Shown piece after piece: positions 1 through 44,975 of a stretch of 44,975 bases of DNA. Numbering within the stretch: the stretch's first letter is position 1; each line of letters begins with the position of its first letter. The notes beneath the pieces were generated by a model. The model ran no database searches. It was not told the DNA's origin and saw only the letters and a program-made list of their open reading frames with translations. The translations under genes and the position numbers were made by a program. This DNA is from Frankia tisae (GTDB lineage Bacteria > Actinomycetota > Actinomycetes > Frankiales > Frankiaceae), in contig NZ_JANEZT010000004.1 of NCBI RefSeq assembly GCF_025403405.1, positions 1 to 44,975 of the forward strand. Direction: 5' to 3'.

Positions 1-2
1 GG

Positions 3-3000
3 CTCGACGTCAACCGCCCGCCACGGCTACGCCCACCCCAGCGGGCGTCCACCTTCGCACTGCCCGCGGCGCCGGAAGAGCCCCGCCGAGCGCCTGTCCC
101 CGTGCTGGCCACGTTCCTTCCCCTGCTCGCCGCTGTGGCGATGGCCGCGGTGCTGCACACGCTCTATGTCCTGCTGTTCGCCGTCCTCGGACCGTTGAAC
201 CTGATCCTGTCCGTGGTGAGCGGGCGCCGGCGGGACCGCCGCGAGTTCCGCGAGGCCACCGCGCGCCATCGCCGACTGCGCGACGAGGTGGAACACGCGG
301 CGCAGGCGGCGCTCGAAGTGGAGTGCGCCGAGCGCCACGCCGAGCAGCCCGACCCGGCGAGCCTGTTCGCCACGGCCTGGCAACGAGATTCCGGGCTGTG
401 GGTGCGACGCCGGGGCGACGCCGACTACCTGCGGCTTCGCCTTGGCATCGCGCACCAGCCAAGCACCGTCCGGATCACCGACACCCCCGATCACCCGGCC
501 GACCCGATGCGCGCCGATCTGCCCGCCGTGGTCTCCCTGAGCGAGAACGGCGTCGTCGGGGTCGCGGCGCCGGGCGCCCGGTCCCAGGAACTCGGCTGTT
601 GGCTCGTCGCGCAGGCCGCCGTTCTGCACAGCCCCGAGGAACTGACGATCCGCGTGATGACGGCCGAGGCCGACCGTGCCGCCGGGTGGCGCTGGATTCG
701 CTGGCTGCCGCACTGTCGTCCCGCCGCCGAGGACGCAGCGGTGCGGTTCGCGACGAACGAGGCAGACCGGGTCGCGTGCGTCGCCGAACTCCGCTCGCTG
801 ATGCAACGCCGCGCGGGTTTGCCGCCCGACCGCCGCCCCGCCGGCCCCGACGTCCTGCTCGTGCTGGACGGCGCACGCTCGCTGCGGTCGGTCACCGGAA
901 TGATCCAGGTGCTACGCGCCGGCCCGCCGGTGGGCATTCACGTGCTCTGTCTGGAGGCCGACGCCCATGATCTTCCGGTCGAGTGCCGGGCTGTGGTGGA
1001 ACCCGACGGCGGGCATCTCACGGTGCGCCAGGACCGGGCAGGGATGATCAGGAATGTTCATGCCGACCTCATCGGTCCGGCCGGGGACGGCGGTCACGCA
1101 CCGCCCGGGGCGGCCCGTTGGCACGAGTCGGTGGCTCGGGCACTCGCGCCGCTTCGCGTCGCGGCCGACGACGACGCCGCGCTCCCCATGGCCGTGCGGC
1201 TGTCGGACATCATCGGCGGGGGCCGACCGGCCGCGTCGACGATCCTGCGGAGATGGTCGTCCGCACCGGCCACCGGGGCCCCGCCGGGAAGCCGCCCCGT
1301 TCCGGTCGGAGTCGCCGGCGGCGGGACGTTCACTCTCGACCTCTCCCGCGACGGCCCACACGGACTGATCGCAGGTACGACCGGATCGGGCAAATCGGAA
1401 CTACTTCAGACGATCATCGCCGCGCATGCCGTGACCTACCGGCCCGACGAGCTGGTGTTCGTGCTCGTCGACTACAAGGGTGGTAGCGCGTTCGCCGAAT
1501 GCGCCGCGCTGCCGCACACCGTGGGTCTCGTCACGGATCTCGACCCGCATCTGGTCCGCAGAGCCCTGACCTCGCTGTCCGCCGAGCTACACCGCCGCGA
1601 GGCGCTCCTCGCCCGGTTCGGCGCCAAGGATCTCGACGCTCTACGCCGCGCGGCGCCGGGTGCCGGTCCCGGCGAGCTGGCGATCCCGCCGCGGTTGGTT
1701 CTCGTCGTCGACGAGTTCGCCACCCTGGCCCGGGAGCTGCCCGACTTCGTCACCGGGCTGGTCAGCCTCGCCCAGCGCGGGCGCTCCCTCGGCATCCACC
1801 TGCTCCTGGCCACCCAGCGTCCAAGCGGCGTCGTCTCCCCGGAGATCCGGGCGAACACGAATCTGCGCATCGCCCTGCGGGTGACCGACGGGGCCGAAAG
1901 CGAGGACGTCGTCGGCTGTTCGGACGCCGCCGCGATCGTGCCCACGACCCCCGGCAGGGCAGTCGTACGCACCGGGCCCGACCGGCTCACCACCGTGCAG
2001 ACCGCCTGGGTGGGCAGTCCGGTTCGGCCGGAAGGCGACGAGACCACCGGCGCGGCCACTGCGCGCGTGACCCTGTTGGCGTGGCCCAAGCCCGGTGCAC
2101 CGGGGCCGGGGCCGGGGCAGCGGCCTAGCGTCGCGTCTCGGGACTGCGCGGCCAGCGATACCGAGCTGACCGTTCTGGTGCGGGCGGTCCGCGAAGCCGC
2201 GACCGTCCTGAGGCTTCCTACCCTTCCCAGTCCCTGGCTTCCGCCGCTACCGGAGCGGATTCCTCTCTCCTCGCTGCCGGCAGCCGCCGGTTCCGACGAG
2301 CGGCATGCACGCCACGCGGGTCCGCCCGGGCGGCGCCGTTCCGGACCCGGCCGCACCCGCGCGGTGCTCGCCCCGGTCGCCATCGGCCTGTCCGACCGTT
2401 GTGATCGCCAGTTGCAACAGTCCCTCACGTTGGACCTGGAGGGCGGCGGCCATCTGATGGTCGTCGGCGCGCCACGGTCCGGTCGTTCCACGGCCCTGCG
2501 GACCGCGGCGGGGGCGATCGCCGGCGCGCTGTCCCCCCGAGACGTCCACCTCTACGGGCTGGACTACGGCGGCGGCGCACTGGCCGCCCTGACCAGCCTG
2601 CCGCACACCGGCGCGCTCGTCGGCCGGGACGATCCCGAGCGGGTCGGGCGGATGCTCGCCCGCCTGACCGTCGCCGTCGAGCAGCGGCATCGGCGCCTCA
2701 CCGCGGACGGGGTGGCGGATCTGCGGGAGGCGCGCGCCGTCACCAGAGGCGACCCCGCTGTCCGCCCGCCTTACCTGGTGCTCCTCCTCGACGGCTTCGA
2801 GGGTCTGCTCGCCGCGTCCGAGGACTCCGACAGTGGGGAACTCGTCGACAGCCTCCTTCGGCTGTTACGAGAGGGTCCGGCGGCTGGGCTGAGGGTGATC
2901 CTGTCCACGGATCGGCGCGGGCTGACCGGCCGGTTGGCCTCCCTCATCGACGAGCGGCTGATCCTGAGGATGGCCGATTCCGGCGACTACGCCCTGGCCG

Positions 3001-4061
3001 GCATCTCGGCCGCGAACATGCCCGAGCGGCTGCCCCCCGGGCGGGGGGTCGTGATCGGAGGTCGCTTCCCGACCCCCGTCGAAGTCCAGGTCGCCCTGCT
3101 CGATGCGGAACCGACCGGCCGCGCTCAGGTGGCGGCGTTACGAACCGTGGGCGCACAGGTCCAGGCCGCTGCCGCGGTGGGATCGGTCGGGGCCGATGAC
3201 CGCCCCTTCCGCGTCGAGGCGCTGCCGGACTGCGTCACCCCCGCCCGGATGGCCGCCGCCGTGCAGGTCCGCCAGGCCGCCTCGTCCCGTCTCCCACCCA
3301 TACCCCGGCTACGAGCCGTCCTCGGACTCGGCGGAGACGAACTGGACGTGGTCGACATCGACCTCGGTGCGGAGCCCGGCTTCGTCGTGGGCGGGCCGCC
3401 GCGCTCGGGGCGCAGCTCGACGCTGCTCACCATCGCACTGTCGCTGCTGGCCGGCGGTGCCGATGTCGTCGCGGTGACACCGCGCCCCTCGCCCCTGCGC
3501 GCGCTCGCGGGCCATCCGCGCGTGCTGGCCGTGGTGGACGCCGGTCTTGACCACGTCGCCGGGTCCGGCGACATGGTCGGGTCCGGCGACATGGTCGGCG
3601 CGGCCCTGCCGTTCCCGCCCCGTGGAACGGCCCGTCCCACCGCCGAAGCGGTCCCACCCTGGGTCGTCATCCCGGGGGAACGCCCGCCGGTCGTCCTCGT
3701 CGACGACGCCGAGCTGATCGGCGAGCCGGCGGCCACCGAGCTGGCGAGCTTCTGGCAGCAGGCCCGCGACGCCGGGGGCGCCCTCGTCCTCGCAGGTTCG
3801 ACGGAGGAGCTGGTGCTTCAGTACCGCGGCTTCGTCGTCGACGTCCGCCGTGCGGGACACGGCCTGCTGCTCGCCCCGAGACGGCCCGTCGACGGAGAGC
3901 TTCTCGGTCTCCGGCTCCCTCGGGCCGACCCCGGACCCGTCCCAGCGGGCCGAGGCCTGCTCATCCAGCGTGGAGTCCTGCTCCCCGTCCAGGTCACCTG
4001 CCCGCCGGCCGCCCTCCCCGGCCCGCTCCGTCCCCGATCCACCACGAAGGGAATCGCATGA
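3..4061 (+). CDS. eccC: EccC-type FtsK/SpoIIIE ATPase of a type VII (ESX) secretion system, 5' end cut by the window
   Basis: Motor ATPase that recognises WXG100 substrates and drives their export across the cytoplasmic membrane. The frame is open to the first base, and the Pro/Arg-rich residues before the GTG at 102 resemble the usual EccC N-terminus, so the true start lies upstream; 1,352 residues are visible. A hydrophobic pair of segments is encoded at about 102-220. Three FtsK-like domains follow: the first has a canonical Walker A (GTTGSGKS, about 1374) and a Walker B (LVLVVDEF, about 1695). The second (GAPRSGRS, about 2467) and third (GPPRSGRS, about 3391) have Arg where the Walker Lys should be, so probably only domain 1 hydrolyses ATP well; degenerate downstream domains are known in EccC. 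An exact 18-bp tandem duplication at 3561-3596 duplicates a GSGDMV unit in domain 3. The stop overlaps the first WXG100 start. Other ecc genes are not in view. Confidence 0.93.
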   Translation, partial: LDVNRPPRLRPPQRASTFALPAAPEEPRRAPVPVLATFLPLLAAVAMAAVLHTLYVLLFAVLGPLNLILSVVSGRRRDRREFREATARHRRLRDEVEHAAQAALEVECAERHAEQPDPASLFATAWQRDSGLWVRRRGDADYLRLRLGIAHQPSTVRITDTPDHPADPMRADLPAVVSLSENGVVGVAAPGARSQELGCWLVAQAAVLHSPEELTIRVMTAEADRAAGWRWIRWLPHCRPAAEDAAVRFATNEADRVACVAELRSLMQRRAGLPPDRRPAGPDVLLVLDGARSLRSVTGMIQVLRAGPPVGIHVLCLEADAHDLPVECRAVVEPDGGHLTVRQDRAGMIRNVHADLIGPAGDGGHAPPGAARWHESVARALAPLRVAADDDAALPMAVRLSDIIGGGRPAASTILRRWSSAPATGAPPGSRPVPVGVAGGGTFTLDLSRDGPHGLIAGTTGSGKSELLQTIIAAHAVTYRPDELVFVLVDYKGGSAFAECAALPHTVGLVTDLDPHLVRRALTSLSAELHRREALLARFGAKDLDALRRAAPGAGPGELAIPPRLVLVVDEFATLARELPDFVTGLVSLAQRGRSLGIHLLLATQRPSGVVSPEIRANTNLRIALRVTDGAESEDVVGCSDAAAIVPTTPGRAVVRTGPDRLTTVQTAWVGSPVRPEGDETTGAATARVTLLAWPKPGAPGPGPGQRPSVASRDCAASDTELTVLVRAVREAATVLRLPTLPSPWLPPLPERIPLSSLPAAAGSDERHARHAGPPGRRRSGPGRTRAVLAPVAIGLSDRCDRQLQQSLTLDLEGGGHLMVVGAPRSGRSTALRTAAGAIAGALSPRDVHLYGLDYGGGALAALTSLPHTGALVGRDDPERVGRMLARLTVAVEQRHRRLTADGVADLREARAVTRGDPAVRPPYLVLLLDGFEGLLAASEDSDSGELVDSLLRLLREGPAAGLRVILSTDRRGLTGRLASLIDERLILRMADSGDYALAGISAANMPERLPPGRGVVIGGRFPTPVEVQVALLDAEPTGRAQVAALRTVGAQVQAAAAVGSVGADDRPFRVEALPDCVTPARMAAAVQVRQAASSRLPPIPRLRAVLGLGGDELDVVDIDLGAEPGFVVGGPPRSGRSSTLLTIALSLLAGGADVVAVTPRPSPLRALAGHPRVLAVVDAGLDHVAGSGDMVGSGDMVGAALPFPPRGTARPTAEAVPPWVVIPGERPPVVLVDDAELIGEPAATELASFWQQARDAGGALVLAGSTEELVLQYRGFVVDVRRAGHGLLLAPRRPVDGELLGLRLPRADPGPVPAGRGLLIQRGVLLPVQVTCPPAALPGPLRPRSTTKGIA

Positions 4062-4327
4062 GAACTGTCACGACCCCGGCGGCGATGCAGGCCGCCGCCC
4101 GAATGAGCCAGTTGCTGCCCAGTCTGCAGACGACGGCCGGGAACCTCATCGACCACGGCAACACCCTCGCCGACCCGCACAACTGGGAGGGCCCGAAGGC
4201 GCAGGTCTTCCGCGGGCAGGTCTGGCCGGAGGTGCAGCATGCGCTCACGAACCTGCACGCCGATCTCACCGAACTGGCCCAGGGCATCACCGAGATCAAC
4301 AGGCGGACCGCCGCAGCAGGAAGCTGA
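4058..4327 (+). CDS. WXG100-family protein (ESAT-6/CFP-10 type), first of a pair
   Basis: An 89-residue protein of the size and shape of the small helical-hairpin substrates of type VII secretion. The WXG turn is present as W-E-G (in NWEGPKAQVF), followed by a second amphipathic helix. Its ATG overlaps the eccC stop (ATGA), so the two are translationally coupled and almost certainly in one operon. It probably forms a heterodimer with the next gene product and is secreted by EccC; the pairing is inferred from gene order. No C-terminal YxxxD/E export signal is obvious, so that signal may be in the partner or may differ. Confidence 0.85.
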   Translation: MRTVTTPAAMQAAARMSQLLPSLQTTAGNLIDHGNTLADPHNWEGPKAQVFRGQVWPEVQHALTNLHADLTELAQGITEINRRTAAAGS

Positions 4328-4399
4328 TCGTCGTCGCTTCACCCACGTCGCCCTCGACCGCCTGTTCCCATGCCGGCCGAAATCATCCTGGAGGACACC

Positions 4400-4687
4400 G
4401 TGACCTCACCGTCCGACATCACCGTTCGCAGCACCCCGCAGGCCATAGCCGCGGTCTCGGACCTCGCCTCGATCGTCAACGGTCCGCTGCTCTCCCGCTT
4501 CGACGAGCTGCGGTCCACCGCGAGAACCCTCACCGACCCGGAGAACTGGGATGGGCGCGGCGCGACCGAGTTCCGCACCACCGTCTGGCCCGGCTACGAG
4601 CGCACCCTCACCGAGCTGCATGCCCAGCTCGACCAGCTACGCATCCGGCTCGCCGACATCCAGAGCGAGATCCAAAGCGCCGGTTGA
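4400..4687 (+). CDS. WXG100-family protein, second of the pair
   Basis: A 95-residue protein with the WXG turn as W-D-G (NWDGRGATEF), flanked by two predicted helices. I chose the GTG at 4400 because it has a clean GGAGG at 4390-4394 with five bases of spacing. The in-frame ATG at 4370 would add ten residues and has no comparable ribosome site. It lies 72 bp after the first WXG100 gene in the same direction. Probable secretion partner of that protein; function otherwise inferred only from family and position. Confidence 0.82.
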   Translation: MTSPSDITVRSTPQAIAAVSDLASIVNGPLLSRFDELRSTARTLTDPENWDGRGATEFRTTVWPGYERTLTELHAQLDQLRIRLADIQSEIQSAG

Positions 4688-4708
4688 CCGGTGCTGTGCC
4701 CTGCTGTG

Positions 4709-5335
4709 TCAGTGACGAGACCCAGCCGCACCCCTCAGCAGACCGACCGCCGCCTCGGCGCCAAGCAGGAGGCAGGCCCGGGCGGTCCGGACGACGGCCT
4801 CGGCAATCTCCATCTGCAGCAGCGACCGGCCAGAGCCGAGATCGAACAGATCGGCAGTCGGATGCCGCTCCGCGAAACGGGCGGCGGCCGCCGACCAGGC
4901 ATCCGCAGGAAGCGGGGCGACCCATCCACCGAACGCGACCGAGACCCACTGCCCAGAGCGGGGTGCCGACCCGCACAGGTTCAGCCGGGTCGCGACATCC
5001 TGGTCGCCGAGGCCAGCGGCAAACGGTGTCGGGGCGAGCAGCAGCAGCCGAGAAACAGCCGAACCGCTTGCCGTCGCCTCGGTCGACGGCTCCTCCGCGG
5101 GTGACATCGATCCATAGACCGGGTGCGCCGAGGACACCACGGGCGGCGGCCAGGGCACCGCGACGGGGCCGGTCTGCGCGTTCGATGGCACATCCGCGGT
5201 CACCGCCGTCGCGAAACGCAGGCCGTGTGCGACCGGACCACCCCACAGCGCGAGGCTCCCGTACGGGGCGGCCCTGATCAGGGAACGCCCCGCCGTGACC
5301 GGTGCGCTGTCGACGCGTCGCCGCTGGTCCGTCAT
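4709..5335 (-). CDS. Unknown protein beside the type VII genes, downstream of an iron box
   Basis: A 208-residue reading frame that I do not recognise. The start at 5335 is preceded at good spacing by GGAGG; the ATG at 5350 lacks such a site. The protein has no clear signal peptide or transmembrane helix. A Pro/Ser-rich stretch lies in the middle, and the C-terminal third looks like a compact helical segment ending in an Ala/Leu-rich helix. It runs convergent to the WXG100 genes. The 19-bp DtxR/IdeR-like box at 5368-5386 ends 33 bp from its start codon, so iron-dependent repression is plausible. It could be a secretion accessory protein or an iron-related protein; the sequence does not decide. 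Confidence 0.5.
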   Translation of the reverse strand: MTDQRRRVDSAPVTAGRSLIRAAPYGSLALWGGPVAHGLRFATAVTADVPSNAQTGPVAVPWPPPVVSSAHPVYGSMSPAEEPSTEATASGSAVSRLLLLAPTPFAAGLGDQDVATRLNLCGSAPRSGQWVSVAFGGWVAPLPADAWSAAAARFAERHPTADLFDLGSGRSLLQMEIAEAVVRTARACLLLGAEAAVGLLRGAAGSRH

Positions 5336-5367
5336 CCCATGCCTCCACATCGAACCGCGAGCAATAC

Positions 5368-5386
5368 TTAGGTTCGCCTAACTTAA
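5368..5386. promoter_or_regulatory. DtxR/IdeR-type iron box
   Basis: TTAGGTTCGCCTAACTTAA matches the 19-bp DtxR/IdeR consensus TTAGGTTAGSCTAACCTAA at 17 positions and keeps both inverted arms. It lies between the divergent genes starting at 5335 (minus) and 5401 (plus), where a bound repressor could block either promoter. Confidence 0.72.
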
Positions 5387-5400
5387 TAGAGGAGGCGATG

Positions 5401-5769
5401 ATGCGCCACAGCCTGGTGGCCACGCCGAGACGCCACCAGGCCGAGTCCCGCACGGACGGGGCGGTCCGGTCCCGCGAACCGGCGACCCAGGAGGAACCGA
5501 AACTGGTCGCGTCCCCACCGACCTGTCCCGTCGACGCCCGTCAGACAGGCGCCCGAAAGCCGGGGCCGTCAGGAACGAAGCGGAACGTCGCGGTCACCGC
5601 GCCGAACACGCTGTGCAGCGCGTTGATCACCATGACGTTCGGGCTCCGGCGCTCGACCTGGGCCACGCGTGGCGCGCCCAGCGTCGACGGCTGGGGCTCT
5701 CCTGTACTCGGCGCGCGCCGACCAACACCACGGGCTCACGAAGCACGAGATTACTCAGTGCAAGGTTGA
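5401..5769 (+). CDS. Possible short protein just downstream of the iron box
   Basis: The ATG at 5401 has a strong GAGGAGG site (5389-5395), and the iron box ends 15 bp upstream, so a regulated transcript starting here is believable. The predicted 122-residue product is Arg/Pro/Thr-rich with no domain I recognise. Third-position GC stays high to about 5700 and then falls. The opposite strand at 5541-5735 encodes a more protein-like C-terminus in the register that shares third positions, so the high GC3 may belong to that strand instead. The genuine product may be shorter, or this may be the 5' end of a broken gene. Confidence 0.3.
   Translation: MRHSLVATPRRHQAESRTDGAVRSREPATQEEPKLVASPPTCPVDARQTGARKPGPSGTKRNVAVTAPNTLCSALITMTFGLRRSTWATRGAPSVDGWGSPVLGARRPTPRAHEARDYSVQG
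5541..5735 (-). pseudogene. Possible C-terminal remnant of an unrecognised gene
   Basis: On the minus strand this open stretch ends at a TGA (5541-5543) and encodes a plausible mixed hydrophobic C-terminus (NVMVINALHSVFGAV, then TFRFVPDGPGF). No start codon with a ribosome site is visible, and the frame closes upstream at 5736, so it looks like the tail of a truncated gene. The family is not recognised, and it conflicts with the forward frame starting at 5401. Confidence 0.25.
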
Positions 5770-6220
5770 ATCCGGACAATTAGCCTTGGATCGGGTACCG
5801 AATGCTCATCGTGCGTGAGAGATCCCGTATCCGTCATCCCCGCGTTCCCGCTCCGCGACCGCACTGGTACGGTTACACCTGGTTCGTCCCGCTGTCGCCG
5901 TCTCGGCGCAGCAGCGTGAGGAGGCCGGATGCCCACTGCGCGCTGCCCGCAAAGGGAGCTCCGGACGACGCCGACTGGCGGTTCCGGCCTCGCCGCATCC
6001 CCCACCGACTGCTTCCGAGCATGTCCGCGTTCAGCGATCCGGGCGTCCGGCTCCGGGATCGGGTTAATCGTCACAAGAAGGCCAGAGAACTCTTACTTCG
6101 CCCCGGATTCCCGCGGCAGTGGACCTAGCATGAGCGCCACGCGACGTGCCCTGCGGACCGACGCCGCCCCTCGCCCGGCACGCACGTCCGCCCGACCCTG
6201 CGCCTGATCGGGGACGAACC
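5770..6220. other. Intergenic stretch without a supported gene
   Basis: About 450 bp upstream of the LysM/BTAD gene. Both strands have open frames, but their Arg/Pro-rich translations have no ribosome sites and no recognisable domain. The promoter of the downstream gene should lie here; I cannot point to a convincing -35/-10 pair. Confidence 0.4.
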
Positions 6221-9200
6221 ATGTCGACCACGCCGTTCCCCTCGGCACCGTCGCCCTCGCATCCGCCCGCCCCGGCGGGAACCCCGGCCGCACCGGAACC
6301 CCCGCTGCAGCCAGGCCCACCGCAGCCAGCTGCGAAGTGGCGGCGCGGCCCGGCCGCAGGAGCGGTGGGCGGCGGTCGGGCCGCCGGCCCCGCAGCCGTG
6401 CCGACCCGGCAGGCGGTGCCGCCGGTTCCGGCCGAGCAGCGCGCGCGGGAGCGGCTGCAGGCAGCCGGGGCGATCGCGGCGATCGCCGTGGCCGTTCTCG
6501 GCATCCCCGCGATCCTCGCGCTGGTGCTCGGCCCGCCGATCCAAGGCGGCAGTGGGGCGGGCGGAGTCGCCCGGGCGATTCTGGCCCTGCTGTTCTGGGC
6601 GGCGTGGGCGCACTTCATCGCCTGTCTCGCTGCGGAGTGGCGCGCGGAGGTTCGCGGCAGCGGCCTCGCCCCGCGAATCCCCTTCGGCGGCGCCCCCCAG
6701 ACGTTTGCCCGCCGTCTCGTCGTCACCACACTGTTGCTCTCGGGCACCACAGCTCTCGTGGTTCCGGTGACCTACGGGCAGGAGACGGCCCGCGGTACGC
6801 GGCCCGGGGCGGCCGGGGCGCTGCGGGCCATGCCGGCGGCGGCTCCGCGCCCGGAACTGACGCCACCTCGGGTAGCGGATGGCGACGACCCTCCGCGTGC
6901 GGCCACGAACCGCGGGACTGGCCTCGGCACCAGGGTCACACCCGACGACACGGACCTACCGGTCCCGGCCCCCCGTGGGTGGGCCGCCCTACCCGTCTCG
7001 TCCACCGGCCGACCCGCCAGGCCCGCCGATCGAGCCACGTCGCGCGGCGGCGGTCGCTCGGCGCCTGAGGTGCCTGCGGGCGACGGCGGGTATGAGGACG
7101 CTCCCTATCGCGGTGATCGGCGCGACGGCTTCGACGACCCGGATGACCTGGATGACCTGGATGGCTTCGACGGCTCAGGCGACTTCGACGGCTCAGGCGA
7201 CTTCGACGACTCGAACGGCTTCGACGGCTCGAATGACTTCGACGACTCGGACGGGGCGTGGACAGCGGGATTCGCCGCGCCGGTCCCCCCTGCGCGGAAG
7301 CCCGTCTTCGGCCAGGACGAGCTGTTGCCGCCCTGGCACGCGGACCGCCCGGAGCTGATCAGCCCGGCTGCGGACCGGCACGGCCGCCTCGTCCCCAGCG
7401 AGCGAGTAGTGAAACTGTACGAGGTACGCCCGGCGGAGGGACGCCATCACGACACCCTCTGGGGCATCGCCGAACGCTTTCTCGGTGACGGGTTGCGGTA
7501 CCGGGAGATCTTCGATCTGAACGAGGGCCGCACCCAGCCGGATGGCCGGGTGTTGTCAAAGCCATCCCTCATCCACGCCGGGTGGATCCTGCTCCTGCCC
7601 GCCGACGCCCAGGGCGACGGCCTGCGCGTGCTGCAGATGCCCGAGGGCACCGCCGGCCCCCCGCAACCCTCGGTTGACTCCGACGGCGATGATGATCTGG
7701 GCGATTTTTTCGATCACGACGACTTCGGCGATGCCGCGGACGCCGATGCCGTCCTCGACGCCGGGTCCGGTGAAATCGAGAACCGGTACGAGGCAGCGCA
7801 CCTTCCGGCCGTGCCAGACGCGCCGGAACCGGCGGCGGGGCAGCTGGTGGCCGCCTCCCTCGCGCCGCCACCGGATTTCCTGGGAGTCGCGGCTGCCGGC
7901 CTGCTCGCGGCCGGAGTGATGGTGGCGCTGGCCGGGCGCCGCAGCGGTCCGGCGCAACCACCACAGGACGCTGCGGAACGAGCGCTGCTGCTCGCCGCGG
8001 ATACCGAGGCAGCCCGATTCATCGACCGGTCACTGCGAGTACTTTCTGCCTCACTCACCGGTCAGGGTCGGCTGCTTCCCGCGGTCTACGCCGCCATCCT
8101 CACCGAGGAGGCGCTGATCCTGCACATGGCGCCGGCACAGGACGAGCCGCCACCGCCGCCCTGGACGGTCGGGGAGGTTCCCGGATCCTGGTGGATCGAG
8201 CGCACGCCCGCGCTGCAGGCGGGGGCGGGCGGTGACGCCGCGATCCCGCCAAGCCCCGCGGTGCCCGCTCCGTTCCCGGCGCTGGTCAGCTTCGGACATG
8301 ACGACGCCGGCTCGCGCATTCTCGTCGACCTCGAGGGCGCCCCCGGTGTGATCGGCCTCCTCGGTGACCGCGCGATCGCGACGCAGATCGTGATCGCCGT
8401 CGCCCTCGAGCTAGCGACCAATGTCTGGTCGGACGACCTGCGAGTCTGTCTGATCGGCTTCGCCGACGACGACCTCGACGAGCTGCTGACGATCGCCCCG
8501 CAACGGCTGTGGACCGCGGTCAGCGTTGCGGAGGCCCTCGACGAGCTGTCCGGGCCCGACGACGAAGATGCGGACTTCGACGGCGGAACCGCTGACGACT
8601 TTCCACTCGAAGCGGGTCAGCGGATAGCCGGCAACCCTGGCGCGCTGGCCCCCGACCTGCTCGTCCTCGCGGCGCCGCCGCACGAGGCCGACATCGCTCG
8701 GCTGACGAGAATGGCGCGGGGACGCCGGCACGCCGTCGGCGTCCTCGCCGTCGGCGACTCCCCGGCCGCCCGGTGGCGGTTCACGGTCGGGCCGGACCGT
8801 CGGATGTCGCTGGGCGTGCTGGGCGTCGAGGTATGGGCCCAGTCCATCACGGGACCGGAGTACCAGGCGATCGCGGCCCTGTTCCGCGAGGCAGACGCCG
8901 CAGCCTATCCGGCTCCCGCCGGGCCGGCCGATGACAACACGCCGCCGCAACCGGGTCCGGCGTCTCCCCCACTCGTCGTCGCCCCGCTGTCGCCGCCGCC
9001 CCAGCCACCGCCGGCGGCGACGGGACCCGCGCGCGTCGGCGGGGCGTCGCAGGCGGCCCCCGGCGGGACGGTGCCCGCGACGGCGCACCCCGCAATGGAG
9101 CACCCCATGCCGGGCGACGAGATCACCCGACCGCCGGCCCGGCCCGACTCCGTTCCCGGCGTTCTGCCATGGACGCCGCAGCTCTCGGCGATCCCACCCG

Positions 9201-10795
9201 CGCCCGGCCCGCGGGCCTCCGGTCCCCCCGCGGCAGACGAGGATTCCACCCGGCCGCCGGCGAACGGCCGCCGGGCTCCGCTCGGACCGCCGCCCGCCCC
9301 GCTCGCCTCCCCGAGTGGTCCGGCGCCACCCGGACCGACAGCGCCACCCGGACCGACAGCGTCCCCGATCTCCGTGCCTCCTGGCGCCGAGCCAGCGCCC
9401 CGGACGACACCGGCATCTGCCCCGACTCCCACGCCGCGCCTGGCAGCACTCGGTGAGACCGACCCGGACGACACCGGCTCCACGCTGCTGTCCCATCCGA
9501 GCAGTCCGCTCATCCGGCCAACTGACATTCCCCACGTGCCTGCGGTGCTCTACTTCGAGACCCCGCGCATGCGGGACAACCGTCAGGCCCGGACACCAGC
9601 GGGCACAGCGGAGCAGATGGCGGATGCCTCTCCGGCCGCGATACCGGCCTCGCAGCCGACGCCCATGCCGTTCCCGGTGCCTCCCGAGCGGGTGCCGACT
9701 CCGCCGCGCCCAGCATTCCCACCACGTCCGCCGATTCCGCCACCCAACGAGATCCCCGGCGCAGCACCGGCAGAGCCAGCACCAGCAGAGCCAGCACCAG
9801 CAGCACCGGAACCAGCAGCACCGGAACCCGGCGGGCCACAACCCGCGCAGACCGCACGCACCCAGGGGTCGGGAAACTACTCCGACGGGGAGACAACCAT
9901 TCCGAGCGGCCGGGGTTGGCCGGCCGGCCCAGTTCTGCCCTCGCCAACGACAGCGGCAGCGCCACCGCCGGCCGTGACAGCCACGCCGGCGGCGGTGCGC
10001 GAGCCGCGGTCCGCCGAGCCGATGGCCACGGGCGAAGCCCAGGTCCGCGTCCTGGGGCTGCCCACCGTTGAAGGACCGGGCCGGCAACCGACGGACGACC
10101 TCGATCTCCTGACCGAGATTGCCGTGTACCTTGCCCTGCACCGCGAGGGCGCGCACCGTCGGCTGCTCGCCGAGGAGATCTGGCTTCCGGACGCCGCGGC
10201 CGGCGACGACGCCGTCGACGCCGCGCTGGGCGAGGCCCGCCACTGGCTCGGAGTCGACGCCGAGGGGCGGCCCCGGCTGTCCCTCGACCCGCAGGGGCGG
10301 TGGCGGCTGAGCCCGGACGTGCGCTGCGACTGGGAGCTGTTCGTCGCCTACACCCATCGGGCCGGCATGCCCGGGGGCGACACCGAGGCGGATCTGACAA
10401 CGGCCCTGCGGATGGTCAGCGGCCCGCTGTGGACGAACCTGCCCACCGGTCGGTACCGGTGGGCGACCACCGGCCCCATCGCGCGGAGCACCCGGGCCGG
10501 TGTCGTCGATGTGGCCCACCGCCTCGCCGAGCTCACGCTGGGCTTCGGAGACACGATGACGGCCATGGCCGCCTGCCGCACCGGGTTGCGGGCGGTGCCG
10601 GCATCCGAGGCGTTGTGGCGTGACCTGCTGCGCACCGTGTCGGCCCGGGGCGATCGCCACACGCTCGAGGCGGTGACCACGGAGATGTACCGGACCATCG
10701 GTGCCGGCGGGACCCGGCGGGGTGGCCGGGCTGAAGCCGAGACGGACGCGCTGGTCCAGACGTTGCTGCCGGGGTTTCGGCGGGCGCGGAAATGA
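6221..10795 (+). CDS. Very large membrane protein with LysM and SARP/BTAD-type regulatory domains
   Basis: A 1,524-residue protein. I chose the ATG at 6221 (preceded by GGGGA) over the upstream in-frame ATG at 6146. Three hydrophobic segments lie at about residues 80-105, 117-140 and 162-186. An Asp/Gly/Phe/Ser repeat follows (about 304-345, encoded by near-identical 18-bp units), then a LysM-like region (about 396-462, with DTLWGIAERFLGDGLRYREI) and a fourth hydrophobic segment (about 552-573). A long Pro/Ala-rich linker contains AEPAP/APEPA repeats. The C-terminus (from about 1276) resembles the winged-helix plus bacterial transcriptional activator domain of AfsR/SARP proteins. The layout suggests a membrane sensor linking the envelope to a regulatory domain. 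Similar LysM-BTAD proteins occur in actinomycetes; their role is not established to my knowledge. Confidence 0.85.
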   Translation: MSTTPFPSAPSPSHPPAPAGTPAAPEPPLQPGPPQPAAKWRRGPAAGAVGGGRAAGPAAVPTRQAVPPVPAEQRARERLQAAGAIAAIAVAVLGIPAILALVLGPPIQGGSGAGGVARAILALLFWAAWAHFIACLAAEWRAEVRGSGLAPRIPFGGAPQTFARRLVVTTLLLSGTTALVVPVTYGQETARGTRPGAAGALRAMPAAAPRPELTPPRVADGDDPPRAATNRGTGLGTRVTPDDTDLPVPAPRGWAALPVSSTGRPARPADRATSRGGGRSAPEVPAGDGGYEDAPYRGDRRDGFDDPDDLDDLDGFDGSGDFDGSGDFDDSNGFDGSNDFDDSDGAWTAGFAAPVPPARKPVFGQDELLPPWHADRPELISPAADRHGRLVPSERVVKLYEVRPAEGRHHDTLWGIAERFLGDGLRYREIFDLNEGRTQPDGRVLSKPSLIHAGWILLLPADAQGDGLRVLQMPEGTAGPPQPSVDSDGDDDLGDFFDHDDFGDAADADAVLDAGSGEIENRYEAAHLPAVPDAPEPAAGQLVAASLAPPPDFLGVAAAGLLAAGVMVALAGRRSGPAQPPQDAAERALLLAADTEAARFIDRSLRVLSASLTGQGRLLPAVYAAILTEEALILHMAPAQDEPPPPPWTVGEVPGSWWIERTPALQAGAGGDAAIPPSPAVPAPFPALVSFGHDDAGSRILVDLEGAPGVIGLLGDRAIATQIVIAVALELATNVWSDDLRVCLIGFADDDLDELLTIAPQRLWTAVSVAEALDELSGPDDEDADFDGGTADDFPLEAGQRIAGNPGALAPDLLVLAAPPHEADIARLTRMARGRRHAVGVLAVGDSPAARWRFTVGPDRRMSLGVLGVEVWAQSITGPEYQAIAALFREADAAAYPAPAGPADDNTPPQPGPASPPLVVAPLSPPPQPPPAATGPARVGGASQAAPGGTVPATAHPAMEHPMPGDEITRPPARPDSVPGVLPWTPQLSAIPPAPGPRASGPPAADEDSTRPPANGRRAPLGPPPAPLASPSGPAPPGPTAPPGPTASPISVPPGAEPAPRTTPASAPTPTPRLAALGETDPDDTGSTLLSHPSSPLIRPTDIPHVPAVLYFETPRMRDNRQARTPAGTAEQMADASPAAIPASQPTPMPFPVPPERVPTPPRPAFPPRPPIPPPNEIPGAAPAEPAPAEPAPAAPEPAAPEPGGPQPAQTARTQGSGNYSDGETTIPSGRGWPAGPVLPSPTTAAAPPPAVTATPAAVREPRSAEPMATGEAQVRVLGLPTVEGPGRQPTDDLDLLTEIAVYLALHREGAHRRLLAEEIWLPDAAAGDDAVDAALGEARHWLGVDAEGRPRLSLDPQGRWRLSPDVRCDWELFVAYTHRAGMPGGDTEADLTTALRMVSGPLWTNLPTGRYRWATTGPIARSTRAGVVDVAHRLAELTLGFGDTMTAMAACRTGLRAVPASEALWRDLLRTVSARGDRHTLEAVTTEMYRTIGAGGTRRGGRAEAETDALVQTLLPGFRRARK

Positions 10796-10807
10796 GACAG
10801 GGGTGGA

Positions 10808-12151
10808 TCACGAGGACGCCGGCCCGCCGCCGGCCGCCGGCCGGACGGGGCATTGTTCGCCCGCTGCGTGATCCGGGCGAGGGGCGCGCAGCGCGGGCGC
10901 GAAGGCGGCGATCGTCGCGAGCAGGACAAGCACGACCGTCAGGGCACGGTGGAGGCCGATGAGTTCGGCGAGCCCACCCACGACCGGCGGTCCGGTCAGC
11001 CAACCGGCGTAGCCGACCGTGCTGACCACGGCGATCGAGGTTCCCGTTGACGCGTCGAGCCCGCCCGCCGTGGAGAACACGGCCGGCACCACGCAGGCGG
11101 TGCCGACACCGAGGGCGCCGAAACCGATCACGCCGGCGGCGGACCCGAACGGTAGGGCGCCGACCGCGAGCGCGCCGGCGAACCCCACGCCCGCGACCGC
11201 CGTGAGGCCTCGCACCGTCCGCGTCGGGCTGTACCGCACCATCACGCGATCGCCGACCAGGCGCACGGCGAGCATGCACACCGTGAACGCCACGAAGCCC
11301 GCCCCGGCGACCCCGGCAGCCGCCCCCGTCACCTCGGCGAGGTACACGGCGCTCCAGTCCGCGGCCACCCCCTCACACAGGAAGCTCCCGAACGCGACGG
11401 CGCACAGCGCCGCGAACTGCCCCGACAGCCGGCGGCCGCGCCGCCTGCGCACCCGCTCAGCCGCCGCCGTCGCCGCCGTCGCCTCCGCCTCCGACCGCCC
11501 GACGGCGAGTTCCGGGCTCGATTTCCCGCCGGCCGACTCCGCCATCGGCGCCGCCGGATCCGCAAGCATCCACCAGGTGGCAGGTAGGGCGATGACCAGG
11601 CCAATCGCGCCGAGCGCAACGAGCTGGGCGCCGACGGGTACCGCCAGCGCCGCGGCGGCGGTACCGATCCCGGCGCCGGTCAGCGCGCCGGCCGTCCAGG
11701 CCGCGTGCGCAGTGGCCATGATCGGCCGACCGTAGCCGCGTTCGACCTCGACGGCCTGGGCGTTCGCGGCGATGTCGAGGCCACTGCTGGTAACGCCCCA
11801 CAGGGCGAGCAGGGCGAACAGCGACCACTGACCGTCCACGGACGGAAACAACGATCCGACGGCGCAGTAGCCGGGGAGGGTGGCGCGCACCACCGGGACG
11901 CTGCCGAAACGGGCCACCGCGATGCCGGCGAGCCACAGGGTCAGGACGGCACCGACCGGTGCGCCGAGCAGGGCCAGCCCCAGCTGCCCGTCGCCGAGGC
12001 GCAGGTCGGCCTTGATCTGCGGCACCCGCGGCGCCCAGCTCGCGAGCACCAGAGCCAGGACGAACAGCGCAATCATGGTCGCGGTCCGCGCATGGGCGAG
12101 GCGCCGACGCCGCAGCGGGCCGTTCCCGCCGGTCACGGCCGCACGCCCCAT
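10808..12151 (-). CDS. Major facilitator superfamily transporter (YbjJ-like)
   Basis: A 447-residue integral membrane protein with about twelve hydrophobic segments in two six-helix halves, separated by a charged Arg/Glu-rich central loop (around SEAEATAATAAAERVRRRRG). The ATG at 12151 gives the usual MFS length; upstream in-frame residues are Arg-rich and unlike a signal. Motifs such as WAPRVPQIKADLRLGDGQLG are typical of the YbjJ branch, whose substrates are mostly unknown. It ends 13 bp from the end of the convergent LysM/BTAD gene. Substrate cannot be inferred from context. Confidence 0.85.
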   Translation of the reverse strand: MGRAAVTGGNGPLRRRRLAHARTATMIALFVLALVLASWAPRVPQIKADLRLGDGQLGLALLGAPVGAVLTLWLAGIAVARFGSVPVVRATLPGYCAVGSLFPSVDGQWSLFALLALWGVTSSGLDIAANAQAVEVERGYGRPIMATAHAAWTAGALTGAGIGTAAAALAVPVGAQLVALGAIGLVIALPATWWMLADPAAPMAESAGGKSSPELAVGRSEAEATAATAAAERVRRRRGRRLSGQFAALCAVAFGSFLCEGVAADWSAVYLAEVTGAAAGVAGAGFVAFTVCMLAVRLVGDRVMVRYSPTRTVRGLTAVAGVGFAGALAVGALPFGSAAGVIGFGALGVGTACVVPAVFSTAGGLDASTGTSIAVVSTVGYAGWLTGPPVVGGLAELIGLHRALTVVLVLLATIAAFAPALRAPRPDHAAGEQCPVRPAAGGGPASS

Positions 12152-12195
12152 GTCGTCACCCGATCCCCAGCGGCACTGCACCGCATACTGGCCGG

Positions 12196-12387
12196 ATGCG
12201 GCTGATCCTGCTGTCCGATACGCATCTTCCGACGCGGGCGCGGGCGTTGCCCGCCGAGCTGTGGACCCCGGTCGAGGAAGCGGACGTGGTGCTGCACGCC
12301 GGCGACTGGGTCGGCCGGGACGCCGTCGACAAACTGGCGGCGCGAGCGGAGCGGCTGATCGGCTGCTACGGCAACGCCGACGGACGT
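12196..12387 (+). pseudogene. Truncated YfcE/MJ0936-type metallophosphoesterase
   Basis: The first 60 or so residues carry the family's metal-binding blocks: an SDTHLP block at the start, HAGDW in the middle and a GNAD block at the end. The conserved homology stops right after GNADG, where the remaining C-terminal half and its metal-binding histidines should follow. The open frame runs on to 12486 but only as out-of-frame translation of the next gene remnant. It diverges from the MFS gene, with 44 bp between the two starts. The protein would lack half its active site. Confidence 0.75.
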
Positions 12388-12652
12388 TCGACTGGGCGGC
12401 GCCCGACGAGCAGGTGCACGCCTTCGTCAACGACCCGGAACGGACGATCGGCACCTACCTGTACGGACGCCGCCTGTACGAGGTGATGGCGGCCTGGGAG
12501 CGGACGAGGTCCGCCGGCTGGTCGCCGCAGCCGAGGGCGACGTCTCCATCGGCGGCCCCACCCTCGCCGGCCCCACCCTCGCCGGCCATGCCATCAGGGC
12601 CGGCCTGGTCGACGAATGCCACCTGCACCACCGCGTTACCGGCGCTTTGTAG
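12388..12652 (+). pseudogene. Broken dihydrofolate-reductase-like (RibD C-terminal family) gene
   Basis: One frame encodes a segment typical of this family (FDWAAPDEQVHAFVND, then GTYLYGRRLYEVMAAWE). After AAWE the homology moves to another frame, where a later part of the same family appears (DVSIGGPTLAG, then HAIRAGLVDECHLH), ending at a TAG at 12650-12652. The N-terminus and the middle of the gene are missing, and a 15-bp tandem duplication (about 12555-12585) repeats PTLAG. This is a dead gene joined directly to the truncated phosphoesterase. Confidence 0.75.
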
Positions 12653-12698
12653 CGACGCGCCTCCTGAGGACGAGGACGCGGATGCGGACGGCCGAGGC

Positions 12699-14330
12699 TC
12701 AGGCCACTCCGTCGGCGGCGAGGATCCGGCGGGTGTGGCGGCGCAGCCGGTCGGCCTGCCGCCGAAGCTCCTCGGCCCGTGCGTCCAGCTCGCGCCGTGC
12801 CGCGATCAGACCCTCCACGGGCACCACGTCGCTGCCGAGCACGTCCCGGGCAGTCCCCGCTCCGGGCGTGTGCGCGCCTGATCTCGCCTTGGGAACGCCT
12901 GGCCCGGACGCGGACGCACCTGGCCCGATGGCGGCCGCCGTCGATCCGGTCGGGCGGCCGACGTGGCGGACCGCGCGGCCAGCGCCCGACCCGGCCGCCG
13001 ACCCGGCGGCCCCTGGCATCGGCGCGTGGGTCCCGGCCACGGTTCGGCCGTCGAGTTCCGTCCGGATGGCGGCGGTGCCGACCCGGGCAACCCCGGCGGC
13101 GGCACGATCAGCGAAGGCAGAAGCGGCAGCGGCAGGAGCGGCAGCGGAGGCAGGAGCGGCAGCACCGGCGGCGCGCGACGTCGGGCGCCGCCGGTGGGAA
13201 TCGGGGCGCGCGGCCAGGACCGCGGCGACTGCCCGCGCCGGCCGGGGCGGGCGCAGTTGCTCCTCGAAGCGGTCCCGTTCGTCGGCGAGGCACGCGAGTT
13301 CCTCGCCGATCCGGTCCAGATCGCGCTGCAGGCGGCGGCGCAGGCGCCGAACCGCCGGCCCGCTCGGCCCAGCCTGCCGGCTGCGCCGCAGGTCGTGACG
13401 CAGCCGCTCCAGGTCGTGGTGCACCTGCTCCTCCAGCCGGGACAGCCGGCCCTGGGCCTGGCGCGCCGCCAGCCGCGAGAGCTGCCCGGTGATCAGCGGC
13501 GAACGCGCCAGCGCCCGGACGCCGACCGTCATCACGATCAGGCCGAGCAGCTCGCCGGCGAGCGCGAGCGGAGTCAGCCGCAGCTCGCCGCCGAGCAGCC
13601 CCACGCCGATCGCGACACCGGCGAGCGGCTCGACGCTGACCGACGCGGGCAGCGACGCGGGCAGCGGGGCCATCTCGTAGGCGCTCTGCGCGAGCAGTGC
13701 GCTGATCACCGCCACGGCCGCGACGGCCCAGGGGAGCCAGGACCGGGCGATGGCGTCGACGCCGTCAGCGGTCAGCAGGTGACCGGCGGCACTGACGAGC
13801 GCGGCCTGCAGCGCGGACAGCAGACCCGCGGCGCCCGCCAGCAGCGGCGCGCGGCGCACGGCCGCCAGCCGCCGTGTCCCCCAGACCGCGCCGAACACGA
13901 CCAGCCCGACGAGGATGCCCGTCAGCACCCAGCCACCTGAGGTCGCGGCCTCGGAATCGCCCGATTCCGGCTTGCCGGCGAACACGAACAGGGCGAGCCC
14001 GGCGGCGGTTGCCGCGGCGGCCAGCCAGTCCCGCCGCGGCACCACTCTGCGTGCGAGCAACGCGGCGAGCGGCAGGGCGAACAGCAGCTGGCAGATCTGC
14101 AACGGTTCGACGAGCGCGACGGCGCCGTGGGTCAGCGCGGCCCCGGCCAGCAGGCTGCCCAGGGCGCCGATGGCGACGCCGAAGTCCCACAGCGGTCGGC
14201 GCACCAGCCAGAGCAGCAGCCGCAGTCGCAGGACGTCGCCCGGTGGCGCGCGGAAGGCCACCCGCTGCTGGATGACAGCGGCCACCCCGAAGCACACGGC
14301 GGCTCCCAGGCCGAGCAGATAGGTCGCCAC
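12699..14330 (-). CDS. DMT/EamA-like multidrug or metabolite transporter with a coiled-coil C-terminal tail
   Basis: About nine to ten hydrophobic segments occupy the first 300 residues, with a typical DMT start (ATYLLGLGAAVCFGVAAVIQQR). After the membrane part comes a strongly charged heptad-like coiled coil (from LSRLEEQVHHDLERLRHDL to ECLADERDRFEEQL region), then an Ala/Pro/Gly-rich linker and a second short coiled coil ending at ILAADGVA. I chose the GTG at 14330 because the transmembrane domain begins there; the ATG at 14450 would add a polar 40-residue extension with no homology I recognise. The roughly 240-residue cytoplasmic tail is much longer than in ordinary DMT proteins and suggests oligomerisation or partner binding. 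Confidence 0.75.
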   Translation of the reverse strand: MATYLLGLGAAVCFGVAAVIQQRVAFRAPPGDVLRLRLLLWLVRRPLWDFGVAIGALGSLLAGAALTHGAVALVEPLQICQLLFALPLAALLARRVVPRRDWLAAAATAAGLALFVFAGKPESGDSEAATSGGWVLTGILVGLVVFGAVWGTRRLAAVRRAPLLAGAAGLLSALQAALVSAAGHLLTADGVDAIARSWLPWAVAAVAVISALLAQSAYEMAPLPASLPASVSVEPLAGVAIGVGLLGGELRLTPLALAGELLGLIVMTVGVRALARSPLITGQLSRLAARQAQGRLSRLEEQVHHDLERLRHDLRRSRQAGPSGPAVRRLRRRLQRDLDRIGEELACLADERDRFEEQLRPPRPARAVAAVLAARPDSHRRRPTSRAAGAAAPASAAAPAAAASAFADRAAAGVARVGTAAIRTELDGRTVAGTHAPMPGAAGSAAGSGAGRAVRHVGRPTGSTAAAIGPGASASGPGVPKARSGAHTPGAGTARDVLGSDVVPVEGLIAARRELDARAEELRRQADRLRRHTRRILAADGVA

Positions 14331-14641
14331 GCCTCCTCGATCCCGCCGTGCTCCCGTCGCGCCCGCTGGCGACGGTCCGTCCGTCGCCGCGTGACGCCGG
14401 CCCCCGGCGTTGCCCGGCCCGTTCAGCGGCCGGTCCCCACAGGGTGTCATGCCGGTGGCCGGATAACGGTCGCTGGTCGTTCATCCGTCCCCGTTCGGGC
14501 GCCGCGGGCGCTACATCTCACACCGGGCGCCGACCGCAACCGCTCCACAGGCATGCCGGGGCGGCGCGCACGCGAACATCTCCGGCGGTATGAAGGGACG
14601 GCACCCCGATGTGACCGGAGCGACAGAGGCAGAGGTGGAAG

Positions 14642-15469
14642 ATGCCGGTGGACACCCGGACGACCCCGGAGCATGACGACGCCCCGGTCCGGTACGACGT
14701 GGCCGACCAGGTCGCGACGATCACCTTCGATCGTCCGGACAAGCTGAACGCGCTGACCGTGGCGATGGGTGACCGGCTGTTTGCGCTGCTGCGGCGGGCC
14801 GACGCCGACCGGCAGGTCCGGGCCGTAGTGATCACCGGCGCGGGACGGGCCTTCTCCGCCGGCGCGGACCTCGCCATGCTGGCGCACACCCCGGTCGACG
14901 AGCGGGACTCGCTGATCGTCGCGCCGGAGAACGGCCCCGCGATGATCCGCTCGCTACGCCTGCCGGTGATCGCGGCGATCAACGGGCCGGCGGCCGGGCT
15001 GGCGTTCGCGGTCAGCCTGGCGGCCGACATCCGTTTCGTCGCCGCGGACGCGAAGCTGTCGTTGCCGTTCTCCCGGCTGGGCCTGTACTCGGAGTACGGG
15101 TCGGCCTGGCTGCTGTCCCGGCTGGTCGGTGCCGGCGCCGCCGCGGACCTGCTGCTGTCCGGCCGGGTCTTCCTCGGCGCCGAGTCGGGCGAGCTGGGGC
15201 TTGCCCAGCGGGTCCTGCCCGCCGCCGAGGTGCTGCCGGCCGCCTTGGACTATGCCCGCGACCTGGCTCTGAACTGTTCGCCGGACTCGCTGGCGATGAT
15301 CCGCAGCATGATCGACGACGCCGCCGTCTCGCCGCTCGCCGAGCACTACGCGGCGACCGTGCCGGTGATGCGCGCCGGCCTGCGCGCGTTCGACTTCGAC
15401 GAGGGCGTCGCCGCCCGCCGGGACAAGCGCGCCCCGAAGTTCCGCGAGCGCATTCCCGGCGGGGGGTGA
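14642..15469 (+). CDS. Enoyl-CoA hydratase/isomerase family protein
   Basis: A 275-residue crotonase-fold protein that acts on acyl-CoA thioesters in the cytoplasm. The CoA/oxyanion region is clear: GAGRAFSAGADLAML, then PVIAAINGPAAGLAFAVSLAADIRF. The segment LPFSRLGLYSEYGSAWLLSRLVG holds a Glu at the position of the usual catalytic glutamate. Length is normal for the family. A purine-rich site (AGAGGTGGAAG) precedes the ATG. The SDR gene starts 93 bp downstream in the same direction, which suggests shared fatty-acid or aromatic acyl-CoA catabolism; the actual substrate is not visible. Confidence 0.9.
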   Translation: MPVDTRTTPEHDDAPVRYDVADQVATITFDRPDKLNALTVAMGDRLFALLRRADADRQVRAVVITGAGRAFSAGADLAMLAHTPVDERDSLIVAPENGPAMIRSLRLPVIAAINGPAAGLAFAVSLAADIRFVAADAKLSLPFSRLGLYSEYGSAWLLSRLVGAGAAADLLLSGRVFLGAESGELGLAQRVLPAAEVLPAALDYARDLALNCSPDSLAMIRSMIDDAAVSPLAEHYAATVPVMRAGLRAFDFDEGVAARRDKRAPKFRERIPGGG

Positions 15470-15562
15470 CGGGGACCCGGCGTGGGGCATCGATCAGACT
15501 AGGGACGTCTGGGTACAAGCCGACGCATTGCAACATCGAACCGGCGCGAGGAGGCGTTTACG

Positions 15563-16321
15563 GTGAGTGAGCAAACGGGGACAGCCGTGGTGACCGGCGG
15601 CGGGACGGGGATCGGCCGGGCGATCGCGCGGGCGCTGGCCGAACGCGGCGACCGGGTCGTCATCGTCGGGCGCCGCCCCGATCGGTTGGAATCCGCGGCC
15701 AAGGACATCAACGCCGAGGTCGGCGGCCCGCCGGTCCTACCCTTCGCCGCCGACATCACCGACCCCGACCAGGTCGAACGCCTCGCCGGGTTCGTCACCG
15801 GCGAGTTCGGCACCCTGGATGTGCTGGTCAACAACGCGGGCGGCACCCACTCCGCGCCGGTGACCTCGCTGCACGACCTGGCGACGAGGCACACGGCGCT
15901 CTACCTGCAGAACGTCGTCAGCGCCCTGCTGGTCACGCAGGCGCTCGGCCCCGCGATCCGGCGGCCGGGCGGGCGCATCATCATGATCAGCTCCAGGTCG
16001 GCGCGCAGTGCCGGCGGCGATCCCGGCTACGCCGCCACCAAGGCGGCGCTCAACCGGCTCGTCGTCGGCCTCGCCAACGACTACGGCCCCGACGGGGTGA
16101 CGGTCAACGCCGTCGCCCCGGGCTACGTGCCGGACACCGAGCTGTACTCCGGGGCGATCCCGGCCGAGTGGCACGAGCGGATCGTCGCGGGCATCTCGGT
16201 GGGCCGCGGCGGGGAGCCCGCCGAGATAGCCACCGTGGTCCGCGACCTCGCCGCGCCGGGTTCGTCGTTCGTCAACGGCACCGTCATCGAGGTCGACGGC
16301 GGCCTGCGGCCCAGCACCTGA
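15563..16321 (+). CDS. Short-chain dehydrogenase/reductase
   Basis: A classical 252-residue SDR. It has the cofactor motif TGGGTGIG near the N-terminus, NNAGG in the middle, and the catalytic Ser plus Tyr-x3-Lys (ISSRSARSAGG, then YAATK). An Arg pair after strand beta-2 (VGRRPDR) favours NADP(H). The GTG start at 15563 has GAGGAGG about seven bases upstream. The C-terminus (NGTVIEVDGGLRP) is typical of the FabG-like branch. Follows the enoyl-CoA hydratase gene; substrate unknown. Confidence 0.92.
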   Translation: MSEQTGTAVVTGGGTGIGRAIARALAERGDRVVIVGRRPDRLESAAKDINAEVGGPPVLPFAADITDPDQVERLAGFVTGEFGTLDVLVNNAGGTHSAPVTSLHDLATRHTALYLQNVVSALLVTQALGPAIRRPGGRIIMISSRSARSAGGDPGYAATKAALNRLVVGLANDYGPDGVTVNAVAPGYVPDTELYSGAIPAEWHERIVAGISVGRGGEPAEIATVVRDLAAPGSSFVNGTVIEVDGGLRPST

Positions 16322-16332
16322 GCCGCCGATCT

Positions 16333-18165
16333 GTGCTGAGCGGACGGCGGCGCCGGCCGCCGCGTGCCGTCATCGTTCTGCTGGCTTGTCTCCTGCTGGT
16401 CGCGGGCTGCCTCGGGCATGATCCGGACACCGCCGGCGGGGACGGCGCCCGCAGCGCGACGCCCCCGGCCAGGGAGGCGCTGGGCGCGGCCGTCGGGTCG
16501 GCCGGGCCGACCTCGTCGCCCGCGCCCTCCCCGGCGTCGAGCCCCTCCCCGACGGCGACGGCCAGTGACGCGGAGACGGCGTGGGTGGAGTCGACGCTCA
16601 CCCGGATGACTCCCGAGCAGCGGATCGGCCAACTGCTCATGGGATACGTGTTCGGGACGTCGGCGGACGACCGTGGCCCGACCGCGCTCGCCGGCAACCG
16701 GACGGTCGCGGGCACCGACACGGCCGCCGCCGCGGTGCGCGACCTCGGGCTCGGCGGTGTCGTCCTGTTCGACGCCGGCGGCACGGGCCCCGGCGCGTTA
16801 CCCGACAACATCGTCGCCCCCGGCCAGGTCCTCGGCCTCACCGCCGGGCTGCAGGGCGCCGCCGCGATCCCCCTGCTCGTCGCCGTCGACCAGGAGCAGG
16901 GGCCGGTGATGCGGATCCGCGACGGGGTGACCCTGCTGCCCGACCAGCTGGCGCAGGGCGCGAGCGGCCGCGTCGAGGACGCCCGCGACGCCGCCCGGGT
17001 GACCGGCGCGGACCTGCGCGCGCTCGGCGTCAACGTCGACTTCGCCCCCGACGCGGACGTCAACACCAACCCCGCCAACCCGGTGATCGGCGAGCGGTCG
17101 TTCGGCGACGACCCGGCCGCGGTCGCCCGCCTCACCGCGGCCGCCGTGGGCGGGTTCGCCTCGGCCGGGGTGGCCGCCGCCGCGAAGCACTTCCCCGGGC
17201 ACGGCTCGACCTCGGTGGACAGCCACCTCGACCTGCCGGTCGTCGCGTCCTCCCGCGCACGGCTCGACGCCGTCGACCTGGCACCGTTTCGGGCCGCCAT
17301 CGCCGCGGGCGTGCCGATGGTGATGGTGGGGCACCTGCTCGCCACCGCGTTGGACGGCGCGTCCCCGGCGTCGCTGTCCCCGGCGGTGGTGACCTCGCTG
17401 CTGCGCCGCCAGCTCGGCTTCGACGGCGTCGTCGTCACCGACGCGCTGAACATGGCGGCGATCACCAAGCAGAACTCGCCGGCCGAGGCCGCCGTGCGCG
17501 CCGTCCTCGCCGGCAACGACCTGTTGCTGATGCCGCCCCGGCTCGTCGAGGCCCGCGACGGCCTGCTCACGGCGATGCGCACCGGCCGGGTCCCGGCCAG
17601 CCGGATCGACGATTCGGCGCGCCGCGTCCTGCACCTGAAATGGCGCCTCGCGCATGCCACCCAGGCGCCGGCCGGCGACGGTCCCGCCGTGGCCGCCCGC
17701 GTCGCCTCCCGGTCGGTCACTGTCCTGGCCCAGGACTGCGGGGTCCTCCCCCTGCGCGCGGGTAGCCCGGTCACGGTCGCCGGCTCGTCGACGGCGGCCG
17801 ACCGCCTGCGCGCGGCGCTGGCCGCCCGGGGGATCGTCGCCGCACCACCGAGTGCCGCCGGCGGCACCTCCGCCTCGGCCACCGGGACCACTCCGGTGAC
17901 GATCATCCTTGCGGGAAACGCCGGCCCGCCCGCCCGCGCCGCACCCGGCACGGTCGTCGTCTCCACCGCCACGCCCTACCACCCGCCGACCGGCGCCGCC
18001 GCGTGGCTGGCCACCTACTCCACCGACCCGGCCTCTCTCACGGCCCTGGCCGCCGTGCTCACCGGCGCCGCCCCACCGCTCGGCCGTCTCCCGGTCGCCA
18101 CGACCGCCCCCGCGGGCCGTCCCCTCTCCCGCGGCTCCGGCCTGACCGCCCTGCGCCCCTGCTGA
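16333..18165 (+). CDS. Lipoprotein beta-N-acetylhexosaminidase, glycoside hydrolase family 3 (NagZ type)
   Basis: Hydrolyses terminal N-acetylglucosamine from cell-wall muropeptides or chitooligosaccharides at the outer face of the membrane. The GTG at 16333 gives a lipoprotein signal (Arg-rich start, hydrophobic core, lipobox LVAGC). A Ser/Pro/Ala-rich spacer and then a GH3 TIM barrel follow. The NagZ signature KHFPGHG...DSH starts at about residue 285 and carries the His/Asp general acid/base; the nucleophile is Asp of VVTDALNMAAI (about residue 370). A shortened second domain follows, giving 610 residues in all. It starts 11 bp after the SDR stop and could be co-transcribed with it. Confidence 0.9.
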   Translation: MLSGRRRRPPRAVIVLLACLLLVAGCLGHDPDTAGGDGARSATPPAREALGAAVGSAGPTSSPAPSPASSPSPTATASDAETAWVESTLTRMTPEQRIGQLLMGYVFGTSADDRGPTALAGNRTVAGTDTAAAAVRDLGLGGVVLFDAGGTGPGALPDNIVAPGQVLGLTAGLQGAAAIPLLVAVDQEQGPVMRIRDGVTLLPDQLAQGASGRVEDARDAARVTGADLRALGVNVDFAPDADVNTNPANPVIGERSFGDDPAAVARLTAAAVGGFASAGVAAAAKHFPGHGSTSVDSHLDLPVVASSRARLDAVDLAPFRAAIAAGVPMVMVGHLLATALDGASPASLSPAVVTSLLRRQLGFDGVVVTDALNMAAITKQNSPAEAAVRAVLAGNDLLLMPPRLVEARDGLLTAMRTGRVPASRIDDSARRVLHLKWRLAHATQAPAGDGPAVAARVASRSVTVLAQDCGVLPLRAGSPVTVAGSSTAADRLRAALAARGIVAAPPSAAGGTSASATGTTPVTIILAGNAGPPARAAPGTVVVSTATPYHPPTGAAAWLATYSTDPASLTALAAVLTGAAPPLGRLPVATTAPAGRPLSRGSGLTALRPC

Positions 18166-18169
18166 GGAG

Positions 18170-18958
18170 TTACGGCTTGCGGCCGATGGCGCCGTAGGCG
18201 CTGACCTGCGCGTCGGTCAGGTCGGCCGGCACGGCGGCGTCGGGCCGCCAGCGGTGCACCGACACGAGCCCCGGGTCGATCAGCTCCAGCCCGCCGAACA
18301 GCGCCTCGACCTCGGCGCGCGTCCGAGGCCGCAGCGCAATCCCCTGCGCACGGTAGGCCCTGGCGCCGGCCTCGATCGACGGGTCGTGGTCGGGGGTGAG
18401 ATGAGACAGGACAAGGTGGCTGCCGGCGGGCAGGGCGTCGACGAGCCGGCGGACGATGCCACCCGGGTCGTCGGAGTCGGGCAGGAAGTGGCCCACCGCG
18501 AGCAGCGACAGCGCCACCGGCCGGGCCAGGTCGAGGGTGTCCACGACCTCCGGGGCGGCCAGGATCCGCCTGACGTCCCGCACGTCGGCGTCGAGGTAGG
18601 CGGTCCGCCCCGTCGGGGTGCCGGTGAGCAGCGCCCGGGCGTGGGTGAGCACGATCGGGTCGTTGTCCACATAGACGACCCGGGCGCCCTCGACGGCCTC
18701 CTGGGCGATCTCGTGCAGGTTCGGGCTGGTCGGGATCCCCGTGCCGATGTCGAGGAACTGGTCGATGCCGACCTCGCCGGCCAGGTAGCGCACCGCCCGG
18801 GCCATGAACGCCCGGTTGGCCCGGGCGGCGGTGCTCGCGTTCGGCGCGACGGCCCGAGCCTGCTCGGCGGCCTTCCGATCGGCGGGGAAGTTGTCCTTCC
18901 CGCCCAGGTAGTAGTCGTACATCCGAGCCGGGTGAGGCAGGTCCACCCGCAGGTCCAC
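18170..18958 (-). CDS. DUF574-family SAM-dependent methyltransferase (Methyltransf_19)
   Basis: A 262-residue protein of the large actinobacterial family once called DUF574. Diagnostic blocks: PHPARMYDYYLGGKDNFPAD near the start, FLDIGTGIPTSPNLHE (SAM-binding loop), VVYVDNDPIVLTHARALL, and the C-terminal YGAIGRKP. Start is a GTG at 18958 with GAGGGG six bases upstream. The natural substrates of this family are largely unknown. A paralogue lies at 40700-41536. It converges on the NagZ gene with only a 4-bp gap. Confidence 0.92.
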   Translation of the reverse strand: MDLRVDLPHPARMYDYYLGGKDNFPADRKAAEQARAVAPNASTAARANRAFMARAVRYLAGEVGIDQFLDIGTGIPTSPNLHEIAQEAVEGARVVYVDNDPIVLTHARALLTGTPTGRTAYLDADVRDVRRILAAPEVVDTLDLARPVALSLLAVGHFLPDSDDPGGIVRRLVDALPAGSHLVLSHLTPDHDPSIEAGARAYRAQGIALRPRTRAEVEALFGGLELIDPGLVSVHRWRPDAAVPADLTDAQVSAYGAIGRKP

Positions 18959-19103
18959 GACTACCCCTCACTGTCACATGTCGGCCCATACCGGCGCGAA
19001 CAACCCCCCGTGCCGCTACGAGAATACGAGAGAGGGCCGAACCGCCACCCGCCCGGTGCCTCGTCGGGAAACGACGACGCCATCGCAGGTGGCGGCCAGC
19101 CCG

Positions 19104-19280
19104 TCACTCGACCTCGACCATCCGGTGGACATCGAAAGCGACGATCAGGTCAGCCCAGGACGCGTAGTGGTCGACGTCGCGCCCGTCCCGGGTCACCCGA
19201 AGGACCCTGGCCGGGCGGTCGGGAACGGTCCGCACGACTGCTTCCTCGATCAGATAACCCTGTGGTGTCATCCACTTCAT
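19104..19280 (-). CDS. Small conserved-looking hypothetical protein (58 aa)
   Basis: A compact protein beginning MKWMTPQGYLIEE, with a middle VLRVTRDGRDVDHYASW and ending HRMVEVE. Composition is balanced and codons are GC3-rich, unlike the random frames around it, and AGGAG lies about twelve bases before the ATG. Upstream sit tandem 11-bp repeats that each contain the same AGGAGAGGGTC core. No domain recognised. Lies between a methyltransferase gene and another small gene, all on the minus strand. Confidence 0.65.
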   Translation of the reverse strand: MKWMTPQGYLIEEAVVRTVPDRPARVLRVTRDGRDVDHYASWADLIVAFDVHRMVEVE

Positions 19281-19289
19281 GGGTCACCG

Positions 19290-19320
19290 CCTCTCCTGAC
19301 CCTCTCCTGACCCTCTCCTA
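19290..19320. repeat. Tandem 11-bp repeat just upstream of the 58-aa gene
   Basis: Nearly three copies of CTCTCCTGACC (read on the minus strand as GGTCAGGAGAG). Each copy contains a Shine-Dalgarno-like AGGAG core, so the repeat lies in the leader of the small gene starting at 19280. Confidence 0.7.
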
Positions 19321-19350
19321 GCCTTGGCGGGGGTCACCGTGTGCTCGCGG

Positions 19351-19671
19351 TCAGCGGTCCCGGCCGAACACCCTGGCCGGGGCTTCGATGAGTCTGCCGT
19401 GCCGGTCGTAGATCGCGACCCCCGGTGATTTCAGCGTCGGGACGCTGCGCCGCAGGTGGTGAGCGCACAGCAGGAGGTCGATCTCGTGGGCGCGCGGCCC
19501 GACCGGGGCGAGCACCACCTGCGCGACCGGCTCGGAGGGGCAGCAGCAGGACCGGCTGCCGGGCTCGATCGCCCGGTGTGGCGGCCGCGGGTCCGCGCCA
19601 ACCGCGCGGTTGGCGGCCTCCGGCCTGGACACCGCGGCCGACTCGGACCGATGCATGGCGGGGAGATTCAT
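19351..19671 (-). CDS. Small zinc-ribbon-like protein similar to DUF7455
   Basis: About 106 residues from the ATG at 19671; a shorter start at 19656 is possible. The C-terminal half follows the pattern of small actinobacterial DUF7455 proteins: a Cys cluster (SCCCPSEPVAQVVLAPVG), then LLLCAHHLRRSVPTLKSPG, then a short strand. Cys and His-His suggest a structural metal site, although the first CxxC pair is degenerate. The N-terminal 40 residues are low-complexity and may be a start-site artefact. Role unknown. Confidence 0.6.
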   Translation of the reverse strand: MNLPAMHRSESAAVSRPEAANRAVGADPRPPHRAIEPGSRSCCCPSEPVAQVVLAPVGPRAHEIDLLLCAHHLRRSVPTLKSPGVAIYDRHGRLIEAPARVFGRDR

Positions 19672-19729
19672 GGGGTGAACATTCCGCTGTTGCCGCCCGG
19701 GCAAACGGGCCGATCGGCCCCCTTGCGGC

Positions 19730-21028
19730 TCAGTCCTCGGCCCGCTCGGACGGCCCGTTTCCCCGTTCTCCAGGCGGCACCGCGGACCATGCCTCGACGT
19801 GCCGGGTGAGCCCGTCGCGGGCGCGAGGGTCGGCGACGTGGGCGATGATCTTCCGGGCCTGCTCCTGCACGCTCTCCCCCCACAGCGACGCGGTGCCATG
19901 CTCGCTGACGATGTAACTGTGCTGGAAGCTCGTCGTCGGCTCGCCCAGCGCCGCCACAACCGTCGACGTGCCCGACTTCGCGTGCCAACTCGGCAGCGCG
20001 ATCACGGCGTGCCCGCCTGGTGCATGCAGGGCGCCGGCGACGAAATCGGGCTGCCCACCGAAGCCCGACCACGCCCGGCCCCGGATGTGTGCGGCGTTCA
20101 CCTGCGCGTGCAGATCCACCTGCAACGCGGTGTTGATCGACGTCATCGCCGGCTGGCGGGCGATCGTGCCCGGATCGTTGACGGTCTCCGTGCGCAGCAG
20201 CCGCACCCGCGGGTTGCGGTCCACCCAGCCGTACAGCTCCGCCGAGCCGAACAGGAAGCTCGTGACCAGATCGGCGCCGGTGTCGAGAGCACCGGTCCGG
20301 TCGAGGGCCAGCACACCGTCGGAGAACGTCTCGGTCCACACCCGCAGCCCGCGGCGGCCGCTCAACGCGGCGAGCGTCGCGTTCGGCACCCCACCGATCC
20401 CAAGTTGCAGGGTCGCCCCGTCGCTGACCAACGCGGCGACCCGCTCCCCGATCGCCCGTCCCACCTCGTCGACGGGCCGGACCGCCGGGTGCGGCAGCGG
20501 CTGGTGCGCCTCCACGGCCAGGTCGACGAGGTCCAGGGGCAGCTCCCCGTCCCCGAACGTGTAGGGCATCGCCGGATTGAGCTGGGCGACAACCAGCCCG
20601 CCACCGGCCCGCGCCGCCTCCACCGCCGCCGGCAGGATGTTGACCTCGGTGCCGAGTGACACCCGCCCGTTCACCGGCGGGCTGGTGTGCACCACGACGA
20701 CGTCGGGACGGTACGGGCCGGCGAGCAGGCGAGGAACCAGGCTCAACCGGCAGGGCACGTACTCCAGCGTCGCCAGCCCCCGCATCCCGGGGCCGACGAA
20801 CGGCGTCACGTGCGCCACCCCCGGCCGCACCGGCAGACCCGGCTGCGGGTTGAGCACGAACAGCCGATAGGACTCCACCGCCTCGTCGACGACCCGCAGG
20901 GCCACCGCCGGGCTCGCGAAGTTCCCCGACGCCACCACCACCGGCCGCCGCCCCCCGGCCCCATCACCGCGACCCGCGAGATGCCCCGCTACCAACCCTC
21001 CGAGCACCGATGTGCTGACGACTCGCAT
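19730..21028 (-). CDS. Acetyl-CoA hydrolase/CoA-transferase family protein
   Basis: A 432-residue class I CoA-transferase of the 4-hydroxybutyrate/succinate CoA-transferase branch. Recognisable blocks include [46 protein letters not shown] and [11 protein letters not shown]. It transfers CoA between short-chain acids or hydrolyses acyl-CoA. It is divergent from prpD (180 bp between starts), which makes propionyl-CoA or succinyl-CoA a reasonable substrate guess but no more. A short palindrome (CGAA-ACGCG-TTCG, 21042-21054) just upstream may be an operator. Confidence 0.88.
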
Positions 21029-21208
21029 AACCCCATCGTCTCGAAACGCGTTCGCGACGAGGCAGGCACCCAGCTTCAGCCGCCCGTAGCCGAGACCCCC
21101 GCCGCTGCCAGCGGGATCGTCCCGTCAGATTCGCCGGCGTTGGCACGTTCGCCGTCTCGACCGCCCCCGGGCTGCGTGCCAGAGTCGGCTTGGGGAGGAT
21201 GCCGACAG

Positions 21209-22717
21209 ATGATCGACCACAGGGTGCGGGTGCATCGCAGTTCGGAGCGGTTGGAGCGGCCGGACCAGCTCGCCTGGAAGATCGCCGCGGTGGCGAGCGA
21301 CCCGGTCGAGGTGCTGCCCGAGGTCGCGGAGATGACGGTCAACCGGGTGATCGACAACGCCGGGGTCGCGGTGGCGTCGCTGCGCCGCGCGCCGGTCACC
21401 GCGGCCCGTGACCAGGCGGTGCGCCATCCGGCCCCGCCAGGCCGCGCCGGCTCGACGGTGTTCGGCCTGGCAGGGCAGGTCCGGGTGTCACCGGAGTGGG
21501 CAGCGTGGGCGAATGGCGTGGCCGTGCGGGAGCTGGACTTCCACGACACGTTCCTCGCCGCCGAGTACTCCCATCCCGGCGACAACATCCCGCCGATCGT
21601 CGCCGCCGCGCAGCACCTCGGCCTCGGCGGCCGGGAGCTGATCCGTGGGATCGTCACCGGTTACGAGATCCAGGTAGCCCTGGTCCGCGGCATCTGCCTG
21701 CACCAGCACAGGATCGACCACATCGCGCACCTCGGCCCGTCGGCCGCCGCCGGCCTCGGCACGCTGATCGGCCTGCCCACCGAGGTTGTCTACCAGGCGG
21801 TGCAGCAGGCGCTGCACACGACGACGACGACCCGGCAGTCCCGCAAGGGGCAGATCTCGAGCTGGAAGGCGTACGCCCCGGCGTTCGCCGGGAAGGTCGC
21901 GATCGAGGCGGTCGACCGGGCGATGCGCGGGCAGGGTGCGCCGTCACCGGCCTACGAGGGCGAGGACGGCTTCATGGCCTGGCTGCTCGACGGGCCGGAC
22001 GCCCGGTACGTGGTGTCGCTGCCCGGACCGGGCGAGGCCAGGCGGGGCATCCTCGACACCTACCCCAAGGAACATTCCGCCGAGTACCAGAGCCAGGCGT
22101 TCATCGACCTGGCCCGCCGGCTCGGCCCCCGCCTCGGCGACCTGACGAGGATCCGCCGGATCACCCTCCACACCAGCCACCACACCCACCATGTGATCGG
22201 TTCCGGCGCGGGCGACCCGCAGAAGTACTCGCCGACGGCCAGCCGGGAGACGCTCGACCACTCGATCCCCTACATCGTCGCCGTGGCGCTGCAGGACGGC
22301 GCCTGGCATCACGAGCGATCCTACGCCCCGCAGCGGGCAGCCCGGCCCGACACCGTCGAGCTGTGGCAGAAGATCGTCACGGTCGAGGACGAGGAGTGGA
22401 CGCGCCGCTACCATTCGACCGACCCGGCGGAGAAGGCGTTCGGCGGCCGGGTCGTCGTCGAGCTGGACGACGGCGAGACCGTCGTCGACGAGATCGCGCT
22501 CGCCGACGCCCACCCGCTCGGCGCCCGGCCGTTCGGCCGGCCCGAGTACATCGCGAAGTTCCGCCGGCTGGCCGCGGGCGTGATCTCCACCGAGGAGCAG
22601 GACCGCTTCCTCCACGTCGCCGTCCGGCTCCCCGAACTGGCCCCGGACGAACTCGGCGGGCTCACCCTGGTACCCGAGTGGCCGCTGGGCACCGGCGAGA
22701 CGGCGGGGCTGTTCTGA
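21209..22717 (+). CDS. prpD: 2-Methylcitrate dehydratase (MmgE/PrpD family)
   Basis: Dehydrates 2-methylcitrate in the cytosolic methylcitrate cycle that clears propionyl-CoA. The 502-residue length fits PrpD. Family signatures are present: [22 protein letters not shown], then [25 protein letters not shown] near the C-terminus. The ATG at 21209 has a GGGGAGGA site about ten bases upstream; sequence before it is out of character for the family. Its stop overlaps the prpB start (TGATG), so the two are coupled. The methylcitrate synthase gene (prpC) is not in the window. Confidence 0.92.
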
Positions 22718-23631
22718 TGCTGCATGCCCGTACTCCCGCCCACGTCCGCCGGGCAGTGCTGCGTGAGCAGCTCGCCTCGGGTCGGCTGCTGCGTTTCCCG
22801 GGGGCGTTCAACCCACTGTCCGCCGTGCTCATCACCGAGCTGGGCTTCGAGGGGGTGTACGTCTCCGGCGCGGCGCTGTCCGCGGACCTCGCCCTGCCCG
22901 ACATCGGCCTGACCACGCTCACCGAGGTCGCCGGCCGGGCCGGGCAGATCGCCCGGGTCACCGACCTGCCGACGCTCGCCGACGCCGACACCGGCTTCGG
23001 TGAGCCGATGAACGTCGCCCGCAGCGTCCAGATCCTGGAGGACGCCGGCCTCGCCGGCTGTCATCTCGAGGACCAGGTCAACCCGAAGCGCTGCGGCCAT
23101 CTCGACGGCAAGACGGTCGTGCCCGCCGAGGAGATGGCCCGCCGGATCCGCGCGGCCGTCACCGCCCGCCGGGACACCAATTTCGTCCTCTGCGCCCGCA
23201 CCGACGCCCGTGGGGTCGAGGGGCTCGACGCGGCGCTCGACCGGGCCCGAGCCTACGTCGACGCCGGCGCCGACATGATCTTCCCGGAGGGACTGGCGGA
23301 CGCCGCCGAGTTCGCCGCCGCCCGCGCGGCCGTGGACGTGCCGATCCTCGCCAACATGACCGAGTTCGGCACAAGCGAGCTGCTGACCACCGCGACGCTC
23401 GCATCGGTCGGCGTGAACGTCGTCATCTACCCGGTGACACTGCTGCGCCTTGCCATGGGCGCCGTCGAGGACGGCCTGCGCCGCCTCGCCGCCGACGGCA
23501 CCCAGGCCGGACTCGTCGACCGGATGCAGCACCGGTCCCGGCTCTACGAACTCCTCGACTACGCCGCCTACAACACCTTCGACGACGGCGTGTTCACCTT
23601 CCACATCCCAGGCACCCCCGGTGCCGGGTGA
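22717..23631 (+). CDS. prpB: 2-Methylisocitrate lyase
   Basis: Cleaves 2-methylisocitrate to pyruvate and succinate, the last step of the methylcitrate cycle. The 304-residue protein has the isocitrate-lyase superfamily layout: ADADTGFGEPMNV (metal-binding Asp residues), HLEDQVNPKRCGH with the catalytic Cys (about residue 126), then CARTDARGVEG and ANMTEFG. Start overlaps the prpD stop by one base. Length and motifs are intact, so the pair should be functional. Confidence 0.93.
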   Translation: MLHARTPAHVRRAVLREQLASGRLLRFPGAFNPLSAVLITELGFEGVYVSGAALSADLALPDIGLTTLTEVAGRAGQIARVTDLPTLADADTGFGEPMNVARSVQILEDAGLAGCHLEDQVNPKRCGHLDGKTVVPAEEMARRIRAAVTARRDTNFVLCARTDARGVEGLDAALDRARAYVDAGADMIFPEGLADAAEFAAARAAVDVPILANMTEFGTSELLTTATLASVGVNVVIYPVTLLRLAMGAVEDGLRRLAADGTQAGLVDRMQHRSRLYELLDYAAYNTFDDGVFTFHIPGTPGAG

Positions 23632-23788
23632 CAAGGTGGCGTTGACCGTCGAGCCACCGGAGGACAACTCCGGCCGTCGCGGCGGACTGTCCCGTCCCGG
23701 CGGGGTGACATCGGCGTCCCCCGTCGGGACGGCGGCTCGTACCGCGCTGCGACTCTGACCGGGCGGAAGAAATGCGGTCCGATCCGGT

Positions 23789-24022
23789 TCAGTGCCCCTG
23801 GGCGGGGACTGTGCTGGCCACGCCGGCGGCCAGCACGGCCAGCACGGCCAGCACGGCCAGCACGGCCAGCACGGCCAGCACGGCCAGCACGATGATGCCG
23901 CTGATCTGCCCGGGAAGGTCCAACCCGCTGCGCTGCTTGCGCGCGGTCTCCGGCGCCAGTCGCACCGTGATCGCACCACTCGGTCGCGGACAGCCTGGCC
24001 GGCGCGGGGGTCGGTCTGTTGC
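23789..24022 (-). pseudogene. Remnant of an MFS (DHA2-type) transporter ending in an expanded VLA repeat
   Basis: The minus-strand frame contains a linker typical of DHA2 transporters (TVRLAPETARKQRSGLDLPG, the region between helices 6 and 7). It continues into a hydrophobic segment made almost only of repeated Val-Leu-Ala, encoded by a tandem 9-bp repeat, and stops at a TGA (23789-23791). No N-terminal half or start is present. The fragment is a relic whose helix 7 has been overwritten by repeat expansion. Confidence 0.55.
23831..23890. repeat. Tandem 9-bp repeat, six full copies plus a partial one
   Basis: The unit CAGCACGGC repeats without error from 23831 and decays at about 23890. On the minus strand it reads GCCGTGCTG and encodes repeated Val-Leu-Ala in the MFS relic frame. 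Perfect identity of copies indicates recent slippage expansion. Confidence 0.9.
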
Positions 24023-24182
24023 TCATGTGAGGCTGGATCCTATGGTCCATCCCATGCCGAGTATGAGCATGTCGGTGCGGGCAGAGACGCTGGAGGCCGC
24101 GCGGGCCGCGGCTCCCGCACACGCGCTGATCGTGTCCGCCCACATGTACAACAACGCCAACACCGGCCAGACCGCCGGATCC

Positions 24183-24541
24183 ATGGCGAGCTTGTCGGGC
24201 TGGGTTGTTCGGTCGGGATTGCCACCATCTGGAGGATCCTGCACCGCGCCGGCGTCGGCCCTGCACCGCGGCGGGCAGACGGCTCTTGGCGGACGTTCCT
24301 GTCCGCGCAGGCATCCGGCCTGCTGGCCTGCAATTTCTTCACCGTCGACACCGTGTTCCTGCAGCGGGTCTACGTGTTCCTCGTCGTCGAGCGCGCCACC
24401 CGCCACGTCGATGTCCTCAGCGTCACGAACCATCCGACCGCAGCCTGGGTCACCCGGCGGGCGCGGAGCCTGCTGATGGGTCTCGAGGAGCACGGCCGCC
24501 GGTTCCAGTTGCTCCACGCCGACATCCCCGCCTGGCGACGA
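24183..24541 (+). pseudogene. Fragment of an integrase-core (rve) transposase
   Basis: The frame encodes the central part of a common actinobacterial DDE transposase: IATIWRILHRAGVGPAPRR, SWRTFLSAQASGLLACNFFTVDTVFLQRVY (first catalytic Asp in FFTVDT), then WVTRRARSLLMGLEEHGRRFQLL. Homology ends where the RDRDAKFT block should begin, and the N-terminus and the remaining catalytic residues are missing. No inverted repeats or target duplication seen. Dead insertion-sequence relic. Confidence 0.75.
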
Positions 24542-24677
24542 CGCCGCACCAGCCCGAGAGTCACCACCCCGAACCGATCATGAGCGCGGCGTAGTCTCCC
24601 ACGATTTGTCCCAGTCTCACATGTTCCACCGCAGCGGCCAGCCACGGTGCCATGACGGCCGAGACCAGATCGTTCGG

Positions 24678-24830
24678 TTAGGCGACGACGAGGATGAGGA
24701 AGAGCGTTGCCGCGAGCAGGGTTGCTACCGCAAACAGCGCGTTACTGGCTGTGGTGCCAGGCGCTGGATGCCAGCGTTCAGCACTCTTGATGTTCAGGAC
24801 CCGGTGCAGTCCCTGGCCGGTGTCAGGCAT
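24678..24830 (-). CDS. Predicted 50-aa single-pass membrane protein
   Basis: Starts at the ATG at 24830 with GGGAGAG about five bases upstream. A polar N-terminal half (MPDTGQGLHRVLNIKSAERW) is followed by one clear hydrophobic helix (NALFAVATLLAATLFLILVVA) that ends exactly at the stop, so it looks like a tail-anchored protein with the N-terminus in the cytoplasm. Not similar to anything I recognise. Divergent from the membrane/coiled-coil gene at 24991. Confidence 0.5.
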   Translation of the reverse strand: MPDTGQGLHRVLNIKSAERWHPAPGTTASNALFAVATLLAATLFLILVVA

Positions 24831-24990
24831 TCCGCTCTCCCGGTAGGCGCATCGTGCCAGGATATATCTGGCCGGAGTGTCGCCTCGACGTTGTCCTCGC
24901 GACAGCCCGCTCTGTTCTCGAAGGAGGGAAGGTCAGCGAGAAGCCCAGTTCAGGGCAGTGGGCCCTGAACTCAGGTGCGGGGGTGGTTGA

Positions 24991-25905
24991 GTGCTGCGTG
25001 CCAGCGTGCGTCTGATCGGTCGGCCAGTCCAGCGCACGGTCGCCTTTACCTCGTTCGTCTTGGCTGCTGTCAGCGGCTACTACGGTCTGGAATCCTCGGG
25101 CTCGAGCGGGACGTGGCTACGTGTGATCGGGGCGATGGCCGCGCTGGTTCTTACCGGCAGCCTCCTCGAAGCAACAACGATCGATCGTATCCGTAAGCTG
25201 CGCCGGGAGATTACCGGCCTTCGCACCCAGATGGATCACGAGCGCGAAGAACACGAACGCCAGATGGCGACCTATACGCGTTCTATCGCCCGTATCGCCG
25301 ACCGCGAGAAATTCCTCTACAATGAAGAGGTGCATCTCACTGTCGAAATTGGAAGAGATGCCGCCGAAGACCGGATCACGGAGAGGCGGACCACAACTCC
25401 GCGTCCATTTCTATCACATCGGACGCTAGGTCTTATCGTCCCCACGGGACAGAACAAAGTCCACAAAGTCCACGATCTCGATCTCACGTGGAATTGCGTG
25501 GACCGGGCGGTCAATATGGACGTACTTCCGATTGTTGAGGTTTCCGGAAAGACAAAGATACTGCTGATTTTCTATCCTGGGCTCGGCGAGACATTTGAGT
25601 GGATCTTGTCGTACCGGCCGAAAGGATTATGGGACCCACTCCGAGAGAATGGATCCGACTATCTAGCCTGGGATGGGCGCGCCCCGCACGGGGTGAACGA
25701 AAGATATATTTCCAGATTCTCCGTGTCGTTCATCTTTCCGGAGGAACATTTCCGCGTGGGTGTACTGGGTAATCGAGGTGTCGGGTCGGATCCCGAACGG
25801 CTCCCGACGGGACAGTGGAAGATCGACTGGACCGACCCACACCCCACTGCTTTCCGCTATACATGGGATATCGTCACCAGCCGCCCCACCGGTGGTGGAG
25901 GCTAG
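24991..25905 (+). CDS. Unknown membrane protein: two transmembrane helices, coiled coil, C-terminal globular domain
   Basis: A 304-residue protein from the GTG at 24991 (GGGGGTGG upstream). Helices at about residues 16-34 and 42-63 are followed by a charged coiled coil (about 65-110, KLRREITGLRTQMDHEREEH) and a soluble domain rich in Trp and Phe (LSYRPKGLWDPL, RFSVSFIFPEEHFRVGVLG). The 3' half is clearly less GC-rich than neighbouring genes, pointing to horizontal origin. It sits between two transposase relics. Architecture resembles membrane-anchored cytoplasmic sensors or effectors, but no function can be named. Confidence 0.7.
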   Translation: MLRASVRLIGRPVQRTVAFTSFVLAAVSGYYGLESSGSSGTWLRVIGAMAALVLTGSLLEATTIDRIRKLRREITGLRTQMDHEREEHERQMATYTRSIARIADREKFLYNEEVHLTVEIGRDAAEDRITERRTTTPRPFLSHRTLGLIVPTGQNKVHKVHDLDLTWNCVDRAVNMDVLPIVEVSGKTKILLIFYPGLGETFEWILSYRPKGLWDPLRENGSDYLAWDGRAPHGVNERYISRFSVSFIFPEEHFRVGVLGNRGVGSDPERLPTGQWKIDWTDPHPTAFRYTWDIVTSRPTGGGG

Positions 25906-26245
25906 GACAGCCGCTGGCCGCCCTCACCCCCCTCGACGTGGAAATGGCAGCCGAGAGCCACGGCGCGATCAGCTTCGATCATGTTCGTCATCGAAAGGTC
26001 CCTGTCCTTGAAGACAACGTGGGGTGAGGCTACTGGTAGGTCCCACCGAGCCTAGCGAGCCCGCTACAGGAGCGCGCGCCCACCCTTGCCGTGTCGTTGC
26101 TCCCACTACGCCATCGGGCAGGCTCGCGTGCCCGGCGCCCTGCCCCACCACGCAATCACGACGCCCCCCTGCCAAAAAGTCTAGAATCACGCTGGTTTCC
26201 CTAGGGTGAGACGCATCTTTTCGGTATGCGAGAGCTGGGAGAGCC
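25906..26245. other. Intergenic stretch without a supported gene
   Basis: About 340 bp between two unknown genes. A possible -10-like TAGAAT occurs at about 26183, some 60 bp before the next start. Open frames here lack ribosome sites and protein-like composition. Confidence 0.35.
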
Positions 26246-26536
26246 ATGGCAGACGGGTTGGAAGGCCAGACACTCATCGTCGAATCAGCGGGGGCGCTTC
26301 CTGGGGCAGGGGCAGTCGGCGAGCTTGTCCTGGCCAGCGGCGGGGTCGGCGTGTTCCGTCACGCCAACACCAGCCGGGCGGTACGGATCATTGCCGGCGG
26401 CTCGGAGAGCTTCGACGGGCAGCGCCTAAAGGTCGTTGTCACCGCCGTCGGTCCCGCTACGGACGGGCTTGTCCACTCGGAGTTGGCAATTTTTGACCAC
26501 GACTGGGACAACGGAGGAGAAGGGAGTAATGATTAG
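26246..26536 (+). CDS. Small hypothetical protein (96 aa)
   Basis: Starts at the ATG at 26246 after GGGAG. The sequence alternates short hydrophobic strands (TLIVESAGAL, GELVLASGGVGVFRH, LKVVVTAVG, SELAIFDHDW) and looks like a small all-beta protein with an acidic tail. Codons are moderately GC-rich. I know of no family. A perfect hairpin 48 bp after its stop may terminate transcription. Confidence 0.5.
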   Translation: MADGLEGQTLIVESAGALPGAGAVGELVLASGGVGVFRHANTSRAVRIIAGGSESFDGQRLKVVVTAVGPATDGLVHSELAIFDHDWDNGGEGSND

Positions 26537-26583
26537 GTGTACCGAGATGCCTCCGGGAAGGGTTAAATCACTCTCCCGGTCAG

Positions 26584-26605
26584 CGGCCTGCCTCGGGGCA
26601 GGCCG
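26584..26605. terminator. Strong hairpin after the 96-aa gene
   Basis: Perfect 9-bp stem (CGGCCTGCC pairing with GGCAGGCCG) with a TCGG tetraloop. No T-run follows, as is usual for actinobacterial hairpin terminators. Confidence 0.55.
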
Positions 26606-26676
26606 TCGCCACTCCCGGGCCTGTACCGCCCCTTCCCCCAAGGGGGTACTCAAAGCTCCGGCGTGTTGAGCCCGGC

Positions 26677-26872
26677 TTACGCAGTCCGTGGCCACACGAG
26701 CCGCCGGAGCTGGGTCACGAGCTGGGAGAACAGGCGCGGGGCGACCGGAATATGACCGGAATCCGCCATGGCAATCATCTGCGCGACGGCGACCCCGGGG
26801 TGCAAGAAGTCGACCTGGGCCCGTGAGCTGGGGCGATGCGGCGGTATGGGGCTGGCGACATGATGGTCAGCT
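26677..26872 (-). pseudogene. Possible gene tail cut by a transposase relic
   Basis: The minus-strand frame ending at 26677 has a plausible protein-like sequence (AQVDFLHPGVAVAQMIAMAD, then LFSQLVTQLRRLVWPRTA) and no credible start. Its upstream side runs into the transposase relic beginning at 26873. Treated as a weak candidate remnant. Confidence 0.22.
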
Positions 26873-27165
26873 ATGTCCATCCGCCTGCTCTACCTGATCT
26901 TCGTGCGGGTGTGCGGCTGGCTGGTCCTCCTCGACCGTTCGTCGACCTCCGAAAACGTCGAGTTGCTCGTGCTGTGGCACGAGGTCGCGGTGCTGCGCCG
27001 TACCCAGCCCAGGCCCTGGTGAGACTGGGCAGACCGGGCGGTCCTCGCCGCATTCATCCGACTCCTGCCCGCAGCGGACAGGACAACCACCGACCAGCAC
27101 GGAGATCGCCGCGCTGATCGAGCGGCTCGCGACCGAGAACACGACGTGGCGGCAGTTCCTGCGCA
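26873..27165 (+). pseudogene. N-terminal relic of an integrase-core transposase with internal deletions
   Basis: Begins like the known family (MSIRLLYLIFVRVCGWLVLL, then NVELLVLWHEVAVLRRTQPRP), hits an in-frame stop right after PRPW, and continues in frame (DWADRAVLAAFIRLLPA). It then resumes in another frame at TSTEIAALIERLATENTTW, which is joined directly to RQFLRTRA, a motif normally about 50 residues further on. The catalytic core is gone. The related relic at 24183-24541 covers a different part of a similar transposase. Confidence 0.75.
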
Positions 27166-27274
27166 CGCGGGCATCGCCGATGCCGACATCACCGCCATCA
27201 GGATCCCACCCCAGACGTGCGCTCGCCAACGCGCGCAGAACACTCCCAACCAACCCTGCCGATGCTGCCCTGGG

Positions 27275-27661
27275 TCATTCCGGCGCGGGAGAGAGGTGGG
27301 CCGCGATGACCTGCCAGCGGCCGTCGTCGTGTACCCAGGTACGGGTGTAGTCCATGACGACGGAGACATCTTCTCCGCCGATGCGGGCAGTGATCGCGGC
27401 ACGGACGAAGGTGACTCCGGTCGCGCCGTGGAGCAGGGAGTGCCGGCGCAGCTCGGCGTACGAGATCACGGCGAAGGCACCCGACGCGTAGCCCGCGACG
27501 TCCTCGGCCTTGCCGTGGAGCAGACCGTCGTGCCCGCGGGCGACGAGATCGTCGTGCAGCACGTCGCCGAGCCCCACGGCGTCGTTGGCGGCTACCACGG
27601 ACTGCAGCAGGTCCTCGGCCCGTTCAAGACCGGCGAGATCCGCAGACTGTGCCATCGTCAT
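27275..27661 (-). CDS. SnoaL/DUF4440-like protein (NTF2 fold)
   Basis: A 128-residue cone-shaped NTF2-like protein. It opens with a helix (DLAGLERAEDLLQSVVAANDA), followed by the typical DDLVARGHDGLLHGKAEDVAGY block, and ends with curved strands (VSVVMDYTRTWVHDDGRWQVIAAHLS). I chose the ATG at 27661 because GGGAGG lies about nine bases upstream; the longer frame adds an Arg-rich unrelated extension. Members serve as small-molecule isomerases, binding proteins or unknowns, so substrate is open. Confidence 0.82.
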   Translation of the reverse strand: MTMAQSADLAGLERAEDLLQSVVAANDAVGLGDVLHDDLVARGHDGLLHGKAEDVAGYASGAFAVISYAELRRHSLLHGATGVTFVRAAITARIGGEDVSVVMDYTRTWVHDDGRWQVIAAHLSPAPE

Positions 27662-27750
27662 GATTCTGAGCCTCCCGCAACGGCGAACACCACGCCCCCG
27701 GGTCCACCGTCGGCGGAATCGAGAGGCGCTCGGCGGAGATGATGCCAACT

Positions 27751-27780
27751 CAGTAGCTGTCAGTAGCTGTCAGTAGCTGA
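27751..27780. repeat. Three tandem 10-bp units across the dsrE-like stop codon
   Basis: CAGTAGCTGT, CAGTAGCTGT, CAGTAGCTGA. On the coding strand each unit supplies a TACTGA, so the stop codon and two residues before it are repeated downstream without altering the protein. Confidence 0.85.
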
Positions 27781-28135
27781 AGGTCGTCGCGCCGTCGTCG
27801 CCAATCCAGTTCCACATCGGGATCGTGCCGTTCAGCTCCGCGCCGTCGATCAGCATGCCGGCGTCGATCTTGCGTGCGTCGACGCAGATCGGACACACGA
27901 AGTAGCGGCCACCGGCGATCCTGTATCGCTCGACAAGCGACTCCAGCGGTGGGCAGCCGGCACAACCCTCACCCTTCGCGTTACCGGGCAGTGCGAGCCG
28001 GACCGCCTCCTGGGTCAGGAACATGAGCGTCTCCTTACCGGTCTCCGCGGCACCGACCGCCACGAGAAACGCGACGGTGACCTTCTCGAGGTCCTCGAGA
28101 CCCGTGGTCAGGCTGATGACCGCCTTGCTCGCCAT
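27770..28135 (-). CDS. DsrE/DsrF-like protein
   Basis: A 121-residue protein of the DsrE-like fold that starts MASKAVISLTTGLEDLEKVTVAFLVAVGAAETGKETLMF, typical of small sulfur-relay or peroxiredoxin-associated proteins. Cysteines lie in CAGCPP and CPIC and could take part in persulfide or metal chemistry. AAGGAGG precedes the ATG at 28135 by eight bases. Divergent from the TetR gene with palindromic operators between them, so it is probably controlled by that regulator. The 3' end carries a triplicated 10-bp unit that includes its stop codon. Confidence 0.85.
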   Translation of the reverse strand: MASKAVISLTTGLEDLEKVTVAFLVAVGAAETGKETLMFLTQEAVRLALPGNAKGEGCAGCPPLESLVERYRIAGGRYFVCPICVDARKIDAGMLIDGAELNGTIPMWNWIGDDGATTFSY

Positions 28136-28164
28136 CGGCGAACCCTCCTTCAGCAAGTTTGAGA

Positions 28165-28205
28165 ACGAACGTTCGTGTTTACTGTGTCAGAGTACGAACG
28201 ATCGT
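28165..28205. promoter_or_regulatory. Pair of palindromic TetR-type operators
   Basis: ACGAACGTTCGT at 28165-28176 is a perfect 12-bp palindrome, and ACGAACGATCGT at 28194-28205 is a near copy, 29 bp away. They lie between the divergent dsrE-like gene (start 28135) and TetR gene (start 28233), ideal for autoregulation. Confidence 0.75.
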
Positions 28206-28232
28206 CTTGTGCGTCAACTAGGATGCGGGGTC

Positions 28233-28871
28233 ATGGCGGAGAGGGCAGCGCACACGCGCCAGCGACGAGCCGACGGGGAGCGCACCCGCGCCGCGATCCT
28301 CGACGCGGCGGTGAGGCTGTCGACCGTCGACGGCCTCGAGGGCCTGAGCATCGGCAATCTCGCCAAGGACCTGGGCATGAGCAAGGGCGGCGTCTACGCC
28401 CACTTCGATTCCAAGCAGGACCTGCAGCTCGCCACCGTCGAGGCGGCTGGCGCAGTCTTCCGGTCGGAGGTCATCGAGCCCGCGCTGAAGGCCGACCCCG
28501 GTGTGCCCCAGCTCCTCGCGTTCTGCGATGCCTACTTCGATCATCTCGAGCGGCGGGTCTTCCCCGGCGGGTGCTTCTTCGCCGGCGCCGCGCTGGAGAT
28601 GGGGACGCACCGCGGACCGGTGCAGGAGAAGGTCGCCGAGTTCCACTCCGGCTTCGTCCAGCTCATCCGCGACTTCGCGCGAACAGCGATCGGACTCCGG
28701 CAACTGCCGTTTGATGAGGACCCGGCAGCGCTCGCCCTGGAGCTCAACGGCACGCTCCTGGCAGCCGACACGAACTTCGTGATGTACGACGATCCCTCGG
28801 TACTGGACCTGGGCCGCCGGGTGGTGCGCCGTCGCCTGGGCCTCGCCCAGGCCCCCGATGAGGAGTCGTGA
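28233..28871 (+). CDS. TetR-family transcriptional regulator
   Basis: A 212-residue repressor with an N-terminal helix-turn-helix (RAAILDAAVRLSTVDGLEGLSIGNLAKDLGMSKGGVYAHFDSK) and a ligand domain resembling the TetR_C group with FPGGCFFAGAALEMG. The ATG at 28233 leaves room for the two operators upstream. It overlaps the downstream methyltransferase gene (TGATG). Likely regulates itself, the methyltransferase and the divergent dsrE-like gene. Confidence 0.92.
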   Translation: MAERAAHTRQRRADGERTRAAILDAAVRLSTVDGLEGLSIGNLAKDLGMSKGGVYAHFDSKQDLQLATVEAAGAVFRSEVIEPALKADPGVPQLLAFCDAYFDHLERRVFPGGCFFAGAALEMGTHRGPVQEKVAEFHSGFVQLIRDFARTAIGLRQLPFDEDPAALALELNGTLLAADTNFVMYDDPSVLDLGRRVVRRRLGLAQAPDEES

Positions 28872-29485
28872 TGAGTTTCTATGACGACCAGGTGCTGCCC
28901 CGCATCGTCGATCTCGTCCTCGGCCGGCCGGTAGAGGAGGCCAGGGCGCGCGTCGCGGCCGGGCTGTCCGGCGAGGTCCTGGAGATCGGCTTCGGGTCGG
29001 GACGCAACCTCGCGCACCTTCCAACGGGAGTCACCCGCCTGCTCGCGGTCGATCCCGCCGCCGTCGGACGCACGCTCGCCGCACCCCGCATCGCCGCCGC
29101 ACCCGTCACGGTCGAGTTCATCGGCGACGACGGTCAGGCGCTGCACCTTCCGGACGCGTCGGTCGACCACGTCCTCACCACCTGGACACTGTGCACCATC
29201 CCTGACACCGAACGGGCACTGCGCGAGATCCATCGCGTACTGCGCCCCGGCGGCACACTGCACTTCACCGAGCACGGCCGCTCGCCCCGGCCCACCGTCG
29301 CCCGCTGGCAGGACCGGCTCACCCCCACCTGGAGCAGGATCGCCGGAGGCTGCCGCCTCAACCGCCAGATCGACGACCTGGTCGAGAAGTCCGGACTGGC
29401 CCTGGAGTCGGCCAGCACCCATCCGATGCGCGGGACAGCCCAGCTCGGCTTCGCCTACGAGGGCATCGCGTCGAAACCGACCTGA
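28871..29485 (+). CDS. Class I SAM-dependent methyltransferase (UbiE/Methyltransf_11 type)
   Basis: A 204-residue Rossmann-fold methyltransferase. Motif I is VLEIGFGSGRNLAHLP, motif II/III region DASVDHVLTTWTLCTIPD, and motif post-III REIHRVLRPGGTLHFTEHG. Similar proteins are often annotated as phosphatidylethanolamine or ubiquinone-type methyltransferases, but the substrate is not fixed by sequence. The start at 28871 overlaps the TetR stop, with GGAG five bases before it. Confidence 0.9.
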   Translation: MSFYDDQVLPRIVDLVLGRPVEEARARVAAGLSGEVLEIGFGSGRNLAHLPTGVTRLLAVDPAAVGRTLAAPRIAAAPVTVEFIGDDGQALHLPDASVDHVLTTWTLCTIPDTERALREIHRVLRPGGTLHFTEHGRSPRPTVARWQDRLTPTWSRIAGGCRLNRQIDDLVEKSGLALESASTHPMRGTAQLGFAYEGIASKPT

Positions 29486-29747
29486 TGCCCCAAGCGCGCA
29501 GGTAGGGAGACGCCGCCTACGGGCGCAAGAACAATGGTCGAGACCCCAAAATTGCAGAACGTCAGCCTCGGCATTAAGCCCAGCAATACCCGGCGCTCCT
29601 ACCAGGCGTGGGGAGCCTGGGTACAGCAAAGTAAAAGGCCAGCTCACAGGCCAAAATCCGATTTTTGGAGCCCCGCAGCGCCAGCGACCATTCCGGGAAG
29701 TAGGAGCCGGCCCGCGACTTCGGAATTGCGAGATCAATGGTTCCGGC

Positions 29748-29837
29748 TCAGGTATCCCACTCCCGCATCCGGTAACCGTTACGGCGGTTCGTTCGATCCG
29801 GCCCGTCAGGGTTGATCGCAGTCGGACGCGCGGCCAT
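29748..29837 (-). CDS. Possible 29-aa leader or truncated gene
   Basis: ATG at 29837 preceded by GGTGAGGAGGAAAC, a near-perfect Shine-Dalgarno with six-base spacing. The product (MAARPTAINPDGPDRTNRRN, then GYRMREWDT) is hydrophilic and stops at 29748. It could be a leader peptide or the 5' end of a lost gene. Confidence 0.28.
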   Translation of the reverse strand: MAARPTAINPDGPDRTNRRNGYRMREWDT

Positions 29838-30282
29838 CGCGTTTCCTCCTCACCGAGTCCTTGGCCGTTCTCGAACGAGGATCACGCGGTGGTCGCTCTA
29901 CATCACGGACCGCCGTCTCATTGAGTCACTAGATCACCACTATCCGTGCGCCACGTACCTGGAGTGCACTCCGGGCTACAACGGCCCGGCTGGCGGGGAC
30001 CGCTCGGTCCGCCACCACCGCGCTGGCGGACGCACACGGCATCCACCCCGCCCGCCAACCGCCCAGCCGAACGGCCCCCGTCCCGCCAAGCGACGACACG
30101 GCCGAGCGAAGGCCGAGCGAAGGCCGAGGTCGCAGCCCGATTCCGAGCCGAGACCAGAGCCGGGCCATGGACCGAAGCCCGGACCGACCAGAGCAAGGAC
30201 CGAAGCCGAGGCCCGGGCCGGCGGCGGGAGGCCAATGCCGGAGACGCGTCTGGTATTCCTGGCAAAGCCGGTCTTTAGCCGA

Positions 30283-30297
30283 TGGTAACGATTCTCA
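30283..30297. promoter_or_regulatory. Possible Zur-type box upstream of the MFS-UspA operon
   Basis: TGGTAACGATTCTCA matches the actinobacterial Zur-type pattern TGAAAACGATTTTCA at 12 of 15 positions, keeping both TG...CA ends and the AACGATT core. It lies about 120 bp before the transporter start. Confidence 0.35.
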
Positions 30298-30416
30298 CAG
30301 TCCGCCCGCCCCTCTGTTCGTCCGGCAGGGGACGAGTAAGGGTATTGGGGGAAACTCCGCATCTTCACACCCCGATCCCTCCCACGGATTCCGTACGTCT
30401 AAATCAGAAGGTATTG

Positions 30417-31919
30417 ATGCGTCAAGGTCCTCTTGCTGGCAGATACGCTGCTTCCGCAGCCATGGTGATATTCGCGCTTATTCCCTACCTGGCTCTGTCG
30501 GCCGCGCTGGAGCCGTTGGCGCCGATCGTCGCCAAGCAACTGCACATGAGCGCGCAGACGATGAGCATCAGCTCGGGCCTGGGCAACGCGGCCTACGCGC
30601 TGGGGACGGTGCTCGCCGTCCAGCTGGGTCTGCACCTGCCGCAACGGCGGATGCTGCTCGTCTACGCGGTCGTGCTCGTCGTCGGATCAGTGCTGACGGC
30701 GGCGGCGCAGGACGCGGCCATGTTCATCGTCGGCCACCTGATGCAGGGCCTGGCCACCAGCATGCTGCTGATCGCCGCGGCCCCTGCGCTGGCGATCGGC
30801 TACCCGCGCGAGAAGCTGCGCACCACCGTCATGATCATGAATATGGGTATCTTCGGCGCGGTCGCGCTCGGCCCGTTCATCGGTGGTCTGCAGGCTGACG
30901 CCGATGCCTGGCGACCGCTGTTCTGGATCGTCACCGGGGTCTCGGTGCTGGCGCTGCTGCTGGTCGTGCTCACCTTCGAGGACTCACCACCGGCGAACCC
31001 CGATGCCCCGCGCGACCTGCCGGCGATCGCGCTGTCCGCGGTCGGCAGCCTGGCGGCCTTCCTGGGCGCGTCCGAACTGACCAGCCACAGCATCCTGGAC
31101 GTCGAGGTGATCGCACCGCTGCTCGGCGGGCTGGCACTGATCGTCGTCCTCGTCGTCTACCAGTACCGGGCCTCGCAGCCGCTGCTGATGGTCCGGGAGA
31201 TGCTCACCAGCTCGATTCCGGTCGCGGGCGTGGTGATCGCGCTGTTCGCCGCGGCGGCGTCGGTGTCCGCGACGGGGCTGACCGCCTCGGTGCTCGCGGA
31301 GACCTACGGCCCGGTGCGCGTCGGGCTGCTCTACCTGCCCGAACTCGGCGGCGCGGTGATCGCCGCGGTCGCGTTCGGCTTCGTCGTCACCCGGCGTTCC
31401 GTGCACTACATGCCGCTCGTGGGCATGGTCCTGCTCGCCGCCGGAATTCTGGTCTTCTGGTTCGCGATGCCGGCGAGCCAGCCGCTGGCGCTGGTCGGCT
31501 CGGGACTGACCGGGCTCGCCCTCGGCGCCACGGTCGCCCCGGCGTTGTTCGTGGCCGGTTTCTCCCTGCCGTCCGCCAACCTTCAGCGCGTGTTCGCCCT
31601 GGTCGAACTGCTCCGTGCCGTCGCGGCCTTCATGATCGCGCCGATCTTCGCCCATTTCGCGGCCACGGTGACCGGCGACCTCAACGAGGGAACGAACATC
31701 GCCCTGTGGATCGGCCTTGGCCTGGCCCTCGCCGGCGGTGCCATCGGCGTCGCGATCTACGCCCTGAGCGGTGCCCGCGCGCAGACCCCCGACGTCGACA
31801 CGTTCCTGGGTGCCCTGCGTCCGGCCTGGTACTCTCCCCCGCTGCTGGCCAGAGTCCGCCGAACCCCCCACATCGATGATCTGGACATCGCCCTCCCCGT
31901 CCCGGAAAGCGTCGACTGA
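30417..31919 (+). CDS. Major facilitator superfamily transporter (DHA2-like)
   Basis: A 500-residue membrane protein with about fourteen hydrophobic segments. Family-like motifs include EPLAPIVAKQLHMSAQTM, GHLMQGLATSMLLIAAAPAL and GIFGAVALGPFIGGL. The ATG at 30417 has AGAAGG about six bases upstream and gives the usual length. A cytoplasmic tail (ARVRRTPHIDDLDIALPVPE) follows the last helix. The universal stress protein gene begins one base after its stop, so they form an operon. Substrate unknown. Confidence 0.88.
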   Translation: MRQGPLAGRYAASAAMVIFALIPYLALSAALEPLAPIVAKQLHMSAQTMSISSGLGNAAYALGTVLAVQLGLHLPQRRMLLVYAVVLVVGSVLTAAAQDAAMFIVGHLMQGLATSMLLIAAAPALAIGYPREKLRTTVMIMNMGIFGAVALGPFIGGLQADADAWRPLFWIVTGVSVLALLLVVLTFEDSPPANPDAPRDLPAIALSAVGSLAAFLGASELTSHSILDVEVIAPLLGGLALIVVLVVYQYRASQPLLMVREMLTSSIPVAGVVIALFAAAASVSATGLTASVLAETYGPVRVGLLYLPELGGAVIAAVAFGFVVTRRSVHYMPLVGMVLLAAGILVFWFAMPASQPLALVGSGLTGLALGATVAPALFVAGFSLPSANLQRVFALVELLRAVAAFMIAPIFAHFAATVTGDLNEGTNIALWIGLGLALAGGAIGVAIYALSGARAQTPDVDTFLGALRPAWYSPPLLARVRRTPHIDDLDIALPVPESVD

Positions 31920-31920
31920 C

Positions 31921-32409
31921 ATGACCTCACCCCACACGGACGCCGTTCAGCCCGGTGACCGAGCCGGCCGCACCGGCCCGGTGCTGTTCGCCTATGACGG
32001 CAGTGACGTCGCCGGTCACGCCATCCAGTACGCCGCAACGCAGCTTCCGCCCGGACGCGAGGCGCTCGTCGTGTGCGCCTGGCAGCCGGCCGATGTCGGA
32101 TTCACCCCGGTCGGCTCGCAGCATTTCGACGCGAACAATGCCGCCGAGGTCGAGAAGGCCGCGGCCGGCATCGCCGCGCACGGTGCCGACCTCGCGAACG
32201 AAGCCGGATTCCGCGCCCAGAGCACCACCGTTCAGGCCGCACCGACCTGGAAGGGCATCATCGCCACCGCCGCCGAGCACCAGGCGGAGCTCATCGTTCT
32301 CGGCGCCCATCGGCACTCCCGGCTGGCCGGCCACCTGCTCGGCAGCGTGGCCACCTCCGTCGTCGCCCATGCCGCCGGCGCCGTCCTGGTCGTCCACCAG
32401 CGCGACTGA
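31921..32409 (+). CDS. Universal stress protein (UspA family)
   Basis: A 162-residue single-domain Usp. It has the N-terminal LFAYDGSD strand-loop and the C-terminal nucleotide-binding pattern G-x2-G-x9-G-(S/T) seen in LGAHRHSRLAGHLLGSVATSV, so ATP binding is likely, although the first G is followed by Ala-His. Starts immediately after the MFS stop. The fused operon suggests that the stress protein modulates or is induced with the exporter. Confidence 0.92.
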   Translation: MTSPHTDAVQPGDRAGRTGPVLFAYDGSDVAGHAIQYAATQLPPGREALVVCAWQPADVGFTPVGSQHFDANNAAEVEKAAAGIAAHGADLANEAGFRAQSTTVQAAPTWKGIIATAAEHQAELIVLGAHRHSRLAGHLLGSVATSVVAHAAGAVLVVHQRD

Positions 32410-32440
32410 TCCGAGCCGGTCAGCGCAGGCAGTCGCAGAG

Positions 32441-32495
32441 AGCGGCAGAGCCCCGCACCCTGGATGGGGGTGCGGGGCTCTGGCCTGTCTCAACC
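32441..32495. repeat. 55-bp hairpin element, copy 1
   Basis: A perfect 13-bp stem (32447-32459 with 32469-32481) lies in a 55-bp sequence repeated at 36145-36199 with two differences. Here it follows the uspA gene and may act as its transcription terminator; no T-run is present. Confidence 0.8.
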
Positions 32496-32555
32496 AGAAG
32501 CTCGCGACCCGTCGGGCCGAGTAGCCGCGCCAGGCCCGCGAGGTGCCGGGCCCGG

Positions 32556-33185
32556 CTACCGGCCGCAGAGGACCAGGTCCAGCAGGTCGTCGATGCCGGC
32601 CTTGATGCCGGCGACGCTGTAGCCGCGGTAGGTCCGCTGGTAGGTGATCAGCGTGGCGGCGACCGCCGCGAGCAGGGCGTCCGCGACGTAGGCGGCGTTG
32701 GCGCGCGGCTTGATCTGGCCGATCAGGTAAACCAGATGGACGCGGTGGAACGTGTAGGCACCGGTCTCGTACCTGACCGTCGGCGAGCTCGTCTCGGCGC
32801 TGACGAGCAACGCCCGCTGGGTCTCGACCGCGTCCACCCGGGCGTGGAGGAAGGCGCGCAGCCGCTCGGCGGGCGGCGCGCCGGGGCCGAGCGGCGGCGG
32901 GCCGTAGACGAACCGTTTCTGCAGCTCCAGCTCGAACAGGCCGACCACCGCGTACACGAGGCCGGCGCGGTCGCCGAAGCGCCGGTAGATGGTGCCCACA
33001 CCGACGCCGGCCGCCCTCGCCACGTCCTCCACCGAGAACACGCCCTCGGTCGCGACCAGGCAGCGGGCCGCCTCGAGGATCGCCGCCCGGTTGCGCGCGG
33101 CATCGGCGCGCTCCACGACGAGGTCCCCCAGCAGCGGCAGTTCGGTTCCGGGCCGCGGCCTGGGCGGCCCTACCTGCTCAGCCAT
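32556..33185 (-). CDS. TetR-family transcriptional regulator
   Basis: A 209-residue repressor. N-terminal helix-turn-helix is clear (AAILEAARCLVATEGVFSVEDVARAAGVGVGTIYRRFGDRAGL); the C-terminal part matches the common TetR ligand domain. Start ATG at 33185. It is divergent from the damaged MFS gene at 33301, with three copies of a CCGGAA-N4-TTCCGG-type operator between them. Confidence 0.92.
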   Translation of the reverse strand: MAEQVGPPRPRPGTELPLLGDLVVERADAARNRAAILEAARCLVATEGVFSVEDVARAAGVGVGTIYRRFGDRAGLVYAVVGLFELELQKRFVYGPPPLGPGAPPAERLRAFLHARVDAVETQRALLVSAETSSPTVRYETGAYTFHRVHLVYLIGQIKPRANAAYVADALLAAVAATLITYQRTYRGYSVAGIKAGIDDLLDLVLCGR

Positions 33186-33200
33186 AGTGATCCCAACTTA

Positions 33201-33271
33201 CCGGAACGGCTTCCGGATAGTCCTTGCATCCGGAATGCCTTCCGGTTAGCCTCGACCGGAACCTCATCCGG
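33201..33271. promoter_or_regulatory. Three TetR-type operators between regulator and MFS gene
   Basis: CCGGAA-N4-TTCCGG occurs perfectly at 33201-33216 and 33230-33245. A third site, CCGGA-N6-TCCGG at 33256-33271, differs at the inner pair. Spacing between starts is 29 and 26 bp. Confidence 0.8.
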
Positions 33272-33300
33272 ATACCCAGCCGGCCCTTCGGAGCCCGGCG

Positions 33301-34479
33301 ATGGACGAAAACGACCCCCGGCGCTGGCCGATGCTCGCGACCCTGCTCTCCGCGACCTTCATGCCGGGATTCGACGCGAACGCCGTCAACGTCGCCCTAC
33401 CATCGCTGCACCGGGAACTGGGCGCGGGATCCGCCGCGCTGGAGCTGGTCATCGGCGGCTACCTGTTCACCTACGCATCGTTCCTGATCACCAGCGGGCG
33501 GCTCGGCGACATCTTCGGCCACCGCCGGCTGTTCATGACAGGCATGGCGGGCTTCGCCGTGACGTCGCTGCTGTGCGGTCTCGCCCAGTCACCGACACAG
33601 CTCGTGGTGGCCCGGCTGCTGCAGGGCGCGACGGCCGCCGCGATGGTTCCGCTGTCGATCGGCCGGCAGAAGGGCTGGCCGGTCTGGGCCTGGGCCTGCC
33701 TGATCGCCGCCGTTCCGACGCTGGCGCTGGCACTCGGGTGGGAGCGTCGGCAGGCCGCGCCGCTGGTGAACCTGGCGCTGTTCCAGCGGCGTTCGCTCGG
33801 CATCGGCCTGCTCATGTACGTGGCGTTCATGTCCTTCTTCGTCAGCATGACGTTCGCGCTGTCACTGCTGCTGCAGTCCGGTCTCGGCCTCAGCCCGCTC
33901 GCCGGTGGCCTCACGTTCGCGCCGTTCGCGCTGCTGGCGATGGTGGCCGCGCTGCTGAGCGAGAAGATCACCGCGCGGCTCGGCCAGCGGGCGCTGACCG
34001 TCGGCGCGCTGCTGAGCAGCCTGGGCATGTTCGGCCTCGGCCTGGAGATGGTCGTCCTGCACGGCGACATCACCGCAGCCTGGATGCAGCTGCCGCTGTG
34101 CGTGATCGGCCTGGGCAACGGGCTCATGCTGCCGTTGTTCGTCGGCGTGACGATGTCCGACGTCAAGCCGGCCGAAGCCGGGTCGGCATCCAGCCTGCTC
34201 ACGACCACGCAGCAGTTCTCCGGCGCGCTCGGCCTGGCCGTGATGGGTGCCGTCTTCTTCGCGGTGCTGGGCAACCACACCAGCGCCGACGGCTACGCCT
34301 CCGCCGCCGCGGTCGTGATGTGAATCGGGATGGGCCTGCTGCTTGGGCTCGCGGCGCTGATGCTGGCCATTCCCATCCGCCGGCCGGAGCCCGCCGCGAA
34401 GTCTCAGGCCCGGGAGCCGGAGCAGGAGCCGACGCCCGAACCGGCAACCGCGCCGGAGCCGTCCGAAGCAGTCGCCTGA
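33301..34479 (+). pseudogene. DHA2-type MFS drug transporter with internal deletion and in-frame stop
   Basis: The N-terminal part is normal (MLATLLSATFMPGFDANAVN, GRLGDIFGHRRLFMTG, LLQGATAAAMVPL). Homology then jumps directly to a region before helix 8 (GRQKGWPVWAWACL), so about 100-110 residues covering roughly helices 5-7 are missing without loss of frame. An in-frame TGA at 34321-34323 ends translation at residue 340. The same frame continues afterwards with the expected last helix (GMGLLLGLAALMLAIPI) and a Pro/Glu tail to a second stop at 34477-34479. A product from 33301-34323 might still be made, but transport function is unlikely. Confidence 0.78.
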
Positions 34480-34599
34480 CTCGAAACTGGGAGAAAGCTC
34501 GATGCGTGGATTCATCACCGAACCACCCTGACCGCTCGGACCGCTCGGACCGCTCGGGCCGCGGAGCTGCTGGCGGACCTCGCCGAACCCGACCAGCAC

Positions 34600-35250
34600 C
34601 TAACGCCAGCCGTAGCGCTGATGCAGCCGGTCCGTGACCTGCTCGAACGGCTCGCGCGGCAGGGCCGTCGACTCTCGGCGCATCCCGCCCTCGTGCACCC
34701 GGATCACCCGATCCAGGTTGACCCAGGACGGTCGGTGCTCGCTGTCCCACCCGCCCGCGCCGACGGGCACAAAGTCGCCCTCGCCGTCATGGTCCTTACT
34801 GGTGAGCTGCACGGCCAGGTAGGTGCCCGCGGATTCGACGGCCACCACGAGCACCGGCCGATCCTTGCCCCGCCCGTCGTTCTCCTCGAACGGCACCCAC
34901 GTCCAGACGATCTCGCCGGGATCCGGGGCCCCGTCCGACTGCGGCGCGTAGCTCATCCGCACCGGCCCGATGCGACCCGGATCGACCTCCCTGGTGGCGT
35001 CCGGCCCGGACTCGCCCGGCGAGACCTCCGCATTCGCGCCGGACGACCGCGCCCGCTCCCGGGCCGGGCGAGGGCGCGCGGCTGCCCCCGAGGGCGAAGA
35101 GGAGGACGAAGAGGGCGAAGGGGCCTTCGGTGTTGGTGCCGACCGCCGCCGACCTTCCCGTCCCGCCTCCCGCAAGGGTGCCTCACCCTGGCGGCGGCCG
35201 CCCGTCACCAGGTCGGACACAATCTTGACCAGATCCCCCAGCAATCCCAT
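34600..35250 (-). CDS. PemK/MazF-like toxin domain protein with long N-terminal extension
   Basis: The C-terminal 110 residues match the PemK/MazF endoribonuclease fold: GEIVWTWVPFEENDGRGKDRPVLVVA, then VQLTSKDHD and a final RVIRVHEG region. The N-terminal 100 residues start with an amphipathic helix (MGLLGDLVKIVSDLVTGG) and continue in a Ser/Arg/Ala-rich disordered stretch. Classic toxins are about 110 residues, so this one is about twice the usual size. I see no antitoxin gene next to it. It could be a solitary domesticated toxin, a membrane-associated RNase or a remnant pair. Confidence 0.72.
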   Translation of the reverse strand: MGLLGDLVKIVSDLVTGGRRQGEAPLREAGREGRRRSAPTPKAPSPSSSSSSPSGAAARPRPARERARSSGANAEVSPGESGPDATREVDPGRIGPVRMSYAPQSDGAPDPGEIVWTWVPFEENDGRGKDRPVLVVAVESAGTYLAVQLTSKDHDGEGDFVPVGAGGWDSEHRPSWVNLDRVIRVHEGGMRRESTALPREPFEQVTDRLHQRYGWR

Positions 35251-35370
35251 GCCGCCACAATAATTGGACGCCGCTGCTGCATTCGCAGCTCGACGCCGTC
35301 AGGTCGCCGGGCCCGCGCGAGCGAGGCCGCGACGGCGGCCGGGAAGCTGGACGGCAGGCGCGGGGATCAG

Positions 35371-35811
35371 TTACTCGCCACGGTCGCCGCGCCGTTTCGC
35401 CAGCTCGATCGTGACTCGCTGGCCCGGCCCGGTGGAGCTGCCGACCTCGCCGGCCAGCGCGCTCAGCACGGTCCAGGCGAACGTGTCCTTCGACGGCGAC
35501 TCGCCGTCGAGGCTGTCGACCGAGACGGTCACCCGTATGAGGCCTGGCGACAACGTGAAGACGCACTCCAGGGCCGATCCCGGGACCGCGGAGACCAGCA
35601 GCAGGGCGGAGGCCTCGTCCACGGCGATCCGCAGGTCCTCGATGTCGTCAAGGGTGAAGTCCGCCCGCGCGGCCAAAGACGCGGTCGCGGTGCGCAGGAC
35701 GACCAGGTAAGCGCCGGCGGCAGGGATGGTGAGCTGCACCACGTCGCGTGGGCCGCCACCGCGGACATCGCCGGAGTTGCCCATGCCATCGGCTGACGGC
35801 GTCGGATCCAC
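35371..35811 (-). CDS. Anti-sigma regulatory factor (RsbW/SpoIIAB-type serine kinase domain)
   Basis: A 146-residue GHKL-ATPase fold protein: the N-box region is DDIEDLRIAVDEASALLL, and the C-terminal portion carries a degenerate G-box (around SALAGEVGSSTGPGQRVTIEL). Such proteins bind and phosphorylate anti-anti-sigma factors or sequester sigma factors. Start is a GTG at 35811 with GGGGGT upstream. No sigma factor or antagonist gene is adjacent, so the partner lies elsewhere. Confidence 0.8.
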   Translation of the reverse strand: MDPTPSADGMGNSGDVRGGGPRDVVQLTIPAAGAYLVVLRTATASLAARADFTLDDIEDLRIAVDEASALLLVSAVPGSALECVFTLSPGLIRVTVSVDSLDGESPSKDTFAWTVLSALAGEVGSSTGPGQRVTIELAKRRGDRGE

Positions 35812-35873
35812 GTTCTACCCCCAGTGCTGGGTCGTTCCGGCTCCGGGACTCGTCGCCGGCATTTGGTATCGGC

Positions 35874-36140
35874 ATGCCCAGAATCAACGGTGACCAGTGT
35901 TTCCCACGGGTGCCGACACGGGCCCGAGAAGGTGCGCGTGCCGAGGTGGATGCTGTTGGCGGCAGTAGCCGGTAAGGGGCTGTGGCTGGCCGTGCGGGGC
36001 TGCTGGCGGCATCGGGTCGCGGTCGCCGCGGCCGTCGGTGTGCTGCTGTTCGTGCACCGGTTCGGCCTACTCGGCCTCGGCCTGCTGCTCAGCGGCCTGG
36101 CGCTGGTCACGGTCGAGTGGCGGGCGCACGGCCGGTCGTC
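35874..36140 (+). pseudogene. Frameshifted 5' fragment of an AICE FtsK-like transfer gene
   Basis: The ATG at 35874 begins RINGDQCFPRVPTR, matching the start of the intact FtsK-like gene at 43189. One extra C at about 35922-35925 shifts the frame; the homology then continues (VPRWMLLAAVAGKGL, WRHRVAVAAAVGVLLFVHRFG) to HGRS and stops at the edge of the 55-bp hairpin repeat. Only the first 90 or so of 521 residues remain. A relic of an earlier related element at this site. Confidence 0.82.
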
Positions 36141-36144
36141 AGGA

Positions 36145-36199
36145 AGCGGCAGAGCCCCGCGCCTTGGATGGGGGTGCGGGGCTCTGGCCTGTCTCAACC
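36145..36199. repeat. 55-bp hairpin element, copy 2, beside the tRNA-Arg fragment
   Basis: Same sequence as 32441-32495 with two substitutions; the 13-bp stem (36151-36163 with 36173-36185) keeps pairing through a G-U. On the minus strand it lies just after the tRNA-Arg 3' end, where a tRNA terminator would be. Confidence 0.8.
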
Positions 36200-36204
36200 G
36201 TGCG

Positions 36205-36248
36205 TGCGCTCGGAGGGAATCGAACCCCCAACCTTCTGATCCGTAGTC
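36205..36248 (-). other. 3' part of a tRNA-Arg(ACG) gene: attachment site at the left end of an AICE
   Basis: Read on the minus strand this gives the anticodon loop CTACGGA with its 3' stem, the variable loop, a complete T arm (GGGGGTTCGATTCCC) and the 3' acceptor strand GAGCGCA. The 5' half (acceptor and D arm) is absent, and three extra bases (TGA) disturb the 5' anticodon stem just outside. This is the usual form of the att core left at the distal end of an element inserted in a tRNA gene; the repaired tRNA would be at the other end, beyond the window. No CCA is encoded. Confidence 0.75.
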
Positions 36249-36259
36249 ATCAGAGCGCT

Positions 36260-36361
36260 GTCCATGGCCGTCCGCCGCCGTTCATCGACGCAGCTTGGGT
36301 ACCCGACGACGTCCACCCTCGTCCACTGGTGTCCACCTCGGTTGCAGTACAAAGGCAGTAC
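36260..36361. repeat. Helically phased short direct repeats next to the att core
   Basis: GTCCAC at 36311, 36321 and 36331 is spaced exactly 10 bp; the related GTCCAT/GTCCGC occur at 36260 and 36270, also 10 bp apart. GCAGTAC occurs at 36344 and 36355. Such arrays near an att core fit arm-type binding sites for integrase or excisionase. Confidence 0.6.
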
Positions 36362-36424
36362 GGCGCCTTCCGAGTAGGGGTAACGGTCCGTGTCCGGCGA
36401 GGCCGACGAGCAGCCGAAAGTACG

Positions 36425-37690
36425 TCAGGTAATTGGATCGGAGCTTGAAATGATAATCGCTTCTGACAATGACCTCAGCAGAGGCAACTCTCGGCGCAAT
36501 CTATTGGCATGATCGAAAGGGCGATATCTTGGCAGATCGTTATTTTTTGAGTGCACAATTGCATTTCTAGTTTTATACACCCGCCGCGCAAGAGAAGTAA
36601 CGATTTTTGTATTTTCTGCTTCGCCAAATGGAATGACATCACCTTCCGAAAAGTCAATCTTGTTCGACTTATAGTAGGCGATTGCAGAGCCATCTAGCGA
36701 CGATATTGATTCAGTCAGTTCCGCGATGTCAACATACCTCGAAACTACAAGCTCTAGTGCTTTTTGTTCGTTTACCGGCGTAGCGTCATCGCGCTGCTCT
36801 CGAGTTAGCTTCGATACGAGCTTTACGAGCTGTGCAATATCAAGTTCGCGATTTGCGGAGAAGGATGGTGCCTGTATTTTCTTTCGAATCTGACTTCTAA
36901 CTTCTTCGTTATAGATTTGCTCAAAGAAATGCTCCGCGATGTGGTAGTAGCTTAAAAAGCTGACCATCGGCTCCCTCGATGAAACGGCTAGCAGGTAGTG
37001 ATGGACAAGATCGCGACTATAGGCGAGGCGCGGGGGTTCAACGTCTTCGAGCGCCACCCTCCGACGCCTTGTTGTCCGAGTGCGCCGAGCTGGGAAATCG
37101 TCGAACTCTGCCATCGGAGCGCAGGCTATGTTCATATTGTAGGCGAGCTGAAACAGTGCCGCATCTCCAAGTTCGGACATTTTCTTAACCGAAGCTGGAT
37201 TTTTGCTTGCGACTTGCAGGGAGATGTATCTGAAGTAGACCCTCAGGCCATCAAATATCGATCCTTTAATTTCTCCCATATATGTTCTTACGCCCAATGT
37301 CATCAACTCTTCTTGATTGAGGGCGCCGTCTTGCGCTAGTTCGCAGATCCTCCAGGACAGGAATTTATCCGTAGGTTCGCCGAGCCGGTAAGAGTACCCG
37401 CTTGCGCTGTCGTGCAGTTCTATAGATTTTCCACGACGTATGGCAGGCGGACGGATGCCGGCACTTTCTTCGCGCACAAGTATTTCTAGACTTTGGTGCC
37501 AAGAAACTGACGCTCCCGGACCGGCGGTGGCGACGTCGGCGAACTCCAGCATTAGCTGGAGATGGTCATCGGATGTTCTTAGTTCGTAATCCTGCCCCCT
37601 CGTATGCCATTCTTTTTTGGATTCGACAAACTCTGTCGACCCTCCCATTAAGGTTGATGCAAATTCCATGAAAGCTTTCGCGTCGATCAT
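36425..37690 (-). CDS. Low-GC protein with a C-terminal HEPN-type RNase motif, possible anti-phage cargo
   Basis: A 421-residue protein from the ATG at 37690 (GGGGG upstream; a -10-like TAGAAT lies about 30 bp before it). An in-frame start at 37819 is possible but adds an Arg-rich extension. The C-terminus contains RNAIVH (about residues 375-380), the R-x4-H active-site motif of HEPN ribonucleases, after a helical region (SFLSYYHIAEHFFEQIYNEEV) like that of ApeA-type HEPN proteins. The gene is far more AT-rich than everything around it, so it was acquired recently. It is the first gene inside the element next to att, where AICEs often carry defence or accessory genes. Function inferred; target RNA unknown. 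Confidence 0.72.
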   Translation of the reverse strand: MIDAKAFMEFASTLMGGSTEFVESKKEWHTRGQDYELRTSDDHLQLMLEFADVATAGPGASVSWHQSLEILVREESAGIRPPAIRRGKSIELHDSASGYSYRLGEPTDKFLSWRICELAQDGALNQEELMTLGVRTYMGEIKGSIFDGLRVYFRYISLQVASKNPASVKKMSELGDAALFQLAYNMNIACAPMAEFDDFPARRTRTTRRRRVALEDVEPPRLAYSRDLVHHYLLAVSSREPMVSFLSYYHIAEHFFEQIYNEEVRSQIRKKIQAPSFSANRELDIAQLVKLVSKLTREQRDDATPVNEQKALELVVSRYVDIAELTESISSLDGSAIAYYKSNKIDFSEGDVIPFGEAENTKIVTSLARRVYKTRNAIVHSKNNDLPRYRPFDHANRLRRELPLLRSLSEAIIISSSDPIT

Positions 37691-37921
37691 TTGAGCCCCC
37701 GCCTGTCCAGCTTTTATTCTACGATAATCCTCGGAGAGTCCTTCGCTTGTAGTTTCGCCCTTTCTATTCTTCGCTGTCGAGGCGCGACGACGCCGGCGAG
37801 CATGGCGCGCCAGCGCCACGCGCAGCCGCCGCGCGGCGCGGCTGTCCCGCTGACCCTCTTGATCCTAAAATGAGGGATTCGGCAACGCACGGCCTTCGGC
37901 TTCGTCGCCCGGTCATTCGGT

Positions 37922-39088
37922 TCATGGGCCTGAGCCGCCCAGGACCGGGCCACCCGGCCAAAGTTCGGCGAGGTCGGCGGGGGTGAGGGGCTGGTGGTAG
38001 GCGGTGCGCAGGACGGTGGTGATGGTGTCGGGGGTGGCGGTGTCGGCGAGGGTGACGAACCAGTCGATGCCGGCGGCGTAGGACCACAGGTAGGAGCGCA
38101 ACAGGGGGTCGGCTCCGCGGTCGGTTAGGGCGTCGGCGATCGTGTCGTCGGTCCAGAACGGGACGCGAGCGTGGGCATGGGCCACGCAGTCGGCGATGGA
38201 CCTACCGACGTTGATGGCCTGGTGGAGTTCCGCGCGGACGAGCTGAAGGTAGTGGTCCAGACGAACGCGGGCGGCCACGGCCTCGTCGTCAGGCGTGGCG
38301 AACAAGGGTAGGGCCTGGGCCAGACCTTCCAACAGGACCTGTTGTTGAGCGTGTACCGCCGTCACCCGGATCCAGTCGACGTCATGAGTCGCCGCGACGG
38401 TGGCCCAGTTCGCGGTCTGCAGGGCGTGGCCGAGGATTTCGTGAAGGGCGAACTGGCGTAGGCGGACCTCGGTGAAGTGGGCGTGGCGGCGGTTTAGACG
38501 AAGGCGGACCTTGGTGCCGGCGCCGTCGAGCCAGTAGGACCAGTAGGCGTCGATGTCGACGCTCTCGATGGTCAGGTCGTAATCGGTGGTGGCGCCGGTG
38601 ATGCGGCGCACAGCGGGTTCCAGGTCGGCGGCGGCGGCACGCATCAGGTCGGCGACCTTGTCCTCGGACACCCGTCCTTCGAGCCGGTCGAGGTCGCGGG
38701 CGGTGTCCGGTCCCCAGGACACGCCGAGGCTTTCGATGGCGGCAATGGCGCGGTTTCGGCAGGCGGTGACGTGACTGTCGGGCCATCCGGCCACGCCGCA
38801 ACCCTGGGTCGCGCGGACGTAGGCGTCGAGGGGCTGGCGTTCACCGAGGAGGGCTTGCAGGTAGGCGAGGTGGGCGCCGATCCGGTCGGCGAACCGCTGC
38901 TCTCCTTCGGCGACGGCGCGGTGGTGCAGGTCGGTCAGTCTCTCGTGGGCGTCGAGGCGGTGCGCGACCGGAGCCGGAGCGGTGTCAGGTGGCGCGCAGT
39001 CGAAGTCCACGACCGGCGGGCAGCCGCGGGCGCGCTCGTAGGCGTCCCAGGCCCGCAGCGTGGTCTCGATATCGTCACGCAAGGTCAT
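37922..39088 (-). CDS. Putative zinc metallopeptidase-like protein (HEILGH motif)
   Basis: A 388-residue protein with FALHEILGHALQ (HEILGH at residues 216-221). This HExxGH pattern is known in M49 dipeptidyl peptidase III; a Glu in LLEGLAQ (about 254) could be a third zinc ligand. The rest is mostly helical and not clearly M49. Overlaps the stop of the upstream HTH gene by 14 bases, so both are co-translated. The pairing of HTH regulator and metalloprotease resembles ImmR/ImmA logic, where a protease relieves repression, although the order and sizes differ. Confidence 0.7.
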   Translation of the reverse strand: MTLRDDIETTLRAWDAYERARGCPPVVDFDCAPPDTAPAPVAHRLDAHERLTDLHHRAVAEGEQRFADRIGAHLAYLQALLGERQPLDAYVRATQGCGVAGWPDSHVTACRNRAIAAIESLGVSWGPDTARDLDRLEGRVSEDKVADLMRAAAADLEPAVRRITGATTDYDLTIESVDIDAYWSYWLDGAGTKVRLRLNRRHAHFTEVRLRQFALHEILGHALQTANWATVAATHDVDWIRVTAVHAQQQVLLEGLAQALPLFATPDDEAVAARVRLDHYLQLVRAELHQAINVGRSIADCVAHAHARVPFWTDDTIADALTDRGADPLLRSYLWSYAAGIDWFVTLADTATPDTITTVLRTAYHQPLTPADLAELWPGGPVLGGSGP

Positions 39089-40061
39089 GGTCGGCGTCCC
39101 ATCGCAGTGTCACGGCCTGGCCGGCGGTCAGATGCTTGCGGGTCAGGTCGATCACGACGCGATCAGCGTCATTGCGCCAGGACAGTCCGTCGAGCGCGGA
39201 GAGTTCCAGGCCGTCGGCGCGTTCCTCTACCGCGTTACAGCCGAGCAGGCGGCGCACGCCGGCCTGGCGGACAGTCAGGACAAAGGCATCAGTAGGGCGG
39301 GCGATGGACTGCCGCCAGTAGAGCTCGTCGACGAACCGGCCCTTCTCGCAGGTGTAGCCGATCGTGGCCGACTCGCCGGGCTGAAGCGCAGGGAAGATCT
39401 GACAGGCGAACTTCGACAGACCGGGAATGTCATGCACCCGCTGAATGATCACATTGTGGTTCGGCGACGGCTGGGCCTGGATGTCGAGGATGTCGTCGGT
39501 GTGCTTGAACCACAGCTCACGGGCAAGCCGGGTGATCGGAAGCGAGCCGACGTTCACCAGTTCGTGTTCGTAGGTCAGATGGGCCGCGCCATCCGCGGCG
39601 ATGTCGATGGTGACGGCCAACCGCGTCTCCCTCGCGCCGTACGCGCCGGAGGTGGCGGCAGCGCCTCCCTCTCCTGGTGCCGCCTGGCTGGGCAGGCTTC
39701 CCACCCGTGTGATGGGCGATGCGCTGGTCGATGATCCCGACCCGGCGGGAACGGGTGGCGGGCTGCTGGTCTCCCAGGGGCGGGGCGCGAGCAGGAAGTA
39801 GGCGCCCGGGATGCGCAGCGCGTCGGCGATGCGCTCCACCAGGGTCAGCGACGCGATGCGGCTTTCCCCGCTCATCACCCGGCTGACCCGGCTCTGCGTG
39901 AGCCCCGGGACCGGCGAGGACACCCGGTCCTGGCTCGCGCCGTCGTACTTCCGCATCAACCGGAAGATCACCTGGAAGTCGCGGGCCTCGCAGGCGGCAC
40001 GGAACTCGCCGCGGGCAAGCAGCTCGGGAGAGACGGTGTAGGGAGGAGCGGGCTGGACCAT
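39075..40061 (-). CDS. XRE-type helix-turn-helix regulator with a large C-terminal domain
   Basis: A 328-residue protein. Residues about 50-93 form a helix-turn-helix (GLTQSRVSRVMSGESRIASL, then VERIADAL). After a Pro/Ser-rich linker comes a beta-rich domain of about 190 residues (TIDIAADGAAHLTYEHELVNV, YTCEKGRFVDELYW). The latter may sense a ligand or protein. It overlaps the metallopeptidase-like gene. A 17-bp palindrome lies 82 bp upstream of its start and is the likely operator. Confidence 0.82.
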   Translation of the reverse strand: MVQPAPPYTVSPELLARGEFRAACEARDFQVIFRLMRKYDGASQDRVSSPVPGLTQSRVSRVMSGESRIASLTLVERIADALRIPGAYFLLAPRPWETSSPPPVPAGSGSSTSASPITRVGSLPSQAAPGEGGAAATSGAYGARETRLAVTIDIAADGAAHLTYEHELVNVGSLPITRLARELWFKHTDDILDIQAQPSPNHNVIIQRVHDIPGLSKFACQIFPALQPGESATIGYTCEKGRFVDELYWRQSIARPTDAFVLTVRQAGVRRLLGCNAVEERADGLELSALDGLSWRNDADRVVIDLTRKHLTAGQAVTLRWDADHDLA

Positions 40062-40142
40062 CGCCGGTCTCCTCGTCTCCGGGCCGACCTTGTCCCGGTC
40101 AGCGGTGGTGTGGTCAGGCTGCTACGCAGAGACTAGCGCCGT

Positions 40143-40159
40143 CATACCACGGTGGTATG
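40143..40159. promoter_or_regulatory. 17-bp palindromic operator
   Basis: CATACCACGGTGGTATG, a perfect inverted repeat of 8-bp arms around one G, between the minus-strand regulator operon and the plus-strand methyltransferase operon. Probable binding site of the HTH regulator. Confidence 0.7.
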
Positions 40160-40391
40160 GACAGTTCGCCGCTCTTCTGCCGCTCACGCGCCCGGATAAC
40201 GCCGGCCAAGCGCTCGCCGGGTGGTTCGCCCGCTCACCGCCCATGCGTCCTGTGCCTTGCCATCGTGACCTTCCGCGCCTGCCAGGCGGTTCGTGAGGCT
40301 TGTTCATGTGCCCCCCGCCCCGCGTCGAGTCCCGACCTCCGCGGGGCGGGGCGGCGAACAACGAACCCGGTGTGGCCCAGGTGGGAGGAAC

Positions 40392-40703
40392 ATGGTGGGA
40401 CGGACAGACGCGGGCGCGGGACGCGGGTCGATTGTGCGGGGGCCGTCGCGGCGGGAGCTGCTGGGCGCCCGCGTGGCCGGCGACGGCGGCTCGGGGTCCG
40501 GTGGGCCGCCGCTGGCTCCTGGCGGGGGCGGTGTGCATCGGGTGCTGTGGGCGGTTGTCGTGCGGGGGCCGCGCGGCGCCCTGCTGGGCGTGATCGGGTT
40601 CTTCGCGACGCGGGCGGCGGCCTGGGCCTACATACGGGATCGACACTTCCCGGGCGCTCTGGTACTTCCGGCCATGCCTGCCGGGGCGGAGCTGACCGGA
40701 TGA
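40392..40703 (+). CDS. Small unknown protein coupled to a DUF574 methyltransferase
   Basis: A 103-residue protein from the ATG at 40392, with GGGAGGA six bases upstream. A Gly-rich N-terminal part (GDGGSGSGGPPLAPGGGG) precedes a compact C-terminal segment (HRVLWAVVVRGPRGALLGVIGFFATRAAAWAYIRDRHF) that looks like a small strand-helix unit. Stop and next start overlap (ATGA). No family recognised. Confidence 0.6.
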   Translation: MVGRTDAGAGRGSIVRGPSRRELLGARVAGDGGSGSGGPPLAPGGGGVHRVLWAVVVRGPRGALLGVIGFFATRAAAWAYIRDRHFPGALVLPAMPAGAELTG

Positions 40704-41536
40704 CCGCCGATCAGCAGGCCGTCGAGCAGGACACGACGGACCCGATACCGGGCGCGTCGTTTGACCTGTCGGTGGCGCACCCGGCGCGGATGTATGACTA
40801 CTACCTCGGCGGCAAGGATCATCTGCCGGCCGACCGGGCGGCGGCGGAGCAGGTGGTGGCGGCGTCGCCGGACGTTCCGCTCGTCGCGCGGGCGAACCGT
40901 GACTTCATGACCCGGGCGGCGCGGTTACTCGCGGCCGAGTGCGGGATCCGCCAATACCTCGACGTCGGAACTGGCATTCCCACGAGTCCGAACCTGCACG
41001 AGGTGGTACAGGCCGTCGACCCGACGTCCCGGATCGTCTACACCGACAACGATCCGGTGGTCCTGACGCACGCCCGCGCGCTGCTGACCAGCTCGCCGGA
41101 AGGTCGCACGGCCTACCTGGATGCCGACCTGCGCGACCCGGCGCTCATCCTCCGCGCCGCGGAACTGCGCGACGCACTCGACTTCCACCGGCCCATCGCG
41201 CTGTTCCTCGTCGCGGTGCTGCACTTCCTGACCGACGACGACGGGGCGCACGCCCTGGTGCGCTCGCTGGTCGACGCCCTGCCCTCCGGCAGCTACCTCG
41301 TCGTCTCGCACGCCACCGGCGACCTCGCGCCCCGCAACGTCGGCCAGATCGTCGACACCTACACCGCGACGGCCGCGCCGCTGGTGCTGCGGGGCCTGGG
41401 GGACGTGTGCCGGTTCTTCGCGGGCACGGAGGTCCTCGGTCCGGGCGTGGTGCGGCTGCCGCTGTGGAAGCCGGACGAACCGCCAACAGGCATTGACAAG
41501 GTCTGGGTCTACGGCGGCGTCGGACGGAAGCCCTGA
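40700..41536 (+). CDS. DUF574-family SAM-dependent methyltransferase (Methyltransf_19), AICE-borne
   Basis: A 278-residue paralogue of the protein at 18170-18958, with HPARMYDYYLGGKDHLPAD, YLDVGTGIPTSPNLHE, IVYTDNDPVVLTHARALL and the terminal YGGVGRKP. Frequent on actinobacterial chromosomes; here carried inside the element and coupled to the small gene before it. A strong hairpin follows. Substrate unknown. Confidence 0.9.
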   Translation: MTADQQAVEQDTTDPIPGASFDLSVAHPARMYDYYLGGKDHLPADRAAAEQVVAASPDVPLVARANRDFMTRAARLLAAECGIRQYLDVGTGIPTSPNLHEVVQAVDPTSRIVYTDNDPVVLTHARALLTSSPEGRTAYLDADLRDPALILRAAELRDALDFHRPIALFLVAVLHFLTDDDGAHALVRSLVDALPSGSYLVVSHATGDLAPRNVGQIVDTYTATAAPLVLRGLGDVCRFFAGTEVLGPGVVRLPLWKPDEPPTGIDKVWVYGGVGRKP

Positions 41537-41676
41537 TCCACCCGTCCGCACGCGACGGGTTCTCCCATACCGAACGAATCAGTATCCGAAACAGCGCACC
41601 CCATGAACGTGGCCGGTCTCCGTGATCGCTCCACCCCGGCCGCTGCGGTCCTGGGCTGACCGCACGCATCGGCCAC

Positions 41677-41711
41677 GATGGGCCGAACCCTGATGACGGG
41701 TTCGGCCCATC
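41677..41711. terminator. Bidirectional hairpin terminator between convergent genes
   Basis: A perfect 14-bp stem (GATGGGCCGAACCC with its complement) around a 7-base loop, between the ends of the methyltransferase (+) and HTH (-) genes. Confidence 0.85.
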
Positions 41712-41718
41712 GGCGTGT

Positions 41719-42138
41719 TCAGGTCCGATCCGGCTCGCCGGACCTGCTGATCGTTTCCTCGACCGCGGCAAGCCGGCGGGCGATCTCGCCAAGACGGTCC
41801 TCGACACGGGCGAGTGCAGCGAGGATCTCCCGGCCAGGGTCCCCGGTCGGCTCGCTGCCGGTGGGCGTGCCGGCCAGCAGGACGTCGATGAGGTGGTTGT
41901 CCGGCCAGTCCAAGGCGCGGGCGATCGCGGTGAGGGTCTTGTTCTGCACCCGCCGGCCGGCGCCATGCTGAAGCTCGCGCAGCGTCGAGACCGACACCCC
42001 GGACTCCCGCGCGAGGTCCTGCTGACCGATGCGGCGCCGGGCCATCCGCTCGTTGAGCGCCACGGCGACCGCGGCCCAGTCCTCACCGTCCGCCGGACCA
42101 CGAGTGCGATACACCCGCAGGGTTTTCCGGTCAGCCAT
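41719..42138 (-). CDS. XRE-family HTH regulator of the AICE
   Basis: A 139-residue repressor-like protein: helix-turn-helix in the middle (RRRIGQQDLARESGVSVSTLRELQHG), then RVQNKTLTAIARALDW and a C-terminal coiled coil (ALARVEDRLGEIARRLAAVEE) suited to dimerisation. Divergent from the Pra-like gene at 42355, so it may act as the switch that keeps transfer and excision genes off, as KorSA does in pSAM2. That role is inferred from position. Confidence 0.82.
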   Translation of the reverse strand: MADRKTLRVYRTRGPADGEDWAAVAVALNERMARRRIGQQDLARESGVSVSTLRELQHGAGRRVQNKTLTAIARALDWPDNHLIDVLLAGTPTGSEPTGDPGREILAALARVEDRLGEIARRLAAVEETISRSGEPDRT

Positions 42139-42354
42139 GCGCGCATATTAGCGGCCGGTCGAAACGGGAAGCGGCACCGCCTGCGCGTCATATCACCATG
42201 ACATGACCCTATGCGTACCGCATGGGCAGCATCTCAAAGCTGCATCCAACGCTAAGTTGGCGGTTGATGCGCGCTTGCCGAGCGGAGCACTGTGTATCCG
42301 GCGGCCGGAACCACCGGCCGGCTCGACGGAACACGGCGAGTGGAGGAAAACACG

Positions 42355-42759
42355 GTGGCGGTTCCGCAACGTATTCCGGTGCGATTCGAGGACGTCTTTC
42401 CGCAGGGGGCGTACGTGCTCGCGGTGGAGGCGGCGAACGACTTCGAGAAGGTGAAGGCGGGCCTGGCGGACGTGCAGGCCCGTGACAAGGGCAACGGCGA
42501 GCGGGTCTGGTCGGTGCGCGTCCTGGACGCGGACCCGGCGGCACGCAAGTCCGAGGTGAAGGTGAAGATGACCGGCGAGACTCCCCCCGATCTGCCGGAC
42601 ATGCTGCCGGGGACACCGTTCCGGCCGGTGGTCTTCGATGGTCTGCTGGTCGTCCCCTACGTCGACTCCAACGGCGCTCGTCCCCGCCAGGAGTACTCGC
42701 TGCGGGCCTCGGCCATGCGGCCGGCCAACACGGGCCGGCGCCCGGCGGTGGCGGCATGA
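42355..42759 (+). CDS. pra: Pra-like plasmid replication, integration and excision activator
   Basis: A 134-residue protein resembling the Pra activators of pSAM2-type elements: IPVRFEDVFPQGAYVLAVE, then RVWSVRVLDADPAARKSEVKVKM and PFRPVVFDGLLVVPYVDSNG. In pSAM2, Pra switches on replication, integration and excision genes. The GTG start at 42355 has GGAGG eight bases upstream. Overlaps the next gene (ATGA) and heads the transfer operon, downstream of a divergent repressor-like gene. Confidence 0.72.
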   Translation: MAVPQRIPVRFEDVFPQGAYVLAVEAANDFEKVKAGLADVQARDKGNGERVWSVRVLDADPAARKSEVKVKMTGETPPDLPDMLPGTPFRPVVFDGLLVVPYVDSNGARPRQEYSLRASAMRPANTGRRPAVAA

Positions 42760-43055
42760 CGGGCCGGCGAGGTCCGGCGATCGATGGGGTTCGATCGGCA
42801 ACCCACCTTGGCCTGCACGTGGGTGCGGACTGGTCGGTGGCCTGCCACACCTACGCCGACCGGTCGCCGATTCTGACGGTCCGGCTCGGGTTGGCATCGG
42901 TGACGGTGTCGGCGCTGTCAAATGCGGTCACCTCGGACCATGTTGATTTCGCCTATGCGTTGATCGCGGCGGTGAACGACTACCTGGTGGAGTGCGAACG
43001 CATTCGATTCACCTCCGAGGATGCCGCCGATCCGGCGGAACCCCGGGCAGCGTAG
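42756..43055 (+). CDS. Small hypothetical AICE protein
   Basis: A 99-residue protein coupled to pra by ATGA overlap. Contains a strand-rich core (GLHVGADWSVACHTYADRSP, LTVRLGLASVTVSAL) and a helix (DFAYALIAAVNDYLVECERIRF). Small unknown proteins at this position between activator and translocase genes are common in such elements. No function can be assigned. Confidence 0.65.
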   Translation: MTGRRGPAIDGVRSATHLGLHVGADWSVACHTYADRSPILTVRLGLASVTVSALSNAVTSDHVDFAYALIAAVNDYLVECERIRFTSEDAADPAEPRAA

Positions 43056-43188
43056 CCCGCACCGGCCGGTTCGCCTGGGCGGCCCGGACCCTCCGGTTTC
43101 CGGATTCCGGGCCGCCTGGACCCCCTTCTTTTCACCACTTCTTTTCCCTCTCCTGATTTCGTGCGCTCGAAAAGCGGGTGGTATTGCC

Positions 43189-44754
43189 ATGTCCAGAATC
43201 AACGGTGACCAGCGTTTCCCGCGGGTACCGACCCGTACCGAGAAGGTGCAGGTGCCGCTGTGGATGCTTCTCCTGGCCGTGGCCGGCAAGGGGCTGGTGC
43301 TGGCGGTACGCGCGTGCTGGCGCCACCGGGTCGCGGTCGGCTCTGTGGTCGGGGTGCTGCTGTTCGTGCACCGCTTCGGCCTGCCTGCCCTGGGCATCCT
43401 GCTCGGCGGCTTGGTGGTGCTCGGGGTGTTGTGGTGGCGGGTGCATGGCCGGTCGTTCTGGCCGGTGGCCTGGTGGGTGTGGGGCCGCGCCCGGCTGACG
43501 TTCGTCTACCAGCGGCGGTGGAAGCCGGCGATGGTCCACACCGACCTTGCCATCCGCATGCCCGCGTCGACCGGCGACCAGGTGACCTTCGACGAGTATT
43601 TCCCCCGGATCCGCTCCATCCGCTCGTCGCGGGCGGTGGACGTGCTGCGGGTGGAACTGCTGCCCGGTCAGACCCCGGCGGCGTGGGCGGAGCAGGCCGA
43701 AGCGCTGCGGCACGTCTTCCGGGCGCGCCGCTGCCAGGTGCATGCGGAGGCGTTCCGGTTCGTGCGGGTCGTGTTCCACCGGCATGACTCGCTGACCCGC
43801 CCGGTTCCCCCGGCCGGTCTCGATGACTCCGACGGTGCCGGCCCTGACCCGGCCGGCGCTGCCGGTGACGGTCCACGTTCCGACCGGTCGTCGCGTGTGG
43901 GTGAGTTGGTGGCGGGCCTGTCGGCGGTGCCGGTGGGCCGCTGCGAGGACGGATCCCCCTGGACGCTGCCTGTGCGTGGTTCGCATGTCCTGATCGCGGG
44001 GGCGACCGGGGCGGGCAAGGGCTCGGTGCTGTGGGGGCTACTGCGCGGCCTGGCACCGGCGGTCGCCGCGGGGCTGGTGGAGCTGTGGGTGTGTGATCCG
44101 AAGGGCGGGATGGAACTGGCCTTCGGCCGTCCGCTGTTCACCCGCTTCGCCACCACCACGGACACCATCGCCGATCTCCTCGACGACGCCGTTCACCGGA
44201 TGCAGGACCGTACGGCCGCGCTGGCGGGCACTACCCGCCTGCACCTGCCGACCCGGGAAGAGCCGCTGATCGTCGTCGTGGTCGACGAAATCGCCTCACT
44301 GACCGCCTATGTGACCGATCGGGAACTCAAGAAGCGGATCGGGGCGGCGCTGCCGCTGCTGCTGTCCCAGGGCCGCGCACCCGGGGTGGTGGTCGTGGCC
44401 GCGGTGCAGGACCCGCGCAAGGAGGTCCTGCCGTTCCGGGACCTGTTCCCCGTCCGCGTCGCGCTACGGATGACCGAAACCGACCAAGCCGACCTTGTGC
44501 TCGGTAACGGCGCCCGGGAACGCGGTGCCCGCGCCGAGGAAATCCCCCGCGCGCTGCCCGGGGTCGGCTACGTGCTGCACGACGGCAACCCCGACCCGAT
44601 CCGCGTCCGCGCGGGCTACGTGGATGACGTCGAGATCGGCCGAGTCGTCGCCCACTACCGGCCCGCATCCGCGGCCGGCGGCTGGACTCCGGACGTGAGC
44701 AACTACCTCGACGGCGACTCCGACGCGTTCGACGGCCTCGACCAGGCCGCGTGA
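43189..44754 (+). CDS. FtsK/SpoIIIE-like conjugal transfer protein (TraB/TraSA type)
   Basis: The 521-residue DNA translocase that moves double-stranded element DNA between hyphae in AICEs. N-terminal membrane part: about three helices (LWMLLLAVAGKGLVLAV to VVLGVLWWRVHG). The motor domain has Walker A GATGAGKGS at about residue 270 and Walker B LIVVVVDEI, followed by GAALPLLLSQGRAPGVVVVAA, typical of FtsK-like Tra proteins. Start ATG at 43189. A broken copy of its 5' end lies outside the att site at 35874-36140. Downstream gene overlaps (GTGA). Confidence 0.9.
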   Translation: MSRINGDQRFPRVPTRTEKVQVPLWMLLLAVAGKGLVLAVRACWRHRVAVGSVVGVLLFVHRFGLPALGILLGGLVVLGVLWWRVHGRSFWPVAWWVWGRARLTFVYQRRWKPAMVHTDLAIRMPASTGDQVTFDEYFPRIRSIRSSRAVDVLRVELLPGQTPAAWAEQAEALRHVFRARRCQVHAEAFRFVRVVFHRHDSLTRPVPPAGLDDSDGAGPDPAGAAGDGPRSDRSSRVGELVAGLSAVPVGRCEDGSPWTLPVRGSHVLIAGATGAGKGSVLWGLLRGLAPAVAAGLVELWVCDPKGGMELAFGRPLFTRFATTTDTIADLLDDAVHRMQDRTAALAGTTRLHLPTREEPLIVVVVDEIASLTAYVTDRELKKRIGAALPLLLSQGRAPGVVVVAAVQDPRKEVLPFRDLFPVRVALRMTETDQADLVLGNGARERGARAEEIPRALPGVGYVLHDGNPDPIRVRAGYVDDVEIGRVVAHYRPASAAGGWTPDVSNYLDGDSDAFDGLDQAA

Positions 44755-44951
44755 GCCGACCGGACCCATCGCCCCCGGCGGATCCGGACCCCCGCCAACC
44801 GCTGCCCTCCCTGCCGGTCTGCCTGACCTGCGGGCATCCGCGGATCGCGCACGGCCGGCGGGGCTGCCGGGCCGACGTTGCCGGTCTGCGCTGCGGCTGC
44901 ACCCGCTTCACCATCACCCCCGACTCCTCGGAGGAATCCCCCTGTCGATGA
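44751..44951 (+). CDS. Small cysteine-rich protein following the transfer gene
   Basis: A 66-residue protein starting at a GTG overlapping the tra stop. After a Pro/Asp-rich start it carries CLTCGHPRIAHGRRGC and LRCGCTRF, a probable small zinc-ribbon. Small Cys-rich genes are common after the translocase gene in AICEs. Stop overlaps the next start (ATGA). Confidence 0.65.
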   Translation: MSRPDPSPPADPDPRQPLPSLPVCLTCGHPRIAHGRRGCRADVAGLRCGCTRFTITPDSSEESPCR

Positions 44952-44975
44952 CTCCTCCCACCTCCACCCCCACCC
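44948..44975 (+). CDS. Start of the next AICE gene, cut by the window end
   Basis: ATG overlapping the previous stop, followed by nine visible Thr/Pro-rich codons. By analogy with other AICEs a spread (Spd) membrane protein or replication gene would be expected; the visible part cannot say. Confidence 0.5.

What the first reader, a model, noticed from the sequence alone, without database searches (positions are those of the whole stretch)
36205..44975. Actinomycete integrative conjugative element inserted at a tRNA-Arg gene, left end in view
The minus-strand 3' part of a tRNA-Arg(ACG) gene lacks its 5' half, and to its right lie cargo genes followed by a Pra-like activator, a small gene, an FtsK-like translocase and a small Cys-rich gene, an order typical of AICEs. 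With this tRNA orientation the intact tRNA and the integrase must lie past the right edge, so cargo occupies the whole distal end.
Basis: partly seen in the sequence, partly recalled or inferred. Interest (0 to 1): 0.75.

Follow-up and report, generated by a model that had tools for sequence, protein, structure and literature searches.

The report
Frankia mobile element, spliced at origin
The window's right end holds the left part of a conjugative mobile element sitting in a Frankia arginine-tRNA gene, and comparing it with relatives suggests that these elements swap their passenger genes exactly at the site where their DNA replication starts.

Summary
Window 36204-36249 is the 3' part of a tRNA-Arg(ACG), identical 46/46 to the intact gene on another contig (C365) of this draft Frankia genome. 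Integrase-arm repeats beside it recur at the same offsets in a second Frankia genome, so it is a genuine element end (attR). The genes to its right are an actinomycete ICE (AICE) of described Frankia family 1; the contig stops nine codons into repSA.

Corrections. The locus is layered: left of the att lie an older AICE remnant (ftsK codons about 1-92) and a third terminator copy. Beside the intact tRNA on C365 is a broken integrase; no intact tRNA-Arg-type integrase was found in the assembly. One likely gene (DzbB-like) lies between att and a conserved origin-like locus (hairpin plus CTTGATC motif, 37794-37884).

That motif has 52 matches in 24 of 35 Frankiaceae genomes. Of 24 pairs alike on the core side (at least 80%), 23 lose homology at its CTTG. 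The window core is 95-97% identical to an AICE sited at tRNA-Met in F. alni, but left of CTTG only the hairpin is shared. I infer recurrent cargo exchange and deletion at the rolling-circle nick site. Nicking itself is untested.

The parts
36204..36249 (-). 3' part of tRNA-Arg(ACG): att direct repeat (attR)
   Evidence: 46/46 identical to intact tRNA on C365; no complete tRNA in window
36250..36372 (.). distal attP arm with GTCC[AG]C repeats (36270, 36311, 36321, 36331) and GCAGTAC at 36344 and 36355
   Evidence: GCAGTAC occurs only once elsewhere in the window; same GCAGTA offsets in G001 (L138); 36026-36363 aligns to L138 at 79%
36150..36199 (-). GC-rich inverted repeat downstream of the tRNA (terminator-like), carried on the older side of the att
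   Evidence: same sequence beside intact tRNA-Arg genes in the genus; terminator role inferred
35864..36139 (+). remnant of an older AICE: ftsK/tra codons about 1-92, frame disturbed, fused to the terminator
   Evidence: 78-83% DNA identity to the window's and relatives' ftsK (74% to C285); similar junction at two tRNA-Arg repeats of G001
32441..32495 (-). third copy of the terminator sequence, probably the oldest att border; chromosomal flank to its left
   Evidence: flank 30-32.4 kb is syntenic in G001, G004, G005
36425..37690 (-). cargo gene, about 50-52% G+C, DzbB-like (anti-phage Dazbog family), borderline MauJ domain
   Evidence: PADLOC DzbB E 3.7e-13, C-terminal part; Pfam MauJ just under cut-off; G+C; matches in 3 of 35 family genomes, own included
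37794..37828 (+). core of a conserved hairpin directly upstream of the nick motif (sso-like or Rep-binding; role inferred)
   Evidence: inner 6-bp stem paired in 42 of 42 sequences; the two of its pairs left free by the search pattern change on both sides in 19 and 16 sequences
37858..37884 (+). CTTGATC-N2-AAA... motif: proposed rolling-circle nick site CTTG^ATC and boundary between cargo and core
   Evidence: 52 matches in 24 of 35 Frankiaceae genomes, control 0; homology breaks here
37922..39088 (-). 388-aa protein with HEILGH (HExxH-like) motif
   Evidence: ORF; no family hit; homologues just right of the motif in some relatives
39075..40061 (-). 328-aa XRE/HTH regulator
   Evidence: HTH_31 E 1.2e-4, below cut-off
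40700..41536 (+). S-adenosyl methyltransferase (Methyltransf_19)
   Evidence: Pfam E 2.5e-103
41719..42138 (-). Cro/C1-type regulator (HTH_26)
   Evidence: Pfam E 4.1e-8
42355..42759 (+). gene in the pra position (activator by synteny only)
   Evidence: no profile hit; homologues before ftsK in relatives
42756..43055 (+). small conserved gene between the pra-position gene and tra
   Evidence: ORF; L097 alignment
43180..44754 (+). tra: FtsK/SpoIIIE-type DNA translocase
   Evidence: Pfam E 2.1e-10; 94-95% protein identity to G001/G011 copies; 40% to pMR2 protein
44751..44951 (+). small Cys-rich ORF
   Evidence: NCBIfam RGCVC E 0.0076, below cut-off
44948..44975 (+). first nine codons of repSA, cut by the contig end
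   Evidence: 44911-44975 aligns to L097 15244-15308, where repSA starts at 15281

Best explanation
It is the distal (attR) end of an actinomycete integrative and conjugative element of Frankia family 1, integrated by a tyrosine integrase into the 3' half of tRNA-Arg(ACG), in a locus where elements have piled up: an older ftsK remnant on the left, and by inference a second, decayed element next to the intact tRNA on C365. It should work like pSAM2: integrase and Xis excise it, RepSA nicks its origin and replicates it as a rolling circle, and the FtsK-like Tra moves double-stranded DNA between cells. The added step: the origin's nick site (CTTG^ATC at 37858), directly after a structured hairpin, is also where elements are re-spliced. 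RepSA, or repair at its nick, joins the cargo-plus-hairpin arm of one element to the core of another, which gave this element a tRNA-Arg arm and a DzbB-like cargo on a core otherwise seen at tRNA-Met in F. alni. Occasionally it joins the arm to a CTTG-like site in or near int, which deletes the core, as on C365. Shown by sequence: att repeat and arms, gene order, conserved motif, sharp breakpoints. Inferred: nicking, the enzyme, excision, transfer, the unseen right half.
For: Att: 46/46 repeat, arm repeats at conserved offsets. Core: 37858-44975 is 95-97% identical to a G001 AICE with repSA, xis-like gene and int ending at tRNA-Met. Motif: 52 matches in 24 of 35 Frankiaceae genomes, 0 for the reversed control; 1 of 358 other genomes of the class has it exactly; downstream of the 52, 31 have tra on the same strand, 34 tra or rep, 42 some core gene (hand counts). 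pMR2 of Micromonospora has it with 3 changes (up to 4 allowed; 0.02 hits expected), with palindromes upstream. pC194's DSO as quoted in PMC5037232 reads CTTG^ATAATA on the other strand. Breaks: 24 of 24 pairs with core-side identity of at least 80% have, ungapped, 0-2 matching bases left of the C, and 23 of the 24 have unrelated left flanks. Of 17 long homology blocks reaching the site from the core side 16 end in the adjoining hairpin or at the motif; of 3 reaching it from the cargo side 2 end at +27 and +46. L228 and L233, one such pair, come from single-contig genomes. One-ended joints: hairpin then CTTGA (C365: CTTG), then DNA that is no origin, in L258, L279, L283, L287, L291 and C365; 5 of these 6 lead into int or to 21 bp before its start.
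Against: No nicking data. The seven bases CTTGATC are fixed by the search pattern, so the paired comparison places the break only at the spacer/motif edge or within those bases. The pairs are not independent: 10 clusters, 27 elements, at least 16 events by hand count, no tree. One pair (L104/L203) shares both sides. 10 of 52 motifs failed the hairpin filter (mismatches, N or short flank), and 10 of 52 have no core gene in the stretch held. The hairpin can also part from the cargo (L104/L204, by eye). The element's own rep, xis and int are not on the contig, and its pairing with C365 is not shown. Deletion at CTTGA micro-homology without Rep would give the same joints.
Confidence: 0.7

Rival explanations
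1. An ordinary AICE at tRNA-Arg; the break at CTTG is generic homologous recombination in the conserved hairpin/origin shared by these elements.
For: The hairpin and motif form about 100 bp of similarity between elements, and several genomes hold more than one AICE-type tra.
Against: Crossovers inside the hairpin would leave the spacer with the core; instead the spacer and left flank differ in 23 of 24 core-alike pairs. One-ended joints into int have no origin on the target side.
Confidence: 0.2
2. Cargo is inserted next to the origin by an unknown site-specific system (transposon or integrase) that targets the CTTGATC motif; Rep has no part.
For: Usually only one side of the site changes. I did not look systematically for a shared recombinase in the cargos.
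Against: The hairpin goes with the cargo; reciprocal case L188/L211 (3 kb of shared cargo, different cores) fits strand exchange better.
Confidence: 0.1
3. The right-hand module does not belong to the tRNA-Arg repeat: rep-xis-int on contig C396 (at tRNA-Ala) continues the window, and the tRNA-Arg fragment is an old scar.
For: C396 starts 153 bp after the window end in coordinates of the G001 element.
Against: C396 is only 82% identical to the G001 rep while the window is 95-97%; C285, a second AICE of this genome at 72%, is an equally good partner; C396 with its tRNA-Ala gave no blastn match to window 31901-44975 at E 1e-5.
Confidence: 0.12

Closest known systems
Frankia family 1 AICEs (Ghinet et al. 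2011, PMC3218068; sections 10 and 11 read, passages elsewhere), above all the element most likely called Faln5456 there
   Same: tra and rep order with a pra-position gene; tRNA 3'-end insertion; core 95-97% identical; the paper reports excision of Faln5456 in culture and in nodules
   Different: tRNA-Arg instead of tRNA-Met; different cargo and hairpin left of CTTG; layered remnants. The name Faln5456 for this locus is inferred from its coordinate, and G001 = ACN14a from genome length (recalled)
Fean6303 and Fcci0407 (same paper)
   Same: Fean6303: tRNA-Arg site with three repeats extending past the tRNA; Fcci0407: remnant or mobilizable element lacking tra or rep, listed among the excision tests
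   Different: I equate Fcci0407 with the tRNA-Arg locus of G003 only by gene number and genome length (recall and inference)
Rolling-circle plasmid cassettes, DSO-qacC-SSO elements (Wassenaar et al. 2016, PMC5037232; abstract, outline and passages) and abrupt cassette junctions (PMC5703833; passages)
   Same: modules swapped with junctions at the DSO of pC194-type replicons; same nick sequence CTTG^AT
   Different: there the moving gene lies between DSO and SSO on small staphylococcal plasmids; here large integrative elements exchange the arm upstream of the nick
pMR2 of Micromonospora rosaria (NC_006910)
   Same: tra, replication initiator, xis, int; CTTGATC motif with palindromes upstream
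   Different: tra only 40% identical; different hairpin sequence; motif with 3 changes

Membership tests
AICE (Frankia family 1) | FtsK/SpoIIIE-type Tra of the pMR2 clade | tested here: met
   Pfam FtsK_SpoIIIE E 2.1e-10; 94-95% to copies in G001/G011; 40% to pMR2; clade not tested by a tree
AICE (Frankia family 1) | RepSA-MR2 initiator | tested here: inconclusive
   only nine codons before the contig end; the G001 relative has PF20199 E 6.9e-108
AICE (Frankia family 1) | int and xis at the tRNA end | tested here: inconclusive
   contig ends first; on C365 an integrase pseudogene lies beside the intact tRNA
AICE (Frankia family 1) | direct repeat at a tRNA 3' end | tested here: met
   46/46 repeat
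AICE (Frankia family 1) | excision as a circle and conjugative transfer | not testable with these tools
   needs PCR or mating
RCR double-strand origin, pC194 type | nick sequence CTTG^AT | tested here: met
   37858-37884; pC194 DSO as quoted in PMC5037232
RCR double-strand origin, pC194 type | linked initiator of the RCR class | tested here: met
   RepSA matches downstream of the motif in relatives; PF20199 in the G001 protein. Not in the window itself beyond nine codons; HUH motif recalled
RCR double-strand origin, pC194 type | site-specific nicking by Rep | not testable with these tools
   biochemistry needed
DSO-gene-SSO element | mobile gene lies between DSO and SSO and is more conserved than the backbone | tested here: not met
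   here the core is conserved and the arm upstream of the nick varies

The most novel reading that the evidence does not exclude
In RepSA-MR2 type AICEs the rolling-circle nick site doubles as a base-exact recombination site: RepSA-mediated strand transfer between origins swaps cargo arms, and one-ended transfer to CTTG-like sites in int strips the core, producing int-bearing remnants. This would be a general cargo-exchange route in actinobacterial conjugative elements.
Probability: 0.5. Interest if true: 0.75.

Novelty: new variant of a known kind. Interest (0 to 1): 0.55.

Why it matters
How AICEs acquire and exchange cargo genes is usually described only as modular plasticity. A fixed joint at a predicted replication nick site gives a testable mechanism, a way to find origins and cargo borders in many actinobacterial genomes, and a possible handle for building vectors in Frankia. 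The held paper on Frankia AICEs discusses RepSA origins but, in the sections and passages I read, maps none in Frankia.

Tried and rejected
Continuation of the contig: searched own genome for the G001 rep-xis-int DNA, RepSA, tyrosine integrases and the G003 integrase; C396, C365 and partial or distant hits only, so the right end stays open. Plasmid collection with the origin segment: 2 weak hits at E 0.07. Rfam on 35801-38600: 0 hits. The 388-aa protein and the pra-position gene have no profile hits. Viral and metagenome collections, structure prediction and fold search were not used: the question did not need them.

I first considered the conserved segment as a left att or a transfer locus (clt). 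Rejected as first choice because it is not a tRNA, sits inside the element, and matches a pC194-type nick sequence; a transfer role is not excluded.

Selection effects: pairs were chosen for core-side likeness next to the site; one search is the check not anchored there (72 homology blocks of at least 85% and 150 bp; 16 start within 84 bp left of the motif or at it, against at most 5 in any other 200-bp bin). The hairpin pattern fixes four of the six inner stem pairs, so only two pairs are free evidence of co-variation.

Hairpins without the intact motif: of 80 distinct hairpins in held loci 43 were intact, 27 variants, 10 without. Of the 10, I use 5 as one-ended joints; L244 looks decayed, and L262, L268, L278, L292 carry another sequence after the hairpin and were set aside. 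L213 and L266 were counted variants by the script and are doubtful. C365 was added by hand, since its hairpin differs too much for the pattern. Of the hairpin matches, part was never fetched.

Paper searches listed no report of the AICE nick site as a cargo border; subscription papers (such as the pSAM2 origin work and the 2008 AICE review) are not held.
Full report
What was checked. The window is a whole contig, C444, of a 7.07-Mb draft genome in 882 contigs. Its translocase has its best named relatives in Frankia (95% in F. torreyi CpI1), so the host is a Frankia. ARAGORN sees no tRNA in the window, but 36204-36249 equals, 46 of 46 bases, the 3' part of an intact minus-strand tRNA-Arg(ACG) on contig C365. 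The likeness runs on through the tRNA's terminator to 36138. Several relatives put the limit of the repeat at CCGTAG, in the anticodon loop. Right of it lie GTCC[AG]C repeats and two GCAGTAC sites; GCAGTA has the same offsets (97, 108) beside a second tRNA-Arg repeat of genome G001, while G003, G007 and G009 have GTCC[AG]C repeats but no GCAGTA there. C365 carries GCAGTAC repeats next to its integrase remnant. So the fragment is an attachment site.

The locus is layered. Left of the att are the terminator copy and a disturbed ftsK start, codons about 1-92. G001 has similar ftsK-terminator junctions at two of its repeats. A third terminator copy at 32441-32495 borders chromosome that is syntenic in G001, G004 and G005; relative to G004 and G005, a TetR/MFS pair at about 32.5-34.5 kb is extra in the window. 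On C365 the intact tRNA is followed by terminator, arm repeats, an integrase pseudogene lacking its N-terminal part, a copy of the origin-like hairpin, and minus-strand cargo. Two hairpins and two cargos imply two elements in tandem, with the missing right half of the window's element between them; this is inference, as the contigs are not joined.

The element. The window's genes from 37858 to 44975 are 95-97% identical to an AICE in G001 whose right half (repSA, xis-like gene, int) ends at a tRNA-Met. G001 is taken to be F. alni ACN14a by its length (recalled), and the element to be Faln5456, which PMC3218068 reports to excise in culture and in nodules (sections 10 and 11). The window stops nine codons into repSA. 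In this genome the only long match to that right half is C396 (82%, at tRNA-Ala), which may belong to another AICE, C285 (72%). Left of 37858 the window and the G001 element share only the hairpin; the window has one likely gene of low G+C, DzbB-like, that matches in 3 of 35 genomes of the family, own included.

The origin-like locus. At 37794-37884 stand a hairpin and the sequence CTTGATC..AAA..G.....TTCGGCA. This pattern has 52 exact matches in 24 of 35 Frankiaceae genomes, with none for the reversed control, and outside the family in 1 of 358 genomes of the class. Of the 52, 31 have tra downstream on the same strand, 34 tra or rep, 42 some core gene, 10 none in the stretch held (hand counts). 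In 42 aligned sequences (10 of the 52 failed the filter) the inner 6-bp stem pairs in all; four of its six pairs are fixed by the search pattern, and the two free ones change on both sides in 19 and 16 sequences. The outer stem also looks complementary while its sequence varies (by eye). The hairpin pattern alone, with up to 2 mismatches, has 102 matches in 29 of 35 genomes, control 0. pMR2 has the motif with 3 changes and palindromes in front, and 7 of 17 more distant tra loci scanned have it within 4 changes. The pC194 origin quoted in PMC5037232 is CTTG^ATAATA on the complementary strand. I therefore read the motif as the rolling-circle nick site, and the hairpin as a single-strand origin or Rep-binding site. 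Neither is proved.

Breakpoints. Among 1326 pairs (1258 with both flanks long enough) likeness left and right of the site is uncorrelated (r = 0.03). In 24 of 24 pairs with core-side identity of at least 80%, ungapped identity is lost at the base before the C of CTTG (0-2 matching bases); in 23 of them the left flank is unrelated, and L104/L203 shares it after a one-base shift. The first seven bases of the motif are fixed by the pattern, so this comparison cannot place the break within CTTGATC. Of 36 pairs at 75% or more only L104/L203 has a left flank alike at 70% or more. In a comparison not anchored at the site, 17 homology blocks reach it from the core and 16 end in the adjoining hairpin (common to most elements) or at the motif; 3 reach it from the cargo side and 2 end at +27 and +46, including L188/L211 with 3 kb of shared cargo and different cores. 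The 24 pairs fall into 10 clusters of 27 elements, at least 16 separate events by hand count. L190/L202 is the G001 element against the window.

One-ended joints. Five hairpins (L258, L279, L283, L287, L291) run into CTTGA and then into DNA that is not an origin, and C365 has the same with CTTG. L287 and L291 lead into int by tblastn, C365 by its match to the G003 integrase. L258 and L283 match L058 at 15518-15622 and 14846-15312, that is inside and from 21 bp before an ORF at 14867-16357 that is an integrase (Pfam E 4.6e-9). L279 leads into sequence with an ftsK piece farther on. Where the joint has CTTG, intact relatives read CTCG (L258), CTGG (L287), CTCC (L283), CTTC, GTTC or GCTC (L291), and ATTG or ATCG (C365). 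That fits strand transfer to CTTG-like sites, or micro-homology.

Interpretation. The element itself is a new member of a known family. What goes beyond it is that the boundary between cargo and core in this and related elements is a sharp, repeated joint at a predicted nick site. Cassette exchange at such origins is described for staphylococcal rolling-circle plasmids (PMC5037232, PMC5703833, passages). I found no report for AICEs in the listings, but key older papers are not held. The breakpoint is well supported; that RepSA makes it is inference, at about even odds.

Noticed in passing
window 36425-37690: Cargo gene with a partial match to DzbB of the Dazbog anti-phage system (E 3.7e-13), low G+C; no DzbA hit among the three other window proteins scanned.
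   Followed up: partly
window 34600-35250: PemK/MazF-like toxin family protein (Pfam E 1.8e-11) in the old chromosomal or remnant part of the locus, syntenic in G001, G004, G005.
   Followed up: no
window 32500-34500: TetR regulator and a short MFS transporter gene lie between the third terminator copy and the PemK-like gene; absent from that interval in G004 and G005.
   Followed up: no
window 18385-18934 and 40778-41327: Two stretches in opposite orientation, 72% identical; the second lies in the Methyltransf_19 gene.
   Followed up: no
L262, L268, L278, L292: A sister hairpin (CGCC...GGCG type for three of them) followed by another sequence (TCCTGG in three) in three genomes of genus g7 and one of g5; perhaps another replicon family.
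   Followed up: no
L143, L139, L137, L138: Fragments of ftsK lie beside tRNA-Arg terminators in several strains with different end points, as if the stretch from tra to int were deleted repeatedly.
   Followed up: partly
window 13163-13196: 34-bp near-perfect palindrome.
   Followed up: no
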